DNA of 64,000 nt from NCBI GenBank assembly GCA_032595685.2, contig CP159373.1, forward strand, positions 951,001-1,015,000, read 5' to 3'. Shown here piece by piece: positions 1-64,000 of the stretch. Under the pieces are notes generated by a model that was not told the origin of the DNA, made no database searches, and was given only the letters and a program-made list of their open reading frames with translations. Numbering within the stretch: the first letter of the stretch is position 1; every line of letters begins with the position of its first letter. This DNA is from Candidatus Electrothrix aestuarii (lineage in GTDB: Bacteria; Desulfobacterota; Desulfobulbia; Desulfobulbales; Desulfobulbaceae). A program made the translations under genes and the position numbers.

Positions 1-115
1 TTACAAATCCCTTTGCTGCACACTTGACTTTATCCCCAAAAAGAAGAAGTAATAAAAATTACCCTTCCTGCCGGAATCCCGGTGAACATTCATCACTACA
101 AGATGTTATAAAAAC

Positions 116-313
116 ATGAGTTCATCAAATGAAGCCTGGGACCACCTGGGAGAACTATCTGAAGACGATGCTATACACGTACTCACCCGCTTATTCGCCC
201 TATATGAGGAGCAGGAACAACGTAATCCCTATGATCCAGCAGCCCCTCTTTTTTTTAGAAACCTGATAACGGCCCTTGAGCAAACCTCCTCCTGTAACCT
301 GAACCGACGATAA
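116..313 (+). CDS. Small hypothetical protein upstream of plsY
   Basis: A 65-residue acidic, soluble protein of a family I do not recognise. It has no signal peptide, membrane segment or cysteine-pair motif; the middle is a predicted helix rich in Glu and Gln (around residues 18-38). Its stop codon overlaps the plsY start by one base (TAATG), which argues for translational coupling and is the main reason to believe the gene is real. It may be co-transcribed with plsY. Function unknown. Confidence 0.6.
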   Translation: MSSSNEAWDHLGELSEDDAIHVLTRLFALYEEQEQRNPYDPAAPLFFRNLITALEQTSSCNLNRR

Positions 314-930
314 TGCAATTTTCCTCTTTCTTTCTCATCATAGCGTCCTACCTGATTGGTGCTGTTCCCTTTGGACTCCTGCTCTCCCGTGGAAAAGGAA
401 TAAATATCCGCGAACAGGGCAGTAAAAATATCGGGGCAACGAATGTCTCCCGCCTCTTGGGCAAAAAGCTGGGATTTCTGACCTTCCTTCTGGATTGTAC
501 AAAGGGATTTCTCCCCATGTTTCTGGCAGGACGTTTACTCGGAGAGGGAGAAACGCAGAATGGAGTGATAGCCCTCTGCGGAGCTGCAGCAGTTATCGGG
601 CATATGTTTCCAATCTATCTCCGCTTTAAAGGAGGAAAGGGAGTGGCCACAGGCCTTGGTGTTTTTCTCTACCTGGCCCCCTTGGCAGTCCTAATCAGTA
701 TGGTCATTTTTATCGCCGTAGTGGCCGCCACGGGCTATGTCTCTCTTGGTTCCCTGCTCAGTTCCGCCGTGGTCTTGCCCTGTCTTTATTTTTTCGCTGA
801 ACCATCCTGGAAACTCTCCGTTGCTGGTTTTATCATCATTATGATCTGGATCAAGCATCATGAAAATATAGGGCGCCTGCTGAAGGGGACGGAAAAAAGC
901 TTTAAGAAGAAAAAAGAGCTAGCCCCCTAA
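313..930 (+). CDS. plsY: Glycerol-3-phosphate acyltransferase PlsY
   Basis: Integral inner-membrane enzyme that moves the acyl group from acyl-phosphate to glycerol-3-phosphate, the first step of phosphatidic acid synthesis. The 205-residue length is normal for the family. The three cytoplasmic-loop motifs are all visible: the SKNIGATNVSR region near residues 37-47, GGKGVATG near 98-105, and HHENIGRLLKG near the C-terminus. Hydrophobic helices alternate with these loops. The start overlaps the stop of the small upstream gene. The 3' end overlaps the convergent recO gene by four bases, so there is no room for a separate terminator between them. Confidence 0.95.
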   Translation: MQFSSFFLIIASYLIGAVPFGLLLSRGKGINIREQGSKNIGATNVSRLLGKKLGFLTFLLDCTKGFLPMFLAGRLLGEGETQNGVIALCGAAAVIGHMFPIYLRFKGGKGVATGLGVFLYLAPLAVLISMVIFIAVVAATGYVSLGSLLSSAVVLPCLYFFAEPSWKLSVAGFIIIMIWIKHHENIGRLLKGTEKSFKKKKELAP

Positions 931-1760
931 GGCTCCTCGGAAAGGGAAAAGGGAAGATTCAAGCCCTCTTTATTTCTTCCCCCACCCTGAGAGATGTTGC
1001 GCGCAAAAAAATTCCACGAGTGAAGATCAGCTTGTAGGAGGTACTTGGCGTAGCAGGACAAAACGAACAGGCACTCTATCGCAACGTGTTCCGGCATCTG
1101 GAGACGTTGCACCTGCTTTATTGTCATCTTCTGTGCTGTTTGAAGAAATTTAAGACTTTGCAGCGAAAGAGTGAAGCGAGAACGGCTCACATTACTCCTG
1201 CAACGACTGCAAACAAGGGCACCCTTGCCAGGCTGAAGGGTAAAATGACCTTGTCTGCTCTTTTCCGGGGGGCAAGAACAAGTTGCACAACCATCTAAAC
1301 TAGGATGATAACCGCAGACATCCAATAGATGCAGCAGGAAAAAGACAAGAACAGAGACAGGTAAGGAACCTCTATGAATAGATTCCAGAGCCCAATGAAG
1401 AAGAAAAAAAATCCGGCGATCAGGATCATGCTCGCCGGTGAAACGAAGAACCAGTTCACAAACGAGCATAGCAGCACTGTATCGCTGCCAATCCGTCCGC
1501 AAAAAAAGAAAGGCGTCTTTTAACTCTGCCTCACTCAAAAAGTGAAGGCGATTATCCTGTCGCGCCGGACGATACGTAACATCAAGCAAAGAGAAAGCTT
1601 CTAACTTATTAACAAAACGCTTTTTCGAACGCTTTGCCCCCTTAGCAATGACAGTCAACCGTCCAGCATCCAAACTGTACAGGGTAATAATTCTATCCGA
1701 TTCGCCAAAATCGACGTTTCTCAGAACAATCGCCTCGGTACGGCACAATTGATCGGGCAA
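927..1760 (-). CDS. recO: DNA repair protein RecO
   Basis: Recombination mediator that works with RecR to load RecA on gapped DNA. The N-terminal OB-fold is recognisable (TEAIVLRNVDFGESDRII near residues 8-25), followed by the helical RecO_C region with a zinc-binding cysteine set (CATCSC near 158-163 and CSRC near 183-186). The apparent start is TTG three bases after the stop of the upstream rodZ-like gene, so the pair is translationally linked; no better ATG lies nearby. It is the last gene of a minus-strand surA, rodZ-like, recO run. Confidence 0.9.
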   Translation of the reverse strand: MPDQLCRTEAIVLRNVDFGESDRIITLYSLDAGRLTVIAKGAKRSKKRFVNKLEAFSLLDVTYRPARQDNRLHFLSEAELKDAFLFLRTDWQRYSAAMLVCELVLRFTGEHDPDRRIFFLLHWALESIHRGSLPVSVLVFFLLHLLDVCGYHPSLDGCATCSCPPEKSRQGHFTLQPGKGALVCSRCRSNVSRSRFTLSLQSLKFLQTAQKMTIKQVQRLQMPEHVAIECLFVLSCYAKYLLQADLHSWNFFARNISQGGGRNKEGLNLPFSLSEEP

Positions 1761-1763
1761 TGG

Positions 1764-2498
1764 CTACTCAGAGGACGGCGCAGAACTCTGCTCAAGGGCA
1801 TCACTATTTCCTGTCCCTTCTTCAGCCCCTTGCTTTTGTGTTTCTTGCTGCCCGACCTCAGGAGTGGTCCCTTCCGAAGAGAGTACCTCTTCTTCATGAG
1901 CAGTTTCATCTGATGCTCCTGCTTCAGCATCAGACACGGATTCCGGCAAAGAAGGGAGAGGAACCACGGTTGCGGTATTCACCTGGGCTGGCTCCTGTTC
2001 AAAAAAATAAGCAAAGGGACTCCAGCCAGTGTACCAACTAAAGCCAACAAGGAAACCAATAACCACCACAAGTAGGGTCAGAGCCCAAGTCGCAGAAGAA
2101 ATATGAGCTGGCTCGGCAAGCCTATTCGTGGACATTCCTCTCCCCTGCGACTCAAATTGTTCTTTTTCCTTCCCGCTTAAGCGCTGAGCACGTTCTTCAA
2201 AAAATAGGCGGGCAGCTTCAGCCCCGTCAAGACCGAGAAATTTAGCATAAATGATTATCTGACCTCGGATAAAAGTATCTGCTGGCAGCTCGTTATAATT
2301 ACCCAGCTCAATAGAGGTCAGGTTTGAAGAGGAAATATTTGTTTCCCGCGAGATATCATGAACCGTTAATGCTTTTTTCTCGCGCACTTGCCGCAGCAAT
2401 TTACCAATAGGAAGATTTTCCTTTTCCTGTTGGAGCCCCTGCTCCTCCAGATCCTCTTTGGATTTCTCTGAATCTTTCGCTTCTTGCTTTGTCATCAA
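1764..2498 (-). CDS. RodZ-like helix-turn-helix membrane protein
   Basis: A 244-residue protein with the architecture of RodZ, the bitopic protein that anchors the MreB cytoskeleton. An N-terminal cytoplasmic HTH_25-type domain (residues ~33-95, beginning GKLLRQVREKKALTVHDISR) is followed by a basic juxtamembrane stretch, one membrane helix (ALTLLVVVIGFLVGFSWY, ~135-155) and an acidic, Ser/Glu-rich periplasmic tail. The tail is short and low in complexity, without the folded DUF4115 domain of full-length RodZ, so the specific role in cell shape is inferred. It sits between surA and recO on the same strand. Confidence 0.7.
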   Translation of the reverse strand: MMTKQEAKDSEKSKEDLEEQGLQQEKENLPIGKLLRQVREKKALTVHDISRETNISSSNLTSIELGNYNELPADTFIRGQIIIYAKFLGLDGAEAARLFFEERAQRLSGKEKEQFESQGRGMSTNRLAEPAHISSATWALTLLVVVIGFLVGFSWYTGWSPFAYFFEQEPAQVNTATVVPLPSLPESVSDAEAGASDETAHEEEVLSSEGTTPEVGQQETQKQGAEEGTGNSDALEQSSAPSSE

Positions 2499-2629
2499 CT
2501 GGCTGTTATTTAGAGTTATTATTTTCTTCTGTAACCTTTCTACAGAGCTGTAAGAACGAACCTACCAAGCCGATATATTTTCTTGGCAATATCTATGAAA
2601 ATGGTCGGTGAAACCGGCCAAGCTAAGAG

Positions 2630-3619
2630 TTAGAGAATCTTAATATATGCTTCACTCCGTATTTTCTCCAGCCATTTTTTATATCGCTCTTCTGCTTCCT
2701 GCTTATACAAGGTATTGCGGATTTCTTCTTTAATATTATCGTTAAGTACTTGCTCTTTACCTTCTTCTTCCTGACCGTTTGCCAGGAGTTTAAAGAACAT
2801 GTAGCTATCAGAGCGCTCAATAAGAGGGCTGAGTTCTCCGGGTTGTAAGGATGTTACGGCGTCTCGCATGTACGCAGCCATCTCATCTTTTTCAAAAAAA
2901 CCTAAATCACCACCATCGGTAGCGGAAGGCAGGTTTGAATACTGCCGTGCAAGTGCTTTAAAATCACCCCCTTCTTTGGCAAGCTCATATGCTGCTTCAA
3001 CCTGCTTCCGAGCCTCCTCTTTTGCTGCCGCCACGCTGACTCCTTGACCAGCATTAGCCCAGGACACTCCGAGCTGCAGGATATAATAGCCCTCAGTTTT
3101 GGCTTGTTTGCTATATTGCTCATCAAAATATCGCTGAATTTCCTCATCCGGGATAACAATCCTGGAGCGCACCTCATAACCGACCAGTTTACTCCGGAGG
3201 ATCTGGTCACGCAGAGTCTCACGATACTGAGTTTCGCTCAGGCTCATATTTTCTAACTCTTCCTTAAAATCTTCTTCGGAAAAGCCATTGCGTTGCAGCA
3301 CCTGTTGTCTCGCACGTTCAACCTCTCCATCAGAAACCGAAATTCTAAGAGCAGCTGCCTGCTGATTAAGGAGTTTATTCTCTATCAGCTGCCTAATAAT
3401 TTTCTGCTGCGCCAGCCTCAAGGCTTCCTCACGCTGTTCAGGTGGAGCTTCTTCATTTATTTTTCGAAAAACCGCTTCTCCGATCCTATTCACATCAGAA
3501 CGGGTAATAACATCTTCATTAACAACCGCAACACAGGAGTCGATAATCTCAGATTGGGCAACAGACGAATAAATGACCAAGAATAAGGCCAACAACATAT
3601 ATAAGCGGCTTATTTTCAT
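2630..3619 (-). CDS. surA: SurA/PpiC-type periplasmic peptidyl-prolyl isomerase
   Basis: Periplasmic chaperone that escorts unfolded outer-membrane proteins and isomerises Xaa-Pro bonds. Residues 1-23 form a signal peptide (hydrophobic MLLALFLVIYSSVAQS). The N-terminal SurA_N helical domain starts at the typical phrase VAVVNEDVITRSDVNR. One parvulin domain follows (~170-285), with the conserved GGDLGFFEKDEM and LQPGELSPLI motifs. Full SurA has two parvulin domains and about 430 residues; this protein has one and 329, so it could equally be called a PpiC-type foldase. A 130-base gap separates it from the downstream rodZ-like gene. Confidence 0.8.
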   Translation of the reverse strand: MKISRLYMLLALFLVIYSSVAQSEIIDSCVAVVNEDVITRSDVNRIGEAVFRKINEEAPPEQREEALRLAQQKIIRQLIENKLLNQQAAALRISVSDGEVERARQQVLQRNGFSEEDFKEELENMSLSETQYRETLRDQILRSKLVGYEVRSRIVIPDEEIQRYFDEQYSKQAKTEGYYILQLGVSWANAGQGVSVAAAKEEARKQVEAAYELAKEGGDFKALARQYSNLPSATDGGDLGFFEKDEMAAYMRDAVTSLQPGELSPLIERSDSYMFFKLLANGQEEEGKEQVLNDNIKEEIRNTLYKQEAEERYKKWLEKIRSEAYIKIL

Positions 3620-3895
3620 AACATTGTGAAATTATTTTCGCGAAATAGCAAGAAAAAACAAGAAACTCGCCCCCATAGACACAGCTCTGAGCAAAATTTT
3701 TTCGTGCTTCTTGAGGACATGTAAGCATTACACAAAAGCTTGTAAAGACGCAATGCTTTTTAGAAGGTCAATAAAACAAGGGCCACATCTAAAAATCTCC
3801 CGAAAAGCTGAAAAAACTCACATTACCTACACATGGCCCCACACTTCCCGCCCTTTTTTCCTGTAAGAGAGTGATAATTCGAACAAGCTTCTTTA

Positions 3896-3923
3896 TTGAC
3901 AAATCCATACAGATAGATATAAA
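3896..3923 (+). promoter_or_regulatory. Sigma-70 type promoter for the tlpA-like gene
   Basis: A perfect TTGACA at 3896-3901 and TATAAA at 3918-3923 are separated by 16 bases, about 70 bases before the tlpA-like start. This lies in the 373-base divergent gap between surA and the tlpA-like gene, which is otherwise AT-rich and empty of genes. Confidence 0.6.
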
Positions 3924-3992
3924 TAATGATATAAAGATAATATCCAGACTGAGCATCAAGCAAAGAAAACATACCATGCAGGAGATATATAC

Positions 3993-4562
3993 ATGAACTC
4001 AATAGTCACGAAAAAAATTTTCGTTGTCTGTACCCTTATCTTATTAGCTCTAAGTAGCCACGCGATGGCGACACCAATGCCGGATTTCACCCTTCCCTCT
4101 GCTGTGGATGGAAAAGATATCAGTAGTAAGGACTTTAAAGGAAAGGTATTATTAGTAACTTTTTTTGCAACTTGGTGCCCACCCTGCCGCCAGGAAATCC
4201 CTTCCCTCATTCAGCTGCAAAAAGATTTAGCAGCAAAAGGATTCTCTGTTCTCGGCCTTTCCCTTGATGAGGGGGATGCAGATCTTGTTAACGAACTCGT
4301 TGAGCAAGACAAAATTAACTATCCCGTTTTAATGGCAGACAATGAAGTTGTGACTGGTTTTGGCGGAGTTACAGGAATTCCAACCTCCTTTCTTATCAGC
4401 CACGAAGGCAAAATGGTGCGCACTTATGCCGGATATGTCCCACACGAACTTCTGAAGGAGGACATTGAAAAGATCATTCCCCATGAAGAGAAAAAAATCG
4501 AAAAACCAAAGAAAACCAAAGAAACAGCAAAAATCGTTAAAACTGACAAGGTGAGTAAATAA
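3993..4562 (+). CDS. TlpA/ResA-family thiol-disulfide oxidoreductase
   Basis: Exported thioredoxin-fold protein. Residues 1-26 are a signal peptide ending in AMA. The AhpC-TSA/Redoxin fold follows, with the active-site motif WCPPC (Cys62 and Cys65) and the conserved cis-proline context GIPTSFLIS. Proteins of this type reduce apocytochrome c or other periplasmic disulfides, which would suit the haem and cytochrome genes a few kilobases away, though the substrate is not shown by the sequence. An unusual Lys/Glu/Thr-rich tail of about 25 residues ends the protein. A GGAG ribosome site lies just upstream of the ATG. Confidence 0.85.
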   Translation: MNSIVTKKIFVVCTLILLALSSHAMATPMPDFTLPSAVDGKDISSKDFKGKVLLVTFFATWCPPCRQEIPSLIQLQKDLAAKGFSVLGLSLDEGDADLVNELVEQDKINYPVLMADNEVVTGFGGVTGIPTSFLISHEGKMVRTYAGYVPHELLKEDIEKIIPHEEKKIEKPKKTKETAKIVKTDKVSK

Positions 4563-4572
4563 TCTTTTCGTA

Positions 4573-4601
4573 TTGACAAGCCGTTAAGAACGATTTAGAG
4601 T
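4573..4601 (+). promoter_or_regulatory. Probable promoter for the small secreted protein gene
   Basis: TTGACA at 4573-4578 and the weaker TAGAGT at 4596-4601 are spaced by 17 bases, about 55 bases before the start codon at 4656. It suggests that the small gene has its own transcript in addition to read-through from the tlpA-like gene. Confidence 0.45.
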
Positions 4602-4655
4602 ACCGATTATTAATATTTATAATTTTATTTATACAATATAATTCAGGAGATTAAT

Positions 4656-4868
4656 ATGAAAAAAATTGTAGCAGCTCTTTTGGTAACCGCTTTTGCTTTT
4701 TCCGTTGGTGTCGCTTTTGCAAAAACAGAAAAATGTACTGTAAAAACAGTGGCTGTTGAGGGTGAAAAAGCCACCGTTACTATGGAATGCGAAAAAGATG
4801 CTGAGCTGAAAGAAGGTGATAACGTAAAGGTAAAAGTTGCAAAGAAAAAAGTCGTTGAAGGTTGCTAA
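4656..4868 (+). CDS. Small secreted cysteine-containing protein
   Basis: A 70-residue protein with a clear signal peptide (residues 1-22, ending VAFA) and a mature part of only 48 residues rich in Lys, Glu and Val. It has three cysteines (27, 45 and the final residue 70). The mature part is an alternating beta-type pattern with KEGDNVKVKV near the end, reminiscent of a small OB or SH3-like barrel. It resembles small periplasmic proteins found in metal- and sulfur-reducing bacteria, including one named ExtJ, but I cannot confirm that assignment. It has a strong AGGAG site, its own promoter and a strong terminator, so it is probably well expressed as a single-gene unit. Confidence 0.75.
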   Translation: MKKIVAALLVTAFAFSVGVAFAKTEKCTVKTVAVEGEKATVTMECEKDAELKEGDNVKVKVAKKKVVEGC

Positions 4869-4923
4869 ACGCCCTTAAGGTTCCTCTCGTAGAAGACAGG
4901 AAGCACCTTGACGTTTTTATTCT

Positions 4924-4959
4924 AAAAGCCGACAGCGCGCATACGCGTTGTCGGCTTTT
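4924..4959 (+). terminator. Rho-independent terminator after the small secreted protein gene
   Basis: The arms AAAAGCCGACA and TGTCGGCTTTT form an 11-bp stem around a short GC-rich loop and run straight into T residues. The flanking A/T symmetry means it could act in both directions. Confidence 0.85.
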
Positions 4960-5031
4960 CTGTTTAAAAAAAACAGCCCCGTATCTTTCTAGCTATAATG
5001 ACGGGTCGCTATTAACACAAAGAGAAAAAAT

Positions 5032-5724
5032 ATGGATCCGCAGACGCTCCCCGCAGCATCCCAGGAGCTTTATCAAAAAATTAAGCAGCAGTATCGCGTT
5101 GGTTTTGAATCCTTAAAGCTTAATGATGACCTTCAACTTCATCTCCTGAAAATTATTGACCTTGAGCAACTCCTTGACGGTAAAGACCCGCTCAAGAATC
5201 CTTCAGAATTTCCTTTTTGGATACGCCTTTGGGAAGCCGCTATTGTCCTGTCCCGCTTCATGGTGAACTTACGCCCTGCCCCCGGTACAACAGTGCTTGA
5301 GCTCGGGGCTGGCTTGGGGGCTCCAGGCCTGACCGCTGCTGCCTTGGGTTGCGCAGTCACCTTAACAGACTATGAAGAAATAATTCTCGATTTCGAAAAA
5401 GTCAGTACAGCAGCCTCAAAACTAGATCAGGTACGATTTTCTTTGCTGGACTGGCTGAATCCACCAGAAATGGAACGCTACGATATCATCCTTGGCGCTG
5501 AAGTCCTGTTCCGGGATGAATTCTTCCAGCCCTTACTTTCTGTTCTGCGCCGGGCTCTAAAACCGAATGGCGCTATCTATCTTGCCCATGATATCAAGAG
5601 GAAGTCGGTTCCTCCGTTCCTGCAATTAGCAGAAAAAGAGTATGCGATCTCCGCCTCAAAACGAGTCCTCAGAAGCCTGGAGCAGGACAAAGAGATTCTG
5701 CTCACGCGCCTGACGCCTCGCTAA
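5032..5724 (+). CDS. Class I SAM-dependent methyltransferase (METTL21/Methyltransf_16-like)
   Basis: A 230-residue soluble methyltransferase. The SAM-binding motif I is VLELGAGLGAPG (about residues 87-98), followed by the acidic motif LTDYEE after strand 2, and the post-motif FSLLDWLNP. The IRLWEAAIVLSRFM stretch before motif I is typical of the Methyltransf_16 group (protein-lysine and similar N-methyltransferases). The target is not evident. It is followed after 14 bases by the siroheme synthase gene on the same strand, so it may be co-transcribed with the tetrapyrrole genes, but nothing ties it chemically to that pathway. Confidence 0.75.
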   Translation: MDPQTLPAASQELYQKIKQQYRVGFESLKLNDDLQLHLLKIIDLEQLLDGKDPLKNPSEFPFWIRLWEAAIVLSRFMVNLRPAPGTTVLELGAGLGAPGLTAAALGCAVTLTDYEEIILDFEKVSTAASKLDQVRFSLLDWLNPPEMERYDIILGAEVLFRDEFFQPLLSVLRRALKPNGAIYLAHDIKRKSVPPFLQLAEKEYAISASKRVLRSLEQDKEILLTRLTPR

Positions 5725-5738
5725 TTCTTACTCCGGCA

Positions 5739-6416
5739 GTGTACCCTATCAGCTTAAATATCAGGGGAAAACTCTGTGTCGTTATTGGGGGAGGAAATGT
5801 GGCTGAACGGAAGGTCCTTTCTCTCCTCAAAGCTCATGCTTGTGTACGTATTATCAGTCCCCAACTCACTCTGATGTTGTCTGAACTCGCAGCAAATAAC
5901 GCTCTGGACTGGCGCAAGAGGGGCTATCAAACTGGAGATCTGGAGGGTGCCCTCCTGATCTTTGCAGCTACCAATAATCGAAAAATACAGGAGAGCGTTG
6001 TTCGCGATGCAGAGCAAACAGGCCAATTGATTAATGTGGCCGATGCTCCTGATCTTTGTGATTTCCAGGTACCAGCGGTTGTCCAGAGAGAAAATCTCAA
6101 TCTTACAGTTTCTACCAATGGAGCAAGCCCAGCCTTGGCAGCAAAAATTCGTCTGGAGCTGGAAGAAAAATACGGAGAGGAATATGCCATCCTTCTCCGC
6201 CTGATGTCTCGCCTTAGGAAACAGCTCTGTAAGGATTCCTCTTCAACATACACGGAGAGGAAAATAGTATTCCAAAATATTCTCCATGAGGATATAATTC
6301 ACTGGATACGAGGTGAGCAATGGGAACAATTATCACAGCACCTCAAGACTGTCCTCGGCCCGAATACACATTTTAATCTCCTTGAACTCATAGAAAAAGA
6401 GATAAAATCCTCATGA
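5739..6416 (+). CDS. Precorrin-2 dehydrogenase / sirohydrochlorin ferrochelatase (CysG N-terminal type)
   Basis: A stand-alone siroheme synthase module that oxidises precorrin-2 with NAD and may insert iron to make siroheme. The N-terminal NAD-binding Rossmann motif VIGGGNVAERKV is at residues ~15-26. The central NGASPALAAKIR motif that helps form the dimer and active site is present, and the helical C-terminal domain follows. There is no uroporphyrinogen methyltransferase domain. The start is GTG at 5739, chosen because MYPISLNIRGK is the canonical opening. The stop overlaps the next gene by four bases (ATGA), indicating an operon with ccsA/hemX-like and hemA. Confidence 0.88.
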   Translation: MYPISLNIRGKLCVVIGGGNVAERKVLSLLKAHACVRIISPQLTLMLSELAANNALDWRKRGYQTGDLEGALLIFAATNNRKIQESVVRDAEQTGQLINVADAPDLCDFQVPAVVQRENLNLTVSTNGASPALAAKIRLELEEKYGEEYAILLRLMSRLRKQLCKDSSSTYTERKIVFQNILHEDIIHWIRGEQWEQLSQHLKTVLGPNTHFNLLELIEKEIKSS

Positions 6417-7213
6417 GCTATCTGCTTTTTCAAGCCAGCCTCGTAGGCTATGTAGCTGCTGCTGTCGTTTATGCTGTCTTTTTTTTCAGCCAGAAAATTC
6501 CGACAAGAAATATTGCCCGCTCTCTCTTTATCGTTGCAGCCTCTCTGCATACCCTGAATATCCTCTTCCGTTATATAGAAGCGGGACATACTCCTATCAC
6601 CAGCATTCACGAGACAATTTCCTTTTTTTCCTGGTCTATTGCCTGGTGCCACTTGTCTTTTCGCTGGCGGTACACTGTGAAAAATTCAGGAACCTTTACT
6701 TCTCTGATTGTCCTCCTTCTCATGCTGACAGCCTCATTTGCTCCACGTGAGATATTTCCTCTCTCTCCAGAGATGCGCTCTTGGCTTCTGCCCGTTCATG
6801 CTTCCATTTCAATCATCGCGGACGCCTTTCTGGCCCTGGCTGCTATCGGTGGCATTATGTATCTCCTCCAGGAAAGAGAATTAAAACAGAAAAAATTCGG
6901 CTTCTTTTTTTCTCGCCTTCCCTCCTTAGATACGCTGGACAAGTTGAATCAGCACTGTATCAGTATTGGCTTTCCCTTAATGACCGTGGGAATGCTTGCC
7001 GGGTATATTTGGGCACGGCAGCTTTGGGGCGGTCGCCCCTGGCACTGGAACCCCAAAATTATTATGTCAGTGTTTACGTGGTTACTGTATGCCGGACTTA
7101 TGCATCAACGTTTCACCCTGGGCTGGCGAGGACGCCGGGCGGCCTGGATAACGGTCATCGCCTTTCTTGCTGTGCTCCTGACATTCTGGTTCATGTTACG
7201 AGGAGGGATGTAA
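6413..7213 (+). CDS. CcsA/HemX-family cytochrome c assembly membrane protein
   Basis: A 266-residue polytopic inner-membrane protein with about eight hydrophobic helices, of the CcsA/CcmC/HemX superfamily. The haem-handling tryptophan-rich loop is present as QLWGGRPWHWNPK (~residues 203-215); the usual Asp after Trp is Asn here, and the usual Glu after Lys is Ile. Conserved histidines lie in other loops. Proteins of this family present haem for cytochrome c maturation (CcsA) or modulate glutamyl-tRNA reductase levels (HemX); the position directly before hemA favours the HemX/CcsA-like role. It overlaps the siroheme gene by four bases and ends three bases before hemA. Confidence 0.85.
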   Translation: MSYLLFQASLVGYVAAAVVYAVFFFSQKIPTRNIARSLFIVAASLHTLNILFRYIEAGHTPITSIHETISFFSWSIAWCHLSFRWRYTVKNSGTFTSLIVLLLMLTASFAPREIFPLSPEMRSWLLPVHASISIIADAFLALAAIGGIMYLLQERELKQKKFGFFFSRLPSLDTLDKLNQHCISIGFPLMTVGMLAGYIWARQLWGGRPWHWNPKIIMSVFTWLLYAGLMHQRFTLGWRGRRAAWITVIAFLAVLLTFWFMLRGGM

Positions 7214-7216
7214 GAT

Positions 7217-8506
7217 ATGGGGCAGTATTCCATAGTTCTCCTCGGAGTAAACCACAAGAAAACCCCTCTGGAAATACGAGAGAAGCTTGCGCTCACCGGA
7301 GGATATGAAGATCCGCTAAAAAAATTGCGTTCCCTGGAGGGGCTCCAGGAATATTATCTTCTTTCCACCTGCAACCGAGTGGAAGTCCTCTTCATCTGTG
7401 AAGATCCCGAACAAATGCGCCGCGAAGTGCTTGACCTGCTTTTTGCAGGCAAGGTAAGTCGTGATGAGGTGGCAGGTTGCTTCTATGTCTATGAGGATGA
7501 GGAAGCGATCCGACACCTGTTCATGGTTTCCTCCAGCTTAGACTCCATGATTGTCGGTGAAGCGCAGATCCTGGGACAATTAAAAGAGGCTTTTCGCCAC
7601 GCTGCGGAACAAAAAACAGCGGGATTAATCCTCAACAAACTGCTGCATAAATCATTCTCTGTGGCCAAACGGGTGCGGACAGAAACCCGCATCGGAGCTA
7701 ATGCGGTTTCCATCTCCTATGCTGCCGTGGAATTAGGGCGGAAGATTTTCGGAGACCTGCATGGCAAGCGCGTCATGTTGGTTGGAGCCGGAGAGATGGC
7801 AGAACTCGCAGCTGAGCACCTGATGAATCAGGGAATCAAGGAAGTTGTTGTAGCCAACCGTACCTTGGAACGTGCCATGAAGCTTGCAGCCCGCTTCAAG
7901 GGTAGAGCTGTTGGATTGGATGAAGTGGTTGAGCAACTGCTTACGGTGGATATCCTGATCAGCTCTACCGGGGCAGAGGGTCTTGTCCTGCTCAAGAAAG
8001 ATATTGCGCCGCTTATGCCACGACGTCGCAACAGACCACTCTTCTTTATCGATATTGCGGTCCCACGCGATCTTGATCCGCAAATCAATACGCTGGAGAA
8101 TATTTACCTCTATGACATTGATGATCTGAACAATGTGGTGGAGATGAACCGCGAGCAGCGGGACAAGGAAGCCATCAAGGCCCGACGTATTGTCGAGGAA
8201 GAAACGCTGAAGTTTCAGCGCTGGCTCGATGGTATGGAGGTAACCCCCACCATTGTTGATCTCCGGGCGGCTGCTGAATCTATCTGTCAGGCAGAACTCG
8301 CGAAGACCCTGCCCCGACTTAACGGTATCAGTGCCAAAGAGCAAAAATGCATTGAGCGAATGGCCTCCTCCATAGTGGGAAAAATGCTGCACCACCCCAT
8401 GCAGTATCTTAAAAGTGATCATGGCTGTGTTGACCAATCCGAGCGAATCATGCAGGTCCGCAACCTGTTTCACCTCAATGAACAAGCAGGACGGAGTGAC
8501 AAGTAA
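7217..8506 (+). CDS. hemA: Glutamyl-tRNA reductase HemA
   Basis: First committed enzyme of the C5 pathway to 5-aminolevulinate: NADPH-dependent reduction of glutamyl-tRNA to glutamate-1-semialdehyde. The N-terminal GVNHKKTPLEIRE motif, the catalytic cysteine in STCNRVE (Cys52), the DSMIVGEAQILGQ segment and the NADPH-binding GAGEMAELAAEHL motif are all intact. The C-terminal dimerisation helix is present. At 429 residues it has the normal length. It is the third gene of a tightly packed operon; the next gene begins three bases after its stop. Confidence 0.96.
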   Translation: MGQYSIVLLGVNHKKTPLEIREKLALTGGYEDPLKKLRSLEGLQEYYLLSTCNRVEVLFICEDPEQMRREVLDLLFAGKVSRDEVAGCFYVYEDEEAIRHLFMVSSSLDSMIVGEAQILGQLKEAFRHAAEQKTAGLILNKLLHKSFSVAKRVRTETRIGANAVSISYAAVELGRKIFGDLHGKRVMLVGAGEMAELAAEHLMNQGIKEVVVANRTLERAMKLAARFKGRAVGLDEVVEQLLTVDILISSTGAEGLVLLKKDIAPLMPRRRNRPLFFIDIAVPRDLDPQINTLENIYLYDIDDLNNVVEMNREQRDKEAIKARRIVEEETLKFQRWLDGMEVTPTIVDLRAAAESICQAELAKTLPRLNGISAKEQKCIERMASSIVGKMLHHPMQYLKSDHGCVDQSERIMQVRNLFHLNEQAGRSDK

Positions 8507-8509
8507 AGG

Positions 8510-9007
8510 ATGCAGGAACGCCGCAGTATCATAGAAGACGAACTCTTTCTCCTCAGAGATTCTGGAGAATTACCGGAAATTGCCTATCATTCCTCCATCT
8601 ACTATCTAACGGAAGATCAGGACGGCCCTGGACTAGTCCTCACAGAAAGCGAAAAGCGCCTCCTCCAGGAGGCAGCTCTGGAGCGTTGCCAAAAAATTGT
8701 CTTACGCGATTTAGTACCAGATAATAGAGGACTCAGGCTCTACCGTGGCCCACGCCGCAGTATCTATAATTGGCAGAGATATTGCAAATTTTGCCGCAGA
8801 ACCAGAAGACCTGTTGATGAGCTGTTCCGCATCAAGGTTGCTCAGGCTTTTATCAATTTTATTCAGCAGGAAATGAGGGATTTTGCAGAGGGAGAGGGAA
8901 GCAGTTCTGTCAACTGTGGACAGGAGGATCTGATCTTTTTTGCCGAGCAGATTGGGATCTGCCCTGACACCCTGGAAAACGGGTGGCAGGCGCTTTGCCC
9001 TACTTAA
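8510..9007 (+). CDS. Hypothetical protein downstream of hemA
   Basis: A 165-residue soluble protein that I do not recognise. It is rich in Arg, Glu and aromatic residues, and has a single CKFC pair (near residue 95) in a basic stretch that could bind a metal or nucleic acid. The start is ATG with AAAGG immediately before it, three bases after hemA, so it belongs to the tetrapyrrole operon by position. No catalytic motif is visible. A link to regulation of haem synthesis is only a guess from position. Confidence 0.7.
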   Translation: MQERRSIIEDELFLLRDSGELPEIAYHSSIYYLTEDQDGPGLVLTESEKRLLQEAALERCQKIVLRDLVPDNRGLRLYRGPRRSIYNWQRYCKFCRRTRRPVDELFRIKVAQAFINFIQQEMRDFAEGEGSSSVNCGQEDLIFFAEQIGICPDTLENGWQALCPT

Positions 9008-9123
9008 ACCGAAAGGAGATCAACCGATCTTTCAGCAGAACTTCCGGCGCCTGCAAGAGGTTATTGTGATAGGAGAAAGGAGCCCCCGACTGAAATACAA
9101 CCAGCCGAGGGCGGGAGGGACCA

Positions 9124-9846
9124 TTAAAATTTATACGCAACCGCTACGTTCACGACCCAGGGATCAATATCCACATCCACTTCGTGGGTGGTGCCCAAAT
9201 CTGTGGTCAATTCAGCCGTTGTGCTGATGTCAATATACCATACTGCGGCATTGAGATACCAGTTCTCAGCAACTTTTACGTCTACACCAGCCTGAGCTGC
9301 AATACCGACTGAAGGATCCAACTCCATATCAACGGAGCTGATGCCACCCAAAGCTGCAATGGTTGGCAGGGTATTCAGGGTATCAACAAGCTGTCCATCG
9401 ACCTCTTCGTCGAAAAACATGGTGACATTGAGACCAACGCCGACATACGGATTAAAGATGCCGTTTTCACTACCAAAGTGATATTGCAGAGAGAGTGTGG
9501 GGGGCAGGTGCATAGTTTCTCCCACTGCAACACCTTCGATATCTCCTTCACCAACGATATCATGTGTAAAGGGGGTTGCCGCCAGCAATTCCAAGCCTAA
9601 ATTATTGGTCAGCATATAAGTCGCTGTCAAACTAAGCTGCGTGTCATCTTCAACACTCACCCGAGCATCATCAACACCATCAGGCAAATTTGTAACAGCA
9701 CTACTTTCACTATCTGGCATAACCGTGACTGCACCTACACGGAGTAAGACATCGCCTGCGCTATGCGCTGCCATGACCGTGGACCCCATTCCGCAAGACA
9801 TTCCAAGTACGAAAGCAGCAACTCCGAATTTACTTAACACATGCAT
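9124..9846 (-). CDS. OmpW-family outer membrane protein
   Basis: A predicted eight-stranded outer-membrane beta-barrel. The signal peptide covers about residues 1-27 (ending VMAA). The mature part alternates polar and hydrophobic residues and has OmpW hallmarks: LGLELLAATPFTHDI, the proline-rich PPTLSLQYHFG strand, FNPYVGVGLNVT, and a terminal aromatic residue (VAVAYKF). OmpW barrels are thought to pass small hydrophobic molecules. I place the start at 9846, not at the upstream in-frame codon 9888, because a perfect GGAGGG lies seven bases before it and the signal peptide then starts correctly. A promoter and a palindrome lie upstream. Confidence 0.88.
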   Translation of the reverse strand: MHVLSKFGVAAFVLGMSCGMGSTVMAAHSAGDVLLRVGAVTVMPDSESSAVTNLPDGVDDARVSVEDDTQLSLTATYMLTNNLGLELLAATPFTHDIVGEGDIEGVAVGETMHLPPTLSLQYHFGSENGIFNPYVGVGLNVTMFFDEEVDGQLVDTLNTLPTIAALGGISSVDMELDPSVGIAAQAGVDVKVAENWYLNAAVWYIDISTTAELTTDLGTTHEVDVDIDPWVVNVAVAYKF

Positions 9847-9892
9847 AATTTCCCTCCAATTACGTGGCGTTGTTGACCTGATCACCATCTAT

Positions 9893-9909
9893 ATGATAGC
9901 TGTTATCAT
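9893..9909. promoter_or_regulatory. Palindromic operator candidate in the ompW leader
   Basis: A 17-base near-palindrome, ATGATAGCTGTTATCAT, in which seven of the eight base pairs around the centre are complementary. It lies between the probable -10 box and the ompW start, a position where a bound repressor would block transcription. The regulator cannot be named from this sequence. Confidence 0.4.
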
Positions 9910-9923
9910 CTGTCTTTTTATTG

Positions 9924-9952
9924 ATTTTCCATGATACAGTATAATGTGTCAA
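9924..9952 (-). promoter_or_regulatory. Probable ompW promoter
   Basis: On the minus strand a perfect TTGACA (9952-9947) is followed after 17 bases by GAAAAT (9929-9924). It lies about 80 bases upstream of the chosen ompW start. Confidence 0.45.
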
Positions 9953-10060
9953 GCAATAAGTTTAAAAAATTGAACTTCAAGAAAGAGGGAGAGATAATAT
10001 TTTTTGAGATAGAAAGGTTACTGAGGCATTCTTTTTCCAGGAGCTTCCCCTGCTCACTCG

Positions 10061-11275
10061 TTATTGATGAAGAAGATAGTCCTCGAATTCAGAAAAGACG
10101 AGATTGATAGGGATGGCAAAGCCCAAGCCTTCAAATTTGCGAGTGAGAAGCTTCTTCGTATTCACCCCGATAACCCTCCCTTCACTGTCAATCAAGGGGC
10201 CACCGCTGTTGCCGGGATAAATCTGGGCATTGGTCTGAACAAAATTATCTCGAAAAGCGGACAGTATCCCGGAAGTGACAGTGTTTTTCAATTTGAGATC
10301 CACAGGGCTTCCTACAGCAAAAACCTTTTGCCCCTGGGCTAACTCCTTTTGCTGGACAGGATGAAGGAACGGCGTTTTATACCCACTGATTTTGAGTAAA
10401 GCCAAGTCATGATCATCACTGATTCTATAAAGAGATGCATATAATTCGGTTTCGTCAGCCAAAATAATTGTGAAGCTTCCCTGTCTCGCCAATTCCCGTT
10501 GGCTACGGAAAAATTTCTCTGCTTGCTTGTCAAAGGCCTTTTTTTTAGATCGATACTCCTTTTCCGCCTTGGCTAACCGTTGTTCCTCCCGCCGAAGGCG
10601 TTTTTCGGCTTCATACAATTCCTGCTGCTTTGCCTTAAAATATGCCCGTTCGACTTGCCCTGCTTGTCTCAGTTCCTTTAAAAGTGCCTCCTTTTCCTCC
10701 AAATCATCCCTATAAATTTTGTACTGTTTTTCAGCCGTATCCAGAGAACGTTTATACCGCCGAAGATTTTGCCTATTCTGCTCAATCGTTGTCTCAACCT
10801 TTTGCTTTTGTTTTTCACTCCCCCGAACAACATGTCTATTGGTAATGATATAACCATCATCTGAAAGAAAAAATCCTGACCCAAAACCAGCAGCGGTTTT
10901 AACAGAAAGGGTACACATACTTGCCCGTTCCACAGGGGTCTTCGGCGCTAAGGCTTTGGTCAGTTTTGCTGCCAAATCTTTTTCAGGAGGGATCGATCTT
11001 TTTCCAGCTTCCCCTTCTGACTGCCCCCCAGACGTAATCTCAGGATCAACGTTCTCTTCCGCCTCCTGGGGAGTATCATAAACAACCCCCTTAACCTTCG
11101 TATAAGAGATCGAAATCGTTCCACCATATTGTTCGTAGTGAACCGTATCCCCATCTCTCCAAACGTTGCTGGTATTTATAACGCGACCATCTTTTAGATA
11201 CAATTCATGAGCAAAAAGGGAGGACTCCAGCCCAAAAAGAAACAATAATAAAAACAGAGGATAATATTTTGTCAT
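10061..11275 (-). CDS. Trypsin-like (S1C) serine protease with a coiled coil inserted in the catalytic domain
   Basis: A secreted or periplasmic serine protease of the DegP/HtrA-like fold, 404 residues from the start I choose. Signal peptide ~1-22, then a short SH3-like segment (ELYLKDGRVI...). The catalytic triad is readable: His148 in TNRHVV, Asp290 in HDLALLKI and Ser357 in GNSGGPLI. Between His and Asp lies a charged coiled coil of about 110 residues (154-265) that ordinary family members lack. There is no PDZ domain. The upstream ATG at 11308 directly abuts a 10-bp hairpin and gives no signal peptide, so I prefer 11275. Substrate unknown. Confidence 0.82.
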   Translation of the reverse strand: MTKYYPLFLLLFLFGLESSLFAHELYLKDGRVINTSNVWRDGDTVHYEQYGGTISISYTKVKGVVYDTPQEAEENVDPEITSGGQSEGEAGKRSIPPEKDLAAKLTKALAPKTPVERASMCTLSVKTAAGFGSGFFLSDDGYIITNRHVVRGSEKQKQKVETTIEQNRQNLRRYKRSLDTAEKQYKIYRDDLEEKEALLKELRQAGQVERAYFKAKQQELYEAEKRLRREEQRLAKAEKEYRSKKKAFDKQAEKFFRSQRELARQGSFTIILADETELYASLYRISDDHDLALLKISGYKTPFLHPVQQKELAQGQKVFAVGSPVDLKLKNTVTSGILSAFRDNFVQTNAQIYPGNSGGPLIDSEGRVIGVNTKKLLTRKFEGLGFAIPINLVFSEFEDYLLHQ

Positions 11276-11308
11276 GGGAAACGACGGATAGACGTAGAGA
11301 GAAGACAT

Positions 11309-11340
11309 GGACCGGGTTCCGCGAAAGGAAAACCCGGTCC
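11309..11340 (-). terminator. Hairpin between the lipoprotein gene and the protease gene
   Basis: GGACCGGGTT and AACCCGGTCC form a perfect 10-bp stem with a 12-base loop. No T-run follows on the minus strand, so termination would be weak; it may attenuate read-through from the lipoprotein gene into the protease gene or stabilise an mRNA end. Confidence 0.5.
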
Positions 11341-11367
11341 TCGCTGAAGAGAAAGAGGAAGAAGGGG

Positions 11368-11784
11368 TCAGGGCACAGAGGTTTCCTCAGCCTCCAAGTC
11401 AATAGAGAGCACGGCAGTGTAGTCACTCTCCTGCACTGCTACCCCCTCAGTAGGATGGGGTTTCAAATCCTCTAAAGTGATAACATAGCCGTTATAGACC
11501 TCAGTGCGGGGGAATTGAGCGCCGGTGTTCAAATGTACGGTTTCCAGGTCACCTCCGCTCAGTTCCAGCAGGATTTCCGCATTACCTTCCCAAGCGCACT
11601 GCGCACCAGTAGGGCAACGGGAGTCCTCCAAAACCGAGTTAAAACGAATCGAGAGGTCGTTACTCACCTTTTTTGACGCATGTGATTGCAACTCTACGGT
11701 TTGGGGATAATCTTCCGGCTGCTTATTTTGAGCACAGGCAACAAGCATGACAAGACAGACACAGAGTATAAACAATTTTTTCAT
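11368..11784 (-). CDS. Putative lipoprotein with a CPTGAQCAWEG motif
   Basis: A 138-residue predicted lipoprotein. The N-terminus is a lipoprotein signal peptide with lipobox LVAC, so Cys17 would be lipidated. The mature part is a small beta-rich domain with two close cysteines in the phrase RCPTGAQCAWEG, a motif I have seen in uncharacterised bacterial lipoproteins. No enzymatic residues are evident. I start at 11784, where GGAGGAG stands eight bases upstream, instead of at 11832. It is followed after a hairpin by the protease gene on the same strand. Confidence 0.75.
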   Translation of the reverse strand: MKKLFILCVCLVMLVACAQNKQPEDYPQTVELQSHASKKVSNDLSIRFNSVLEDSRCPTGAQCAWEGNAEILLELSGGDLETVHLNTGAQFPRTEVYNGYVITLEDLKPHPTEGVAVQESDYTAVLSIDLEAEETSVP

Positions 11785-11939
11785 CTTCTCTCCTCCTTTT
11801 TTAGAACGGGGGAACATGTTCTTTCTCTTCAATTTTCTTTGCTTTAATGGAATCCCCGTTATTCAGCCAAAGCAAAATAGATATCCAACTTCTTTTTTAA
11901 CTCAATACACATGCTTGATCAAGAACTCTTGAGCAGCAG

Positions 11940-13292
11940 TTATCTGGTCACCTGAAAGGCCTTTTCATATCCAGGCAAACTAGTAATCAAGGGATGACTT
12001 TTCCAAAAATAATCACCGTATTCGAGCAGAGCCAGATTATCAAGGAGTTCGTGACTTTTCTCATCAGTAAAGTCATCAGGGGCATCAGGATGGAGATCAA
12101 TTTGCACAAGCCGGGAGTAATCACTATCATTAATAAAGCGCCGATACTCATTGGCCACCTGTTTTACCGCTTTTTCCGCTGCATCACGGTCAATACAATC
12201 TTCATCAGCATAGCTAATAGCCACATTGAGGAGACGCAATAAGTCCCGGGGATGTCCGCCGCTGTAGCGAACCAGATAATCCACCGTGCCCAGCTCATCA
12301 AAAAATTGCTCGGGCACGCGCCGCAGAGCCATTTCACGCATCACAGCCATATTTTCCAACACATCTTCTCCATCACGGTCCCGAATCTTCAATAGAGGCA
12401 AACGAACAGGCTCGCTCAACCCCGTATGCAAGATCTTATCCTGATGAAAAAGATGAAGAGGAGCGCAACAGACAAACAGACTCTTGATGCGAGTGAGCAG
12501 TTGAATATCCTCTCCAAAGAACTGAGTTGCGTCTTCTCGCGGAAGCCGATCCGTACCGTCCACAGTAAAGAGAATACGCTGCCCCTTGCCAGCCTCTTGA
12601 AGCTTTTCCTCGCTGCCTAGAATGAGCAGATTAAAGGCAGCAACAAACTCGCTATAATTATTGCGCACTGCCAAACGCAGCTCATCGCGATACGTGGCCC
12701 CTGTTTTTATGTTACTGGTGAGTTTTCCAAGCACCCTCACGAGCCAAGAGTGTTCTTCGGGCTGTATTTGAGGATCTAGCTGCTTAATTTCATCAGCATA
12801 ACGTTCAAGAAGAGGAGATGCTTCCAGCCGTTCTTTACACCAATTTTCCAGAGGAGCGAGAACATTTTGTCCAACGACGACAGAATGTTCTCGCTCCAGC
12901 TGTTCCAGTAACCTTGCTACTAAGGCCCAAAGGACATCAGCATATTGCAAATTATTGTTGTCCAGTTGCTCCAGACAATCGAGATGAATAACGTAATAGC
13001 GATCAGGATGGTGTAGATAGGCTGTGGCCTGAAAAAGCTCTGTGCTTTTACCGCAACCACGATGCCCAGTAAAGAGGATATACTGCTTACGAGGGGGGGT
13101 ATGAGCTATACCTTGGTTATCAATATTCAGTTCCCGGTACAATCGTCTCAGGCTAAAGCTCTCCCGTGCCAGCGCTGTCTCAACAAAAAGAGGGTCACCG
13201 GGTCTGAGTGGATCTGGAGAAATTAGCCGATTTTTGGCATCCCAAATGGTAATTTCCTTATTTTCGTGGGCCACCTTCGTGTCTGTATGCAT
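11940..13292 (-). CDS. AAA/STAND-like P-loop ATPase of unknown role
   Basis: A soluble ATPase of about 450 residues. The Walker A motif is FTGHRGCGKST, a probable Walker B is ILFTVDGTDRL, and a Sensor-2-like GGHPRDLLRLLN is further on. The C-terminal ~80 residues look like a winged helix (LALLEYGDYFWKSHPLI). This layout resembles AAA_16/ORC-like and STAND ATPases, which often act as regulators or in defence. No effector domain is fused. The frame extends to a TTG at 13316; I prefer the ATG at 13292, although neither has a clear ribosome site. Neighbours give no clue to function. Confidence 0.7.
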   Translation of the reverse strand: MHTDTKVAHENKEITIWDAKNRLISPDPLRPGDPLFVETALARESFSLRRLYRELNIDNQGIAHTPPRKQYILFTGHRGCGKSTELFQATAYLHHPDRYYVIHLDCLEQLDNNNLQYADVLWALVARLLEQLEREHSVVVGQNVLAPLENWCKERLEASPLLERYADEIKQLDPQIQPEEHSWLVRVLGKLTSNIKTGATYRDELRLAVRNNYSEFVAAFNLLILGSEEKLQEAGKGQRILFTVDGTDRLPREDATQFFGEDIQLLTRIKSLFVCCAPLHLFHQDKILHTGLSEPVRLPLLKIRDRDGEDVLENMAVMREMALRRVPEQFFDELGTVDYLVRYSGGHPRDLLRLLNVAISYADEDCIDRDAAEKAVKQVANEYRRFINDSDYSRLVQIDLHPDAPDDFTDEKSHELLDNLALLEYGDYFWKSHPLITSLPGYEKAFQVTR

Positions 13293-13430
13293 ATAAATGG
13301 CTCGGTCGTACGACAAAAAGCTTCTGTAGCTGCCAGCTTAATTGAGGAAGCAATATATTCTTTCTTTCGGTATAGTAGCATAAACGGTTCTTTTTTTTCT
13401 TTCAATTACTTTTACATTTCGCTGTGATAT

Positions 13431-14150
13431 ATGTTTGAACTGAGAATCCACCCACGGAAAACGGCCCTCTTTTTCTTGACAATTGTCATACTATTAACCG
13501 TACTCCATAGTATCGCTCTCACAACCTTCTTCTTAACTGACGATCAGAGTCTCTTAGAAATAACAGAATATGTTGATTTAGATATAGAAAAAAATATCCC
13601 TTCATTTTACTCGGCCTTTGCCCTCTTTTTCTGTTCCCTTATCTTTTTTTGTATCTCCTGGCTAGAAAAAAATCAAGGAAGAATGCGCTGTTATTGGCTG
13701 GGACTGGCTACTATCTTTCTCTTTCTTTCCCTTGATGAGGCCTTTATTATCCATGAGGGGCTTGGGGATTACACCGAAAAACATATTAAAACAAGCGGGC
13801 TATTACAGGCAACCGGCCTCTTATATTTTCCCTGGGTTCTTCCTTATATGGTGCTCACGAGTATCCTGGGGCTCCTGTATTTCCGTTTCATTTTCAACCT
13901 TCCCCGCAAAACAACCATTCTTCTCGTCAGTTCTGCCATCATCTTTCTTACCGGGGCTGTTTTTTTTGATATGCTCGGTGGCAAAGAAGCAGAACTCCAC
14001 GGTTATTACAGCATCACGTATACGGTACTGTATACGCTTGAGGAATTCTTAGAGATGATCGGGGTTGTCCTGCTCATCTACACCCTGCTTGATTATATTA
14101 AACAAAAATTCGGCACGCTCTGCCTCTCGCTGGAAGTGAAGAAGCCATAG
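13431..14150 (+). CDS. Six-helix integral membrane protein, unknown function
   Basis: A 239-residue membrane protein with about six hydrophobic helices. Two acidic clusters inside or at the edge of helices stand out: LSLDEAFIIHEGLGD (~101-115) and LEEFLEMIGVVLL (~206-218). The pairing of Asp, Glu and His suggests a metal or proton site, but I cannot name the family. It is transcribed divergently from the AAA ATPase and converges on cbiA, with only 12 bases between stop codons. Confidence 0.7.
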   Translation: MFELRIHPRKTALFFLTIVILLTVLHSIALTTFFLTDDQSLLEITEYVDLDIEKNIPSFYSAFALFFCSLIFFCISWLEKNQGRMRCYWLGLATIFLFLSLDEAFIIHEGLGDYTEKHIKTSGLLQATGLLYFPWVLPYMVLTSILGLLYFRFIFNLPRKTTILLVSSAIIFLTGAVFFDMLGGKEAELHGYYSITYTVLYTLEEFLEMIGVVLLIYTLLDYIKQKFGTLCLSLEVKKP

Positions 14151-14162
14151 TAAGCCAGTCTG

Positions 14163-15545
14163 TTACTCCTGCAAGCCTTTCATTCGCTGCATGATCCGGA
14201 CAAAATGTCTGGCTGCCTCCGGCGTTCTGCCCCAATGGAGATGCACATAACCCGCTAAGGTATTTCCTTGCAGGTACCCCTCGACTCGCCCATCGTCCAG
14301 CACATAGCCACGTTGAATCTCCTTGGGCATAGCACCAATGGTCGAATAATGAAATTCGTGTCCATAACAATGGCAACCGGCATGACCAATAATGGTATCA
14401 GCCTGCATTTCCACCTGCCGATACCCCAACCTACGCAGGACTTTCTGCATCCTTGCAATGACCGGATATACTCCAACCAGCGGGTATTCCTTTTCATCTG
14501 AAGAGATAATAGCCTCGGTCAAATACATAAACCCACCGCACTCGGCGTACACTGGCTTACCGGAGCAAGAGAATTCTTGTACAGCTGAACGCATAGAAGT
14601 ATTACCAGACAAGATCTCAGCATGAAGTTCAGGATATCCTCCACCTAAGTAAAGCCCATCAAGTCCATCAGGAAGAGAGGCATCATGAAGAGGGCTAAAG
14701 CGTACCAACTCTGCCCCTTCCCTTTCCAGTATGTCCAAGTTATCTTGATAATAAAAGCAAAAGGCCTCATCACGGGCGACACCAAGACGAACCGAAGCTG
14801 GACAGGATGGCCGAGAAAAGGGCTCATATTCTGCTTGCGGGGGATTCTCTTTCTGACACTGTTGCGATATTTTCAGCAAGAGATCCACATCAAGAGCTTC
14901 CTCTATGAGTGCCACTAGCCCTTGTCGGTTGAGTTCGACTTCCGTACCCATATGCAAGCCAAGATGACGGGATGGCAGAGTGATCTCACTCTCTCTGGGC
15001 AAGAAACCGATAATTTCAGCCCGGCAATATTGCCTGACAGTATCTCTAATCATTTGGATATGGCGCTCACTTCCGACCCGATTGAAAATCACCCCGGCAA
15101 CCTGCACCTGAGGGTCCAGGGTCTCAAAGCCTTTGACGACAGCGGCCACACTTTCGGCTGCGGAACGAACATCCACCACAAGGACCACAGGCACATTGAG
15201 CGTCCTGGACAAGGTAGCAGCAGAACCTTGACCACCATCAAATAAGCCCATTACCCCCTCAATAATCGATATAGCTCCAGGTGGCTTAGGCATTGTTGAG
15301 GGTGCATGGGTATAAAAGAGACGGCGCACATACTCCTCTCCGCACATCCGTACATCTAAATTGCGCGAAACCTGATTGGTCATCAAATGATGTAGGGTGG
15401 GGTCGATAAAATCCGGGCCGCATTTGAAGGGTTGGACGTGCATGCCCCGTTCCTTCAAGGCAGCCATAATTCCAAGGGCAAGGGTGGTTTTTCCACAGCC
15501 GGAATGAGTTCCAGCTATAATAAGGGCGTTTCTGCTGTTCATCAT
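14163..15545 (-). CDS. cbiA: Cobyrinate a,c-diamide synthase
   Basis: ATP- and glutamine-dependent amidation of the a and c side chains of cobyrinate (anaerobic route) or hydrogenobyrinate in cobalamin synthesis. The N-terminal synthetase domain has the P-loop GTHSGCGKTT (~12-21), the KCGPDFIDP motif, and IIEGVMGLFDG. The C-terminal glutamine amidotransferase domain has YLGGGYPELHAEIL and the nucleophile in YAECGGFMYL. At 460 residues it is full length. No other cobalamin genes lie next to it and no cobalamin riboswitch is visible upstream. Confidence 0.93.
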   Translation of the reverse strand: MMNSRNALIIAGTHSGCGKTTLALGIMAALKERGMHVQPFKCGPDFIDPTLHHLMTNQVSRNLDVRMCGEEYVRRLFYTHAPSTMPKPPGAISIIEGVMGLFDGGQGSAATLSRTLNVPVVLVVDVRSAAESVAAVVKGFETLDPQVQVAGVIFNRVGSERHIQMIRDTVRQYCRAEIIGFLPRESEITLPSRHLGLHMGTEVELNRQGLVALIEEALDVDLLLKISQQCQKENPPQAEYEPFSRPSCPASVRLGVARDEAFCFYYQDNLDILEREGAELVRFSPLHDASLPDGLDGLYLGGGYPELHAEILSGNTSMRSAVQEFSCSGKPVYAECGGFMYLTEAIISSDEKEYPLVGVYPVIARMQKVLRRLGYRQVEMQADTIIGHAGCHCYGHEFHYSTIGAMPKEIQRGYVLDDGRVEGYLQGNTLAGYVHLHWGRTPEAARHFVRIMQRMKGLQE

Positions 15546-15567
15546 AATTATAAAAAGTCGGGAGATA

Positions 15568-15598
15568 AAAAAAGGGCGTCGGAAAACCCGACGCCCTC
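15568..15598 (-). terminator. Rho-independent terminator of the FecR-like gene
   Basis: On the minus strand AGGGCGTCGG pairs with CCGACGCCCT across a five-base loop and is followed by seven T residues. It separates the FecR-like gene from the cbiA start, so cbiA is not simply co-transcribed with it. Confidence 0.9.
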
Positions 15599-15674
15599 AC
15601 TCTTCAATACGATTTCTCTGCTCTTCGCAGAGTATCTTCTTACCTAGTCAGACATACAATCTTGGGCATTCCCA

Positions 15675-16622
<948 letters not shown>

Positions 16623-16779
16623 AAATTAGCTCCTTTCATATATCAGATGGTTTTCCTACTAAACATTTCGTATTTAATTGATGTAAGGGACAGAGTAAAG
16701 GGGAATCCGACGCATACAAACGTCTTTACGTTCCTTTTTTCAGATATTCACTCTCATTTTTCTGTGCATTGCAGTTATC

Positions 16780-16902
16780 CTACAATGTATCAAAAAAGTC
16801 CCCTTGAGCAATAATGCCGGAAAGTCCGGCAAAAGCGCTCGTGCCTCCAGCAATAAGAAATAAAACGCCAATCCCTGCTGCTAGCAAATAATGTTTTTTC
16901 AT
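16780..16902 (-). pseudogene. Decayed paralogue of the FecR-like gene (signal peptide only)
   Basis: A 40-codon frame opening MKKHYLLAAGIG, with GGAGG correctly spaced before the ATG at 16902. It matches the first ~35 residues of the downstream FecR-like protein (MKKHYLLVAGII, then SAFAGLSGIIAQG against GAFAGPSGILAQG) and then stops at TAG. The duplication also covers leader DNA: TATATTTCAGATGG here against TATATCAGATGG upstream of the intact copy. The remaining sequence to 16623 has no recognisable continuation. It could still make a short secreted peptide, but a tandem duplication that lost its body is the simplest reading. Confidence 0.75.
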
Positions 16903-16986
16903 GCATTTCCTCCTGTTATATATTTCAGATGGACTACCCGTCTTGATGGACCATATTATACCTTACCTTACCTTTCCTTATACACC

Positions 16987-18396
16987 TTACTCATCCTGAG
17001 GAGCCTGCGTTCCGTTCATCTCCCTATATAGTTTCAAAGCCATCATTCCAACAATCAATACTCCTGACAACAAAACCCCCCAAAGTAACCAGCGACGCCA
17101 AGGCAAACCTTGGGTCACGATAAGACGCTCCTCTCCGCCGAGCACCTTCTCTGCTCCTGCTTGGGCACTTGCCACCAGCTTTTTCTCACTCTGCGGATCA
17201 AGAGCCTGAAGAAGTCTATCCACCGGGTAAAGTGCCTGACTCAGGCCAACACGGCCATAGGCCAGAGTGTAGGGGCTCTCACCTTGCGCCATAAAGACCA
17301 ATTGACCGGGCAACCAGCCTAACTCCAGGGTTGGCACTTGTTGAATACCACTATTCGCTTCCAGTTCCAGTCGCCAATAGCGATCAGTTGTTCGATTGAT
17401 AGTGACTCTTCCGTTATCCAGGTTCACGCCATCAACCGTGAGCCTATAGGCAAGAAAAGCAGCTCTTCGTTTCCAAGAGGCTTCCTTATCAGCCCTGGAA
17501 AAAACCACAATCTGCGACAGAGAATTTTGTTCAGGCAGCTGAATTTTTAACTGATCAACAGGGAAAAAGCCCTTGCTGTCATACTGAAAACGCAATACGC
17601 CATGTTCCGTGACTGGCAAAGCCTCACCAGTCAAGGCGAGCATTGAACGGGTATGGACCTGTGCTTCCCGATTATATCCGGCCATGACTCCAACCAAATG
17701 CACTCCATCTTTGCCAGCAGGCCAAGAGAGACGGAGGTAATTTTTACGCTGAATGCCTTGAGGAACGGAAATCCTTTTCCGCAACAGGGAATGTCCGCCA
17801 AAGCGGAGTTCAGCCAAAGCCGACGACGAGACCTGAGGCGACCAGATATTCAGATCATGACTACTGGCCAGTGACACTGAGGTCGAAAAATTCTCTCCTT
17901 GCCCTTCCCAGGTGAACTCTAACCAATCTGCTGGATACTCCAGGCTGCTGGTATCGATGATATAGGCGGTTATGATCTGGCCATACTGCCTCTGAGTGTT
18001 CTGCCGAATATCAATAATCGTTCCCTGGCTATTGGTAGAGATATGGAGATCAGGAGGGGAAGTATTCTGTCCCTTCCCCCCACTAAAAAGGGGAAAAAAG
18101 GGCAAGGTCTGGGCAGGCTGTTCTGTCTTCTGGACAACCTGAGCTCGGAGGAGATGAGGTACTGTATGGTTCGCATTAAAAACCCGCAGATCGCCGAGAT
18201 CGGCCCGAGTACATCCCTGGTAAACAGCTGCAGGCAGATTGAGCCCGTAAATGGCATGATTTCCACTAACAGTCAGATCTATCCCATAAGCAAAATTTTC
18301 ACGCTGTAAAGGCTGCGTATTCTCATCACATAAGGCGGGAAGACCGCAGAATACGACAAAAAACAGAAGAAAACAGTACTGCAAAAGTCTCATCAT
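16987..18396 (-). CDS. DUF3999 family membrane-anchored periplasmic protein
   Basis: A 469-residue exported protein: signal peptide ~1-23, a large beta-rich periplasmic part (FAYGIDLTVSG, IYGLNLPAAVYQG and LGDLRVFNANHTVPH are typical of DUF3999), and a C-terminal membrane helix (LLWGVLLSGVLIVGMMAL) with a short cytoplasmic tail. The function is unknown. Its start overlaps the stop of the upstream DUF2339 gene by four bases. DUF2339 and DUF3999 genes are commonly neighbours, so the two probably form one envelope complex. Confidence 0.85.
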   Translation of the reverse strand: MMRLLQYCFLLFFVVFCGLPALCDENTQPLQRENFAYGIDLTVSGNHAIYGLNLPAAVYQGCTRADLGDLRVFNANHTVPHLLRAQVVQKTEQPAQTLPFFPLFSGGKGQNTSPPDLHISTNSQGTIIDIRQNTQRQYGQIITAYIIDTSSLEYPADWLEFTWEGQGENFSTSVSLASSHDLNIWSPQVSSSALAELRFGGHSLLRKRISVPQGIQRKNYLRLSWPAGKDGVHLVGVMAGYNREAQVHTRSMLALTGEALPVTEHGVLRFQYDSKGFFPVDQLKIQLPEQNSLSQIVVFSRADKEASWKRRAAFLAYRLTVDGVNLDNGRVTINRTTDRYWRLELEANSGIQQVPTLELGWLPGQLVFMAQGESPYTLAYGRVGLSQALYPVDRLLQALDPQSEKKLVASAQAGAEKVLGGEERLIVTQGLPWRRWLLWGVLLSGVLIVGMMALKLYREMNGTQAPQDE

Positions 18397-21170
18397 ACAT
18401 CCTCAGTCTCCGAACGTACCGGAGGTAGGGGGGCAAAATAACCTATAATTAACATTAACACACCGACAACGAGAAAAGAAACGATACGTTCCACCGTACC
18501 GCTATTTGCCAAATCGACCAGAAAAAGTTTAGCCACAGTAACACCAATCAAGCCTGCCCCGATCAACCAGAGGGTACGATGTTTCAGGCGATGCGCAGTT
18601 ACCATGAGAAGCAAGGCAAGGCTCCCCCAAAGAATTGCCAAGGCTGATTGGTAGAGCTGTGAGCCCAGTATATCCCCTTTCCGAAAAGGGACTGCGGCAA
18701 AATGATGAACAGCACGAGCCAACACCGTATTCAGCCAGAGAAAGGCTGTGACGCCTCCCAGGCTCATAAAGGTTTGTAAGGATACCCTGGAACAGATAGC
18801 CTCCTGATGCCTGATCAGCCAGCGAATAATAACAAGGAACACGATCAATTGACTCAGTTCAAGCGGATTACAAAGAGGAACAAAGGGCAATGGTTCTGCA
18901 TCACCCGGACTGAGTAAAGCACTTGCCACCAGCCAGACCCAGAGTAACGTGGCAAGGACACCTGCTCCCTGCTCCTGGTACTGATCGGCATAATGGGACA
19001 AGGGCCAGTATCGGGTCAGACGAGCGTTTTGCACACATTGCAGCAAGGCAAGCGGAACCAAAGCCCAGGTAATCAGCTCCCAGGTATTCTGCCAACCGCC
19101 TAAACCGCGCACCAGACAGACAGCTTCCGAAGTCAAAATCAGGACGAGAAGCAGGTAGCCAATGACATGGGTAAAACGGAGAAGCCGTTCGTAGAGAAGC
19201 CCTTGTCCCTGATACAGACAGTAATGGAGGAGCGCAAAGCTTATTGGCCAAAAGAACCAGCCAAGGTGATCAAAAAGATGTCTATGAGGAGAAAAAAATC
19301 CCTGCAGAATCGTATCCGGCACAAGACAGACCATGAGCGGCAACAAAAGTAAACTCGGCCAGGCCGCCACAGGCCAGGAGATGCGACGTGCAAGCATCAT
19401 CAGAACAGCACAGCTCAACCCACTGAACAGGAGCACAGCATAATCGTGATAAACATAATGAGGAATAAGCTGATAACTCAGTTCATTGACCCCGCCGCCA
19501 AACCACCATCCAATCCCCCAGATAAACAGCAGGAGATGATGATATTGTTCAAAACTGCGCAGATTGTCGGCCCGGTACAGGTACCAGGAGGAAAGCAAGG
19601 AGGACAGGGCGATAAAAGTCGTTCCTGAGTAGGTACCGTTCAATAACCAGATGCGATTAATATAAACGTGGCCATCTTGTAGAAAAAATATACCTGCGGC
19701 GAACTGAAGCAACATCCCACAGTTCCGGGGAAGCAAACGATTCTGGCGCACACCCAGCCAGATCAGGGCTGCTCCTTCCATGGCCCAGGTGACAGCGGTC
19801 CAGCGCCCGCTCAGGGCCAGGGGAACAGCCAGAGTAACAAAAACTACCCCCAAGGCGAGAAAGGCCTCGGTTAGGGTGCGCATTCCCTGCCGTAAACGCT
19901 CATTGCCCTTATTCCAGAGAAAACGTGCCAAACCAATATAAAATAAGCTGACCAGTAAGGCACTGATTGCCAGCCCGTATTTGATATCCCTGACCAAGCC
20001 TGTCTGGAGAGAAAAGCAGATAATCGGGGTACCAAAGACCAGGGTACCGTCCACATAGCCACGTAATTTAGGAGGCTGGCGAAAGGCAAACAACACCCCG
20101 ATACAGGTGAACATCACAAAGAAAAGGACAAGAAAGGGTTCTGTGGAGGCAAAAAAGCGCGGTTCATAACTGCTCACGCCCCAGAAACTGCCGATCCCCA
20201 GGGTGAACACAAAGCCGAGCAGATTCAGTTCCCGCCATGCCTTGAACCAGGCAATGATCAGGATACCGGTATTGAGCAGGGCATAATAACTGAACAGGGC
20301 TACATGATTGCCGCTGCCGGTAGAAAGAAGAACCGGGGCCAGAAAACCGCCGGTCGCACCGAAAAAAGCAAGGGACTTTGCGTTCTGGAGCAGAGCCAGG
20401 GCCGCAGAGGTACAGACCAACCCCAGCATAAGAGCAAAAGCCAAGGCTGCCGGTAAAAGATGATATAACTTAAAGGCCGCAAAAACATCAAGAAACAACA
20501 GGCCGATCCCGCCTCCCTGCATCAGCAGGGCAAAGCCAGCCCGTTTCAATCGGAGCTGCCAACCAAAAACCAGCATGGCAATCCCGGCAAGAGCCACCCC
20601 GAGCAGGCGAAACTCTATGGGCAGCATATTGCGCTCTGCAGCGTATTTAAGAAGAAAGGCAACCCCAAAGAACAGCACCAGCAGCCCCACCCGCAGGACA
20701 ACATTCCCCTGCGTAAAAAACTGCTGCACATAGGTGATGGCTCGTTCCATCAGGGCCGGAGGAGCATCTGAAGAGGAAGGACTGGCCAGCCTTCCGCCTG
20801 GACTTCTGACCGGACTCGGTTGCTCTTTGGGCTCTTCCTCGACAACCTGGAAAGATACTTCCTGCGCCGGGGAGACGGCCCTGCGCGGCGGGGTTGTTTT
20901 CACGCGCTCTTCCGGGGGCGAAGAATTTGCTCGCGCCTCATCTTTTTTCAGAGGAGACAGGGACGGAGGACTCTGCTCTTTTTGAGGAGAAAATTCAGCA
21001 GAGGTCTTTTTTGCGGGAAGAGCAGCAAGAATGGCTTCGCACTTGTTCAGCCGTTGTTCCATGCCCTGAATGAGTTTCTTCTGCGCCGAGGTTCTGACCA
21101 AGAGAAATACCAGTGCAATCCCGACAAACAGAATACCGCCAATAATGATAATGATGATCATTTCGATCAT
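18393..21170 (-). CDS. DUF2339 family polytopic membrane protein
   Basis: A 925-residue protein of the DUF2339 family. It has an N-terminal membrane helix, a short coiled-coil stretch, a Pro/Ser/Glu-rich linker (~45-135) and then more than twenty hydrophobic helices with the family phrases NVVLRVGLLVLFFGVAFLLKYAAERNMLP split around ~165-190, GGFLAPVLLSTGSGNH and, near the end, WLIGAGLIGVTVAKLFLVDL. The role is unknown; a transport or polymer-export function has been guessed for such proteins, without proof. It overlaps the DUF3999 gene by four bases and forms a two-gene operon with it. Confidence 0.88.
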   Translation of the reverse strand: MIEMIIIIIIGGILFVGIALVFLLVRTSAQKKLIQGMEQRLNKCEAILAALPAKKTSAEFSPQKEQSPPSLSPLKKDEARANSSPPEERVKTTPPRRAVSPAQEVSFQVVEEEPKEQPSPVRSPGGRLASPSSSDAPPALMERAITYVQQFFTQGNVVLRVGLLVLFFGVAFLLKYAAERNMLPIEFRLLGVALAGIAMLVFGWQLRLKRAGFALLMQGGGIGLLFLDVFAAFKLYHLLPAALAFALMLGLVCTSAALALLQNAKSLAFFGATGGFLAPVLLSTGSGNHVALFSYYALLNTGILIIAWFKAWRELNLLGFVFTLGIGSFWGVSSYEPRFFASTEPFLVLFFVMFTCIGVLFAFRQPPKLRGYVDGTLVFGTPIICFSLQTGLVRDIKYGLAISALLVSLFYIGLARFLWNKGNERLRQGMRTLTEAFLALGVVFVTLAVPLALSGRWTAVTWAMEGAALIWLGVRQNRLLPRNCGMLLQFAAGIFFLQDGHVYINRIWLLNGTYSGTTFIALSSLLSSWYLYRADNLRSFEQYHHLLLFIWGIGWWFGGGVNELSYQLIPHYVYHDYAVLLFSGLSCAVLMMLARRISWPVAAWPSLLLLPLMVCLVPDTILQGFFSPHRHLFDHLGWFFWPISFALLHYCLYQGQGLLYERLLRFTHVIGYLLLVLILTSEAVCLVRGLGGWQNTWELITWALVPLALLQCVQNARLTRYWPLSHYADQYQEQGAGVLATLLWVWLVASALLSPGDAEPLPFVPLCNPLELSQLIVFLVIIRWLIRHQEAICSRVSLQTFMSLGGVTAFLWLNTVLARAVHHFAAVPFRKGDILGSQLYQSALAILWGSLALLLMVTAHRLKHRTLWLIGAGLIGVTVAKLFLVDLANSGTVERIVSFLVVGVLMLIIGYFAPLPPVRSETEDV

Positions 21171-21374
21171 ATCCGCCTTCTCCCCTGTTATCTGCGGTTT
21201 TCATTGAATCGAAAGAACTGCTGCGCTGCTGATGGACAATATGCTGCCACTCTATCAATATAGCAGAAATTATCTTTTGATACGAAAAAATTGCGGGAAT
21301 ATCGCTCTGGAAAATCTTTGCAGCCTGCGGAAAGCAGTTTTTCGCCTCTCCGTCTTTTCATGACGGTCTTTCTA

Positions 21375-21402
21375 TTGACTTTTCAGTATGATATTGTATT
21401 TT
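21375..21402 (+). promoter_or_regulatory. Possible promoter of the DUF1016 gene
   Basis: TTGACT at 21375-21380 and TATTTT at 21397-21402 are spaced by 16 bases, about 80 bases before the gene. The rest of the 309-base gap from 21171 shows nothing further. Confidence 0.35.
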
Positions 21403-21479
21403 ATCTGAAAGATAGGCTGTCGGTCTTTTCAATGCAGCTATGATCGGTCCCCCTATTCCAGAGCCAACAGGTCAAGAGA

Positions 21480-22574
21480 GTGAAGAAGAACAATACCAAA
21501 GAGACAAAAAAGGTTGGCCGACCCGATGCATCGTTTCCCACGTCTGTGGGGAAAAATATGCTCCCGAATGATTATGCTTCCGTACTGAAAGAACTCAAGG
21601 AGCGTATTCAATCTGAACGCCTGCGCGTCACCTTGGCAGCTAACTCGGCTATGGTTCTTCTCTACTGGGATATAGGAAAAATCATTGTAGAGCGACAGCA
21701 GCAGCAAGGCTGGGGTGCCAAAGTCATTGATCGTCTTTCTTTTGACCTCAAGCACAGCTTTCCGGAAATGAGCGGATTCTCGCCGCGTAACCTCAAGTAC
21801 ATGCGGAAATTTGCCGAGACGTGGCCGGATCAAACAATTGTGCAACGCACCGTTGCACAAATTCCTTGGCGGAGTAACTTAGCTCTGCTTGAAAAGCTGG
21901 ATGATGTGGATACACGCCTGTGGTATGCCCAAAAAACCGTGGAAAACGGGTGGAGCCGAAACATTCTGGTCATGCAGATCGAAAGCCGTTTGCATGAGCG
22001 TCAAGGACAGACTGTAAACAACTTTGCTGCCACTCTTCCGCCGCCTGATTCCGACATGGCGACCCAAATCTTTAAAGATCCTTATCTGTTTGATTTTCTC
22101 GGCACTGCCAACCTCAGAAAAGAACGCGAAGTCGAGCAGGCATTGATGGATCATGTGCAGGAGTTTCTCCTGGAAATGGGGGCCGGATTCGCCTTTGTCG
22201 GTCGTCAGATGCTGCTGGAGGTGGGAGATCAGGATTTTCGCCTTGATCTGCTTTTTTACCACCTCAAGCTTCGCTGTTTTGTTGTGGTGGAATTAAAGGC
22301 TGTACCTTTTGATCCCGGCTTTACCGGCCAACTGAATCTCTACCTGTCCGCAGTTGATGATTTGATGCGGCATCCAGATGATAAGCCGACCATAGGTCTG
22401 CTGCTGTGCAAGAGTAAAAACGAGCTGGTGGTAGAATATGCTCTGCGCGGCCTCAACAAACCTATGGGTGTGGCGCAATGGGAAACGCAGCTTACTGAAA
22501 CCCTGCCTGATAATTTGAAAGACAGTCTGCCGAGTATTGAGGAAATTGAGGCGGAATTAAAAGGTGAAGTGTAG
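21480..22574 (+). CDS. DUF1016 (YhcG-type) PD-(D/E)XK nuclease domain protein
   Basis: A 364-residue protein with the two-part layout of the DUF1016/YhcG family. The N-terminal DUF1016_N helical domain includes LLYWDIGKIIVERQQ and FSPRNLKYMRKFAETWP. The C-terminal PD-(D/E)XK nuclease domain has the catalytic Asp in FRLDLLFYH and the ExK pair in VVVELKAVPFDPGF. Such proteins occur in mobile and defence loci, and related ones degrade DNA at stalled forks or phage DNA. Start is GTG at 21480; the ATG at 21558 is an alternative. A small fragment of a second copy lies at 46132-46186. Confidence 0.85.
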   Translation: MKKNNTKETKKVGRPDASFPTSVGKNMLPNDYASVLKELKERIQSERLRVTLAANSAMVLLYWDIGKIIVERQQQQGWGAKVIDRLSFDLKHSFPEMSGFSPRNLKYMRKFAETWPDQTIVQRTVAQIPWRSNLALLEKLDDVDTRLWYAQKTVENGWSRNILVMQIESRLHERQGQTVNNFAATLPPPDSDMATQIFKDPYLFDFLGTANLRKEREVEQALMDHVQEFLLEMGAGFAFVGRQMLLEVGDQDFRLDLLFYHLKLRCFVVVELKAVPFDPGFTGQLNLYLSAVDDLMRHPDDKPTIGLLLCKSKNELVVEYALRGLNKPMGVAQWETQLTETLPDNLKDSLPSIEEIEAELKGEV

Positions 22575-22595
22575 GGAAACTTGTTAATTAAATAG

Positions 22596-22730
22596 AGAAA
22601 ATTTTTGATCTGTAACTTCCGGCCCAAGGTGACTGAGGTGCTGGTTGATGGTGATCAATTCCGGGTTATCCGAGAGCGAGAAAGCTATGAGGATCTGGTG
22701 CGGGGGGAGGATTTGAGTACGTTGCCCTGA
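22596..22730 (+). pseudogene. C-terminal remnant of an unidentified gene
   Basis: An open frame without a start codon that reads as ordinary protein: CNFRPKVTEVLVDGDQF, then RVIRERESYEDLVRGEDL, ending with TGA at 22728-22730. Codon use is GC-rich like the core genes and unlike the AT-rich restriction genes beyond. It looks like the last ~40 codons of a gene whose body was lost, probably when neighbouring accessory DNA came or went. Between 22731 and 23193 I see no gene, only AT-rich DNA. Confidence 0.5.
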
Positions 22731-23193
22731 GCAAGGGAACGATCACTTGACGGGTTGCTGTTTCTTTCGTTCTGAAGAAACAGTTACCTGTATCCGTATA
22801 AAAGCGGAAGTAAACCGGGAAGTTTTTTTCCATGTTAGCTGCTGGATAGCGTGATAAGAGGAAAAGAGCAGGCGGAAAGTAATAAGTGGAAAGGTTTTCC
22901 CGTTTTTCGTCTCAATATCGGAATAAGTGGAACTTTACGGAATCTATTACTGTCAATAGCATGGAAAGTTTCCACTTATTAATACTGATATGTGCCAAAA
23001 GAATATGGGCTCCAGAGTCTATTAGTTTTATTCTACCAACATGGAAAAAAGATTAAAAATACATCTTAAAGACGGAAAATTGGGGTAATCACTTTAGGTC
23101 TTTGGGAACATGAGTTAAAAGAAAGTCAGTCGTCACAAAGTTACAAAGAAAATTGAGAGAAAAATCAAAACTTTTTCATCCCTTAGAGGCTAA

Positions 23194-23940
23194 ATGAAAA
23201 AATCTACCAAGGAACAACTTACAGCTATATTGCAGGACTGTGTTGATCGGGCAATAGAACGTGTAAAAAAAGACAAAACATATCGTCCTTTTCACGAAGC
23301 TTTATTGACAAAAAAACTGGTTGCTGCTTCTGCCTTTGAAAGATCTTTTTCGACATCTTTTGGGCAAGGTCCAATTGAAGAAATTTCACAAATTCTTGCT
23401 ATAGCCAATGGTTGTGAAAGTTCTCGCCAGAAAGAAACAATGGCAAATGTCAACAAGGGAGCCGTTGATGAAATTGAAAGGATTTTAAGTTCTCTCAGAA
23501 GTGGTGAGAGTGTACCTAATTGGGACAAAGAAATTGCAAGGGTAAAAGCTTTCAATAAAGGTGATTACGTTGTCAGACGTATTATTTCAGATTTATGGAT
23601 AAAGAATAAAAATACAGAAATTTTCATATCAATAAAAACCGTGAAGCCCAATATTGACCAAACAGAGATAGTTAAAAAGGACATGCTACTTTTAAAAGCA
23701 CATAATCCAAAACATGAAACATATTTCGGGCTTTATTATAACCCGGGGGGGCCAAATCGAACTGATTACAACTGGTCAATTCCATCAAAAATTTTCAACA
23801 TGAAGCAAGACAAATACGTTATAATAGGGCAAGAATATTGGGACTTTGTAGGTGGTAATGGAACCTACGAATCATTGTTAAAAATTTTTGAAAAAGTTGG
23901 TAATGAAACCAGGTCACAATTAGAGAAAATAGGTCACTAA
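23194..23940 (+). CDS. Type II restriction endonuclease, TdeIII-like
   Basis: A 248-residue protein next to a C5 cytosine methyltransferase, hence a restriction enzyme by context. The sequence recalls the TdeIII/MjaII family (GGNCC cutters) in the stretch AFERSFSTSFGQGPIEEI. A plausible PD-(D/E)XK variant is the Asp in VRRIISDLWIKN and the Lys in EIFISIKTVKPN, with Ser where Glu/Asp is usual. The gene is AT-rich compared with its surroundings, suggesting recent transfer. It converges on the methyltransferase gene with a four-base overlap. The family name is from memory; restriction function is supported mainly by context. Confidence 0.65.
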   Translation: MKKSTKEQLTAILQDCVDRAIERVKKDKTYRPFHEALLTKKLVAASAFERSFSTSFGQGPIEEISQILAIANGCESSRQKETMANVNKGAVDEIERILSSLRSGESVPNWDKEIARVKAFNKGDYVVRRIISDLWIKNKNTEIFISIKTVKPNIDQTEIVKKDMLLLKAHNPKHETYFGLYYNPGGPNRTDYNWSIPSKIFNMKQDKYVIIGQEYWDFVGGNGTYESLLKIFEKVGNETRSQLEKIGH

Positions 23941-25370
23941 AATTTTTCAAGTGGCAGTGTGCGTGTGTTGCACCGCTTTAAAAATTCTTTTTCCCATTTT
24001 ATTTCATCAGTATTCTTGTACCGAGAATAATTAAAATCTTCGTAAACTTTAATTTCACGATTGTTCATGTAGTCGATTAGCAATTTACCTATTGCCGTGC
24101 CAAGGCTTCTTGGTACGGCATTTCCGATTTGTTTATATTGTTCTATCAAGCTACCTTCAATTTGCCAAGAATCAGGGAATTCTTGAATTTTCTTATATTC
24201 TTCAACACTCAAAGGACGGTCTTCAGTTGGGTGGGCCAAGTCGGTGGCAGGCATTGCTGGATGTGTCACTAAAGTAGGTGAGGGGGCGTCCCAGGACAAA
24301 CGCCGTAAAAAACCTGTTTTGCCACCACCTGCATAATATGATTTCCCGAGAGCTTCTTTCTGCAATTCAGTAGGGAGGTGCTTCCAATATTGGCCAGCTT
24401 TTAATTTTCGGTAATATTTTAATCTTTTTTCAGGGAATTCTAAATGATGGTGTTTATCAATTTTAGCCCCATTCATTGCTTCTTTAAAAGACCGCCATTT
24501 CGGCAAACCAAACAGTTCTTTTTCAGAATTGGTTGGCACAAGATATGGTAATTTCTTACCATCACGAGAACATACGACAACAACCCTTTCTCTTTTTTGT
24601 GGAGTTCCAAAATTAGCTGAGTTATATAAATTAAAATTTACCCCATAACCTGCCTTTCGAAGTTTTTGTAACACATGGAATAAAACGCCGCCTTTTTCTT
24701 TTTCTTCAGGTGTCAGCGGTTTAAAGCCTGTGCCACGCTGATTGTGTGGCCTATGTTTTAGTGGTGCAGATAGAAGACCGCGCACATTTTCAATCACAAT
24801 AAATTTAGGAGCCAACTCAATAGCAACTTCAAGAAACTTTAAAAATACATTTCCTCTTTTGTCATCTAGCCCTTTCCGTTTTCCAGCCGTACTAAATGCT
24901 TGGCAGGGTGGGCCGCCGACAACTAAATCTATATCATCGTTGGGGGCCAACTTTGCAAGCTCTCGAATTTCTTCTGCGGTGTAATTATTTATATCGTCTA
25001 TTAGTGCTATTTGAGGTTTATTTTTAATAATGGTCTTTCTGCAAGCATTATCAATTTCACAACTCAATAGCACTTCAAAGCCTGCTTTTTCAAGACCCAA
25101 GTCTAAGCCCATTGCTCCACTAAAGAAACTAAGTGCAATCGGTTTTGTTTTAGATAATAATTCTTCGTTAGTGTAATATGAGGACTGGTTCTCAGCTATT
25201 CCGCAACTTGAATTGTCATAGTAATTATATATATCGTGCTCATACATAACCCATGAGCCACTAACTTTTTCACTGGGTAGCTTTTTACTCCGACATAAAT
25301 TACGAACTTGCTGAGGTGTGATTTTTAGAAGTTCAGACGCTTTTTTTATATCCACAAAGGTACTTTGCAT
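23937..25370 (-). CDS. DNA (cytosine-5-)-methyltransferase with an N-terminal excisionase-like helix-turn-helix
   Basis: Protective methyltransferase of the adjacent restriction enzyme. After an N-terminal MerR/excisionase-like DNA-binding segment (FVDIKKASELLKITPQQVRN), the C5 motifs appear in order: motif I SFFSGAMGLDLGLEKAGF, motif IV GGPPCQAFSTAGKR with the catalytic Cys, motif VI VIENVRGLLS, motif VIII QKRERVVVV, and motif X GNAVP near the end. I start at 25370, not at 25394, because GGAGGGG lies there at good spacing. It would give 477 residues. The N-terminal segment may let the enzyme repress its own genes. AT-rich. Confidence 0.9.
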   Translation of the reverse strand: MQSTFVDIKKASELLKITPQQVRNLCRSKKLPSEKVSGSWVMYEHDIYNYYDNSSCGIAENQSSYYTNEELLSKTKPIALSFFSGAMGLDLGLEKAGFEVLLSCEIDNACRKTIIKNKPQIALIDDINNYTAEEIRELAKLAPNDDIDLVVGGPPCQAFSTAGKRKGLDDKRGNVFLKFLEVAIELAPKFIVIENVRGLLSAPLKHRPHNQRGTGFKPLTPEEKEKGGVLFHVLQKLRKAGYGVNFNLYNSANFGTPQKRERVVVVCSRDGKKLPYLVPTNSEKELFGLPKWRSFKEAMNGAKIDKHHHLEFPEKRLKYYRKLKAGQYWKHLPTELQKEALGKSYYAGGGKTGFLRRLSWDAPSPTLVTHPAMPATDLAHPTEDRPLSVEEYKKIQEFPDSWQIEGSLIEQYKQIGNAVPRSLGTAIGKLLIDYMNNREIKVYEDFNYSRYKNTDEIKWEKEFLKRCNTRTLPLEKF

Positions 25371-25543
25371 ATTTTCCCCTCCGAAAGTTTTCAAAGTACC
25401 AATATGTTAATCGAAGCTAATTTTAAACTCAAGGTAAAAAATTAAAAAGAGCACAAGTAATAATTAATTAGGTAATTAATTAGGGGACGTAGCCCGTTTT
25501 AGTTTTTTCTGCTTCGGTCGTCGGTAGCCTGCGGCGAAGTATC

Positions 25544-25563
25544 TGCGGATATTCGTATCCGCA
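25544..25563. other. UUCG-tetraloop hairpin in the gap downstream of tex
   Basis: TGCGGATA TTCG TATCCGCA is a perfect 8-bp stem closed by a TTCG tetraloop, among the most stable small RNA hairpins when transcribed. A second pairing (CTTCG with CGAAG, ~25512-25539) lies just before it. Part of a 250-base structured gap between the methyltransferase and tex genes. Confidence 0.7.
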
Positions 25564-25593
25564 AGGAAAAAAATCCGTTAGACCGGACGATGA

Positions 25594-25618
25594 AAGGGCG
25601 ATCCTTGTAATCGCCCTT
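25594..25618 (-). terminator. Terminator-like hairpin after tex
   Basis: AAGGGCGAT and ATCGCCCTT form a perfect 9-bp stem with a seven-base loop 26 bases after the tex stop codon. The T-run that follows on the minus strand is short (TTTC), so its strength is uncertain. Confidence 0.6.
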
Positions 25619-25643
25619 GTTGCTTGTCCCAAGGACGAACTCT

Positions 25644-27809
25644 CTACCTCTCCCGCAGAGAAAGCGCAATCCGTTTCCGCTGCTGATCAACCTCCAGCAC
25701 CCGCACCGTTACCTGCTGCCCCACCTTGACCACCTCAGCAGGATCTTTGACAAAACGATCCGCCAGTTGGCTGATATGAACCAGTCCGTCCTGATGGACC
25801 CCGATATCAACAAAAGCCCCGAACTTGGTCACATTGGTAACAATACCAGGCAGACGCATTTCCTCAATCAGATCATCCATCGAATTGACCCCATCAGCAA
25901 AGGCAAAGGCTGTGAACTCTTGGCGGGGATCACGACCGGGTCGGGCCAGCTCTTCCAGGATGTCCCGCAGAGTAGGAAGCCCAAGGGCCTGGCTCCCTCC
26001 TTTTCCACTGTCCTTGCTGACATATCGTTGCAGATCAATCCTGTCCCGCAGCTCTTTTCGCTGCATAAGCTCCTGAACAGTACAGCCCAGATCAGCAGCC
26101 ATTTTCTCCACTACGGCATACCGTTCCGGGTGGACAGCAGAATTATCCAGGGGATTTTTTGCTCCGTGAATACGGAGAAAGCCTGCGCATTGCTCAAATG
26201 CTTTCGCCCCCAGACGAGGCACCTTGAGCAGTTGTTTACGACTGACAAACGGCCCCTGTTCCTCCCGCCGGGCAATGATCTTGGCTGCCAGTCCCGGCCC
26301 CAGGCCCGAGACATAGGTAAGCAACTCCAGCGAGCCGCTGTTCACCTCCACCCCGACAGTATTCACGCAATGCATGACCACATCATCCAGAGCCTTTTTC
26401 AGGGCAGCCTGATTGACATCATGCTGGTACTGCCCGACCCCGATGGAAGCAGGATCAAGCTTGACCAGCTCTGCCAGAGGATCCTGGAGGCGACGCCCAA
26501 TGGAAACCGCTCCCCGCACCGTGATATCATGGTCAGGAAATTCCCGCCGAGCCACCTCGGAGGCGGAATAAATTGAGGCCCCGCTTTCATTGACCAGGGT
26601 AATCAGGATGTTTGTATCCAGCCCAAGACCACGGACAAACTGTTCTGTCTCCCGCCCGGCAGTGCCGTTACCAATGGCAATGGCCTCAATCCGATGCTTC
26701 CGGCAGAGCGTTGTGATGGTTCGCCCGGCCTCATCCTGCTGCTTTGTCCCGTGGGTGGGATAGACTGTAGTAAAATCCAGCAACTGCCCCTGCTCACTAA
26801 GACAGACCAGCTTGGCTCCGGTACGAAAACCCGGGTCAAGGGCCATGACCCGTTTCTGCCCCAAAGCCGGAGCCAGCAGCAATTCCCGGAGATTATCAGC
26901 AAAGACCTGAATGGCCTCCTGATCAGCCCACTGCTTCAAGTCTGCCCGCAACTCATTTTCCAAAGACGGGCCAAGCAGTCGCTTATAGCTCTCCTCTACT
27001 GCCAGCTGTACCTGCTCACGAAACCTGCCTTGAGACGAGAATCGCCTGTTGATCAAGGCCAGAGCAGCATCCTCATCCGGTCGGATTGCGAGACGCAGTA
27101 CCTTTTCCTCTGACCCGCGAAACATGGCCAGCAGCCGGTGACTCGGGGCCTTATGCGCAGGCTCCTGCCAATCAAAATAATCCCGATATTTCGCCCCTTC
27201 TTCCTCCTTTTTCTTCACCACGGTGGAACGAATCTCCGCCTTATCCGCAAAAAGTCGACGCAAGTTAGCCCGCAGATCTGCATCCTCACTGATCCACTCG
27301 GCGATAATATCCCGTGCCCCGGCCAGGGCCTCTTCCTCCGAATGCACGTCTTTTTCCGGATCAACAAAGGCTCCCGGTTGAATCTGGTTATCCTGACCGG
27401 TAAAGAGAGCCTGGGCCAGCGGCTCCAGACCCTTTTCCCTGGCCATCACCGCCTTGGTCTTGCGCTTCTGCTTATACGGCAGAAAGATATCTTCCAGCGT
27501 GGTCAGGTCTTCTGCCTTGCCCAATGCCTGCTCTAATTCCGTGGTGAGTAATTCCCGTTCAGCCAACGAATCCAGCATATTCTTCCGTCGCTTCTCCAAC
27601 GCAGCAAAGTCAGTCAACTGGTCACGAATGGCAGCGACCTGGGTTTCATCAAGGGAACCGGTCACCTCCTTCCGATAGCGGGAGATAAAAGGGACAGTCG
27701 CCCCTTCTTCAAGGAGTTGAGCTGTGGCAAGTACCTGTTGGGAAGTAATTTGCAGGGCTTGAGATATACGATGCGCGATACGATGATCTTGTTGCTGATT
27801 CTGGGACAT
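25644..27809 (-). CDS. tex: Tex family RNA-binding transcription accessory protein
   Basis: A 721-residue cytoplasmic nucleic-acid-binding protein of the Tex/YqgF/S1 type. The N-terminal helical domain contains VPFISRYRKEVTGSLDETQV; the YqgF-like RNase H fold follows (VMALDPGFRTGAKLV, EAIAIGNGTAGRETEQF, LVNESGASIYSASEVA); then helix-hairpin-helix motifs (SGLGPGLAAKIIARREE) and a C-terminal S1 domain (GIVTNVTKFGAFVDIGVHQD). Length is near the usual 750-780. Tex proteins bind RNA and influence transcription and toxin expression in some pathogens; the role here is presumably general. Confidence 0.95.
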   Translation of the reverse strand: MSQNQQQDHRIAHRISQALQITSQQVLATAQLLEEGATVPFISRYRKEVTGSLDETQVAAIRDQLTDFAALEKRRKNMLDSLAERELLTTELEQALGKAEDLTTLEDIFLPYKQKRKTKAVMAREKGLEPLAQALFTGQDNQIQPGAFVDPEKDVHSEEEALAGARDIIAEWISEDADLRANLRRLFADKAEIRSTVVKKKEEEGAKYRDYFDWQEPAHKAPSHRLLAMFRGSEEKVLRLAIRPDEDAALALINRRFSSQGRFREQVQLAVEESYKRLLGPSLENELRADLKQWADQEAIQVFADNLRELLLAPALGQKRVMALDPGFRTGAKLVCLSEQGQLLDFTTVYPTHGTKQQDEAGRTITTLCRKHRIEAIAIGNGTAGRETEQFVRGLGLDTNILITLVNESGASIYSASEVARREFPDHDITVRGAVSIGRRLQDPLAELVKLDPASIGVGQYQHDVNQAALKKALDDVVMHCVNTVGVEVNSGSLELLTYVSGLGPGLAAKIIARREEQGPFVSRKQLLKVPRLGAKAFEQCAGFLRIHGAKNPLDNSAVHPERYAVVEKMAADLGCTVQELMQRKELRDRIDLQRYVSKDSGKGGSQALGLPTLRDILEELARPGRDPRQEFTAFAFADGVNSMDDLIEEMRLPGIVTNVTKFGAFVDIGVHQDGLVHISQLADRFVKDPAEVVKVGQQVTVRVLEVDQQRKRIALSLRER

Positions 27810-27980
27810 AAGAGGGTATCAGGAAAAATGAGATAACAGAATAATCAGGATTCATGGTGTAACCGGTTACGGTTATAACGAATTCCTGTGGGAAGGGCAA
27901 AGGGATTTTGGTTATCTTGCGGTTAAGGCTGCTTCACGCCGCAAAAAGAAGAAGCGCTGAATGAACTTTTTGCAGTCCAC

Positions 27981-28211
27981 TTACATATGAGGGAAAACAG
28001 GGGACAAGGCTTCTAGAACCTGCGGGAGGGAACCAAATTTTTCCAGGGCATCCCGTGCTGCTTGTTTGCAGTCAGAGCGAGGAGTGCCTAAGGTCAAGAG
28101 AAGTTCAATGACCTCGGTGTCGGTCAGGGCCTCAATGCCCTTTTCCTGGAATTTATCCCGGAGCCGCTGGCGATGGCCTGCGGTATCTCCGGGGGAGGAT
28201 TTTGTGGTCAC
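27981..28211 (-). pseudogene. Truncated radC (UPF0758), N-terminal domain only
   Basis: A 76-residue frame that matches the N-terminal helix-hairpin-helix part of RadC/UPF0758 (HRQRLRDKFQEKGIEALTD, then ELLLTLGTPRSDCKQAARDAL). Normal RadC has about 220 residues, with a C-terminal JAB/MPN metalloprotease-like domain carrying the HxHPSG motif; this is absent, and the DNA to the tex start does not encode it in any frame. I read it as a 3'-truncated pseudogene, although the short product has no internal damage and could be a stand-alone DNA-binding domain. Confidence 0.7.
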
Positions 28212-28368
28212 GGTCAGGGGGATAGTTGAGTTACTCTGCGTGATAGAAATGACGGTATCCTGTCACGATCCCCCTGAATTTGCAAGATAAAATTACTAGT
28301 CAGCTGGATTTGTCTGATTTCGTTGCACTCAATCAAGACCTACCAAACTCATAAATCTATCCAGAAAA

Positions 28369-29427
28369 TCAGGAAAGAGTTGCCACATAATCATACAAGG
28401 CAAGATCTGCTTTAACTAATGGCAAGAGGATCTCTTTTATTTCAGCAGAATGTACATCATATAGCGGTTCTATTTTCGCCTTATTGAGCCGTTTTGGTTG
28501 TTCTACATAGCGAAACCCATTATCACGACAAAAAGAAGCTGCAAACTCTTTATATGATTCCGTTAAACCTACCCTCCTAAAGAGAGAACAATTTTTCTTT
28601 GCTACCTGTAGGTCTTCGTCACCAACTCTCGCTGGTCGATAATCAAGAAAATATCTTGTCTGTATATTATCAAAAAAATCAATTTCAAAGCCATCGAGAT
28701 TATCGACAAAATCTCGCAGCATCGTTTTGATATCCTTTTTTTTCAAGGCAAACTCCATTGCAAGCTTCTGCACCACAGGGGGATGCCTTTTATAGAAATC
28801 ACTTGATGTGTCAACCCCTACCCCTTTCACCCAATTCAGATGGGAATGCAAGTGTTTAAAGGGATCACGAAGAATAGTATAGTATATGAATCTGTCAGGA
28901 GGGTTCAGCTGAGCTAATTTTTCTAAGGACAAGTGCCCTGCTATATAATGATACCGCTCAAAGACCTCTGCTTTTTCATGCTGGATACCTTCAATATGGG
29001 TGATTGAAGAGCCTTCAGGAAAAAACTGCCTTGCATAGTAATTAAAAGAGGTGCCAGCAGTCTTGGGTATATGCATAAAAAAAATATTTGGCAGTTCGCC
29101 CTCACACACTTGCGCTATCTCGTTATACTCATAGCTTGCAAGTAAGCAAGGCACCAGACTCTTCATGTATATTTTTAAAGCAAGCCCTTCTTTCAGCTCG
29201 AAATTCTCAGGAAGGGCAAAGGTGAAGCCACATTTTCCTGTAGGATGTCCAGCTACATCGATGAGATCCTGCCTGAATTCATCATTTATCAATTCGCCTA
29301 TTAACTCTTCACCATAATAAACATGGAGAACTATGGGCCTCGTCGGAAATATCCTCCAGTAACACCATCCGGTTATTCTCTGCGTAGTGACTGTATCAAT
29401 TGCGTATTTGATGATTCTTTTTGCCAT
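28369..29427 (-). CDS. Sulfotransferase family protein
   Basis: A 352-residue protein with two parts. Residues ~10-100 form a small beta domain (ITGWCYWRIFPTRPIVLHVY, then GKCGFTFALPE) like those attached to glycosyltransferases and sulfotransferases that work on surface sugars. The rest is a Sulfotransfer_2-type domain with the PAPS 5'-phosphosulfate loop in FMHIPKTAGTSF and the later YTILRDPFKHLHSHL motif, where Arg and Ser contact the 3'-phosphate. It probably sulfates an extracellular polysaccharide. The frame extends to a TTG at 29436, but the ATG at 29427 is preferred. No partner genes flank it. Confidence 0.8.
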   Translation of the reverse strand: MAKRIIKYAIDTVTTQRITGWCYWRIFPTRPIVLHVYYGEELIGELINDEFRQDLIDVAGHPTGKCGFTFALPENFELKEGLALKIYMKSLVPCLLASYEYNEIAQVCEGELPNIFFMHIPKTAGTSFNYYARQFFPEGSSITHIEGIQHEKAEVFERYHYIAGHLSLEKLAQLNPPDRFIYYTILRDPFKHLHSHLNWVKGVGVDTSSDFYKRHPPVVQKLAMEFALKKKDIKTMLRDFVDNLDGFEIDFFDNIQTRYFLDYRPARVGDEDLQVAKKNCSLFRRVGLTESYKEFAASFCRDNGFRYVEQPKRLNKAKIEPLYDVHSAEIKEILLPLVKADLALYDYVATLS

Positions 29428-29691
29428 AGGGTTCAATTGCGTTCATTTGAGGCCTTTCCGCCTCTTTTTATCAAGTTTCACCTCAGTACTTCACGAGCTG
29501 CATCGAAACAGCTCCATAAGAGACACATTCTCTCGTTATTGTCCATATTTTTTTATAAGCTATTTACTCAGTATGTCGACTCATGTATCATAAACAATTT
29601 AACTGTGGCCTGCTGGTCGAAAAGGCAAAGCAGAGCCCTCAAGACTTGCCAATAAAGCAAAACCGCAAACACTTACCCCAAAAATATTACG

Positions 29692-29988
29692 ATGTTTATA
29701 CTTGGAAATTTCCTTTTGGCTCTGGCAAAACTTATTAATATTGTTTTTACGGCCTACACCTGGATTATCATTGCCCGGGCGGTTATATCCTGGGTCAATG
29801 CAGACCCCTACAACCCTATCGTCAGATTTCTTGTCCAGGTCACAGAACCGGTCCTAGAAAAAATTCGCCGCTACCTTCCTCCAATGGGAGGGCTTGACCT
29901 CAGCCCTATGATCCTCATTTTTGCCATTATCTTTCTGCAAAGCTTTCTTGTGCCAACACTCACCAGCATAGGAATGTCCATGCACTAA
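29692..29988 (+). CDS. YggT family membrane protein
   Basis: A 98-residue protein with two hydrophobic segments separated by the family signature AYTWIIIARAVISWVNADPYNPI and followed by PPMGGLDLSPMILIF. YggT proteins are small inner-membrane proteins linked in some bacteria to cell shape or osmotic stress; the exact role is unknown. It is followed after 19 bases by a DUF167 gene, the same pairing seen in many proteobacteria. Confidence 0.9.
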   Translation: MFILGNFLLALAKLINIVFTAYTWIIIARAVISWVNADPYNPIVRFLVQVTEPVLEKIRRYLPPMGGLDLSPMILIFAIIFLQSFLVPTLTSIGMSMH

Positions 29989-30007
29989 TCAGGCAACACC
30001 CTATCCC

Positions 30008-30298
30008 ATGCCCTACTTACAGACCCAGCCCGATGGCAGCCTGATGCTCTCTCTCTATGTCCAGCCCAGAGGTGGCCAAAATGCCATCGTTGGTCTCCAC
30101 GGAGAAGCAATCAAACTGCGGTTGAGTGCGCCCCCAGTGGATGGCAAGGCAAACAAGGCAATTATCGCTTTTTTTGCAAAGTCTTTAAAAATTCCCAAAT
30201 CTGCGGTAACTATTAAAAGCGGCTTACAGAGTCGCATGAAAAAGATTTTATTGTCTGGAGTGGATGAAGAGCAGGTTCGCGCCCTTATTAACGACTAA
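30008..30298 (+). CDS. DUF167/UPF0235 family protein (YggU-like)
   Basis: A 96-residue soluble protein of the UPF0235 family with its hallmark phrases VQPRGGQNAIVGLHGEA and SAPPVDGKANKAIIAFFAK and a late GLQSRMKKILLSG. The fold is a small alpha/beta domain; the function is not known. It directly follows the yggT gene on the same strand, as in E. coli. Confidence 0.92.
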   Translation: MPYLQTQPDGSLMLSLYVQPRGGQNAIVGLHGEAIKLRLSAPPVDGKANKAIIAFFAKSLKIPKSAVTIKSGLQSRMKKILLSGVDEEQVRALIND

Positions 30299-30362
30299 TC
30301 AAGCTCTCCTCTACTCTTTATCTTAAGATATTGCGCATAACAAGGTGGTAAGGAAAAAAGGT

Positions 30363-31835
30363 ATGGAAAAAAATCAGCTAAAGACTGTCACCGAGATTTT
30401 TTCCGAAGCATGGGATCTGTATAAAAGCAAGGCCGTTTCCATCGTGCTTGTTGCCATCATCTCTCTCCTTGTGAGCGCCCTTCTCCTCGTCGGAGGAGCA
30501 ACAGCAGCCTTTTTCGCCCTAGGTGGACAACCTTTCTTTGCAGGAGATCTTCGCGAACTCCTCATGAACCCAAAAGTCCTTGGAGCAGGCGTTCTCTTGC
30601 TCCTTTCGAGCATTCTCCTGGCTTCCTGGAGTCAAGCTGCTGTTCTTACGGCCACGGTTCGTCAGGACAGCAGCATCCCTGGTGTGCTCATAAAAAGCTG
30701 GAAATATGCCTTCCCCCTTCTCTGGATCACCAGCCTTTATGTCGGGATTATTACGGCAGGAATCACCCTCTTTGTTCTCCCGGGCCTGATACTCGCCTTA
30801 TCACTGTCCTTTTGTTTCTTCAGTATGGCAGATGAAAATCGGACAGGCATTGATGCTCTGCTTGCCAGCCGATTCTATGTGCGGGGACATTGGTGGAATA
30901 CCTTGTTCAAACTCCTGCTGGTCTGGATACCTGCGTTGTTCATCAACCTCATTCCTTTCCCCTTCGTCCCTCAAATCCTCACCTTGTTTTTCACACCCTT
31001 CCTGATGCTCTACACAGCAAGGGTGTACTCTGATCTCAAAGAATGCGCAGAGGAGAGCGAGCCCTCCCTTGGTTTAGGCTGGCTTTGGGTCCTTTTCGGT
31101 GTATTCGGATTTCTTCTTCCACTGCTTACGGTTATCGGTTCCATCGTGGCCCTTGGCCCCCAGCTCCCCGAGATCATCAAGCAGGTGCAAACAAACGCCA
31201 ATCAAGCTCTTGGCAGAGAGCTTTTCCCTCAGATTCAAGATGATTCCCGAAAAAATCTTGATAAAAAACCAGGCAAACCTCCGCTCGTCCGGCAACTCCC
31301 TTCTATAAATGGCTTTCTGGTCTGGCGAGACCCCATCGGAGACACCCACAATCCTCTTTTGGATATCAAAGAAGTTTCCGCAAAAGGAGAACAGGATAAC
31401 CTCATCCTTGCTATTACCATGATTCGGCCTTTTTCCGATTATTTCCTCTCTGTAAAACCAGGTAACTTTGACTCATTGGTCAGCTTTTACCTGGATACCG
31501 ACACCAATCGAGCAACAGGAGGTACGCCTTTTAAGCAAGACCAGAGAAGAAACGGATATGATCTGGATGTGCAGGTACAACTTGTCGTACAGCAAGGGAA
31601 GACTACATCTGGAAGGGCGGAAGCAAGCCTGTATCAGCTTTCTACCAATGAAAGAAGGTCTATTGGAACGTTGGATAAAAATGCTGTCACTGTATCCGGG
31701 GATACAGTGACAATTCGTGTACCTTATACGCAGTTGAAGGCCGCTTCCGGGGATATCATCAGAGTCTGCTATCAGGAAGCGGCACAGGAAAAGGGACGCG
31801 GCTTAGCCAAGGATAAATTGGTGCCGCTCAAATAA
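30363..31835 (+). CDS. Polytopic membrane protein with an extracytoplasmic C-terminal domain
   Basis: About 490 residues. The N-terminal ~270 residues carry six or so hydrophobic helices in the style of the membrane domain of glycerophosphoryl diester phosphodiesterases (LYVGIITAGITLFVLPGLIL). After the last helix (~GVFGFLLPLLTVIGSIVAL) comes a ~220-residue soluble domain with DTDTNRATGG and a mixed beta pattern, apparently without catalytic residues. I start at the ATG at 30363 instead of the GTG at 30345 because an AAGGA site lies before it. The function is unknown. Confidence 0.75.
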   Translation: MEKNQLKTVTEIFSEAWDLYKSKAVSIVLVAIISLLVSALLLVGGATAAFFALGGQPFFAGDLRELLMNPKVLGAGVLLLLSSILLASWSQAAVLTATVRQDSSIPGVLIKSWKYAFPLLWITSLYVGIITAGITLFVLPGLILALSLSFCFFSMADENRTGIDALLASRFYVRGHWWNTLFKLLLVWIPALFINLIPFPFVPQILTLFFTPFLMLYTARVYSDLKECAEESEPSLGLGWLWVLFGVFGFLLPLLTVIGSIVALGPQLPEIIKQVQTNANQALGRELFPQIQDDSRKNLDKKPGKPPLVRQLPSINGFLVWRDPIGDTHNPLLDIKEVSAKGEQDNLILAITMIRPFSDYFLSVKPGNFDSLVSFYLDTDTNRATGGTPFKQDQRRNGYDLDVQVQLVVQQGKTTSGRAEASLYQLSTNERRSIGTLDKNAVTVSGDTVTIRVPYTQLKAASGDIIRVCYQEAAQEKGRGLAKDKLVPLK

Positions 31836-31845
31836 AGGGCTCTTC

Positions 31846-32244
31846 TTACTTGTGGGTAACCGGATAACTGTTCATAAGCCACTCAGTCCAACCGCCGCTC
31901 AAGGCGTAAACATGCGTAAAACCCTTTTCCATGAGCTTCTGGGCCAATCGACCACTTGTCCCTAAGCCCTCACAAGCACAATAAAGTACCAGCGGGGTGT
32001 TTTTATGAAAGTTCTCCGCCCAAACATCTACTTTATCGCCTGGCAGGCGGATTGCACCAGGAATTTTATTATCACTGGCATCCCAATGATTATCACTGCG
32101 CACATCCAAAATCGTGTACTCATAGGAACCAAGCTTGGACTTCAGCTCTTCTTTGCTTATCGTTTGAATATCAGCGGAAAGTGCTTGGCTTGCACCACCT
32201 ATCCCCAGTAATACGGCAACGACGAGCAGCAGAATGTTTTTCAT
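31846..32244 (-). CDS. Exported single-domain rhodanese
   Basis: A 132-residue periplasmic sulfurtransferase-like protein. Residues 1-24 are a signal peptide (ending LSA). The rhodanese fold has TILDVRSDNHWD, KIPGAIRLPGD and the active-site loop LYCACEGLGTSGR, with Cys89 as the sulfur-carrying residue and a second Cys91 two positions on, then VYALSGGWTEW. Such proteins move sulfane sulfur. The start is set at 32244 where AAAGGAG precedes the ATG; the longer frame from 32280 has no ribosome site. A damaged or recoded paralogue lies immediately upstream on the same strand (32355-32666). Confidence 0.88.
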   Translation of the reverse strand: MKNILLLVVAVLLGIGGASQALSADIQTISKEELKSKLGSYEYTILDVRSDNHWDASDNKIPGAIRLPGDKVDVWAENFHKNTPLVLYCACEGLGTSGRLAQKLMEKGFTHVYALSGGWTEWLMNSYPVTHK

Positions 32245-32354
32245 GACATTTTCTCCTTTATAAAATAGTTGCTGATCCATTTACTTGTTGCTTACAGACT
32301 GTCTTGACTCATCAACAGGGCATGGGATGCTTCAACTACTGCAACCAGAAGAGC

Positions 32355-32666
32355 CTATTTCTTTTCCACAGGAAAATCACCAGCCCTCCATTGCCTCCAG
32401 CCCCCTTTCAGGACATAGACATCAGTAAAATCTCTTGCTACGAATTTGCGTGCCAAACTGGCACTGCCTCTTTCGTTCACTCATGAACAATAGAGAATCA
32501 TTGTATTATCCTTAGGTAAGGATGACGACCATTCATCAAAATTATCCCACGTCACCTGGATTGCGCCGGGGATTTTAAACTTACTACTGCTCCGGCCTCT
32601 TATTAAGCATCCAAGGGCCGTCCCGATGCAACATACTGATTTTATCTTCAATAAATACACATTCAC
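32355..32666 (-). pseudogene. Second rhodanese with in-frame TGA at the active-site loop (pseudogene or selenoprotein)
   Basis: One continuous frame, broken only by TGA at 32483-32481, reads KFKIPGAIQVTWDNFDEW, ILYCS, TGA, VNERGSASLARKFVARDF, then VYVLKGGWRQW and a final TAG. It aligns without gaps to the neighbouring rhodanese, and the TGA falls exactly on that protein's second active-site cysteine (YCAC against YCS-TGA). A hairpin with arms GTGCCA and TGGCAC and loop GTT begins 16 bases after the TGA (loop at 22 bases), which fits the published bacterial SECIS pattern. Against function: the N-terminal third is poorly rhodanese-like and no signal peptide is seen. Call: pseudogene more likely, selenoprotein possible. 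Confidence 0.6.
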
Positions 32667-32950
32667 TCTCTATCTACTAGCACTGTACAGTTTTCTACAT
32701 TGCATGTACAGTTTTTTTTACATTAAATTTTTAATCTTTTGTAAATAATTGCAACAGCGTGGCACACATCTCTATAACCAAGGCCAGGAAAGACCTCTCC
32801 TCCTGGCCTCGTTAGGGCAACGACCCAATATGGGTTCGATATGAATTTACTTTCTCGCAGAGCATAAAAAGGAAGAGATCGAAGTAAAACAAGAAAAGGA
32901 ACACTGAGCAAGGAAGCGATAATGACAAGGAGGGGGTAAAAAAAAGACAA

Positions 32951-33010
32951 AAAAACCCGCAAACCAATGAAGGCTGCGGGCTTAACGTCAACGTCAAAGG
33001 ACGAGATGGA
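32951..33010. repeat. Direct repeat, left copy of the tRNA-Leu terminator region
   Basis: Almost identical to 36541-36594, in the same orientation: the terminator stem (CCCGCAAACC...GGCTGCGGG), then TTAACGTCA and AAGGACGAGATGGA. This copy has an extra tandem ACGTCA. On the minus strand it still looks like a terminator with a T-run, but no gene ends here. The two copies bracket a 3.6-kb accessory block. Confidence 0.8.
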
Positions 33011-33133
33011 CTCGTAACCCTCTATTTTCCCTCTGTCAGTTCCTCATACAGGGCAAAAAGAAACTGCATCCTGTTCAGTTCGTTGGCAAAGGCTTGCCGC
33101 TTCTTGTGACGGCAGCTGAGCCTTAAAAAAACA

Positions 33134-33310
33134 GGCCCCGCCTTTAAAAGATGATAACTGTCCTTTTTATTCCAGACCCTCGGCATGAAAAGGTGACGAC
33201 TGTTTTTTTTAATTCCAAGCCCCCGCCTTTAAAAGAAGATGACTGTCCTTTTTATTCCAGGCCCTCGGTATTAAAAGATGATGACCGTTCTTTTAAATAT
33301 GGGCCTCCGG
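33134..33310. repeat. Degenerate ~42-bp tandem repeat
   Basis: Four to five units, each starting near CCCYCGSC and containing a form of AAAAGATGATGACTGTCCTT followed by a T-rich part and TTCCAG. Units start near 33136, 33176, 33218, 33261 and 33303. Alternate units (first and third; second and fourth) resemble each other most. A plus-strand frame across it shows a 14-residue periodicity, but units one and two are out of phase with it, so I do not call a gene. No spacers of CRISPR type are present. Confidence 0.65.
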
Positions 33311-33430
33311 TTTCTTTTCCTGACAGCCGGGTTGTACAAGGTAAGCCCCTGCTGTTTTCCTGTCGGGACATGGCGGATAATCCCCTGAAGGCTGTTTTTT
33401 CTACTGAACAACCTCAGCGTTCAGAATAGC

Positions 33431-33478
33431 TTGGCAGAGGATTATCCGGGTGCCGGGCACTGAGATTAAGGGAGGGGG
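33431..33478. repeat. Dispersed island repeat, copy 1
   Basis: CTTGGCAGAGGATTATCCGG and onward; related to the copies at 34960 and 35546. The common core is CAGNGGATYATCCGGG, a second CCGGGC, then TGRGATTRAGGG. It lies about 55 bases beyond the 3' end of the cassette formed by the TIR gene and its partner (minus strand). The inverted arms are less perfect in this copy. Confidence 0.7.
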
Positions 33479-33534
33479 GGGAATTTGACATAGCATCACA
33501 TTATGCGACGAAATATATAAGAAACGTAATGGTA

Positions 33535-33918
33535 TTAATGTGAAAATTTCAAAAAAGTTATATCACCCCAATCTTTCAAGGATTTGAAATTTTCTGAATC
33601 AGAATAATGGAATTTTAACCTTTTTATATCTTTTTTACTCAATGCCTTCTTCATGCTATGGAAATATGTTGCGCCAAAACCAATCACCTTGTCATGGTCA
33701 TGTAAAATTTGTTCTAACACTTTATAAATATTTTCTTCTGTATCTGCTCCCTTCACAAGAAGCAACCATAAAATTTTTGATATACCTATAGCTTTTTCCT
33801 TTTGAGAAGGGGTTATACATGCCTTTACTAAAGGAAATGAATACTTGTCAAACAACTCATTTATTTTTCTATCCTTTAAATATACTTTTTGGTGCCCAGA
33901 TTTTTTAGACTTGCTCAT
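33535..33918 (-). CDS. Hypothetical partner gene of the TIR protein
   Basis: A 127-residue basic, soluble, mostly helical protein that I do not recognise. It starts with a Lys/Ser-rich segment (MSKSKKSGHQKVYLKD) and contains a hydrophobic helix pattern in ISKILWLLLVKGADTEENI. No catalytic motif is visible. It begins 23 bases after the TIR gene stop on the same strand, with the same low GC content, so the two are probably one operon. It could be a regulator, inhibitor or sensor of the TIR protein; that is inference from position only. Confidence 0.65.
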   Translation of the reverse strand: MSKSKKSGHQKVYLKDRKINELFDKYSFPLVKACITPSQKEKAIGISKILWLLLVKGADTEENIYKVLEQILHDHDKVIGFGATYFHSMKKALSKKDIKRLKFHYSDSENFKSLKDWGDITFLKFSH

Positions 33919-33941
33919 TATAAGTACTCAAAATATTTTTT

Positions 33942-34955
33942 TTAATTATATAGTTCAGCGGCAAAACGTTTAAGCAATGGAGAAACTCCTTGTATAACCA
34001 TTCCACCCAACGTCCTTGTATAGCTGATCAAATTGTTATTGGCCAATTTCTGGAGAACATAATGTCGATATATTATATTGATATCGCCAAAATCAAGCTG
34101 CCCTTCTTTGGTGTTTACGAGTTCGCAAACAATAGTTTTCTCTATTTCTTCAATCTCAGGAACGCGTTCATTGATATAATAACTTACCCCATAACTGGTA
34201 AGATCAACGCTACAACGAAAACTTACAGGGCCAGGTATCCTTATGAGCTGCTTATGCGCCAATAATAATAACGATTCATTAAACGACTCTTTATCAATTT
34301 CGTACTTCATTGTACTGCAAAAAACACTATATGCAGAAATCTGGAATTCCTCATTCTTTTCTAAAGCTTTCTCACATATAGCATTAAATATTATGGAGTC
34401 TGTTTTTCCTAAAGAACTAAACGATATTATATCATTTGAGACATAATTTGGCGGAGGACCTAACGGCGGCTTATTAGTTTGACCAAAAATTGCCATGACA
34501 ATCTTTTCAAATTCATTCTGATATTCTTTTAATTCATTAATCTTAACCCATACCGTACTTTTTAATGGGGCTGGAATGTTACAATCATCAATTACTATTG
34601 GAATTAATCTTGCACCTTCTTCTATTTTTTTTACAACAGCTAAATCCAGCTCCTCTTTAACCCACTTCTTCTGGACACTGTTTTTTGACAGAACTATTAT
34701 AAATGCCTCAGCATTTTGGATACCTTCACAAAATATTTTCCTTACTAAACTATCACCAGGCATCATCTCCCATTGATCTACCCAGGCATCAACACCGCGA
34801 CCACGCAATTTTATTGCAAATTCAGTAACAAAACGCTCTTTATCATCCCAGGAATGGCTGATAAATACTTTATAGGTGAAGTCATCTGGAACTCCCTGAA
34901 TAACATAGTAATTATTGAAAACAAATTTATTAGTCGGTATCACAGGCCGTGTCAA
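33942..34955 (-). CDS. TIR-domain protein with a C-terminal winged-helix-like region
   Basis: About 338 residues. The N-terminal TIR domain (~27-160) opens YKVFISHSWDDKERFV and has the probable catalytic Glu of NADase TIRs in KKWVKEELDLAV, with FIIVLSKNSV before it. Bacterial TIR proteins of this type commonly deplete NAD+ or make cyclic ADP-ribose signals in anti-phage defence. The C-terminal ~150 residues look helical with a winged-helix feel (NIIYRHYVLQKLANNNLI) and may sense the trigger. The apparent start is TTG at 34955 next to AAGG; no ATG is available upstream of the domain. AT-rich, island-borne. It is not an obvious Thoeris pair, as no ThsA-like gene is present. Confidence 0.85.
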   Translation of the reverse strand: MTRPVIPTNKFVFNNYYVIQGVPDDFTYKVFISHSWDDKERFVTEFAIKLRGRGVDAWVDQWEMMPGDSLVRKIFCEGIQNAEAFIIVLSKNSVQKKWVKEELDLAVVKKIEEGARLIPIVIDDCNIPAPLKSTVWVKINELKEYQNEFEKIVMAIFGQTNKPPLGPPPNYVSNDIISFSSLGKTDSIIFNAICEKALEKNEEFQISAYSVFCSTMKYEIDKESFNESLLLLAHKQLIRIPGPVSFRCSVDLTSYGVSYYINERVPEIEEIEKTIVCELVNTKEGQLDFGDINIIYRHYVLQKLANNNLISYTRTLGGMVIQGVSPLLKRFAAELYN

Positions 34956-34959
34956 GCAC

Positions 34960-35014
34960 CTTGTCAGCGGATCATCCGGGCACCGGGCCGCTGGGATTGA
35001 GGGGGTGAAGAAAA
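34960..35014. repeat. Dispersed island repeat, copy 2
   Basis: Arms CAGCGG and CCGCTG form a perfect 6-bp stem around a loop ATCATCCGGGCACCGGG. It sits directly before the TIR start and 124 bases after the stop of the next upstream gene (35139-35495, minus strand). Confidence 0.8.
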
Positions 35015-35138
35015 GAGATGAAGGCTGGTTTTAACGGTATCTGCACAGGCGAAAAGATAGGCTGATAACCTTTCTTATGCGACTGAAACCCCCGGAATAA
35101 GCTGCTGACCCAGAGGCCGGTCATTCTTGAACCTGTTA

Positions 35139-35495
35139 TTATCCTTCGTCATCAATGACAATAGGTGTTCCCACGGTGTCCTCTACTACGGTATGACATT
35201 CGACAACAAACCACTCGTTGAACAGGTTCAACGTCCTCTTCTCTGGCCAGAGTTTCCTGTCAGCGTACCAGGATGTCAACTCTGCCTCAAAGAGGGTTTC
35301 ATAATTACGTTTTATCCAACGCTCAACATCCGTTGTATCCTCTGCATCTTCATCCGACACAAGATAGACTATCCCGTCATTATGTACGTTTTCTACCGTT
35401 ACACCTTGGCCTTCAGCAGAAGGATCAGCTTCATTTATCCATTCAACCGCTTTTTGCTTATATCTCAGAATGATTGCTGCTCTGTTAATAGTCAT
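35139..35495 (-). CDS. Hypothetical acidic protein
   Basis: A 118-residue soluble, acidic protein of unknown family. It begins MTINRAAIILRYKQKAVEWI, continues with an Asp/Glu-rich middle (DEDAEDTTDVERW) and a Trp-containing C-terminal half (LNLFNEWFVVECHTVVED). No export signal or catalytic motif is seen. GC content is closer to the core genome than that of the TIR gene. It is flanked on both sides by copies of the same hairpin repeat, so it appears to be a single-gene cassette of the island. Confidence 0.65.
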   Translation of the reverse strand: MTINRAAIILRYKQKAVEWINEADPSAEGQGVTVENVHNDGIVYLVSDEDAEDTTDVERWIKRNYETLFEAELTSWYADRKLWPEKRTLNLFNEWFVVECHTVVEDTVGTPIVIDDEG

Positions 35496-35545
35496 TTTTT
35501 ATAATACCTGTTTTTGTACATGTTTTATGCAAAGCTGTTGCGCAT

Positions 35546-35600
35546 CTTGTCAGCGGGTCATCCGGGCATCGGGTCGTTGAAGCTGAGGGAGTGGAAAAAG
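35546..35600. repeat. Dispersed island repeat, copy 3
   Basis: Same family as copies 1 and 2. Here the arms are CAGCGG and TCGTTG, which still pair with two G-U wobbles, so the stem is kept while the sequence drifts. That suggests selection for structure. It lies between the acidic protein gene and the META-domain gene. Confidence 0.75.
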
Positions 35601-35629
35601 GGAAGGAGGGGTAATGAGGTTGTACGGAC

Positions 35630-35698
35630 GCGGCTCAAGTCATTGATGCGGGCTTAGTGCGCCTTCATCAGGGCACTTCCTTAACAGACTTGAGCCGC
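35630..35698. other. Long inverted repeat, nested hairpin
   Basis: GCGGCTCAAGTC (35630-35641) and GACTTGAGCCGC (35687-35698) are perfectly complementary over 12 bases, with a 45-base interior that itself can pair TGATG with CATCA. It is not followed by a T-run. It lies between repeat copy 3 and the META-domain gene. A small RNA or a DNA recombination structure are both possible. Confidence 0.65.
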
Positions 35699-35784
35699 TG
35701 GCAGAGCAGGGGGGGGCTTTTCAATCGCATATCCAGCCAACGCGGGATAGTTGCTGCGGAATAAAAAAGAAGAAGGGCGAGCTC

Positions 35785-36405
35785 TTATTTTCTGATAAGA
35801 ACAACAACCCATGTACCGTAGTCGTCTTTCAATATCAATTGATCGCCTTTTGTCTCATATCCTACAGCAGCCCGGAAGGCTTCCAAGAGAAGGTCATCCT
35901 GCCTCATGCGTCTTTCTTCGCATCTCATATATGTCGAGCTACCTGCTTTCATAGAAATTCGATCTCCAGAGACAGTATAATCTCCCATATAATTATTACA
36001 GAAAGATCGCCCCCAAAATCTACCGTCTGCCCCAAATTGTATGTCGAGTTCTTTGTAAAAGTTTATATCGACAAGTCCTCGACCGTCGTTATAACTGGTC
36101 ACCTCCCAGGAGGTTCCAGATAACTTAATCTTTTCAGCAGAGCCAAAAGAATTCACCCTAAAATTTGCCAGTCCGCCTTTATCAGAGCAAAAATTACACG
36201 CATCGTTGTAAAGAACCTGTGCTGCCTGTTCCTCAGTGCAATGATCCATCCTTGTTTCTATTGAATACATCGAAAAGGAGTCGTAGCAGGTGAATTCACC
36301 TCTTGCTCCTATAGCGTAGGCAGCAGTTGCGAAAGATAGAGACAATGCAACGAGACAACAGCTTGTAAGAATTTCTTTTGTTTTCTTCAGAGCAAGGTTC
36401 GACAT
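35785..36405 (-). CDS. Exported META-domain (HslJ-like) protein
   Basis: A 206-residue protein with a signal peptide (~1-32, ending AYA). A cysteine-containing segment (FTCYDSF, DHCTEEQAA, NDACNFCSDKGG) precedes a C-terminal META domain (~95-205), recognised from KLSGTSWEVTSYNDGRG, DIQFGADGRFWGRSFCNNYMG split over ~122-142, and the closing GDQLILKDDYGTWVVVL. META domains occur in HslJ and in stress-related envelope proteins; the biochemical role is unknown. It is the tRNA-proximal gene of the island. The start is at 36405, with GGGAGGCCC just upstream. Confidence 0.8.
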   Translation of the reverse strand: MSNLALKKTKEILTSCCLVALSLSFATAAYAIGARGEFTCYDSFSMYSIETRMDHCTEEQAAQVLYNDACNFCSDKGGLANFRVNSFGSAEKIKLSGTSWEVTSYNDGRGLVDINFYKELDIQFGADGRFWGRSFCNNYMGDYTVSGDRISMKAGSSTYMRCEERRMRQDDLLLEAFRAAVGYETKGDQLILKDDYGTWVVVLIRK

Positions 36406-36534
36406 GACAGGGCCTCCCGAATAGGTAGATGCAAAATAGGTGGGTACATCTTTTTAGTAGACAATACCCGCTGTTGTACCCGCTTTATGCGGTGGATGTC
36501 AATGGAAAATAATGGAGAAAAACGAAAGAGAAGG

Positions 36535-36570
36535 CATAAAAAAAACCCGCTAACCAATGAAGGTTGCGGG
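36535..36570 (-). terminator. Terminator of tRNA-Leu
   Basis: On the minus strand GCCCGCAACC pairs with GGTTAGCGGG across a six-base loop and is followed by a run of T. It lies about 35 bases after the tRNA 3' end. The same hairpin occurs at 32951-32980. Confidence 0.85.
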
Positions 36571-36594
36571 CTTAACGTCAAAGGACGAGATGGA
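36541..36594. repeat. Direct repeat, right copy (tRNA-Leu terminator region)
   Basis: Right-hand copy of the repeat described at 32951-33010; about 52 of 54 positions agree when the six-base insertion of the left copy is set aside. It lies between the META gene and tRNA-Leu. Confidence 0.8.
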
Positions 36595-36603
36595 ACTAAA
36601 ATA

Positions 36604-36690
36604 TGGTGCCGAAGGGGAGAGTCGAACTCCCACGAGCGTACGCCCACTAGACCCTGAACCTAGCGCGTCTACCAATTCCGCCACTTCGGC
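36604..36690 (-). tRNA. tRNA-Leu (CAG anticodon)
   Basis: The minus strand folds as a class II tRNA: acceptor GCCGAAG pairs with CTTCGGC, the discriminator is A and CCA is encoded. The D arm contains GGTAGACGC, the anticodon stem CTAGG/TCTAG holds loop TTCAGGG with anticodon CAG, a long variable arm (GTGGGCGTACGCTCGT region) follows, and the T arm contains GTTCGACTC. The long variable arm is expected for leucine tRNA. Confidence 0.97.
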
Positions 36691-36701
36691 ACGGCGAGAA
36701 G

Positions 36702-36730
36702 AATATGCCTCATTTTGAATTCTCTGTCAA
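36702..36730 (-). promoter_or_regulatory. tRNA-Leu promoter
   Basis: On the minus strand TTGACA (36730-36725) and CATATT (36707-36702) are spaced by 17 bases, placing the transcription start a few bases before the tRNA 5' end. Confidence 0.65.
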
Positions 36731-36918
36731 TATATTTTTATCCGCTCTTTTAAAAAAATGCATATACCATCTCAAAGCCCCTATGAACTGTTTGCGGGTT
36801 TGGCCTGCTTAGAGTACATATTCTGTTTTATCCAAAAAAATATGCTTGTTTTCCGAAACGGTCGTTCGAATCGGAAAAAATACATGACCCGCATGATAAA
36901 GCAAGGCAATAAAGATAT

Positions 36919-37899
36919 ATGCAGCTGTATAGAAGTCTAGACGAAATCAAGAGTCCTTTTGAACGCCCGGTAGTCACCATCGGCAATTTTGACGGGGTAC
37001 ACCTGGGACACCAGCTTCTTTTTCATGAGGTGGCAATTCGAGCCAAACGGAGCGGCGGCACCTCCGTAGCCATCACCTTTGACCCGCATCCACTTAAAGT
37101 GTTGCGCCCCGATGGTATCAGACTGATCTCCTCGACCCGGCAAAAAATCGAGCTCATTCGCATGGCGGGAATTGACGCTCTGCTCATTCTCCCCTTTGAT
37201 CAGAAATTCGCAGAAACCACGGCCAGTGACTTTGTCAATACCGTGCTCTGCAACACTATAAGGGTTCATGAATTAGTGGTGGGCTATGATTATGCCTTTG
37301 GCAAGGGCAGAGAGGGGAATATCGACTTCCTTCGCAGCCAAGGCGAAAAAAAAGGCTTTCCGGTCACCATAGTTGAGGCCCATTATGAGGAAGATATGCT
37401 GGTCTCCAGCACCAAAATCCGCGAGTTGGTCATGGAAGGGCGAATGGACGATGTGCGTAACTTACTCGGTCGCTGCTACCACATTCACGGCGAGGTGCAA
37501 CGGGGCAAGCAACGGGGCGGCTCTGAGATAGGCTTTCCCACCGCAAACCTGAAACTTTCAGAAGAGGATCTCTGTCCGAAAAAAGGCGTCTATGTAACCC
37601 AAGTCATCTATGATGACAAGATGTACGGCAGCGTCACCAATATAGGCTATAATCCCACCTTTGCAGAAAATGAACTGGTGGCTGAAACACATATCTTTGA
37701 TTTCAACAAAGATATCTATGGCCACCCTATCCACCTTAACGTGCTCCGTTATTTACGTGGGGAAGTGAAGTTCAACTCCATACAGGAGCTCTCCGCACAA
37801 ATCAAGCAAGATGTCGCTATAGCGAAGCAGGTACTTGCTGATGCTGCAAAGGAGCGTGTACTTTCCTGCGAGGAACGTTTTAACACTCTAGCGGTCTGA
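36919..37899 (+). CDS. ribF: Bifunctional riboflavin kinase / FAD synthetase RibF
   Basis: Converts riboflavin to FMN and FMN to FAD. The N-terminal FAD-synthetase (nucleotidyltransferase) domain has GNFDGVHLGHQ (~23-33) and the later SSTKIRELV motif; the C-terminal riboflavin-kinase barrel has GEVQRGKQRGGSEIGFPTAN with the typical PTAN signature. At 326 residues the length is normal. The gene stands alone on the plus strand between tRNA-Leu and pckG. No FMN riboswitch is visible in the 228 bases upstream. The stop codon lies inside a perfect hairpin. Confidence 0.95.
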   Translation: MQLYRSLDEIKSPFERPVVTIGNFDGVHLGHQLLFHEVAIRAKRSGGTSVAITFDPHPLKVLRPDGIRLISSTRQKIELIRMAGIDALLILPFDQKFAETTASDFVNTVLCNTIRVHELVVGYDYAFGKGREGNIDFLRSQGEKKGFPVTIVEAHYEEDMLVSSTKIRELVMEGRMDDVRNLLGRCYHIHGEVQRGKQRGGSEIGFPTANLKLSEEDLCPKKGVYVTQVIYDDKMYGSVTNIGYNPTFAENELVAETHIFDFNKDIYGHPIHLNVLRYLRGEVKFNSIQELSAQIKQDVAIAKQVLADAAKERVLSCEERFNTLAV

Positions 37900-37923
37900 T
37901 CTGCTTCGTATATGAAGCAGATC
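37898..37923 (+). terminator. Hairpin at the ribF stop codon
   Basis: GATCTGCTTC and GAAGCAGATC form a perfect 10-bp stem with a six-base loop and include the ribF TGA. No T-run follows, so it may protect the mRNA end rather than terminate by itself. Confidence 0.55.
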
Positions 37924-37937
37924 TTCAGGGGACAGGA

Positions 37938-37961
37938 GTTCCCAAGCAAGAGCTTGGGAAC
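37938..37961. repeat. Perfect inverted repeat in the ribF-pckG gap
   Basis: GTTCCCAAGC and GCTTGGGAAC are perfect 10-bp arms around AAGA. Elements of this kind are common as dispersed intergenic palindromes in bacteria; only one copy was noticed in this window. Confidence 0.6.
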
Positions 37962-38068
37962 CAGTACAAAGGGGATGCGGAATGTGGGTTATACTCTTAT
38001 AAGGCGGAGGATTCTGCTCTGTAGCACAGGAAAACTCCACATATACAGCTCTCCAGCTATGCTATCAG

Positions 38069-40063
38069 CTAGCCCTCCATATGCGCAGCTGCGTATTCAA
38101 TCACCTGCGCAGGCGTAACCACAGAGCCAACAATAGATTCCAAGGCCCGCAAATCCCCTCTCCAGGTATCCAGAGTATGGAAAAATTCTTCCGGCATCTC
38201 CTGCTCCTTGGCAAACTCCTCAATAGACATATCTATCCGTTGGATAAGCTTTTCAATATGAAGAGAAAACTGGTAGGTGTACACTTCCTCCGAATAGTCC
38301 TTATCAAGCAACTCACGAAAGAGCTGCTTCAGGTCCCGATATTTGGGGATCAGCCCAATAGGGGTCCAAATGGTTTCCACCTTTCCCTGATGCATCAAGG
38401 CCATGATCCGCATCCAGACCTTAGTGTCCCGTTTTTCTCCCAACAGGCCATCCTCTTCTCCCGGAGCAAGCTCCCGACGGGAACTCTTATGCAGCCAGTA
38501 ATTGACCTGGAAACCACTGGGCAGGCAGTCTTCATTAATAGCTGAATTTTCTCCAAAGGCCTTATAATGAGCAATGTATTCCCCTAAGGGGCCGGGGAAA
38601 AAGGCCTCATTGGCAAAAGGAGAACGTTTCTCACTGCCATCCGCACCAAGCTCTGTAGCTGTGGTTGCAGAGCGGATAATGGCACCATGCACCACCGTAT
38701 TCATCCAGTCATGGGCCATGACAATGGTGGGCATGGTGGTATAATCCCGCCCACCAAAGACAAGGGCACTGAGCTTGACCCCTTCGGGATTTTCTGTGGC
38801 CGAATCGTAATTGGTCAAGGTATCCAGGGAAATGGTAAAGCGAGCGTTTTTGTGGGACAGGGGCTGGCCGGAATCTTTTGTCCATTCTCCTGTAAAATTA
38901 CGCCCTGCATCCGGCAGGTCATAGCCGCAGCCCTGCCAGTATGGCTTTTGGTCATGGATCAGCAGGTTGGAGAAAATAACTTCTTCTCCCTCCCGCTCTA
39001 GCACGTCCATTGTTTCTGGATCATCCTTCCGGTTCACCCCTTCGATAATTCCAAACATGCCCTTTTCAGGATTCACGGCCCGAACCTCACCGCTTTCCTT
39101 GTCGATGAAGATCTTGGCTAGATCATCGCCAATCAGAGCATCGCCGGTCATGGCGGTTCCAGTCTTACCACATCCGCTGGGATAGGCCCCTGCAAAATAA
39201 ACCGTCTCGCCATCAACATCAAAACCAGTGATGAACATATGCTCATCCAACCGACTACCAAAGTGACGGCGCAGATTGTTCATATTGGCAAAACGATGAT
39301 TAATCTTTTTCGGGGCAATAGAGTTGCCTGCGTACTGATTATTGGCGCTATAGGAATGATAGCGCTCTACATCCATATAGATACGACGATACTCCAAATG
39401 CGCAGAGACATGCTCGGGTGTCAGTTCACCAGCCGTATGATAATTCACAAAAAGATACCCTTTTGTCTCAACCTCACGAGAAAAGGTCGCTGGATCAAGC
39501 ATGCGATAGAGCAGATACTCACTATGAATAACATAGTAGGAATCGGTGATCTGAAGCGTAGGGTCAGCAACTTTGCTGCCAATAGGACCACGGGAAATAA
39601 AAGAGACGATCATCTCCTTATTCACCATGAGATCATCCATAATCATACGAACTTCCACCAAACCTGCCCGGTGTTCAAGCTTTTGCTGGAGCGAACTAAT
39701 ATGCGTATCAGGATAGGCAAGATATTTGGTATTTGCTGTGTCACGGCCCTGATCTTTCGGTCCATCAAAATGACAGGTATGGCCTGGAGTCGCCAGTGAG
39801 AATTCTTCATTATGATTAAGTGCCTGCCGCCTGATATAGGCCATATCCTCTGGAGAACCGGTATTCAGAAACAGCGAGGCCGGATTCATTCTGGTCGCCC
39901 CGTTGAAGATCGGCTCAATAACAGCCGGGCTACACTGCATGAGCTTGGCAGTGTCGGCTTCATCCATCAAACCAGCAAGAAAAGTTTTCATGGTTTCGAG
40001 TCTGAAAACGCTTGTCGAGCTGTCTTGCGCATGGCGGTTATTCTGTCGGTCAGCAGTATTCAT
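38069..40063 (-). CDS. pckG: Phosphoenolpyruvate carboxykinase (GTP), divergent
   Basis: Interconverts oxaloacetate and PEP with GTP/GDP; gluconeogenic or anaplerotic. The kinase-1 P-loop is AYPSGCGKTGTAMTGDALIG, where classical GTP enzymes read PSACGKTNLAM. The active-site region has FAGAYPSGCG and the metal-binding DDLAKIFIDKESG. At 664 residues it is longer than ATP-type enzymes (~540) and close to GTP-type enzymes (~610-640). The usual NWFR/WPGFG motif near the C-terminus is altered (FQVNYWLHKSSRRE), so it belongs to a divergent branch, and nucleotide preference is inferred. It is a single gene with a long upstream gap. Confidence 0.8.
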   Translation of the reverse strand: MNTADRQNNRHAQDSSTSVFRLETMKTFLAGLMDEADTAKLMQCSPAVIEPIFNGATRMNPASLFLNTGSPEDMAYIRRQALNHNEEFSLATPGHTCHFDGPKDQGRDTANTKYLAYPDTHISSLQQKLEHRAGLVEVRMIMDDLMVNKEMIVSFISRGPIGSKVADPTLQITDSYYVIHSEYLLYRMLDPATFSREVETKGYLFVNYHTAGELTPEHVSAHLEYRRIYMDVERYHSYSANNQYAGNSIAPKKINHRFANMNNLRRHFGSRLDEHMFITGFDVDGETVYFAGAYPSGCGKTGTAMTGDALIGDDLAKIFIDKESGEVRAVNPEKGMFGIIEGVNRKDDPETMDVLEREGEEVIFSNLLIHDQKPYWQGCGYDLPDAGRNFTGEWTKDSGQPLSHKNARFTISLDTLTNYDSATENPEGVKLSALVFGGRDYTTMPTIVMAHDWMNTVVHGAIIRSATTATELGADGSEKRSPFANEAFFPGPLGEYIAHYKAFGENSAINEDCLPSGFQVNYWLHKSSRRELAPGEEDGLLGEKRDTKVWMRIMALMHQGKVETIWTPIGLIPKYRDLKQLFRELLDKDYSEEVYTYQFSLHIEKLIQRIDMSIEEFAKEQEMPEEFFHTLDTWRGDLRALESIVGSVVTPAQVIEYAAAHMEG

Positions 40064-40599
40064 AGTTGGATTCTCGCAGAGGTTATAGAAAATGACGCAG
40101 CTTGAGCTTGCTTTGGAACTTTTTTGGACTTTCGCTCTTCAGACAATACCCATAGCATATTTCTGAAAAATCTGAAAGCTCCTTAAAAAAGTTCAACATA
40201 GGAGAACATACACAGTGCGCAAAAGAAAAAAAGAACAATATCCTGAAAACACTAATAAAAAATTACACCAGACAAGGCACCCCCCTCCTCTGCCAGCAAA
40301 CTATAGAGCAGAACAGCATAATATGAGGAAAATATTAGGGAGGTATTAGGGATATACTGATGATGTGCAACAACTACCCGCGACAACCAACTTGCTTATA
40401 TTCCGTTATTAACAACACAAGATCCATTTCAAGACAAAATATACCATGTGTAATTAATATTCATGGCCAGTAAGCAGGAATTCCCATCCAGAATTATCTA
40501 TTCAAAATAATTAATTATTATTTTTATCAACGTTCAGGAATAATTTATGCATATCTTTATATTAAATCAAGCCGTCAAATCCAGAAAAGAAGAGTATGC
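40064..40599. other. 536-base intergenic region, no gene found
   Basis: AT-rich DNA upstream of pckG (minus) and of a small membrane protein gene (plus). There are only very short frames and no convincing RNA fold. Runs of A/T near 40500-40590 probably contain the promoter of the small membrane protein gene, but no consensus pair is clear. Confidence 0.6.
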
Positions 40600-40899
40600 A
40601 TGTACAATATATGGAAATTTTCCTTAACCAACGGACTGACTGCCCTGGCAAGTTTCATCGTTTCATTTATGATTCTTATAATCAGCCACTCCTGCGCACT
40701 TGGTTTATTCTCCATCATTATCGCACCATTAATAGGTGGATTTCTGGCATCCTATATGGTACTTTTTCTCCTCGAAGACGGGGATCTGGCATACTTGGCT
40801 CAGACATTTTGGCATACCCTTCTCTTGGGGATAACAATCTCTCTGATTGTTGCTGTCGGCTTTGTCTGTACAATATCTCAGCATTATTTATTTTTTTGA
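40600..40899 (+). CDS. Small three-helix membrane protein
   Basis: A 99-residue hydrophobic protein with three predicted membrane helices (~12-32, ~34-58 with the phrase SIIIAPLIGGFLASYMVLFLL, and ~72-94), joined by a short acidic loop LLEDGDLAYL. I do not recognise the family. An overlapping frame from 40596 gives a non-hydrophobic product, so this frame is preferred. A purine-rich AGAAGAG precedes the start. It may be co-transcribed with the small coiled-coil gene 57 bases downstream. Confidence 0.6.
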   Translation: MYNIWKFSLTNGLTALASFIVSFMILIISHSCALGLFSIIIAPLIGGFLASYMVLFLLEDGDLAYLAQTFWHTLLLGITISLIVAVGFVCTISQHYLFF

Positions 40900-40956
40900 G
40901 GGCAGAAAAGGATTGAACTTTTCTTAATTATCAAATCACTACGATAAGGGTTTGTT

Positions 40957-41136
40957 ATGGAAAACGAAACAACAAAACGAGATCGTATCACTGAGTTGAA
41001 AAATAAAATTTACTATGCTGAAACAGCAAAAGAGACGTACAGAGGGACACATGCCATTCTGTATGAAACGAATTCTCTGTATGTTGACGCCCTAAAACAG
41101 GAGCTGAGTAATTTAGAATATTTAGAAGAAGCCTGA
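40957..41136 (+). CDS. Small coiled-coil protein (59 residues)
   Basis: A short gene starting MENETTKRDRITELKNKIYY and ending NLEYLEEA. It is highly charged and helical with a coiled-coil pattern in both halves. An AAGGG ribosome site precedes the ATG at good spacing, and a strong terminator follows about 120 bases after the stop. Function unknown. Confidence 0.55.
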   Translation: MENETTKRDRITELKNKIYYAETAKETYRGTHAILYETNSLYVDALKQELSNLEYLEEA

Positions 41137-41255
41137 GCCGTCTTTCCTCAAAAGCCCAGCGTCTATGCCGCTCTCCTGAGCTATCCAAAGTGTACCTTGT
41201 CTCCGTCCGTACTAAGAACTTGTAACGGACGAACAATGAATTCGAAAATTATTTG

Positions 41256-41291
41256 CCGGGCAGCGTGCTTAGCACGTTGACCCGGTTTTTT
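41256..41291 (+). terminator. Strong Rho-independent terminator
   Basis: CCGGG (41256-41260) pairs with CCCGG (41281-41285), with an inner stem CGTGC/GCACG, and TTTTTT follows. It ends the transcript of the two small genes and isolates the helicase gene. The rest of the gap to 41441 is otherwise empty. Confidence 0.85.
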
Positions 41292-41441
41292 ATTGCCCCC
41301 CCCAATATGCCAGTGGCAGGGTGTTCCTAAGGTAGCTTTGCCTATGTTGATTGATTATTTTTGACAAATGCTGTAATCATAGCTTGTTGGAAAATATTTG
41401 CTCGTGATCGATGAATTTACTTTTTTAAAAAGGTTATTGAT

Positions 41442-44114
41442 ATGAGTTCTCCTTATGAAAAGAAAATAGGCAACAGCACGTTAAGCTGGCAACAATTAGA
41501 CGGTATTGAAAAAACTCACGAGGAAGTTTTCGAATCTTGGGAGCAATCTCTTTTTTTATTTAAAGAGGAAAATATAGCCTGTGAAACTGAAGGGTTGAGA
41601 CCTCCTCAGCTTGGTGGAATTTTTGCCGCTTTAGGATATGAAAAATCTGATGATAAAGGCGCTGCAAGCATTGTAATGCCAACAGGAACAGGTAAAACAG
41701 AAACGATTTTATCTATTGTTGTTGCGGGTAAGTTTAAAAAAACATTGGTGGTAGTCCCATCTGACCCATTACGAAAACAAACTCAAAAAAAATTTATCCA
41801 ACTTGGGCTATTGCGCCAATTCGGATTAATCACAACTGAAACAGCCAATCCTGTTGTAGCCACCATTAAACATGGTGTAAATGACGATTTTGAGCTCCTG
41901 CAGCTTTTGCAATCTAATGTCATTGTCGCTTCTGCATCGGCACTAGCAAAATTTCCCAAAGAGTATCTATTAAAATTAACTAAAGAATGTTCCCACCTAA
42001 TTGTTGATGAAGCGCATCACGTCACCGCTGTAACATGGGCAAGAGTCAAATCCTGTTTTCAAAACAAACCTGTTTTTCAATTTACAGCGACTCCCTTTAG
42101 GTCAGACTGTTCACGTATCGAAGGGAAAATTATATTTAATTACTCATTAAAAGCAGCTCAGCATGATGGGTATTTTAAGCCTATTGAATTTCATCCTGTC
42201 AGGGAGTTCGTTGAAGAAAAAAGTGACCAAGCAATTGCGAACAAAGCTATCGAATTACTGAAGGCTGATTTGGATGCGGGCTTAAATCATATTGTGATGG
42301 CAAGAGCTCGCACCATAAAGAGAGCAGAAAAAATTTTTGAGTTGTACGCGGTAGAGAAAGAACTTAATCCCGTTCTGCTACATAATAACGTCAAGAAAAA
42401 AAATAATATTCTTGAGAATATTAAAAGATGCAAGCATAGAATAATTATATGTGTTGATATGCTTGGCGAAGGATTTGACCTTCCACAATTAAAAATTTCC
42501 GCGATACATGATCCTCATAAGAGTATTAATATTATGCTTCAGTTTACGGGAAGATTTACCCGTAAAGCTGATAAGGTTGGCACTGCTAAATTCATAGCTA
42601 ACATTGCTAATCCAAATGTAAATGAAAGTCTTGAAGAGCTTTATAGGGAAGACTCTGACTGGAATATTCTTATAAGTGATATTAGCGCAGGAAAGATAAA
42701 AGACGAAAAGGATTATCAAGAATTTCGTTCCAAATTTTCAGCTCCTAGTAAATTACTTGATCTGGGATTGACTCCAAGCATAAGCACCACCATCTACAAA
42801 ATGAAAGCGTCCAAATGGACGCCAGCAAATTTTCAAAACTTTAGCAATAAATATTTTCAATTAGTTGATTCGACAATCAATGATGAACAAGACACGCTAA
42901 TTTTTAGTGTAAAATCATACATTCCTGTTGGCTGGGCAAGTTCGAAGGAACTTTTTGATGAATTTTGGGGATTATATATTGCATACTATGACAAAGAATT
43001 AAGTCTTTTGTTTATTCATTCATCTGATAAAGATGGTTTAGTAAAGAAACTGGTAAAATTACTTGCTGGTAACGCCATTCAAATTAAAGGTGAACATGTA
43101 TTTAGAGCGTTAGCCGGTTTAAAGAGGTTAAAGTTACAAAATGTAGGGCTTAACAAGAATAAACAAGGGCTTCGCTATTCTATGCACACGGGAACAGAAA
43201 TAAATGAACAAATTCCAGATATAGAAGCAAAAAGAGCAATAAAATCTAATATCTTTGGGAAAGGTTATGAGGATGGTGGGCTTGTCAGCGTAGGGTGTTC
43301 ACACAAAGGAAAAGTGTGGGCTATGGATAGTGACTCTGTAGACAAATGGGTATCTTGGTGTAAAATTATTGGCAGAAAAATTTTGGATGATAGTATAGAT
43401 ACAAACCAAGTGCTGAAAACGGCGATGCAAACTGAGGAATTAAAAGAATTTCCAGACATTCCAGTCTTGCTAGTTGAATGGCCAGTTGAAATACTTAGAA
43501 AAAACGAATCAACGATTACTATTTCCTCAATAAAGTGGAAAGAGAGCCTTGTCAATTGCGAACTAGCAGTATCTAATACGCAGAATGCAGATACTAAGAT
43601 GTTTGCGTTTGATTTGGTTACTGATTATGGAAAAAGTAGAATCCTCGCTTCGTTAAACTCAGCGGGAGAAATGATCTTTAGATCAGAAGATAATTTAAGA
43701 ATAAATTTTGGAGAGCAACAGCAAGAACTCTCTGAGTATTTCAACGAGTACCCACCAACATTTTTTTTGTCAGATACATCCATCATTGATGGTGGCTTAC
43801 GCTATTATCCTACCGAAGAATATGCCTACCTATACGATAAGAATAACATTGATGACTGGGACTGGTCAAACATAGATATTTCAAAGGAATCTCAAACTGA
43901 ACATAAACTTACCAACTCCATTCAGTATCACACTATCCAGCAAATAAAAAACGATTATGATGTTGTTTTTGATGACGACGGTAGCGGAGAAATAGCAGAT
44001 ATTGTTTCTATAAAAAACATTGAAGATAAAGAGCTGATCATTGACCTTTTCCATTGCAAATACTGCCCTAAAAACAAAAAAAGGGGCCGCTACACCTGGT
44101 GCAAGGGTGGATGA
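41442..44114 (+). CDS. SF2 DEAD/DEAH helicase, main part of a frameshifted gene
   Basis: Superfamily 2 helicase/ATPase of 890 residues before the frame is lost. Motif I is PTGTGKTE (~80-87), motif II VDEAHHVT (~188), motif III FTATPFRSD, and motif VI sits in LQFTGRFTRKADKVG after GEGFDLPQLK. The large C-terminal part is an accessory region typical of stand-alone phage-defence or restriction-type helicases. The last residues in this frame (PKNKKRGRYTWCKGG) do not fit; the expected continuation is in the +1 frame. The gene is AT-rich, has AAAAAGG before the ATG, and has no nuclease or methylase partner nearby. Frameshift at the A7 tract 44076-44082. Confidence 0.85.
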   Translation: MSSPYEKKIGNSTLSWQQLDGIEKTHEEVFESWEQSLFLFKEENIACETEGLRPPQLGGIFAALGYEKSDDKGAASIVMPTGTGKTETILSIVVAGKFKKTLVVVPSDPLRKQTQKKFIQLGLLRQFGLITTETANPVVATIKHGVNDDFELLQLLQSNVIVASASALAKFPKEYLLKLTKECSHLIVDEAHHVTAVTWARVKSCFQNKPVFQFTATPFRSDCSRIEGKIIFNYSLKAAQHDGYFKPIEFHPVREFVEEKSDQAIANKAIELLKADLDAGLNHIVMARARTIKRAEKIFELYAVEKELNPVLLHNNVKKKNNILENIKRCKHRIIICVDMLGEGFDLPQLKISAIHDPHKSINIMLQFTGRFTRKADKVGTAKFIANIANPNVNESLEELYREDSDWNILISDISAGKIKDEKDYQEFRSKFSAPSKLLDLGLTPSISTTIYKMKASKWTPANFQNFSNKYFQLVDSTINDEQDTLIFSVKSYIPVGWASSKELFDEFWGLYIAYYDKELSLLFIHSSDKDGLVKKLVKLLAGNAIQIKGEHVFRALAGLKRLKLQNVGLNKNKQGLRYSMHTGTEINEQIPDIEAKRAIKSNIFGKGYEDGGLVSVGCSHKGKVWAMDSDSVDKWVSWCKIIGRKILDDSIDTNQVLKTAMQTEELKEFPDIPVLLVEWPVEILRKNESTITISSIKWKESLVNCELAVSNTQNADTKMFAFDLVTDYGKSRILASLNSAGEMIFRSEDNLRINFGEQQQELSEYFNEYPPTFFLSDTSIIDGGLRYYPTEEYAYLYDKNNIDDWDWSNIDISKESQTEHKLTNSIQYHTIQQIKNDYDVVFDDDGSGEIADIVSIKNIEDKELIIDLFHCKYCPKNKKRGRYTWCKGG

Positions 44115-44436
44115 TGTATATCAGGTTGCGGGGCAAGCTGCAAAAAGCGTGAAGTGGCTTGGAGATAAAGAAAAGTTAATTTTGCGACTGATGAAACGTG
44201 AGCGACTCAGACTTAGTAAAGATAAAAAATCTAGAATCGACAAAGGAAGTTACGAAGATTTATTATGCTTTTCTAAAATTGCTCGTTATTCGACATTCAA
44301 GCTGGGCATATCAATCGTTCAACCTGCGATCTCTAAAGCTCAAATATCTGACGATCAACTATCAATATTAGGTGCAACAGCTGCATATATTGACGAGATA
44401 AGCGGAGTTAAATTGAGGGTGATTACTAACAAGTAA
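44083..44436 (+). pseudogene. C-terminal part of the same helicase, +1 frame
   Basis: This frame reads GAATPGARVDDVYQVAGQAA and KSVKWLGDKEKLILRLMKRE, then on to a stop at 44436. It continues the helicase phrase DLFHCKYC in the way I expect for this family (a 'PGARVDDLYEVCGQAQKS'-like segment). Removing one A from the A7 tract would join the two parts into one protein of about 997 residues. The overlapping ATG at 44041 opens inside the upstream frame and is not a natural start. Sequencing error, true mutation or slippage at A7 are all possible. Confidence 0.75.
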
Positions 44437-44447
44437 CACCTCTCCCT

Positions 44448-45173
44448 ATGAACCCCGCCATCATCATCCCTGTCTATAATCACGGCACAAAAATAGACGA
44501 GGTCATCCGCCAAACCCGGCAGCTTGCCCTCCCAATCTTTGTCATTGACGACGGCTCCACCGACTCTACCCCGGAAATTTTAGCTGCTCTTGATGGCATT
44601 ACCGTCCTGCGCCATGCAGAAAACTTAGGCAAAGGAGCAGCTCTACTCACTGGCTTCAAGGCCGCAGAACAACAAGGCCATAATTGGGCTATCAGCCTGG
44701 ATGGTGACGGGCAGCACAAGCCAGAAGACGCGAAACAGTTATTGCAAGCAACTGAAAACACTCCCCGTTGCCTGGTTGTGGGCAAACGACAGGGCATGGA
44801 AGATAATGCCAATGTCCCCTGGACCAGCCGCTTTGGCCGGGGCTTTTCCAATTTCTGGGTCTGGGCAGCAGGAGGTCCCTTGCTGGCGGATTCCCAATCC
44901 GGCTTTCGCCTCTATCCCCTCCCGGAAAGCCTGCATCTCCATGTCCAGGCCCAACGCTATCAATTCGAGGTGGAAATTCTGGTCAAGGCTCGCTTGCACG
45001 GACTTCCTGTCAAAGAGGCTCCCATCCAGGTGGTCTACCAAGCCAAGGGCGTCCGGGTGAGTCATTTTCAACCCTGGCTGGATTTCCGACGCAACTCCAC
45101 CACCTTCAACCGCTTAATCTGGGAAAGAATTTTCAGGATATTTAATTCTATTTTAAAAATCATAACATCCTGA
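44448..45173 (+). CDS. Family 2 glycosyltransferase
   Basis: A 241-residue cytoplasmic GT-A fold enzyme. The opening AIIIPVYNHGTKIDEVI, the first acidic motif VIDDGSTDSTPEIL, the ENLGKGAALLTGFKAA loop and the DXD-type SLDGDGQHKPEDA are all present. It is related to dolichyl-phosphate-sugar synthase-like transferases. No membrane helix is seen, and the acceptor is unknown. GC content jumps back to the core level directly after the AT-rich helicase, which marks the right edge of that insert at about 44440. Confidence 0.88.
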   Translation: MNPAIIIPVYNHGTKIDEVIRQTRQLALPIFVIDDGSTDSTPEILAALDGITVLRHAENLGKGAALLTGFKAAEQQGHNWAISLDGDGQHKPEDAKQLLQATENTPRCLVVGKRQGMEDNANVPWTSRFGRGFSNFWVWAAGGPLLADSQSGFRLYPLPESLHLHVQAQRYQFEVEILVKARLHGLPVKEAPIQVVYQAKGVRVSHFQPWLDFRRNSTTFNRLIWERIFRIFNSILKIITS

Positions 45174-45379
45174 TCCGTCTACAAAAAAAACTTGAAATAC
45201 CCCAAGAAAGTTATATCCTTCATCAGGAGCAATTTGATTGCTTTTTGAGCATACTGACTCCTAATAACAGCTGTCAAAAAACAACACCCACAGTCAATCG
45301 CCCTGATGATAACTTTATTATTTCTATGAACTCTCTTGCCCCAAAAAAAAAAAAAGTACCGGAGTGGGATACCGTTTAA
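45146..45379 (+). pseudogene. Start-less open frame, possible antitoxin remnant
   Basis: A 77-codon frame with no usable start, reading IPQESYILHQEQFDCFLSIL and ending VPEWDTV. The segment ESYILHQEQFDCFLSIL resembles the C-terminal part of DUF1778 (TacA-like) antitoxins. It contains a run of 13 A (45343-45355). Most of the 321-base gap between the glycosyltransferase and UPF0158 genes is taken up by it. Low confidence. Confidence 0.3.
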
Positions 45380-45494
45380 TAGAACACCGGCAGCTGACCG
45401 TCTGATTCCGCCAATCATTTAATGTCACCTTTTTCCTACCGGCCTTTTTGTCCGGTGAGTTTGATCGTTAACTCTCATACAATCTAAACCGCAT

Positions 45495-45911
45495 ATGGCA
45501 ATAAAATTTTCTGATATTGAATTTGCTTTTGACTTTGTGAGCATGGGCCAAATGCATATGCACAGTGCCTACATTTGCCGCAAAACTGGCGAAGTATTCT
45601 ATACCTCAGAAATGGGGGACTCCGACGAACTCCCAGAAGATATTTATGAAAATGAGCAGTATGTCAAAATACCGCACAAAAACGATCTGGACCTTGGCAA
45701 AGCTTTGGTAATAGATTTCACGTCCGACCACATGCCAGATAATATTGAAGATGTTTATTCAATTTTCCGTAAGAAAGGAGCCTACTCAAAATTTAAGAAC
45801 TTACTGGAAGCAAAAGATTTACTGGAAGAATGGTACTCATTCGAAGAAAAGCGTCAGAATGAAGCATTAAGAGATTGGTGCAAAGAAAAGAAAATAGAAA
45901 CAACGGGGTAA
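45495..45911 (+). CDS. UPF0158 family protein
   Basis: A 138-residue soluble acidic protein of the UPF0158 family, recognised from the opening IKFSDIEFAFDFVSMGQMHM, the ICRKTGEVFYTSE phrase and the C-terminal LLEEWYSFEEKRQNEALRDW segment. The function is not known. It has no operon partner; its right flank contains a fragment of a DUF1016 gene. Confidence 0.8.
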   Translation: MAIKFSDIEFAFDFVSMGQMHMHSAYICRKTGEVFYTSEMGDSDELPEDIYENEQYVKIPHKNDLDLGKALVIDFTSDHMPDNIEDVYSIFRKKGAYSKFKNLLEAKDLLEEWYSFEEKRQNEALRDWCKEKKIETTG

Positions 45912-46131
45912 ATCAAACGTTAGCAGCAGTTCGTAGGGCGCATAAAGTGCATCGTTCTTCTACCGAATGAATCAAACCGCCCTGAATTCCCCGCTGGCTC
46001 TAGGCCATTCCTCTGTTATCTCCGCCATTCACCTTGCCCCTTCTCACCGCATCAGTTAATATCCATCCTATCAAAATGCACAGCCCCTCTGATTGAATGA
46101 AATATTTGGTGGCCTACCCTTAGCTCTGCCA

Positions 46132-46186
46132 CCAGATCAGGCAATTGTGCAAGAGATGCTTGCACAAACTCCTTGGCGGAGTGACA
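46132..46186 (+). pseudogene. Fragment of a DUF1016 nuclease gene
   Basis: Translates as [18 protein letters not shown], matching PDQTIVQRTVAQIPWRSN of the intact DUF1016 protein at 21480-22574. At the DNA level CAATTGTGCAA, TTGCACAAA and TCCTTGGCGGAGT are shared with that gene. The rest of the gene is gone. It ends directly upstream of pgm. Confidence 0.7.
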
Positions 46187-46210
46187 ATAAACAAACATAA
46201 GGGAAAATTA

Positions 46211-47869
46211 ATGAGCATACACCACCTTGCAGGAAAACCTGCCCCGAAGTCCATCTTAGTCAATGTTCCAGAGCTTATCTCCGCCTATTTCACCCGGAAG
46301 CCCGATGTCCAGGAGGCCACAGAACGGGTCAGCTTCGGTACCTCTGGCCATCGCGGCAGCTCACTGAAACGGAGCTTCAACGAGGTTCATATCCTGGCCG
46401 TGACCCAGGCGGTCTGCGAATATCGGCAGGAGAAGGGAATTGACGGCATTCTCTTCATGGGCATGGATACCCATCCCCTGTCCTGGCCTGCCCAGCTGAC
46501 AGCGCTTCAGGTGCTGGCCGCCAACGGCGTAACCGTCCGCATTGCTGCCGGACCGGGAGGTGAAGGTTTCGGCTACACCCCGACCCCGGTGATCTCCCAT
46601 GCCATCCTGACTCATAACCGCGATACCAAGGACAGCGGCAAGACCTGCGACGGCATCGTCATCACCCCGTCCCATAATCCGCCGGTGGATGGTGGCTTCA
46701 AGTATAATCCCCCGCATGGTGGTCCGGCTGATACGGACGTAACCAAGGTGATTGAGACCCGCGCCAATGCCATTCTGGAAGACGGGTTGACAGCAGTGAA
46801 AATGGTCCCGCTTGCGGACGCGCTCAAGGCTGATAACGTTGAGCTGTATGACTACATCACCCCGTATGTCAACGATCTGGAGCAGGTGATTGATATGAAG
46901 GCTATTGCCCAGGCCGGTATCCGCATTGGTGCGGATGCAATGGGCGGGGCCGGCATGGCCTATTGGCAGGCCATCAAGGAGCGCTACAGCCTGAACATGG
47001 AAATCTTCCACGACAGCCTGGATTCCACCTTCTCCTTTATGCACTGCGATAAGGACGGTAAAATCCGAATGGACTGCTCGTCGCCCTATGCAATGGCCGG
47101 ACTGGTGGCTATGAAAGAGGATTTCGATATTGCCTTTGGCAATGATACCGATTTTGACCGGCACGGGATCGTCACCAAGAGTGCGGGTTTGATGAACCCA
47201 AACCATTATCTCAGCGTGGCAATCTCCTACCTTGCCCAAAATCGCCCCCAATGGCGGAACGATCTCAAGATTGGCAAAACCCTGGTGAGTAGTTCTATTA
47301 TTGATCGGGCAGCGGCCCATCTCGGACGGAAAGTGGTGGAGGTACCAGTGGGTTTTAAATGGTTTGTGGACGGCCTGCTCAAGGGGACTGTTTTCTTCGG
47401 CGGCGAGGAAAGTGCCGGGGCCAGCTTCCTGCGTAAGGACGGCACGGTCTGGAGCACAGATAAGGACGGTATTATCCTTAACCTGCTGGCAGCGGAGATC
47501 ACCGCGAAAACCGGACGTGATCCAGGAGAGCATTATCAGGATCTGACCGAACAGTTCGGCGCACCCATCTACGCCCGTATCGATGCTCCGGCAAGCCCGA
47601 AACAAAAGGCCGTGCTCAAGAATCTCAAACCGGAAGATGTCCAGGCAACCTCTTTGGCCGGAGAACCTATCACCGTAGTGCTTACTAATGCACCGGGTAA
47701 TGACGCGCCCATCGGCGGCCTGAAGATCGTGGCGGAAAATGGTTGGTGCGCCCTGCGCCCCTCCGGGACCGAGGACATCTATAAGATCTACGCGGAAAGC
47801 TTTATTGACCAGGCCCACCTGAGCCGGATTCAGGACGAGGCCAAGGCAATGGTCGCGTCCCTGTTATAA
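46211..47869 (+). CDS. pgm: Phosphoglucomutase (alpha-D-glucose phosphate-specific)
   Basis: Interconverts glucose-1-phosphate and glucose-6-phosphate. The 552 residues follow the E. coli Pgm type throughout: [19 protein letters not shown] near the N-terminus, the phosphoserine loop [11 protein letters not shown], the metal loop [12 protein letters not shown], the sugar loop [13 protein letters not shown] and the phosphate-binding [17 protein letters not shown] start at ATG 46211, matching the family opening [11 protein letters not shown]; the frame upstream from 46145 runs through the DUF1016 fragment and is not part of the gene. nadC follows after 15 bases. Confidence 0.96.
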
Positions 47870-47884
47870 GGAATCGGAAACGAT

Positions 47885-48715
47885 ATGGACACCTTTCTCC
47901 TCGACGAACAACTCCGCCATTTCCTGCGGGAAGATCTGGAACACGGCGACATCACCACGGATGCCATCTTTTCTGATCAGGAAACCGCTTCGGTCACTCT
48001 CCGGGCCAGAGAAGCCTTGGTTGCTGCTGGCCTGGAACGGGTTGCTGCCAGAGTTTTCCAGCTCCTTGATGGGCGCGTGACGTTTTCTCAGGCAACACCG
48101 GATGGACAGCAGGTAGACTCTGGTGATGTGCTGATGACCGTCAGCGGCCCGGTGCGCAGCCTGCTCCGGGGTGAACGAGTCGCCCTCAATCTGATCCAAC
48201 GGCTCTGCGGCATTGCCACCCTAACCCGGCAATATGTGGACGCAGTACAAGGACTCAAAGTCAGCATTGTTGATACCCGCAAAACCACACCGGGCCTGCG
48301 GATGCTGGAAAAATACGCTGTCCGGGTCGGCGGGGGCAGGAATCACCGCTACAGTCTCAGCGATGGCGTTCTGATCAAGGATAACCATATTGCGGCCTGC
48401 GGCTCCATCCGCCAAACTGTGGAACGGGCACGGGCAGCAGTGCCGCATACCATCGCCATTGAGGTGGAGACCGATACCCTGGAGCAGGTACAGGAATGCC
48501 TGGAATGCAGGGTGCAGATCATCATGCTGGATAATATGGACCTCGACACCATACGAAAGGCCGTCAGTATGATCAATGGCAAAGCCTTAGTCGAAGCCTC
48601 CGGTGGGGTCAACCTGGACACTGTGCGGAGAATTGCTGAAACCGGGGTGGATATTATCTCTGTCGGTGCCCTCACCCACTCCGCCCGAGCCTGTGATATC
48701 GGATTAGATTGGTAA
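47885..48715 (+). CDS. nadC: Nicotinate-nucleotide pyrophosphorylase (carboxylating)
   Basis: Quinolinate phosphoribosyltransferase, which makes nicotinate mononucleotide in de novo NAD synthesis. The N-terminal LREDLEHGDITTDAIF and the catalytic-barrel phrases RLCGIATLTRQYVDA, RKTTPGLRMLEKYAV, GGGRNHRYSLSDGVLIKDNH (split around the lysine) and IMLDNMD are conserved. At 276 residues it is complete. It is probably co-transcribed with pgm (15-base gap), although the two pathways are unrelated. Confidence 0.95.
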   Translation: MDTFLLDEQLRHFLREDLEHGDITTDAIFSDQETASVTLRAREALVAAGLERVAARVFQLLDGRVTFSQATPDGQQVDSGDVLMTVSGPVRSLLRGERVALNLIQRLCGIATLTRQYVDAVQGLKVSIVDTRKTTPGLRMLEKYAVRVGGGRNHRYSLSDGVLIKDNHIAACGSIRQTVERARAAVPHTIAIEVETDTLEQVQECLECRVQIIMLDNMDLDTIRKAVSMINGKALVEASGGVNLDTVRRIAETGVDIISVGALTHSARACDIGLDW

Positions 48716-48999
48716 TAAAAGCCAACAACATAGCTCCAGTAAAAAGCAGCGCCTCTCTTCTCAGCTTCTTGACTCCATAAAAAAAATGGAAAATCGGCAC
48801 GTCCTGCATCACACGTTACTTTCTCCTCTCTATTATGTTTACCCTGTTCTATCTGTTAAAATTGCAGTACAATATTTGATATAGAAATATTATTTTTTCG
48901 ACAACTACAATATTATAAACAGATACTATGTATCAAAGCACAAAAAAGGACCTCAAACTCGTCATAAAAGAATGACAAAGAAAGAGGCAAGGAGGAAGC

Positions 49000-49191
49000 A
49001 TGATTGTCTGTATCGTTGAACAACATGATCTTGTCGATTCTTCCGGTACCCCTACCGGCGAACAAGAACTCTTTGCCACCTATGCTATTGACCTTGAAAC
49101 CCATAATATTCTCTCACTGCCGCACCTTTCACTCTGTCAACTTGATGCTGTCTATTCACCCTCGTTAGGGAGTTGGGTCATACAGTCGTAA
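49000..49191 (+). CDS. Small hypothetical protein
   Basis: A 63-residue soluble protein beginning MIVCIVEQHDLVDSSGTPTG, of unknown family. The case for reality is a textbook AAGGAGGAAGC directly before the ATG. The stop codon lies within a strong hairpin (49181-49214). The 284 bases upstream to nadC hold only AT-rich DNA that probably contains its promoter. Confidence 0.5.
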   Translation: MIVCIVEQHDLVDSSGTPTGEQELFATYAIDLETHNILSLPHLSLCQLDAVYSPSLGSWVIQS

Positions 49192-49214
49192 GGGTACACA
49201 GCCTTACGGCTGTA
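49181..49214 (+). terminator. Hairpin at the end of the small gene
   Basis: TACAGTCGTAAGG and CCTTACGGCTGTA pair over 13 positions with one G-T wobble around an eight-base loop. The stop codon of the small gene is inside it. It is followed by an A-rich rather than T-rich stretch. Confidence 0.6.
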
Positions 49215-49333
49215 TGAAAAATTTGAGGGTATCGCGGAAGAAAAGAGAACGTAGGTCACTCGTTTTTTCTCCGAAGCCTTCCTTGAGTTTCGGGAAATTC
49301 GCGAGCAGCAAAAAAACGCCCCGGAGCTTCGTA

Positions 49334-49651
49334 ATGAATAAAAAGGAATGGCAGGCCATTGAACAGGCCCGCGAAATATTGCACTTAGGCGGGCAGGCAA
49401 GTGCAGCTGAAATAAAGCAGGCCTATCACCTGATGTGCAAAAAATATCATCCAGACCGAGCTGCAGAGGAAAATAAAAAAAAGTACGCTGAAATTATGTG
49501 CCGTTTGACGGCGGCTTACGAGCTCCTCATGCGCTATATCAAACAATACCGATTCCCCCTGAAACCGGACAAAGATACCCTCTATGATCCTGAAGATTGG
49601 TGGATGAATCGTTTTGGGGATGATCCGCTTTGGGGAAGAAAAAAACGCTAA
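49334..49651 (+). CDS. J-domain protein (DnaJ-like)
   Basis: A 105-residue protein that is mostly a J domain: helix II/III region AEIKQAYHLMCKKYHPDRA with the essential HPD tripeptide, then KKYAEIMCRLTAAYELL. J domains stimulate the ATPase of a DnaK partner. There is no Gly/Phe region or zinc finger, so it is a type III J protein; the C-terminus ends with a Trp/Asp-rich stretch (YDPEDWWMNRFGDD). I start at ATG 49334 (GGAG upstream) instead of 49214, whose extra residues are basic and unlike the family. Confidence 0.8.
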   Translation: MNKKEWQAIEQAREILHLGGQASAAEIKQAYHLMCKKYHPDRAAEENKKKYAEIMCRLTAAYELLMRYIKQYRFPLKPDKDTLYDPEDWWMNRFGDDPLWGRKKR

Positions 49652-49675
49652 AGAGAGAGGATAAAGCCGCAGGCA

Positions 49676-50503
49676 TTACAGGACCTTTTTTTGATAGATC
49701 CGAGCATTCTCATTGATCACCTTCATAGCTTCTTCCAAGCCGGAAAACCGGAGACTCTCCTTACTGCCGAGACAAAAAAAACCGTCAAAGACCAGACTGT
49801 CCCGAAAAATATCCAAGACTCGTTTCTGTAAATTTTTATCAAAGTAGATCAAAACATTACGGCAGAGAATTAAGTGCATTTCACCAAAGACAGTATCTGT
49901 GACCAAATTATGGTTGGCAAAGGTAATATTCTTCTTCACCCTTTCCTGAATAACATGTCCTTCCTCTGTCAGGCTGAAATAATTCGTTAAGGCGTCGGTC
50001 CCTCCTGCCTGCTGATAATTTCCGGTAAAAGTCTCCACTTGCTCCAGGGAATAAACACCCTTCCTGGCTTGCTCTAAAGCAATATCATTGAAATCGGTTC
50101 CATAGACTATAGAGCGATCATACAGCCCCTCTTCCATAAGAAGGATGGCAATAGAATATGCCTCTTCCCCGGTGGCACAACCAGCAACCCAGACCTTGAT
50201 ATAGGGATAGGTTCGTAACATCGGCACGACCTCCTCCCTGATGCTCTGGTAGACAGAAGGGTCACGGAACATATCCGTGACAGTTACAGAAAACTCCCGG
50301 ATAATCTTTTCCAAGAACGATTCATCCCGCAAAAGAGCAGGCAATATTTCCGAAAGATAACGGCAGCCATTGCTTTGGTATAAACTACGGGCTCGACGCT
50401 CGATAGAGGCACGGGCATAATGACGAAAATCATAGCCGTAGCGCTGCACCACAGCATCCAACAGGAGATTTATTTCTATCTGCTCAATATCGGACTCATC
50501 CAT
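49676..50503 (-). CDS. CheR-type protein-glutamate O-methyltransferase
   Basis: SAM-dependent methyltransferase of the chemoreceptor methylation type, 275 residues. The N-terminal CheR_N helical domain contains YGYDFRHYARASIERRARS; the C-terminal domain has the SAM motif VWVAGCATGEEAYSIAI, YGTDFNDIALEQARKG, and LILCRNVLIYFDK. It lies 20 bases downstream of the giant hybrid kinase on the same strand and is surely in its operon. No chemoreceptor or CheB lies nearby, so its substrate may be the kinase's own sensor region or an unlinked receptor. Confidence 0.92.
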   Translation of the reverse strand: MDESDIEQIEINLLLDAVVQRYGYDFRHYARASIERRARSLYQSNGCRYLSEILPALLRDESFLEKIIREFSVTVTDMFRDPSVYQSIREEVVPMLRTYPYIKVWVAGCATGEEAYSIAILLMEEGLYDRSIVYGTDFNDIALEQARKGVYSLEQVETFTGNYQQAGGTDALTNYFSLTEEGHVIQERVKKNITFANHNLVTDTVFGEMHLILCRNVLIYFDKNLQKRVLDIFRDSLVFDGFFCLGSKESLRFSGLEEAMKVINENARIYQKKVL

Positions 50504-50523
50504 ACCCCTGCCTCAATCAAGGA

Positions 50524-53500
50524 TCAGGAGTACAACCACAGCCGCAGCAAGGCAAGAAGCCGCCCTGTGTCCACCGGTTTTGCAAGATAATCATTGGCTC
50601 CAACGGCAAGACAGCGGCTACGATCATCCTGCATGGCCTTGGCTGTCAGGGCAATAATGGGGAGATCCACATACTGAGACTGCGCTCTGATCCTCTTGAT
50701 GGTTTCGTAGCCATCCATAACCGGCATCATAATGTCCATCAAGACCAGATCAAACTCCTCCTGTTCCAACATCTCCAACGCTCTGGAACCATCCTCTGCC
50801 TTCACTGTTTCCATTCCCCGGTCACGCAGGACCTTTGCCAAGGCAAAAATATTTCGCATATCATCATCAACAAGCAGAATACGTTTGCCCTGAAAAATAG
50901 CATCGTCCTCATGGAGATTCCGAATCATGCGTTGTTTGGTTTCCGGGAGGGCACTGACCATACGATGAAGAAAAAGGGAAGCCTCATCAAGCAGGCGCTC
51001 TTCTGACATTGCCCCCTTTATAATAACAGAGCTCGCATACTGGCGGATCTCTGCGTTTTCCTCACGGGAAAGTCTCCTGTCAGTATAGATAATAATAGGA
51101 GGAAGAAAGACCTTATCCTTCTTGAGCTGGTGGAGTAGCGCAAGTACTGGCAGGTCGGAAAAATCAAGGCCCATAACCAAGCAATCATAGCGATGGGTCT
51201 TCAGGGAGGCAGAGATTTCCAGGCCCGATGCAGCTTCTTCACTCTGCACATCATGATTGCCGATTAAGGCAATAACGGCCTTCCTCTGCTCCGCATCCGG
51301 GTCTGCAACAAGGAGTTTTCTAATATGCTGTTGCGAATTCTTTTGGATATTAAGCAAGGCAAGCTCAAGCTGTTCTTGGCAAACAGGCTTTTGCAAGGCA
51401 TCAACAGCACCTTTATTGCGCAGGGCCCGTTCGCCAACCTCAGCAGCAGAGATAATATGCACAGGGATATGCCGGGTTTCGACCCGGTTTTTCAGGGATT
51501 CCAGCACCTCCCACCCAGAAAGATCAGGTAGCTGCAAATCAAGAATAATAGCTATGGGGAGATACCGTTCCGCCAGCATCAGCCCTTCCTCTCCGTTTGG
51601 AGTGGCGAGACATTTCAGCCCCTTTTCACGGCATTGGCGGACGAGCAATGCAGCAAAGCGCGCATCATCTTCAATAAGCAAAACGACCCTGTCTTTTTCC
51701 TGAATATTGTCCCGGTCATCAGAAATCTTGGTTTCTTGCCCCCCTGGCACTTTTTCCGACTGTTCTGCCAGTTTCGGGGCTTGGGAGAGGGTCTGCATCT
51801 CCGGGCAAGCGCAACGTTTTCCTGGAACGCTCTGTTCCGGCATGAGAACCATGTTAGTTGGAAGGTAGAGGGTAAAGGTTGTCCCTACGCCCTCATTACT
51901 CTCCATGCAAATCTCACCCCCGAGTAAGGAGGCCAATTCTCTGGAAATAGACAACCCCAGTCCTGTCCCCCCGTATTTTCGGGCCGTGCTGCCGTCGGCC
52001 TGCTGAAAGGCCTCAAAAATAATCTTCTGCTTTTCCAGAGGAATCCCGATCCCGCTATCTTGCACCGCTATGGAAATAGTCTCTGGATGCCCCAAAGGAA
52101 CAGAACACAGGGAAACAGCAACGCTTACCGTCCCCTGCTCGGTGAACTTCAAGGCATTGGAGAGGAGATTCTTCAAGATCTGGTCTACTCGCTTTCCATC
52201 TGAACGGATGGTCCCCGGCACATCCTTGGCCAGATTGAATTGCAGGTTCAAACCTTTCTCCTCTGCCAGATGCAAAAAGGTGCTTTGTAGTTCCGTCAAT
52301 AAATCAGCAAGGACAATATCATCCTGCATCAGGATCATCTGGCCGGATTCAATCTTTGACAGGTCAAGAATATCATTAATCAAATAGAGCAAATCCTTGC
52401 CGCTTTTCCGAATAATCCTCACCGACTCGATATCATCCGCAGTCAGGTTACCCTTTCTGTTTTCTTCCAGGGTTTGCGCAAGTAAAAGCAGGCTGTTCAG
52501 CGGGGTTCGTAATTCATGGGACATATTTGCCAGAAACTCTGACTTGTACTTACTGGCCTTAGCAACTTCCTCTGCCTTCTGCTCTATCTCTATCCGAGAC
52601 AGCTTGAGCTCTTCATTGGCCAGCTCTATTTTTTCCTTTTGCCGATTAAGCGACCTGTTTTTCTCTTCAAGCTGTTCATTGGTTGCCATCAGCTGATCCT
52701 GATTAGCCTGTAACTCCTCCTCTGAAGCCCGCAAGCGTTGTGCCTGTTCCTCCAGCTCCTCGTTAGCGGCCTTCAGCTCATCCTGCTGGGATTGCAGAAC
52801 ATCTGTTTGCTGGGTTGTAATAACCAGGGCGTCTTGCAGCTGCGTTCGGGCCTGGGCCCCATTAATGGCAATGGCGAGTTTCTCACCCACGTTCTCAAGA
52901 AAGGAAACCTGGAGCTCTGCCAGCTGGCCAAAGGTTCCCAGCTCCAGGACGGCCTTGACCTTATCATTATAAATAAAAGGAAAGACCACGATATGATCCG
53001 GTTTTCTCCCCCCTAAGGCTGAACTCACCTGAATATAATTTTCAGGAACTTGGGAAATAAAGATGGTCTTTTTCTCTAAAGCAGCCTGCCCAACGATTCC
53101 CTCACCAGGAAAAATTTGTTCGGCCAACCCCTCTCCGAAATTACAGGCATAACTGGCCTGCAAGTGAAGTACATCTTTATCATAAATATACAAAGCACCA
53201 ATCTGAGCCTCAAGATAGGCCGCGAGATAATTGATGATCCGTTTGGACAACTCGCTCAAGGACTGATCACCACGAAGTTGATCATCAAGTTCCAGTTGAC
53301 CGGTCTGGAGCCAATCATAGCGGTTATTCTCTTCCGCAGTCTGCTGCAAAGACATCACGGTTTTACGGAAGCTCTTATTCAACTGCCCGATCTCATTGGA
53401 AGGAGCGGCAATCTCAAGTAGACTCAGGTCACCATCAGCAACCTGCTCAGACCAAAGGGTGAGCTGACGCAAGGGAGAGACAAGCCGGGTTGTTATCATC

Positions 53501-54600
53501 CAGGACAGCAGCAAAACAAAAACACCCGTGGTCACCACAAGTGAAATAACGATATATTTCAAGGATGAGGCCGAAAAAAAGGCCTCTTTTTCGTTTACCT
53601 CAGCAACAAGAACCCAATGAAGCCCCCACTTCTTCAAAAAATCCAAAGAACTGTACATACCAACAACTGGAACACCTTGATAATTAGGATAAATGGATTT
53701 CTTTATCGTGCGGGGACCTGGGAAGCCTGATCCTGGGGCTTGATCAAGCAAACGATGCCATTTTTCATGTTCCTCCAGCCAGCGCCGGAGCAGAACAGTC
53801 TCTATTCGAGTTTGCAAAAGGGTAGAGTTATCCAATGAACGGAGCGTGGAACGCAATAAAGAATCTGCCCCCACTAAGTAGGTCTCACCAGATTCACCGA
53901 GACCGAAATGCGATTGCATATAGCTGTCCAGCTGCGTATAGGGTAGCTCAAAAAGCAACACACCTATCTCTGCACCGGTATCATCGTCCTCCAGAGCTCT
54001 GGCCACAAAATGAGAAATTTTCTTTTGTTCATGACCGTGCGGCCCGTAATCCGAAAGCGCACTGCGTCCGGTTTCCAGAGTCGTCCGGTAAGCAGCAAGC
54101 AAATTTCTGAGCTCATACCCCTCTGCGAAGATATTATCTCCAACATGCTGCTCAGATGCTGTATACAGCACATTACCATCCATATCAACAAGATAAATAT
54201 CCTGATAGGCATGGGCAAGCTGATAGGCGCGCAGGGCATTCCCGCTCTCGGCATTGATAATCTCCCAATCCGTGGTGGTAATAAAATCCGGTAATGAAAT
54301 ATTGTTTTTCTTAAAAGCGGCATTGAGGCTCTTCATCATACTGACATTGGCAGAGAGTTCCGCCTGGAGATTAATGCCGATATCTACTTCATTAAAATAT
54401 TTTTTAATCAGCTCAAGCTTATACTCCATTGCCGCCCGCAGGGCTTCCGTTGTCTCATGCTGAAGACTTTCCGTAGCATTCTGAAAACTTATAAAACTAA
54501 CAACCGATAAAGGCCCTAATGCGAGCAGCAGAAAGGTCAAAAAGAGTGTCCGGCCCAATCCGCCTCTGATATGCATACTCTGTTCTTCACTTGCCTTCAT
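50524..54600 (-). CDS. Large hybrid sensor histidine kinase with three receiver domains
   Basis: 1358 residues. N-terminal helix (~16-38), periplasmic dCache-like sensor (~45-340), second helix (~347-369), HAMP (to ~425), GAF (~435-590), coiled coil (~590-680), HisKA with the phospho-accepting His in FLANMSHELRTPLN (~690), and HATPase_c with SNALKFTEQG and DSGIGIP and GGTGLGLSISRELA. Three receiver modules follow: the first with LLIEDD and the acceptor Asp in IILDLQLPD, a second degenerate one, and a third with ILLVDDD and LVLMDIMMPVMDGYE. It probably reads a signal delivered by the upstream PhnD-like protein and works with CheR downstream. No DNA-binding output is encoded nearby. Confidence 0.93.
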   Translation of the reverse strand: MKASEEQSMHIRGGLGRTLFLTFLLLALGPLSVVSFISFQNATESLQHETTEALRAAMEYKLELIKKYFNEVDIGINLQAELSANVSMMKSLNAAFKKNNISLPDFITTTDWEIINAESGNALRAYQLAHAYQDIYLVDMDGNVLYTASEQHVGDNIFAEGYELRNLLAAYRTTLETGRSALSDYGPHGHEQKKISHFVARALEDDDTGAEIGVLLFELPYTQLDSYMQSHFGLGESGETYLVGADSLLRSTLRSLDNSTLLQTRIETVLLRRWLEEHEKWHRLLDQAPGSGFPGPRTIKKSIYPNYQGVPVVGMYSSLDFLKKWGLHWVLVAEVNEKEAFFSASSLKYIVISLVVTTGVFVLLLSWMITTRLVSPLRQLTLWSEQVADGDLSLLEIAAPSNEIGQLNKSFRKTVMSLQQTAEENNRYDWLQTGQLELDDQLRGDQSLSELSKRIINYLAAYLEAQIGALYIYDKDVLHLQASYACNFGEGLAEQIFPGEGIVGQAALEKKTIFISQVPENYIQVSSALGGRKPDHIVVFPFIYNDKVKAVLELGTFGQLAELQVSFLENVGEKLAIAINGAQARTQLQDALVITTQQTDVLQSQQDELKAANEELEEQAQRLRASEEELQANQDQLMATNEQLEEKNRSLNRQKEKIELANEELKLSRIEIEQKAEEVAKASKYKSEFLANMSHELRTPLNSLLLLAQTLEENRKGNLTADDIESVRIIRKSGKDLLYLINDILDLSKIESGQMILMQDDIVLADLLTELQSTFLHLAEEKGLNLQFNLAKDVPGTIRSDGKRVDQILKNLLSNALKFTEQGTVSVAVSLCSVPLGHPETISIAVQDSGIGIPLEKQKIIFEAFQQADGSTARKYGGTGLGLSISRELASLLGGEICMESNEGVGTTFTLYLPTNMVLMPEQSVPGKRCACPEMQTLSQAPKLAEQSEKVPGGQETKISDDRDNIQEKDRVVLLIEDDARFAALLVRQCREKGLKCLATPNGEEGLMLAERYLPIAIILDLQLPDLSGWEVLESLKNRVETRHIPVHIISAAEVGERALRNKGAVDALQKPVCQEQLELALLNIQKNSQQHIRKLLVADPDAEQRKAVIALIGNHDVQSEEAASGLEISASLKTHRYDCLVMGLDFSDLPVLALLHQLKKDKVFLPPIIIYTDRRLSREENAEIRQYASSVIIKGAMSEERLLDEASLFLHRMVSALPETKQRMIRNLHEDDAIFQGKRILLVDDDMRNIFALAKVLRDRGMETVKAEDGSRALEMLEQEEFDLVLMDIMMPVMDGYETIKRIRAQSQYVDLPIIALTAKAMQDDRSRCLAVGANDYLAKPVDTGRLLALLRLWLYS

Positions 54601-54682
54601 ACCGCAGCCTGTACGTCAATCGTTCTTTTGCTTTTCCTGTTCTCTAAGTTCTTAAAATTCTTTAAGTGGCTACGTGTTGCTC

Positions 54683-55597
54683 TTATTCGCTCTTTTTTCT
54701 TTTACTCATTTTGCCTTTCTTATTTTTGGTCCCGTTCGGCGCATCGACGGTTTTCAGAAAATCTTCAACAATGGTAAAATTTGACTCTGAGAGGTGCCGA
54801 AACCCTGCATAGACTAAGTCCTTACTCTGCACCTCTGGGGGCATATTTTCCAAAGCCGTAGCAAGCTGCTGGCATAAGGCTCCATCAACCTGACGATTGG
54901 CCACAAAGCTCGGATTCAGTATGGGGCCGATTCTCTTGATGCGCCGAAAGACTCTCCCGTATCGCTCCTCGGCACTCCAGATATTCGCATCATAACTAAC
55001 CCCTGTTTCCACCTCTCCCTCAGCTACCATATCTGTGATCCTTTCATGGGTACCGGCAAAGACAATCCGGGAGAAAAAGTCCTCAATAATAAGATTACTC
55101 CAGTTGAAATATCCCTTGGGATAAACATATCCCGAAGATGACAGCTTATTTGTAAAGGCAAAGCTCTTCCCCCGCAGATGCTTAACCTTTCTTATTTCCG
55201 AACTTTTCCGGGCTATAATCCAGCTGAAATAATAGGATGTATTTTTTCCTTCTTCCGTAAATTGGGCCGTCGCCAAATACTTCAGCTTAGGGCTCTCTCG
55301 TTTCAACTGGACATAGAGCACCGAACTCAGAAAGCCGACATCCAAACTCTCATCCTTCATTTTATTGACGAGTTCTTCGTAGCTCCTGGTAATAACCAGC
55401 TCAACATCCCTGCCAAGTTCATCAGAAAGATATTGTATCAAAGGCATAAATCCCTGCCTGAGCTTATCCCGGTAATAGTATGGAGCGGTGCCGATTATTA
55501 AGGCTTCTTTTTTTGCTTCCTTTGCCTGGGCAAGCCCAAAATCGATAAGGAGGAAAAACAGCCAGAGCAGCCCCCAAAGCATCTGATGTCTCTTCAT
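54683..55597 (-). CDS. PhnD/SsuA-like periplasmic substrate-binding protein
   Basis: A 304-residue exported binding protein. Signal peptide ~1-26 (ending AQA). The type 2 periplasmic-binding fold opens with LIIGTAPYYYRDKLRQGF and continues with the family phrases GRDVELVITRSYEELVNK, DVGFLSSVLYVQL and AEGEVETGVSYDANIW. There are no ABC transporter genes next to it; instead a sensor kinase follows after about 80 bases, so it most likely acts as a sensory binding protein. The C-terminus is Lys-rich. I use ATG 55597 (AGAAGGA upstream) over the GTG at 55627. Confidence 0.85.
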   Translation of the reverse strand: MKRHQMLWGLLWLFFLLIDFGLAQAKEAKKEALIIGTAPYYYRDKLRQGFMPLIQYLSDELGRDVELVITRSYEELVNKMKDESLDVGFLSSVLYVQLKRESPKLKYLATAQFTEEGKNTSYYFSWIIARKSSEIRKVKHLRGKSFAFTNKLSSSGYVYPKGYFNWSNLIIEDFFSRIVFAGTHERITDMVAEGEVETGVSYDANIWSAEERYGRVFRRIKRIGPILNPSFVANRQVDGALCQQLATALENMPPEVQSKDLVYAGFRHLSESNFTIVEDFLKTVDAPNGTKNKKGKMSKRKKSE

Positions 55598-55651
55598 TAT
55601 CCTTCTGCCCTCACAATCTTTTGACACGTTTTTGCATTGTTCAGTCCTCTC

Positions 55652-57454
55652 CTACCTCCAGGACTCTTTCTGAAATTTTTCTATTCTGGATTGATAATAC
55701 GCGAGATTTTCCGGATCCAGCTGAGCCGCCTTTTCCTCGGTGGCAATAGCCTCTTTCAGCCTTCCATTAGCCCAGAGAGCCGTGGCCAGGGTATCAAGTA
55801 TATAGCCTTGCTCAGAGAAACGAGCAGCTGAGCTGGCTAAATCCAGGGCCCGGACCGGGTCACGCATACTGCTGTCTTCTGCTGTCAGAAGCAACCAGGC
55901 TATATTATTGGCAAGATCAGGAGAAACAGGCGGCGTACGCAAGGCCTTCTCATAGGCCTGAATGGCCGCAGACTCCTTGCCTTTTTTCACCATCAGATCA
56001 CCGAACAACTGAAGCCAACGACTGTTTTTCGGTTCCTCTCGTAATTTTTCCTCAAGGATGACTTTGACATAATGATCCTGTGAACTATCATAGAGCTTTT
56101 CCGTGTCCAGACGATGCAGGGACCAGGAAGTCACACCCATCAAGAAAAAATAAAGTACAAGACTGCTATAGACCTTCCAGTCATGCAAACGAATATATCT
56201 AGGCTGCCGCTCACACTTTTCTAAAAAGTCAATCCGCTCACCAATCCCAAAATGGTGCCAGTTCTTCTTGTCGCGAATATTGCCGCTCATGGCCGCGATC
56301 TTTTCAAAAGAGCGGATCAAGGGGAAAGCAGTCTGTTGCGCCTTGAAGACATAGAGATCAGCCTGCCGCTCAAAATTCCTGATAAAATAGCCAAAGAGGA
56401 AACGAAAATACAGCAGCATCAGGGAAAAGAGGAGTATTGCCTCAAAAAAAGTCAGCAATTTTTCCCCTGGGATATGACTCCACATCAACACCCGATAAAA
56501 CAGATCGTTATTAAGCAAGAGAAGACGGAGCGGTTCCGCCATTGCTTCTGCCAGCAAACTGAAGCCGAGAAAAAGAAAAATATACAGGACCAGATGATAT
56601 CTCTTCACATGACCTATCTCATGGGCAAGAACCGCCTCCAGCTCATCCTGACCCAGAGCATCCAGCAGGGCCGGGGTCAGCAGGAGGTACCTGAATCTGG
56701 GGATAATCCCCATGACCCCGGCAGTCACCATTTTCCCCTCAAATAAGGGCCAATAGAGAATTTGAGAAGAAAAATTCTGCCGACGAAAAAAACGCTCAAT
56801 AGCAGAACGAAGGGGACCGGGTTCCATAGGAGTACATCGCCAGAGACGATGTACAACCGGCGGAAAAAGCAGGGCCAGAAACACGAGCAGGAGCAAAAAA
56901 ACAAAAAGATCTCCCCAGGCCCCATTCAGCCAGCTCCCAAGCCATTGCAGAGAACTGCTCTTCAGCACATCAAGGACAAAGGACAGGACCAGCCAGGGAA
57001 GAATGATGGTCAGGTTCAGGCTGATATTATTGAGGACAAAATCGCGTGGGGTCACTGAGCTACTGAAAAGACGCCGATAACTTGGCAGGGCCTGAAGCCA
57101 TATCAGCACCAAGAAGCAGAGAAAAATCAGCACCCCGCCAAGGTTCGACAAGGTCGACAGGGTATTATTAACGGAGAGGTACCGGGTATAGTACTTCAGA
57201 TCAAAGACAAAGAAAGATGCAATAAAAAGAAGTGTTGCCAGGATAGATGCCTTTTTTTCCGCAGCAAAATATCTTTTGGAGCTGAGGTACTGCGGGGTGG
57301 AGAATAACTTCCTGACAAAAAAAGAAAAGGCTGCTAAAAGCAGGCCAAAGAGGGGCAAACCAATCCAGGGCGCCACTCCTGGTTGCTCTGGCGCTGTGGC
57401 AGTGGAGACAACAAAAATCACTGCCAAAAAATATATTAAATTATTATAGATCAT
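55652..57454 (-). CDS. M48 family membrane metallopeptidase with C-terminal TPR repeats
   Basis: 600 residues. The N-terminal half has about six to eight hydrophobic helices. The zinc motif is LEAVLAHEIGHVKRYH (HExxH), flanked by helices as in HtpX/Ste24-like enzymes, and a third ligand Glu is probable in the FERQADLYVF segment. The C-terminal ~150 residues carry TPR-like helices (ESAAIQAYEKALRTPPVSPD and ALWANGRLKEAIATEEKA). Such enzymes degrade membrane or periplasmic proteins. It ends 54 bases before the PhnD-like gene and is likely the first gene of the sensor operon. Confidence 0.88.
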   Translation of the reverse strand: MIYNNLIYFLAVIFVVSTATAPEQPGVAPWIGLPLFGLLLAAFSFFVRKLFSTPQYLSSKRYFAAEKKASILATLLFIASFFVFDLKYYTRYLSVNNTLSTLSNLGGVLIFLCFLVLIWLQALPSYRRLFSSSVTPRDFVLNNISLNLTIILPWLVLSFVLDVLKSSSLQWLGSWLNGAWGDLFVFLLLLVFLALLFPPVVHRLWRCTPMEPGPLRSAIERFFRRQNFSSQILYWPLFEGKMVTAGVMGIIPRFRYLLLTPALLDALGQDELEAVLAHEIGHVKRYHLVLYIFLFLGFSLLAEAMAEPLRLLLLNNDLFYRVLMWSHIPGEKLLTFFEAILLFSLMLLYFRFLFGYFIRNFERQADLYVFKAQQTAFPLIRSFEKIAAMSGNIRDKKNWHHFGIGERIDFLEKCERQPRYIRLHDWKVYSSLVLYFFLMGVTSWSLHRLDTEKLYDSSQDHYVKVILEEKLREEPKNSRWLQLFGDLMVKKGKESAAIQAYEKALRTPPVSPDLANNIAWLLLTAEDSSMRDPVRALDLASSAARFSEQGYILDTLATALWANGRLKEAIATEEKAAQLDPENLAYYQSRIEKFQKESWR

Positions 57455-57569
57455 TCATAAAGCCAAATTGCTACGATATCTTCTGCCAGTTCACGAACAC
57501 GAAATAACTATAGAAAAAGCATATCATCACCCGTCATTCGAAGTAAAGCACTTATAAAAGGTCTAGGCC

Positions 57570-58754
57570 TTAATTCGTGGCGTACGATGATTCTTCATTT
57601 TCACCTCCTTCTTCCACCAACTCCGGGAAAGGCGCTATGGAATCCGCATGCACACTGCGCAATAACTCCTGAGGGTGATAGAGAAAATCATCCTCCAGGG
57701 TATCAGCAAAAAATTCATTTTTAAAACGGGTAATCAAGTTGAGATGCCCCCAGCGGGTCAGATAATAGACGATCAGGCTGGGGAGCCGGGTATAGATATT
57801 CTCTTCCGGTTCCGGATCGACAAAACTCGACTGATCCAGTTTCTCTCTGGAGAGAGTCTGGGAGCAATAAAGATCTTTGAGAAACATATATTCCGGAGGC
57901 AGGCGGGCGCTGATGCCGAACCAACCGAGAAAACGGGCGAGCCGTTCCAAACAAAACGCCCCTATCCGCACACAATAGTAAGGGACATATATTTCCCGTG
58001 GTTTTTTCAGCTCAAGATAAGCCCTGATCGTCAGAACCAAGTCATCAAAGGCCACAGGTTCTTTATCGACAAAGTGATAGGTCTGCCGGGAAAACTCCTC
58101 CCGATGGTTCAGGATATGATGGACAAAATAGGGGAGTTTATTGGCATTGGTGTGCGAATGCTTCACCTTCCTTTTGGTGAAAAGAAAGGGCATGGATTCA
58201 TCGGCAATGGTAAAAAGCAGACGATGAAATCCCTGGATTTTATGATCGTGCTCGCCGTAGACAATTCCCACCCGAATAACCGTGTAATCAAGTCCCTGTG
58301 TTTCTCCCATATACTCCAGGGTCGTCTCAGCCATGATTTTGGATTTGGCATAATTGGTCATATTGGGTTTGAGTGGGAGCCGATCCTCTTCCACAAGATT
58401 TTTCCCGTGCGGCAGAACAGCGGCAGAGCTCAAGTAGAGGTAGGGAATCTTCAGGGCGGCACAGGCCCGTGCCAAGTTCACATTGCCGAGATAGTTGGTT
58501 TCAAAGGCCAGCTGGGCATCTGAATCCAGGGAAGCCATTGCCGCATTAATGACAAAGTCCGGCTTCACCCGTTGCAGGTAGAGGATGATATCCTGGGAAG
58601 TTCTGATGGAAAGTTTCTTGGAACTCGGGGCCCGGATGTCAAACTCCTCCGGTGTCTTGGACTTAAAATAATGGGCAAGGGTACCGCCTATCAAACCGGA
58701 CCCACCGATAAGGACGCCGAGACGACGTTGTTTTTTCTGTGATTCCTGCCTCAT
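57570..58754 (-). CDS. NAD-dependent epimerase/dehydratase (extended SDR)
   Basis: A 394-residue sugar-nucleotide-type SDR. The Rossmann motif is GVLIGGSGLIGGTLAHYF near the N-terminus; the catalytic pair is Tyr and Lys in TNYAKSKIMAE (YxxxK), with SSAAVLPHGKN before it supplying the serine. The C-terminal half is less conserved, with a YAVRIGAF-like hydrophobic helix (YYCVRIGAFCLERLARFLGW) that may touch the membrane. The substrate is unknown. A 115-base gap separates it from the M48 gene downstream. Confidence 0.85.
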   Translation of the reverse strand: MRQESQKKQRRLGVLIGGSGLIGGTLAHYFKSKTPEEFDIRAPSSKKLSIRTSQDIILYLQRVKPDFVINAAMASLDSDAQLAFETNYLGNVNLARACAALKIPYLYLSSAAVLPHGKNLVEEDRLPLKPNMTNYAKSKIMAETTLEYMGETQGLDYTVIRVGIVYGEHDHKIQGFHRLLFTIADESMPFLFTKRKVKHSHTNANKLPYFVHHILNHREEFSRQTYHFVDKEPVAFDDLVLTIRAYLELKKPREIYVPYYCVRIGAFCLERLARFLGWFGISARLPPEYMFLKDLYCSQTLSREKLDQSSFVDPEPEENIYTRLPSLIVYYLTRWGHLNLITRFKNEFFADTLEDDFLYHPQELLRSVHADSIAPFPELVEEGGENEESSYATN

Positions 58755-59021
58755 TTCGCATCAGGTTCATGTTAAATATTTTACTTCGCGCAATATCCCT
58801 ATTGTATAACCATGTTTTGTGTATAGCATAGACAAGTATAAAAATCATCTTTTTTCCAGAACATAACCAGACAGTTTCATTGACGCCCTGTTACTGATCG
58901 GCTATGTTGGCTTTTTTGAAACAAGAAGAGCAGTACATCCCCTCCCCGCCTCTTAATAACGCAGGGGAAGTGATTACCAGATCCACCTTACGAGAAAAAA
59001 CACAGAACATCTGGAGGCAAC

Positions 59022-60236
59022 ATGTCTAAAATACAGGTTAAAAATCCTATCGTAGAGCTTGACGGCGACGAGATGACTCGAATCATCTGGGCCTTTATCA
59101 AGGAAAAACTTATCCTGCCCTATCTGGACGTTGACCTGAAATACTACGATCTTTCGGTCCAGAAACGGGATGAGACCAACGATCAGATCACCGTGGATGC
59201 GGCCAATGCAATCAAGGAGCATCGGGTCGGGGTGAAATGCGCCACCATCACCCCGGATGAGGGCAGGGTTGAGGAGTTTGACCTCAAAGAGATGTGGAAA
59301 TCACCCAACGGGACCATCCGGAACATCATCGGCGGCACGGTCTTCCGCCAGCCGATCATCTGTAGCAATATCCCCCGTCTGGTTCCTGGCTGGACCAAGC
59401 CTATTGTTATCGGTCGTCATGCCTTTGGTGATCAGTACCGGGCCACGGATTTTCTGGTTCCCGGGCCGGGCAAGCTGACCATGAAGTTCGAGCCAGCAGA
59501 CGGCGGTGAAGCGCAGGAATACGAGGTCTTCGACTTCCCGTCTTCCGGCTGCGCTATGGGTATGTACAACCTGGATGATTCCATCCGAGGCTTTGCCCGT
59601 TCCTGCATGAACTACGGTCTCAATCTGGGCTGGCCTGTGTACCTGTCCACCAAAAACACCATCATGAAGAAGTACGATGGTCGATTCAAGGATCTTTTTC
59701 AGGAGGTCTTTGAAGCAGAATTCGCGGATAAATTCGCCAAGGCAGGTATCACCTATGAGCACCGCCTGATTGACGACATGGTTGCTGCGGCCCTGAAATG
59801 GGAAGGCGGTTTTGTCTGGGCCTGCAAGAATTATGACGGTGATGTGCAGTCTGACACCGTTGCCCAGGGCTTTGGCTCTTTGGGCCTGATGACCTCTGTT
59901 CTGATGACCGAAGACGGCCAAACCGTAGAGGCTGAGGCTGCCCACGGCACCGTGACCCGTCATTATCGCGAGCACCAGAAGGGCAATGCCACCTCCACCA
60001 ACCCCATTGCCTCTATCTTTGCCTGGACCCGTGGCCTGAGCTATCGTGGTACCTTTGACAACACCCCTGAGGTGGTCAAATTTGCCGAGACCCTGGAGAA
60101 GGTCTGTGTGGAAACTGTGGAAGCCGGTTTCATGACCAAGGACCTTGCTCTGCTGGTGGGTGGAGATCAGGGTTGGTTGACCACAGAAGAGTTCCTGGCC
60201 AAACTGGATGAGAATCTACAGGCGGCTATGGCCTGA
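59022..60236 (+). CDS. icd: NADP-dependent isocitrate dehydrogenase (dimeric, eukaryotic-like type)
   Basis: Oxidative decarboxylation of isocitrate to 2-oxoglutarate. The 404-residue sequence is of the subfamily shared with eukaryotic cytosolic enzymes: opening [74 protein letters not shown] and the metal-site [17 protein letters not shown]. It is not the E. coli-type enzyme nor the monomeric type. A GGAGG site stands five bases before the ATG. It is followed by paired hairpins that may terminate transcription. Confidence 0.95.
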
Positions 60237-60255
60237 TTTCATCGAAGATACCTAT

Positions 60256-60303
60256 GCTCAGGGTGTTACCCTGAGCTGGGTATATTGAACCCTTTCAGGG
60301 TTC
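60256..60303 (+). repeat. Double hairpin after icd, repeat copy 1
   Basis: GCTCAGGGT and ACCCTGAGC form a perfect 9-bp stem with loop GTT; GAACCC and GGGTTC form a second stem 10 bases on. The block is related to 60898-60950, on the other side of the next gene. It may end icd transcription. Confidence 0.7.
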
Positions 60304-60406
60304 TCCGGGAATATTCGCTCAGAGAATACTCCTTTAAATAAGGGCAAGCAGCCCGCCCGCTGGACGATTTTGAGGGTAGTATCCTTTGGGAAGGGTGATG
60401 TGTTGA

Positions 60407-60886
60407 TTAGTTTTTGGGAAGATCGAATTGCGAGAATTCTTCTTCATCACAGGGGATGGAAAGAATACTGCCTTCAGCTTCGCTTTCAGCTACAGTATTA
60501 ATGGCTCGCAGAAAATCGGGTGTATTAAAGTGCTTGATTGAAAATCTCTTCCCCTTATCCTTCATCGGTATCATTCCCACTCTCCCGAGAATCTCCGCCC
60601 GTGTGAATTCGGCCCTACGTAATTCCACAGGCAGCTCAATCCGTTCAGAACCATAACATAGCACCACGGCAATTTTTTCACTTTGATGAGCAAGTGCTTT
60701 GTCTATAGTCAGTCTCATAATGAAGAAGAGGAGACCGACTGAGAGGAGTTCCGATGATAGATTCAGGAGAACGGAAAATACAGTATCCCAATTTCTTCCC
60801 CCTCCGAGTAAACCTAAGATTATTGCTACCAGAATTAAGCAGGAGTACACCAAGTATTCATACCGTTTAAAACTTTTTGTGTTCAT
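60407..60886 (-). CDS. Small two-helix membrane protein next to the cmr operon
   Basis: 159 residues: two membrane helices (~10-30 and ~36-62), then a soluble alpha/beta domain of ~95 residues (AVVLCYGSERIELPVELRRA, then RAEILGRVGMIPM). I do not recognise the family, although similar two-helix proteins occur in various conflict-system loci. It follows cmr6 on the same strand after 68 bases, so it could be a cmr accessory gene, but intergenic repeats flank it on both sides and it may be an independent insertion. Confidence 0.65.
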   Translation of the reverse strand: MNTKSFKRYEYLVYSCLILVAIILGLLGGGRNWDTVFSVLLNLSSELLSVGLLFFIMRLTIDKALAHQSEKIAVVLCYGSERIELPVELRRAEFTRAEILGRVGMIPMKDKGKRFSIKHFNTPDFLRAINTVAESEAEGSILSIPCDEEEFSQFDLPKN

Positions 60887-60897
60887 TTTCCAGTCCC

Positions 60898-60950
60898 TCA
60901 GCCCACGGTGTTACCCTTAGCTGGCTAAACATTGTCCCTTCGGGATAGCT
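60898..60950. repeat. Intergenic repeat copy 2, between cmr6 and the small membrane protein gene
   Basis: Shares GGTGTTACCCTKAGCTGG and a following CCCTTTC/CCCTTCGGG segment with the block at 60256-60303. The second stem here is GTCCC TTC GGGAT. The two copies bracket the gene at 60407-60886. Confidence 0.6.
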
Positions 60951-60954
60951 GAAG

Positions 60955-62196
60955 CTATTCACCGTCTTTTGTTTTCAGCAATGCCCTTGCTGTGTTCAGT
61001 CTCTTTTTCTTGGCTTTTTTACTCAACTTTGACAATGACACAGCATGTTCAATGCTTTTCAGGGCCTCCTCTCTATCGGTGACGTCTGCTTCAGACCACT
61101 TATCGTGATTCAGCATTCTTTTTATCTGCCCTTGAAGCTCACCTTGGATTTTCGTTGCTTCTGCACCAAGCTTATGAGTAAGGCTCCCGTATTGATCCAA
61201 CAAGACCTTCAGTTCGTGAATCAACCGTTTCTCTGGAGTCAGACTGGCAAGCAATGCAGCCTCTTTTTCGGCAGCAATCTTTTCCTGCTCTGCTTTTTCA
61301 TCAGCTACCCGCTGAGCCTCTTTTTCTGCCTCTATATCGGCAAGTCGTTTCCGCTCCTCCTGTTCCCTCGCTTCTCTTTCTTTTCTACGTCCCTCCTCTT
61401 CCTCAAAATACCCATACCCCGCAGCAACCTTGCAGCCAATCCCTTCTTCCTCCAGGGCAATGGTAAGAAATTTCCTACCCAACTCCGCCCATTGCTGCGC
61501 TCCCTCAACCACAAAATAGAAACTCCCCTGCACTGCTAATTGCTGATTGGGGTTCGGTGATTCCATATCAGGATGAGGAGTACCTTCTCTCCCCTGATTT
61601 GCATAATATTCCGCTGCATGGACAGTGACGACTTCGGGGACATAAGGTTTATCTTCGCAACCGCCTTCTTGTTTGGGGATCCACCAGGCATCGTGAAAAA
61701 TCAGATAGCCTGCATCGGTTTCTTCGACATCAGTGCTGGTGCCGAAGAGAATATCTATCACCTTATTGAACTGTTTGACCTGTTCCCGATCTTTCTGTTT
61801 TTGGGCATACTCTCGGGCTTTAGCACGGGCCAACCCTTTCAGGGCTGAGCCAGGGATATAGGGCATGCCGTAGACTGGGTGGCGGCAGACCTGGGCCTCC
61901 AGGACGTGGGCCATACCCAGACCGATGAAGAGGCGGGTACCCTTGAGCTCCCCGTACCAAGGGGCGAAGCGAGCTTTATCCACTGTTTCTCCAAGCCAGC
62001 GGCGGTAAGCTGCTATGTAGATATCAGGAACCGGGAAGTCGCAGACCGCTCTGATGTGTTCGCCTATGTCTGTACCCCTGTCTCCATCCTTTTCTTTCCA
62101 TTCCTTAAACCCTTTGTCAAAGAACAAACTGGGATTTTTCCAGTCAGATGGCTCAAGTGTATTAAAGACATCCCGTCGCATTTTAAGCTCCGTCAT
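60955..62196 (-). CDS. cmr6: Type III-B CRISPR RAMP protein Cmr6 with a coiled-coil tail
   Basis: RAMP subunit at the foot of the Cmr RNA-targeting complex. The first ~270 residues carry the RAMP features: GTRLFIGLGMAHVLE, the glycine-rich PGSALKGLARAKA loop, and GYLIFHDAWWIP. The remaining ~140 residues are a highly charged coiled coil (EEEEGRRKEREAREQEERKR and further) plus a helical end (ALKSIEHAVSLSKLSKKAKK), which usual Cmr6 proteins lack. I start at 62196, where GAGGGGAG precedes the ATG; the longer frame from 62244 has no ribosome site. The start overlaps the cmr5 end by 14 bases. Confidence 0.85.
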   Translation of the reverse strand: MTELKMRRDVFNTLEPSDWKNPSLFFDKGFKEWKEKDGDRGTDIGEHIRAVCDFPVPDIYIAAYRRWLGETVDKARFAPWYGELKGTRLFIGLGMAHVLEAQVCRHPVYGMPYIPGSALKGLARAKAREYAQKQKDREQVKQFNKVIDILFGTSTDVEETDAGYLIFHDAWWIPKQEGGCEDKPYVPEVVTVHAAEYYANQGREGTPHPDMESPNPNQQLAVQGSFYFVVEGAQQWAELGRKFLTIALEEEGIGCKVAAGYGYFEEEEGRRKEREAREQEERKRLADIEAEKEAQRVADEKAEQEKIAAEKEAALLASLTPEKRLIHELKVLLDQYGSLTHKLGAEATKIQGELQGQIKRMLNHDKWSEADVTDREEALKSIEHAVSLSKLSKKAKKKRLNTARALLKTKDGE

Positions 62197-62641
62197 GGTT
62201 CTCCCCTCTGTCCGTTGTTTGTTCGGTGGAAGTTCCCGTGGCATCGATCTTCAATACGCTTTCAACAAAGCGCCGATACCAGATAGCCACTTCCAGACAG
62301 CGACGGGTATGAAGCATGTAGCTTTGCAGGTCAGCTTTCGCTAGTTTTCCCAACACATCAACATATTTGAGATCAGCACGATATAAACTTAGCGTTTTTA
62401 AAATTTGGTCAAGAAATTGTCCCTCGGCGGTGCTTCTTCCATCCTGCTCATTCTCCTTCTTTTTTGCATGTGCTTTACCCGCATAAAAGGCAAGGGTCTG
62501 CTGGAGGCCATTCTGCCGGATCAGAAAAGGAAAACGATGAACAGCGGTGGCGTAACTTTTCTGAAATTCTTCTCCTTTTCCCAAAATGCTTTGCACATCT
62601 CCCAAGGCCTGCAATGCATCCTTCTGTTGTCGTGTTTGCAT
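62183..62641 (-). CDS. cmr5: Type III-B CRISPR small subunit Cmr5
   Basis: A 152-residue helical protein, the small subunit that lines the Cmr complex along the target RNA. The N-terminus MQTRQQKDALQALGDVQSIL is typical, as are the IRQNGLQQTLAFYAGKA and YMLHTRRCLEVAIWYRRFV segments. It lies between cmr4 (two-base gap) and cmr6 (14-base overlap), the standard order. The C-terminal ~15 residues (TGTSTEQTTDRGENHDGA) are polar and probably disordered. Confidence 0.88.
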   Translation of the reverse strand: MQTRQQKDALQALGDVQSILGKGEEFQKSYATAVHRFPFLIRQNGLQQTLAFYAGKAHAKKKENEQDGRSTAEGQFLDQILKTLSLYRADLKYVDVLGKLAKADLQSYMLHTRRCLEVAIWYRRFVESVLKIDATGTSTEQTTDRGENHDGA

Positions 62642-62643
62642 GC

Positions 62644-63597
62644 CTACGCCCCCAACTGTCCGGGAACCCAGCGCACTCGGCCACGGCCAACCGTGGCATT
62701 ACCGCCGATTTGCAAACCTTTTTCCGCCCCAATCTGCTCCTGAAAATGCTTCATCAGGTCTTTAGCTGTTCCTGTATGATTTTCAGAACGGGAACGATCA
62801 CAACCAATCATGCCCCAGAGCAGGGTTTCAGCGGGCAAGTTTTCTTCGTACCATAAAGCGCCTTTTTCCACTGTACGGGTGCCTTCCTTCAACTTGATTC
62901 GTGCTCGCACTTCGGTGGCTGTTTCAGCCAGAAAGCTGAATACGTTGTCCGGGATGATCATGAAGCGTTCTTTGAAAAATCTCTGCCATGTATCATCGTT
63001 TGGGAAAATCGCAGCGGCAATTTTATCAGCCAGAGTATTAACATTGCCGTTGTTTTTGAGAACATCAAAATCCAAATCTTCAAGAAAGACCTTTTCTTTT
63101 TCGTCAATCTTACTGTCATCCGTGACCCAAGCCTTCTCCCCATCCTCCAGACAGGGCATTCCCCAGTCAGGAGATGTACCAACTATCTGTTTTGAATCCC
63201 GTCGATACCGCTCCAGAATAAACGGACAAGTCACCCAAGCAAAGACTCCGTACACGGAGCGCACCGGCAGGCAGAGGAGTTGGGCATCCTGGATGTTCAA
63301 AGCACCGGCAAAACCCCCTTTTTCTGCATCTTGAGCGGTTGGGCCAAACAGGGCTTCCCAACATTGTTCTTTTTCTTTTGTGTTTCCATCCGAATCCTCG
63401 CAAGGCTGAAGATCATCCGCTCCAGCATTTGAGGGGTTCAATTCTTCACGCAGCACTCCTTTAATCCCGCTGCCCGGTACAATGGGCAGGCCGGTTGATT
63501 TTTCCCGGGCAATGGGCAGGTCCACCACTCCGACGCCTTGGCCTGTTCCCGCATGGAGGGCGGTTAATGCGTGGATATAATAACACATCGTTTCCAT
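62644..63597 (-). CDS. cmr4: Type III-B CRISPR RAMP protein Cmr4
   Basis: Backbone RAMP subunit that forms the Cmr filament and cuts target RNA at six-base steps. Family features: opening YYIHALTALHAGTGQGVGVV, DLPIAREKSTGLPIVPGSGI followed by KGVLRE, the FGPTAQDAEKGGFAGALNIQ segment and the C-terminal GGNATVGRGRVRW glycine-rich loop. An Asp early in the protein (VVDLPIAR) is in the position of the slicing residue. At 317 residues it is complete. GGAG lies upstream of the ATG, 23 bases after the cmr3 stop. Confidence 0.92.
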   Translation of the reverse strand: METMCYYIHALTALHAGTGQGVGVVDLPIAREKSTGLPIVPGSGIKGVLREELNPSNAGADDLQPCEDSDGNTKEKEQCWEALFGPTAQDAEKGGFAGALNIQDAQLLCLPVRSVYGVFAWVTCPFILERYRRDSKQIVGTSPDWGMPCLEDGEKAWVTDDSKIDEKEKVFLEDLDFDVLKNNGNVNTLADKIAAAIFPNDDTWQRFFKERFMIIPDNVFSFLAETATEVRARIKLKEGTRTVEKGALWYEENLPAETLLWGMIGCDRSRSENHTGTAKDLMKHFQEQIGAEKGLQIGGNATVGRGRVRWVPGQLGA

Positions 63598-63620
63598 AAT
63601 ATTTTCTCCTTTGCGGTTTA

Positions 63621-64000
63621 TTATCTTTTCCAGATACCCGGCAGAACCAAGCCGTAGCCGTCATTTCGATCTTGGGGTAAATCACTGATTGGTTGCAACC
63701 AGAGTTTAGGAAGATGTTTGTGGCCTTGTTCGACCTCAAACCAGTACACAGCCCCAGCAGGCACCATCCGGCGGACAGCACGGGCCGCACCTTTTCCCTT
63801 TTTATCCTGTTTATCTTCAGTATTATCTTGAGAATTTTTCACCAAATCCCAGCCAGAAACCGGTTCCCAACGCGGAGTGATAAAGGCTTTGAGCCGTAGA
63901 CAGATAGTGTACTTATCTTCCTCAGAGAATCCCGGTGGACAACCTATCATGTCATCTTTAATCCAGCCAGGTCGCCAGCCGTAGGTGAATAAAGCCGGGG
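63621..64000 (-). CDS. cmr3: Type III-B CRISPR protein Cmr3, C-terminal part cut by the window edge
   Basis: The frame is open to the window end. Its visible part reads PALFTYGWRPGWIKDDMIGC, then CLRLKAFITPRWEPVSGWDL and the glycine-rich close LPQDRNDGYGLVLPGIWKR. The GWRPGW phrase and the ending are typical of Cmr3, the RAMP that binds the 5' tag of the crRNA. An internal ATG at 63950 is not the start. The charged stretch TEDKQDKKGKGAARA is a loop. cas10/cmr2 and cmr1 would be expected beyond 64000. Confidence 0.85.
   Translation of the reverse strand, partial: PALFTYGWRPGWIKDDMIGCPPGFSEEDKYTICLRLKAFITPRWEPVSGWDLVKNSQDNTEDKQDKKGKGAARAVRRMVPAGAVYWFEVEQGHKHLPKLWLQPISDLPQDRNDGYGLVLPGIWKR

What the first reader, a model, noticed from the sequence alone, without database searches (positions are those of the whole stretch)
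33535..34955. TIR protein plus unknown partner as a candidate defence pair
An AT-rich two-gene operon in an island: a TIR domain with a plausible NADase glutamate, fused to an unfamiliar helical/winged-helix region, and a small basic partner I cannot assign. It does not match Thoeris (no ThsA) or a TIR-Argonaute pair (no Ago). It may be an undescribed NAD-depleting module.
Basis: inference. Interest (0 to 1): 0.55.

Follow-up and report, generated by a model that had tools for sequence, protein, structure and literature searches.

The report
TIR–winged-helix immune gene, orphan neighbour
The sequence holds a bacterial immune-type enzyme gene (a TIR domain joined to two winged-helix units) of a widespread but apparently unnamed family that often sits beside known anti-phage systems; the small gene next to it was found nowhere else searched, so the two do not form a recognisable conserved pair.

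Summary
Two AT-rich genes lie head to tail on the minus strand: a 337-codon TIR frame (33942-34955) and a basic 127-codon frame (33535-33918), 23 bp apart. They sit in a cargo hotspot; the nearest relative (96-97% identical flanks) carries a PIN/MazE-like gene pair there instead.

The TIR protein belongs to a family of about 315 residues: TIR plus tandem winged helices. I collected 49 relatives from many phyla. The catalytic-type WxxxE glutamate is present in 50 of 50. Relatives lie beside ThsB-type Thoeris TIRs (9 of 49 loci) or HmaC (7 of 49), so a role in NAD-based anti-phage defence is likely.

The 'pair' is not supported. The small partner had no convincing relative in 881 genome look-ups (some genomes repeated), plasmids, phages, viral contigs, or beside any of the 49 relatives.

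Unexpected: all 49 relatives have an in-frame start 3-9 codons before the TIR core. Here the nearest is 24 codons before, and a Shine-Dalgarno/ATG lies in another frame. The copy may be damaged, start upstream, or carry an assembly error.

Verdict: a divergent, possibly impaired member of an unnamed TIR-winged-helix defence family, plus an orphan gene.

The parts
33942..34955 (-). TIR–winged-helix protein P0002, 337 codons as called from TTG; open throughout
34482..34874 (-). TIR core (residues 28-158); W98 codon 34662-34664 and catalytic-type E102 codon 34650-34652
   Evidence: TIR_2 30-153; W98 and E102 50 of 50; VIA-align range 26-160
34164..34406 (-). first winged-helix-like unit (about residues 184-264)
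   Evidence: AF2 secondary structure; weak wHTH matches in some family members
33948..34154 (-). second winged-helix unit (about residues 268-336), MarR/AdcR-like
   Evidence: AF2; profile against PDB, zinc-dependent MarR-type regulators, E 1.3e-4
34883..34885 (-). ATG with a Shine-Dalgarno-like AGGGAG, at the place where relatives start, but in a different frame from the TIR body (its own frame ends after 24 codons)
33535..33918 (-). small basic orphan ORF P0001, 127 codons, predicted helical with low confidence
33384..35053 (.). segment replaced by different genes in the nearest relative (cargo hotspot)
34956..35024 (.). copy of a repeat abutting the called TTG start; second copy 35542-35610 (75% identical)
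32949..33010 (.). direct repeat of the sequence downstream of tRNA-Leu (second copy 36539-36594)

Best explanation
P0002 belongs to a widespread family of TIR enzymes, in most loci without a fixed partner: an N-terminal TIR NADase-type domain followed by two winged-helix units. Most likely the winged-helix part keeps the protein inactive, or recognises an infection cue (a phage protein or nucleic acid) directly or through another defence protein. On triggering, the TIR domains associate and E102 cleaves NAD+, either depleting it or making an ADP-ribose signal, and the infected cell stops. Shown here: domain make-up, invariant active-site residues, family spread, and linkage of relatives to Thoeris and Hma genes. 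Inferred: catalysis, trigger and cell arrest. The neighbouring P0001 is most likely lineage-specific cargo of the same hotspot rather than an obligate partner (inferred from its absence elsewhere). This copy is divergent, and its start region is displaced out of frame relative to the relatives, so it may be weakly expressed or inactive.
For: TIR_2 E 1.6e-28. Best PDB sequence matches are the bacterial TIR domains PdTIR, AbTir and BtTir. Fold matches to the TIRs AbTir, PdTIR and SPARTA. W98 and E102 in 50 of 50. Tandem winged-helix C-terminus. 49 relatives: 43 of the 59 genome loci plus 6 of 6 viral loci. ThsB-type gene in 9 of 49 loci, ThsA macro in 3, HmaC in 7. Restriction, PD-T7 or PDC-type genes beside L008, L009, L022, L037, L051 and L066. 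Of 8 strong ThsB places (at least 55 bits) in 42 such genomes, 6 coincide with the genes in the fetched loci; the other two are not in the stretches held. Precedent: SpbK, a TIR NADase necessary and sufficient for protection and switched on by a phage portal protein (PMC11984713 abstract; PMC12847820 passages).
Against: No biochemical or phage data. The window copy lies in a tree group (13 rows, support 91/86) without any Thoeris- or Hma-linked member, on a long branch. The start problem may mean this copy is not made. Only 16 of 49 loci carry ThsB or HmaC, and one close 15-row clade supplies 12 of those 16, so the links are not independent events. Of 19 neighbouring genes that I picked for PADLOC, 8 matched nothing.
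Confidence: 0.62

Rival explanations
1. P0002 and P0001 form a real but lineage-specific two-gene module: P0001 is a fast-evolving inhibitor (antitoxin-like), activator or sensor of the TIR protein.
For: Same strand, 23 bp gap, similarly low GC and both inside the exchanged segment. The frame is longer than chance. Other family members have varied close neighbours, e.g. a 128-188 aa unassigned protein in 4 of 49 loci.
Against: No convincing P0001 homologue found. The same-family relative L011/L004 has no such frame in the 428 bp of downstream contig held.
Confidence: 0.22
2. The locus is a decaying remnant: the TIR gene lost its start by a frame offset and neither gene is functional now.
For: 49 of 49 relatives have an in-frame start 3-9 codons before the core; here the nearest is 24 codons before, and the Shine-Dalgarno/ATG is out of frame. 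N-terminal residues 1-21 have pLDDT under 50. Long branch.
Against: The rest of the frame is open, with the active-site and most family-conserved residues kept. TTG 34955 or GTG 34943 could start it. An assembly indel would look the same.
Confidence: 0.3
3. P0002 is a Thoeris-type TIR (ThsB) that makes an ADP-ribose messenger for an effector encoded elsewhere in the genome.
For: ThsB_TIR 24.4 bits, cut-off 21.2. Some relatives next to ThsA/ThsB.
Against: TIR_2 is by far the better model (100 bits). No ThsA_Macro in the genome (0 of 1). ThcB4 type III model only 15.2 bits against 220. The SIR2-SLOG ThsA was not searched for.
Confidence: 0.15
4. P0002 is a member of the PADLOC bSEFIR family.
For: Best PADLOC match, E 2e-24, one stretch over residues 27-294.
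Against: Pfam SEFIR only 29.5 bits against TIR_2 100; the bSEFIR profile is 412 positions long and only 38-285 aligned.
Confidence: 0.12

Closest known systems
SpbK (Bacillus subtilis TIR NADase; PMC11984713, PMC12847820)
   Same: A TIR NADase that alone is enough for defence; TIR plus another region
   Different: SpbK carries its TIR at the C-terminus (a section heading of PMC11984713; residues 111-266 in a passage of PMC12847820); here the TIR is N-terminal and the other part is tandem winged helix
Thoeris (ThsA/ThsB)
   Same: TIR with catalytic-type Glu; relatives stand beside ThsB in 9 of 49 loci and ThsA macro in 3
   Different: No ThsB- or ThsA-type gene among the neighbours scanned; no ThsA_Macro in the genome
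Retron-TIR (type XII)
   Same: TIR domain matches NF042941 in 50 of 50 members
   Different: Only the TIR part of the model is matched; 68.5 bits against a cut-off of 600
SPARTA TIR-APAZ
   Same: N-terminal TIR; fold matches mostly over the TIR only
   Different: No Argonaute gene beside it; C-terminal part matches winged helix
bSEFIR (PADLOC)
   Same: TIR/SEFIR domain N-terminal, aligned to residue 294
   Different: Shorter than the profile; Pfam TIR_2 preferred
Hma (HmaC, DUF499)
   Same: Five relatives overlap the end of a 942-1021 aa HmaC-like gene by 4 bp; 7 of 49 loci have an HmaC match in all
   Different: No HmaC match among the window neighbours scanned

Membership tests
TIR NADases | TIR fold | tested here: met
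   TIR_2 E 1.6e-28; fold matches
TIR NADases | catalytic glutamate (WxxxE) | tested here: met
   W98/E102, 50 of 50
TIR NADases | NAD+ cleavage | not testable with these tools
   needs an enzyme assay
TIR–winged-helix family (defined here) | alignable over TIR and C-terminus | tested here: met
   about residues 28-330 aligned to most of the 49 relatives
TIR–winged-helix family (defined here) | in-frame start codon 3-9 codons before the core | tested here: not met
   49 of 49 relatives have it, the window copy does not
Thoeris | ThsB-type TIR beside the gene | tested here: not met
   Own-genome PF08937 places: the gene itself (26.5 bits) and one in a 1493-aa frame 0.78 Mb away
Thoeris | ThsA effector in the genome | tested here: inconclusive
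   ThsA_Macro 0 of 1; SIR2-SLOG ThsA not searched
Thoeris type III ThcB4 | curated NCBIfam cut-off 220 bits | tested here: not met
   15.2 bits
Retron-TIR | curated NCBIfam cut-off 600 bits (RT plus TIR) | tested here: not met
   68.5 bits, TIR part only
SPARTA | Argonaute gene in the operon | tested here: not met
   adjacent genes are P0001 (no family), rhodanese, an unassigned ORF and META; none is Argonaute
bSEFIR | PADLOC model over the whole protein | tested here: inconclusive
   E 2e-24, profile 38-285 of 412, no curated cut-off given
   no partner in flanks of the 49 relatives nor a convincing one in other collections

The most novel reading that the evidence does not exclude
The TIR–tandem winged-helix proteins are an undescribed portable immune enzyme that works alone in many genomes and is also plugged into Thoeris and Hma operons as an extra output or sensor, with the winged-helix pair reading a nucleic-acid or phage-protein cue; in this lineage a newly recruited small basic protein controls it.
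Probability: 0.2. Interest if true: 0.55.

Novelty: new variant of a known kind. Interest (0 to 1): 0.36.

Why it matters
If right, one unnamed TIR family links three kinds of locus (without a known partner, Thoeris-linked, Hma-linked), which makes it a good subject for asking how a winged-helix module switches on a TIR NADase. It also corrects the pair hypothesis and flags that this copy may be impaired, so tests should use an intact relative.

Tried and rejected
Partner homologues. I searched P0001 in 96 relatives, 345 genomes of the phylum, 42 genomes that carry a TIR relative (L010's genome was not held) and 398 genomes of another phylum: 881 look-ups, with some genomes repeated. Also plasmids, phages and viral contigs (close relatives only). 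Weak hits that I take as chance: L002 and L096, which by eye are phosphogluconate dehydrogenases sharing one stretch of about 70 residues (neither was scanned against a family library, but P0001's weak NCBIfam hits of E 0.01 and 0.017 are to that family); L097 and L098, which contain stops; L099, 28% over 66 residues inside a 670-aa frame; an 11-residue match in L017, E 0.27.

P0001 structure: AF2 from one sequence gave mean pLDDT 49, too poor to search, and I did not search it. The second and last structure job went there, so the C-terminus of P0002 could not be folded alone; its winged-helix assignment rests. The rows of the fold search cover mainly the TIR half.

C-terminal part against plasmids: no match. 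Relative L008 against plasmids at E 1e-30: one record, Rhodoferax antarcticus, with no Thoeris-named gene in the annotated stretch. Strict P0002 search in the phylum (E 1e-25) found only itself among 395 genomes. Order-wide search with the C-terminus: 3 of 242 genomes, one of them its own. Viral scan with P0002 alone: no relative.

ThsB places in G623 and G641 were not found in the stretches held as L009 and L028, so those loci are not counted as Thoeris-linked. Promoter-like sites were fewer than in shuffles, so ignored. Rfam: only the tRNA in 32000-37000.

Rows dropped: 16 of 65 loci (L048, L050, L052-L065) because under 200 residues of P0002 aligned or E was above 1e-30; L004 because it duplicates L011; L031, L032 and L033 (short or at a contig end) left out of alignment A3, so 47 of 50 rows; L031 and L033 left out of the tree, so 48 of 50 rows. 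Neighbours for the library scans were picked by me, not exhaustive.

Literature: listings only; passages of PMC12578639, PMC12847820, PMC10853773 and PMC13142454; abstract and headings of PMC11984713. In what I saw of these, nothing described a TIR plus tandem winged-helix defence protein; most subscription papers are not held.

Full report
The observation. GC is 0.352 and 0.297, lower than the four neighbouring frames measured (0.40-0.46). P0001 is longer than expected by chance: 0.00075 of 4000 Markov samples of the region gave a frame of 127 aa or more.

The site. In the nearest relative (G007), window 31501-33383 and 35444-38000 match at 97% and 35054-35453 at 96%, but 33384-35053 is absent. 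Another 1.9 kb takes its place, with a PIN-domain gene, a MazE-like antitoxin and a 231-aa frame of no Pfam family. Two other members of the genus (L091, L093) lack about 3 kb here (32765 to 35775); in L094 the adjacent META region is missing too. A direct repeat of the sequence after tRNA-Leu (36604-36690) brackets the segment at 32949-33010 and 36539-36594. None of the four proteins between the repeats that I scanned is an integrase, so I call it a cargo hotspot, not a proven integrative element. The genome shares a family with a Desulfobulbaceae bacterium (G013:C268 and L011 are contigs of the same length holding the same gene). That it may be a cable bacterium is my recall only.

The TIR protein. 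TIR_2 E 1.6e-28. The nearest solved sequences are bacterial TIR domains such as PdTIR and AbTir. One genome scan gave 59 related loci and one viral scan 6. 49 of these 65 align over at least 200 residues; they are 249-404 aa long as called, mostly 311-337. They come from Pseudomonadota, Thermodesulfobacteriota, Cloacimonadota, Cyanobacteriota, Planctomycetota, Bacillota, Ignavibacteriota, Chloroflexota and others. With P0002, W98 and E102 are invariant in 50 of 50. AlphaFold2 with 50 rows (mean pLDDT 85.8, pTM 0.53) shows a TIR followed by two units that I read as winged helices; residues 1-21 are under pLDDT 50. A profile of 47 C-termini finds zinc-dependent MarR-type regulators (E 1.3e-4) over the second unit. 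In Pfam, 12 of 47 members match TrmB and 9 of 47 HTH_34 at E 0.1 or better, but the window protein itself matches none.

The company of relatives. ThsB-type TIR genes lie in 9 of 49 loci (L007, L013, L014, L026, L027, L049, L067, L070, L071), with a ThsA macro gene in three (L014, L026, L067). HmaC matches lie in 7 of 49 (L034, L035, L037, L038, L039, L041, L043): 942-1021 aa with a 4-bp overlap in five, a short piece in L037, and cut by the locus edge and not adjacent in L043 (L035 was the one scanned against PADLOC). In the 42 genomes held, 8 places match ThsB at 55 bits or more; 6 of them are the genes in the fetched loci and the other two are not in the stretches held. At about 9 kb per genome of several Mb this is far above chance; I did not run a formal test. 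Other neighbours: type ISP or IIG restriction enzymes (L009, L008), a cytosine methylase (L066), and PD-T7-3, PD-T7-4 and PDC-S01 matches (L037, L022, L051). Against over-reading: a tree of 48 rows puts 12 of the 16 linked loci in one close 15-row clade, and P0002 in a separate 13-row group (support 91/86) with no ThsB or HmaC neighbour counted, on a long branch. Of 19 neighbouring genes picked for PADLOC, 8 had no match.

The partner. P0001 has no Pfam or PADLOC family at E 0.1 and only weak NCBIfam and PHROGs hits. None of the TIR-relative loci encodes a similar protein (phmmer of frames of at least 50 aa, E up to 10, tblastn, one 11-residue match at E 0.27). Whole-genome searches gave only weak hits that I take as chance. 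All P0001 searches used one sequence, so distant homologues could be missed; itself warns that an empty answer without a positive control shows nothing. The single-sequence model (pLDDT 49) suggests helices only.

The start. In 49 of 49 relatives the nearest in-frame start codon (45 ATG, 2 TTG, 2 GTG) lies 3-9 codons before the conserved KVF of the TIR core; these are candidate starts, not mapped ones. In P0002 the nearest in-frame starts are GTG 34943 and TTG 34955, 24 and 28 codons before it, and TTG 34955 abuts a repeat. An ATG at 34885 with AGGGAG in front sits where relatives start, but its frame differs from the TIR body and ends after 24 codons. So this copy is either started upstream, damaged, or misassembled.

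How it likely works. By analogy with SpbK, where a TIR NADase is necessary and sufficient and is switched on by a phage portal protein (PMC11984713, abstract; PMC12847820, passages), I propose that the winged-helix pair senses or is docked by an infection cue and the TIR domains assemble and cleave NAD+. In loci with ThsB, P0002-like proteins could act as a second TIR, as ThsB1 and ThsB2 do together in staphylococcal Thoeris (PMC12578639, passages); this is inference.

Known or new. The protein is a TIR of known chemistry in an architecture that none of the libraries scanned names as such: NCBIfam matches fall far below their cut-offs for P0002, PADLOC's best is bSEFIR, and Pfam sees only the TIR/SEFIR part. 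I found no paper describing it in the listings of the open library searched. I rate it a new variant of a known kind, of modest interest, with the two-gene pair claim not supported.

Noticed in passing
L090:2224-2825 (G007, same hotspot): Nearest relative has a PIN-domain gene, a MazE-like antitoxin and (3376-4071) a 231-aa unassigned frame in place of the TIR pair.
   Followed up: partly
L034, L035, L038, L039, L041: TIR–winged-helix gene overlaps the end of an HmaC-like (DUF499) gene by 4 bp, suggesting an Hma operon with a TIR output gene.
   Followed up: partly
L027:3426-3992, L070:1855-2385, L071:1050-1580, L068:42-428: Unassigned 128-188 aa protein upstream of the TIR–winged-helix gene, with a ThsB-type gene in three of the four; L068, L070 and L071 also have a gene nearby that clusters with a phage lysozyme.
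   Followed up: no
L007:3444-3962: 8xMP octameric membrane protein gene directly upstream of the TIR–winged-helix gene in a locus with a ThsB-type gene.
   Followed up: no
L005:1480-1911 (G006, same genus): A 143-aa frame weakly matches only the winged-helix part of P0002 (23% identity, E 5e-4); no TIR was called with it.
   Followed up: no
window 32949-33010 and 36539-36594: Direct repeat of the sequence downstream of tRNA-Leu brackets the hotspot.
   Followed up: partly
window 21480-25394: YhcG-type PDDEXK nuclease gene, then a TdeIII-type restriction endonuclease and a cytosine methylase.
   Followed up: no
window 41442-44114: 890-aa helicase (ResIII/DEAD) with matches to PbeA and type IV restriction models over its helicase part, in a low-GC stretch.
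   Followed up: no
window 32481-32666: Short frame resembling part of the rhodanese gene at 31846-32280 (seen by eye); an equivalent frame is present in G007.
   Followed up: no
own genome G000, contig 1: 730562, 1570379, 1769089: Three further TIR_2 places in the genome besides the window gene, one in a 1493-aa frame.
   Followed up: no
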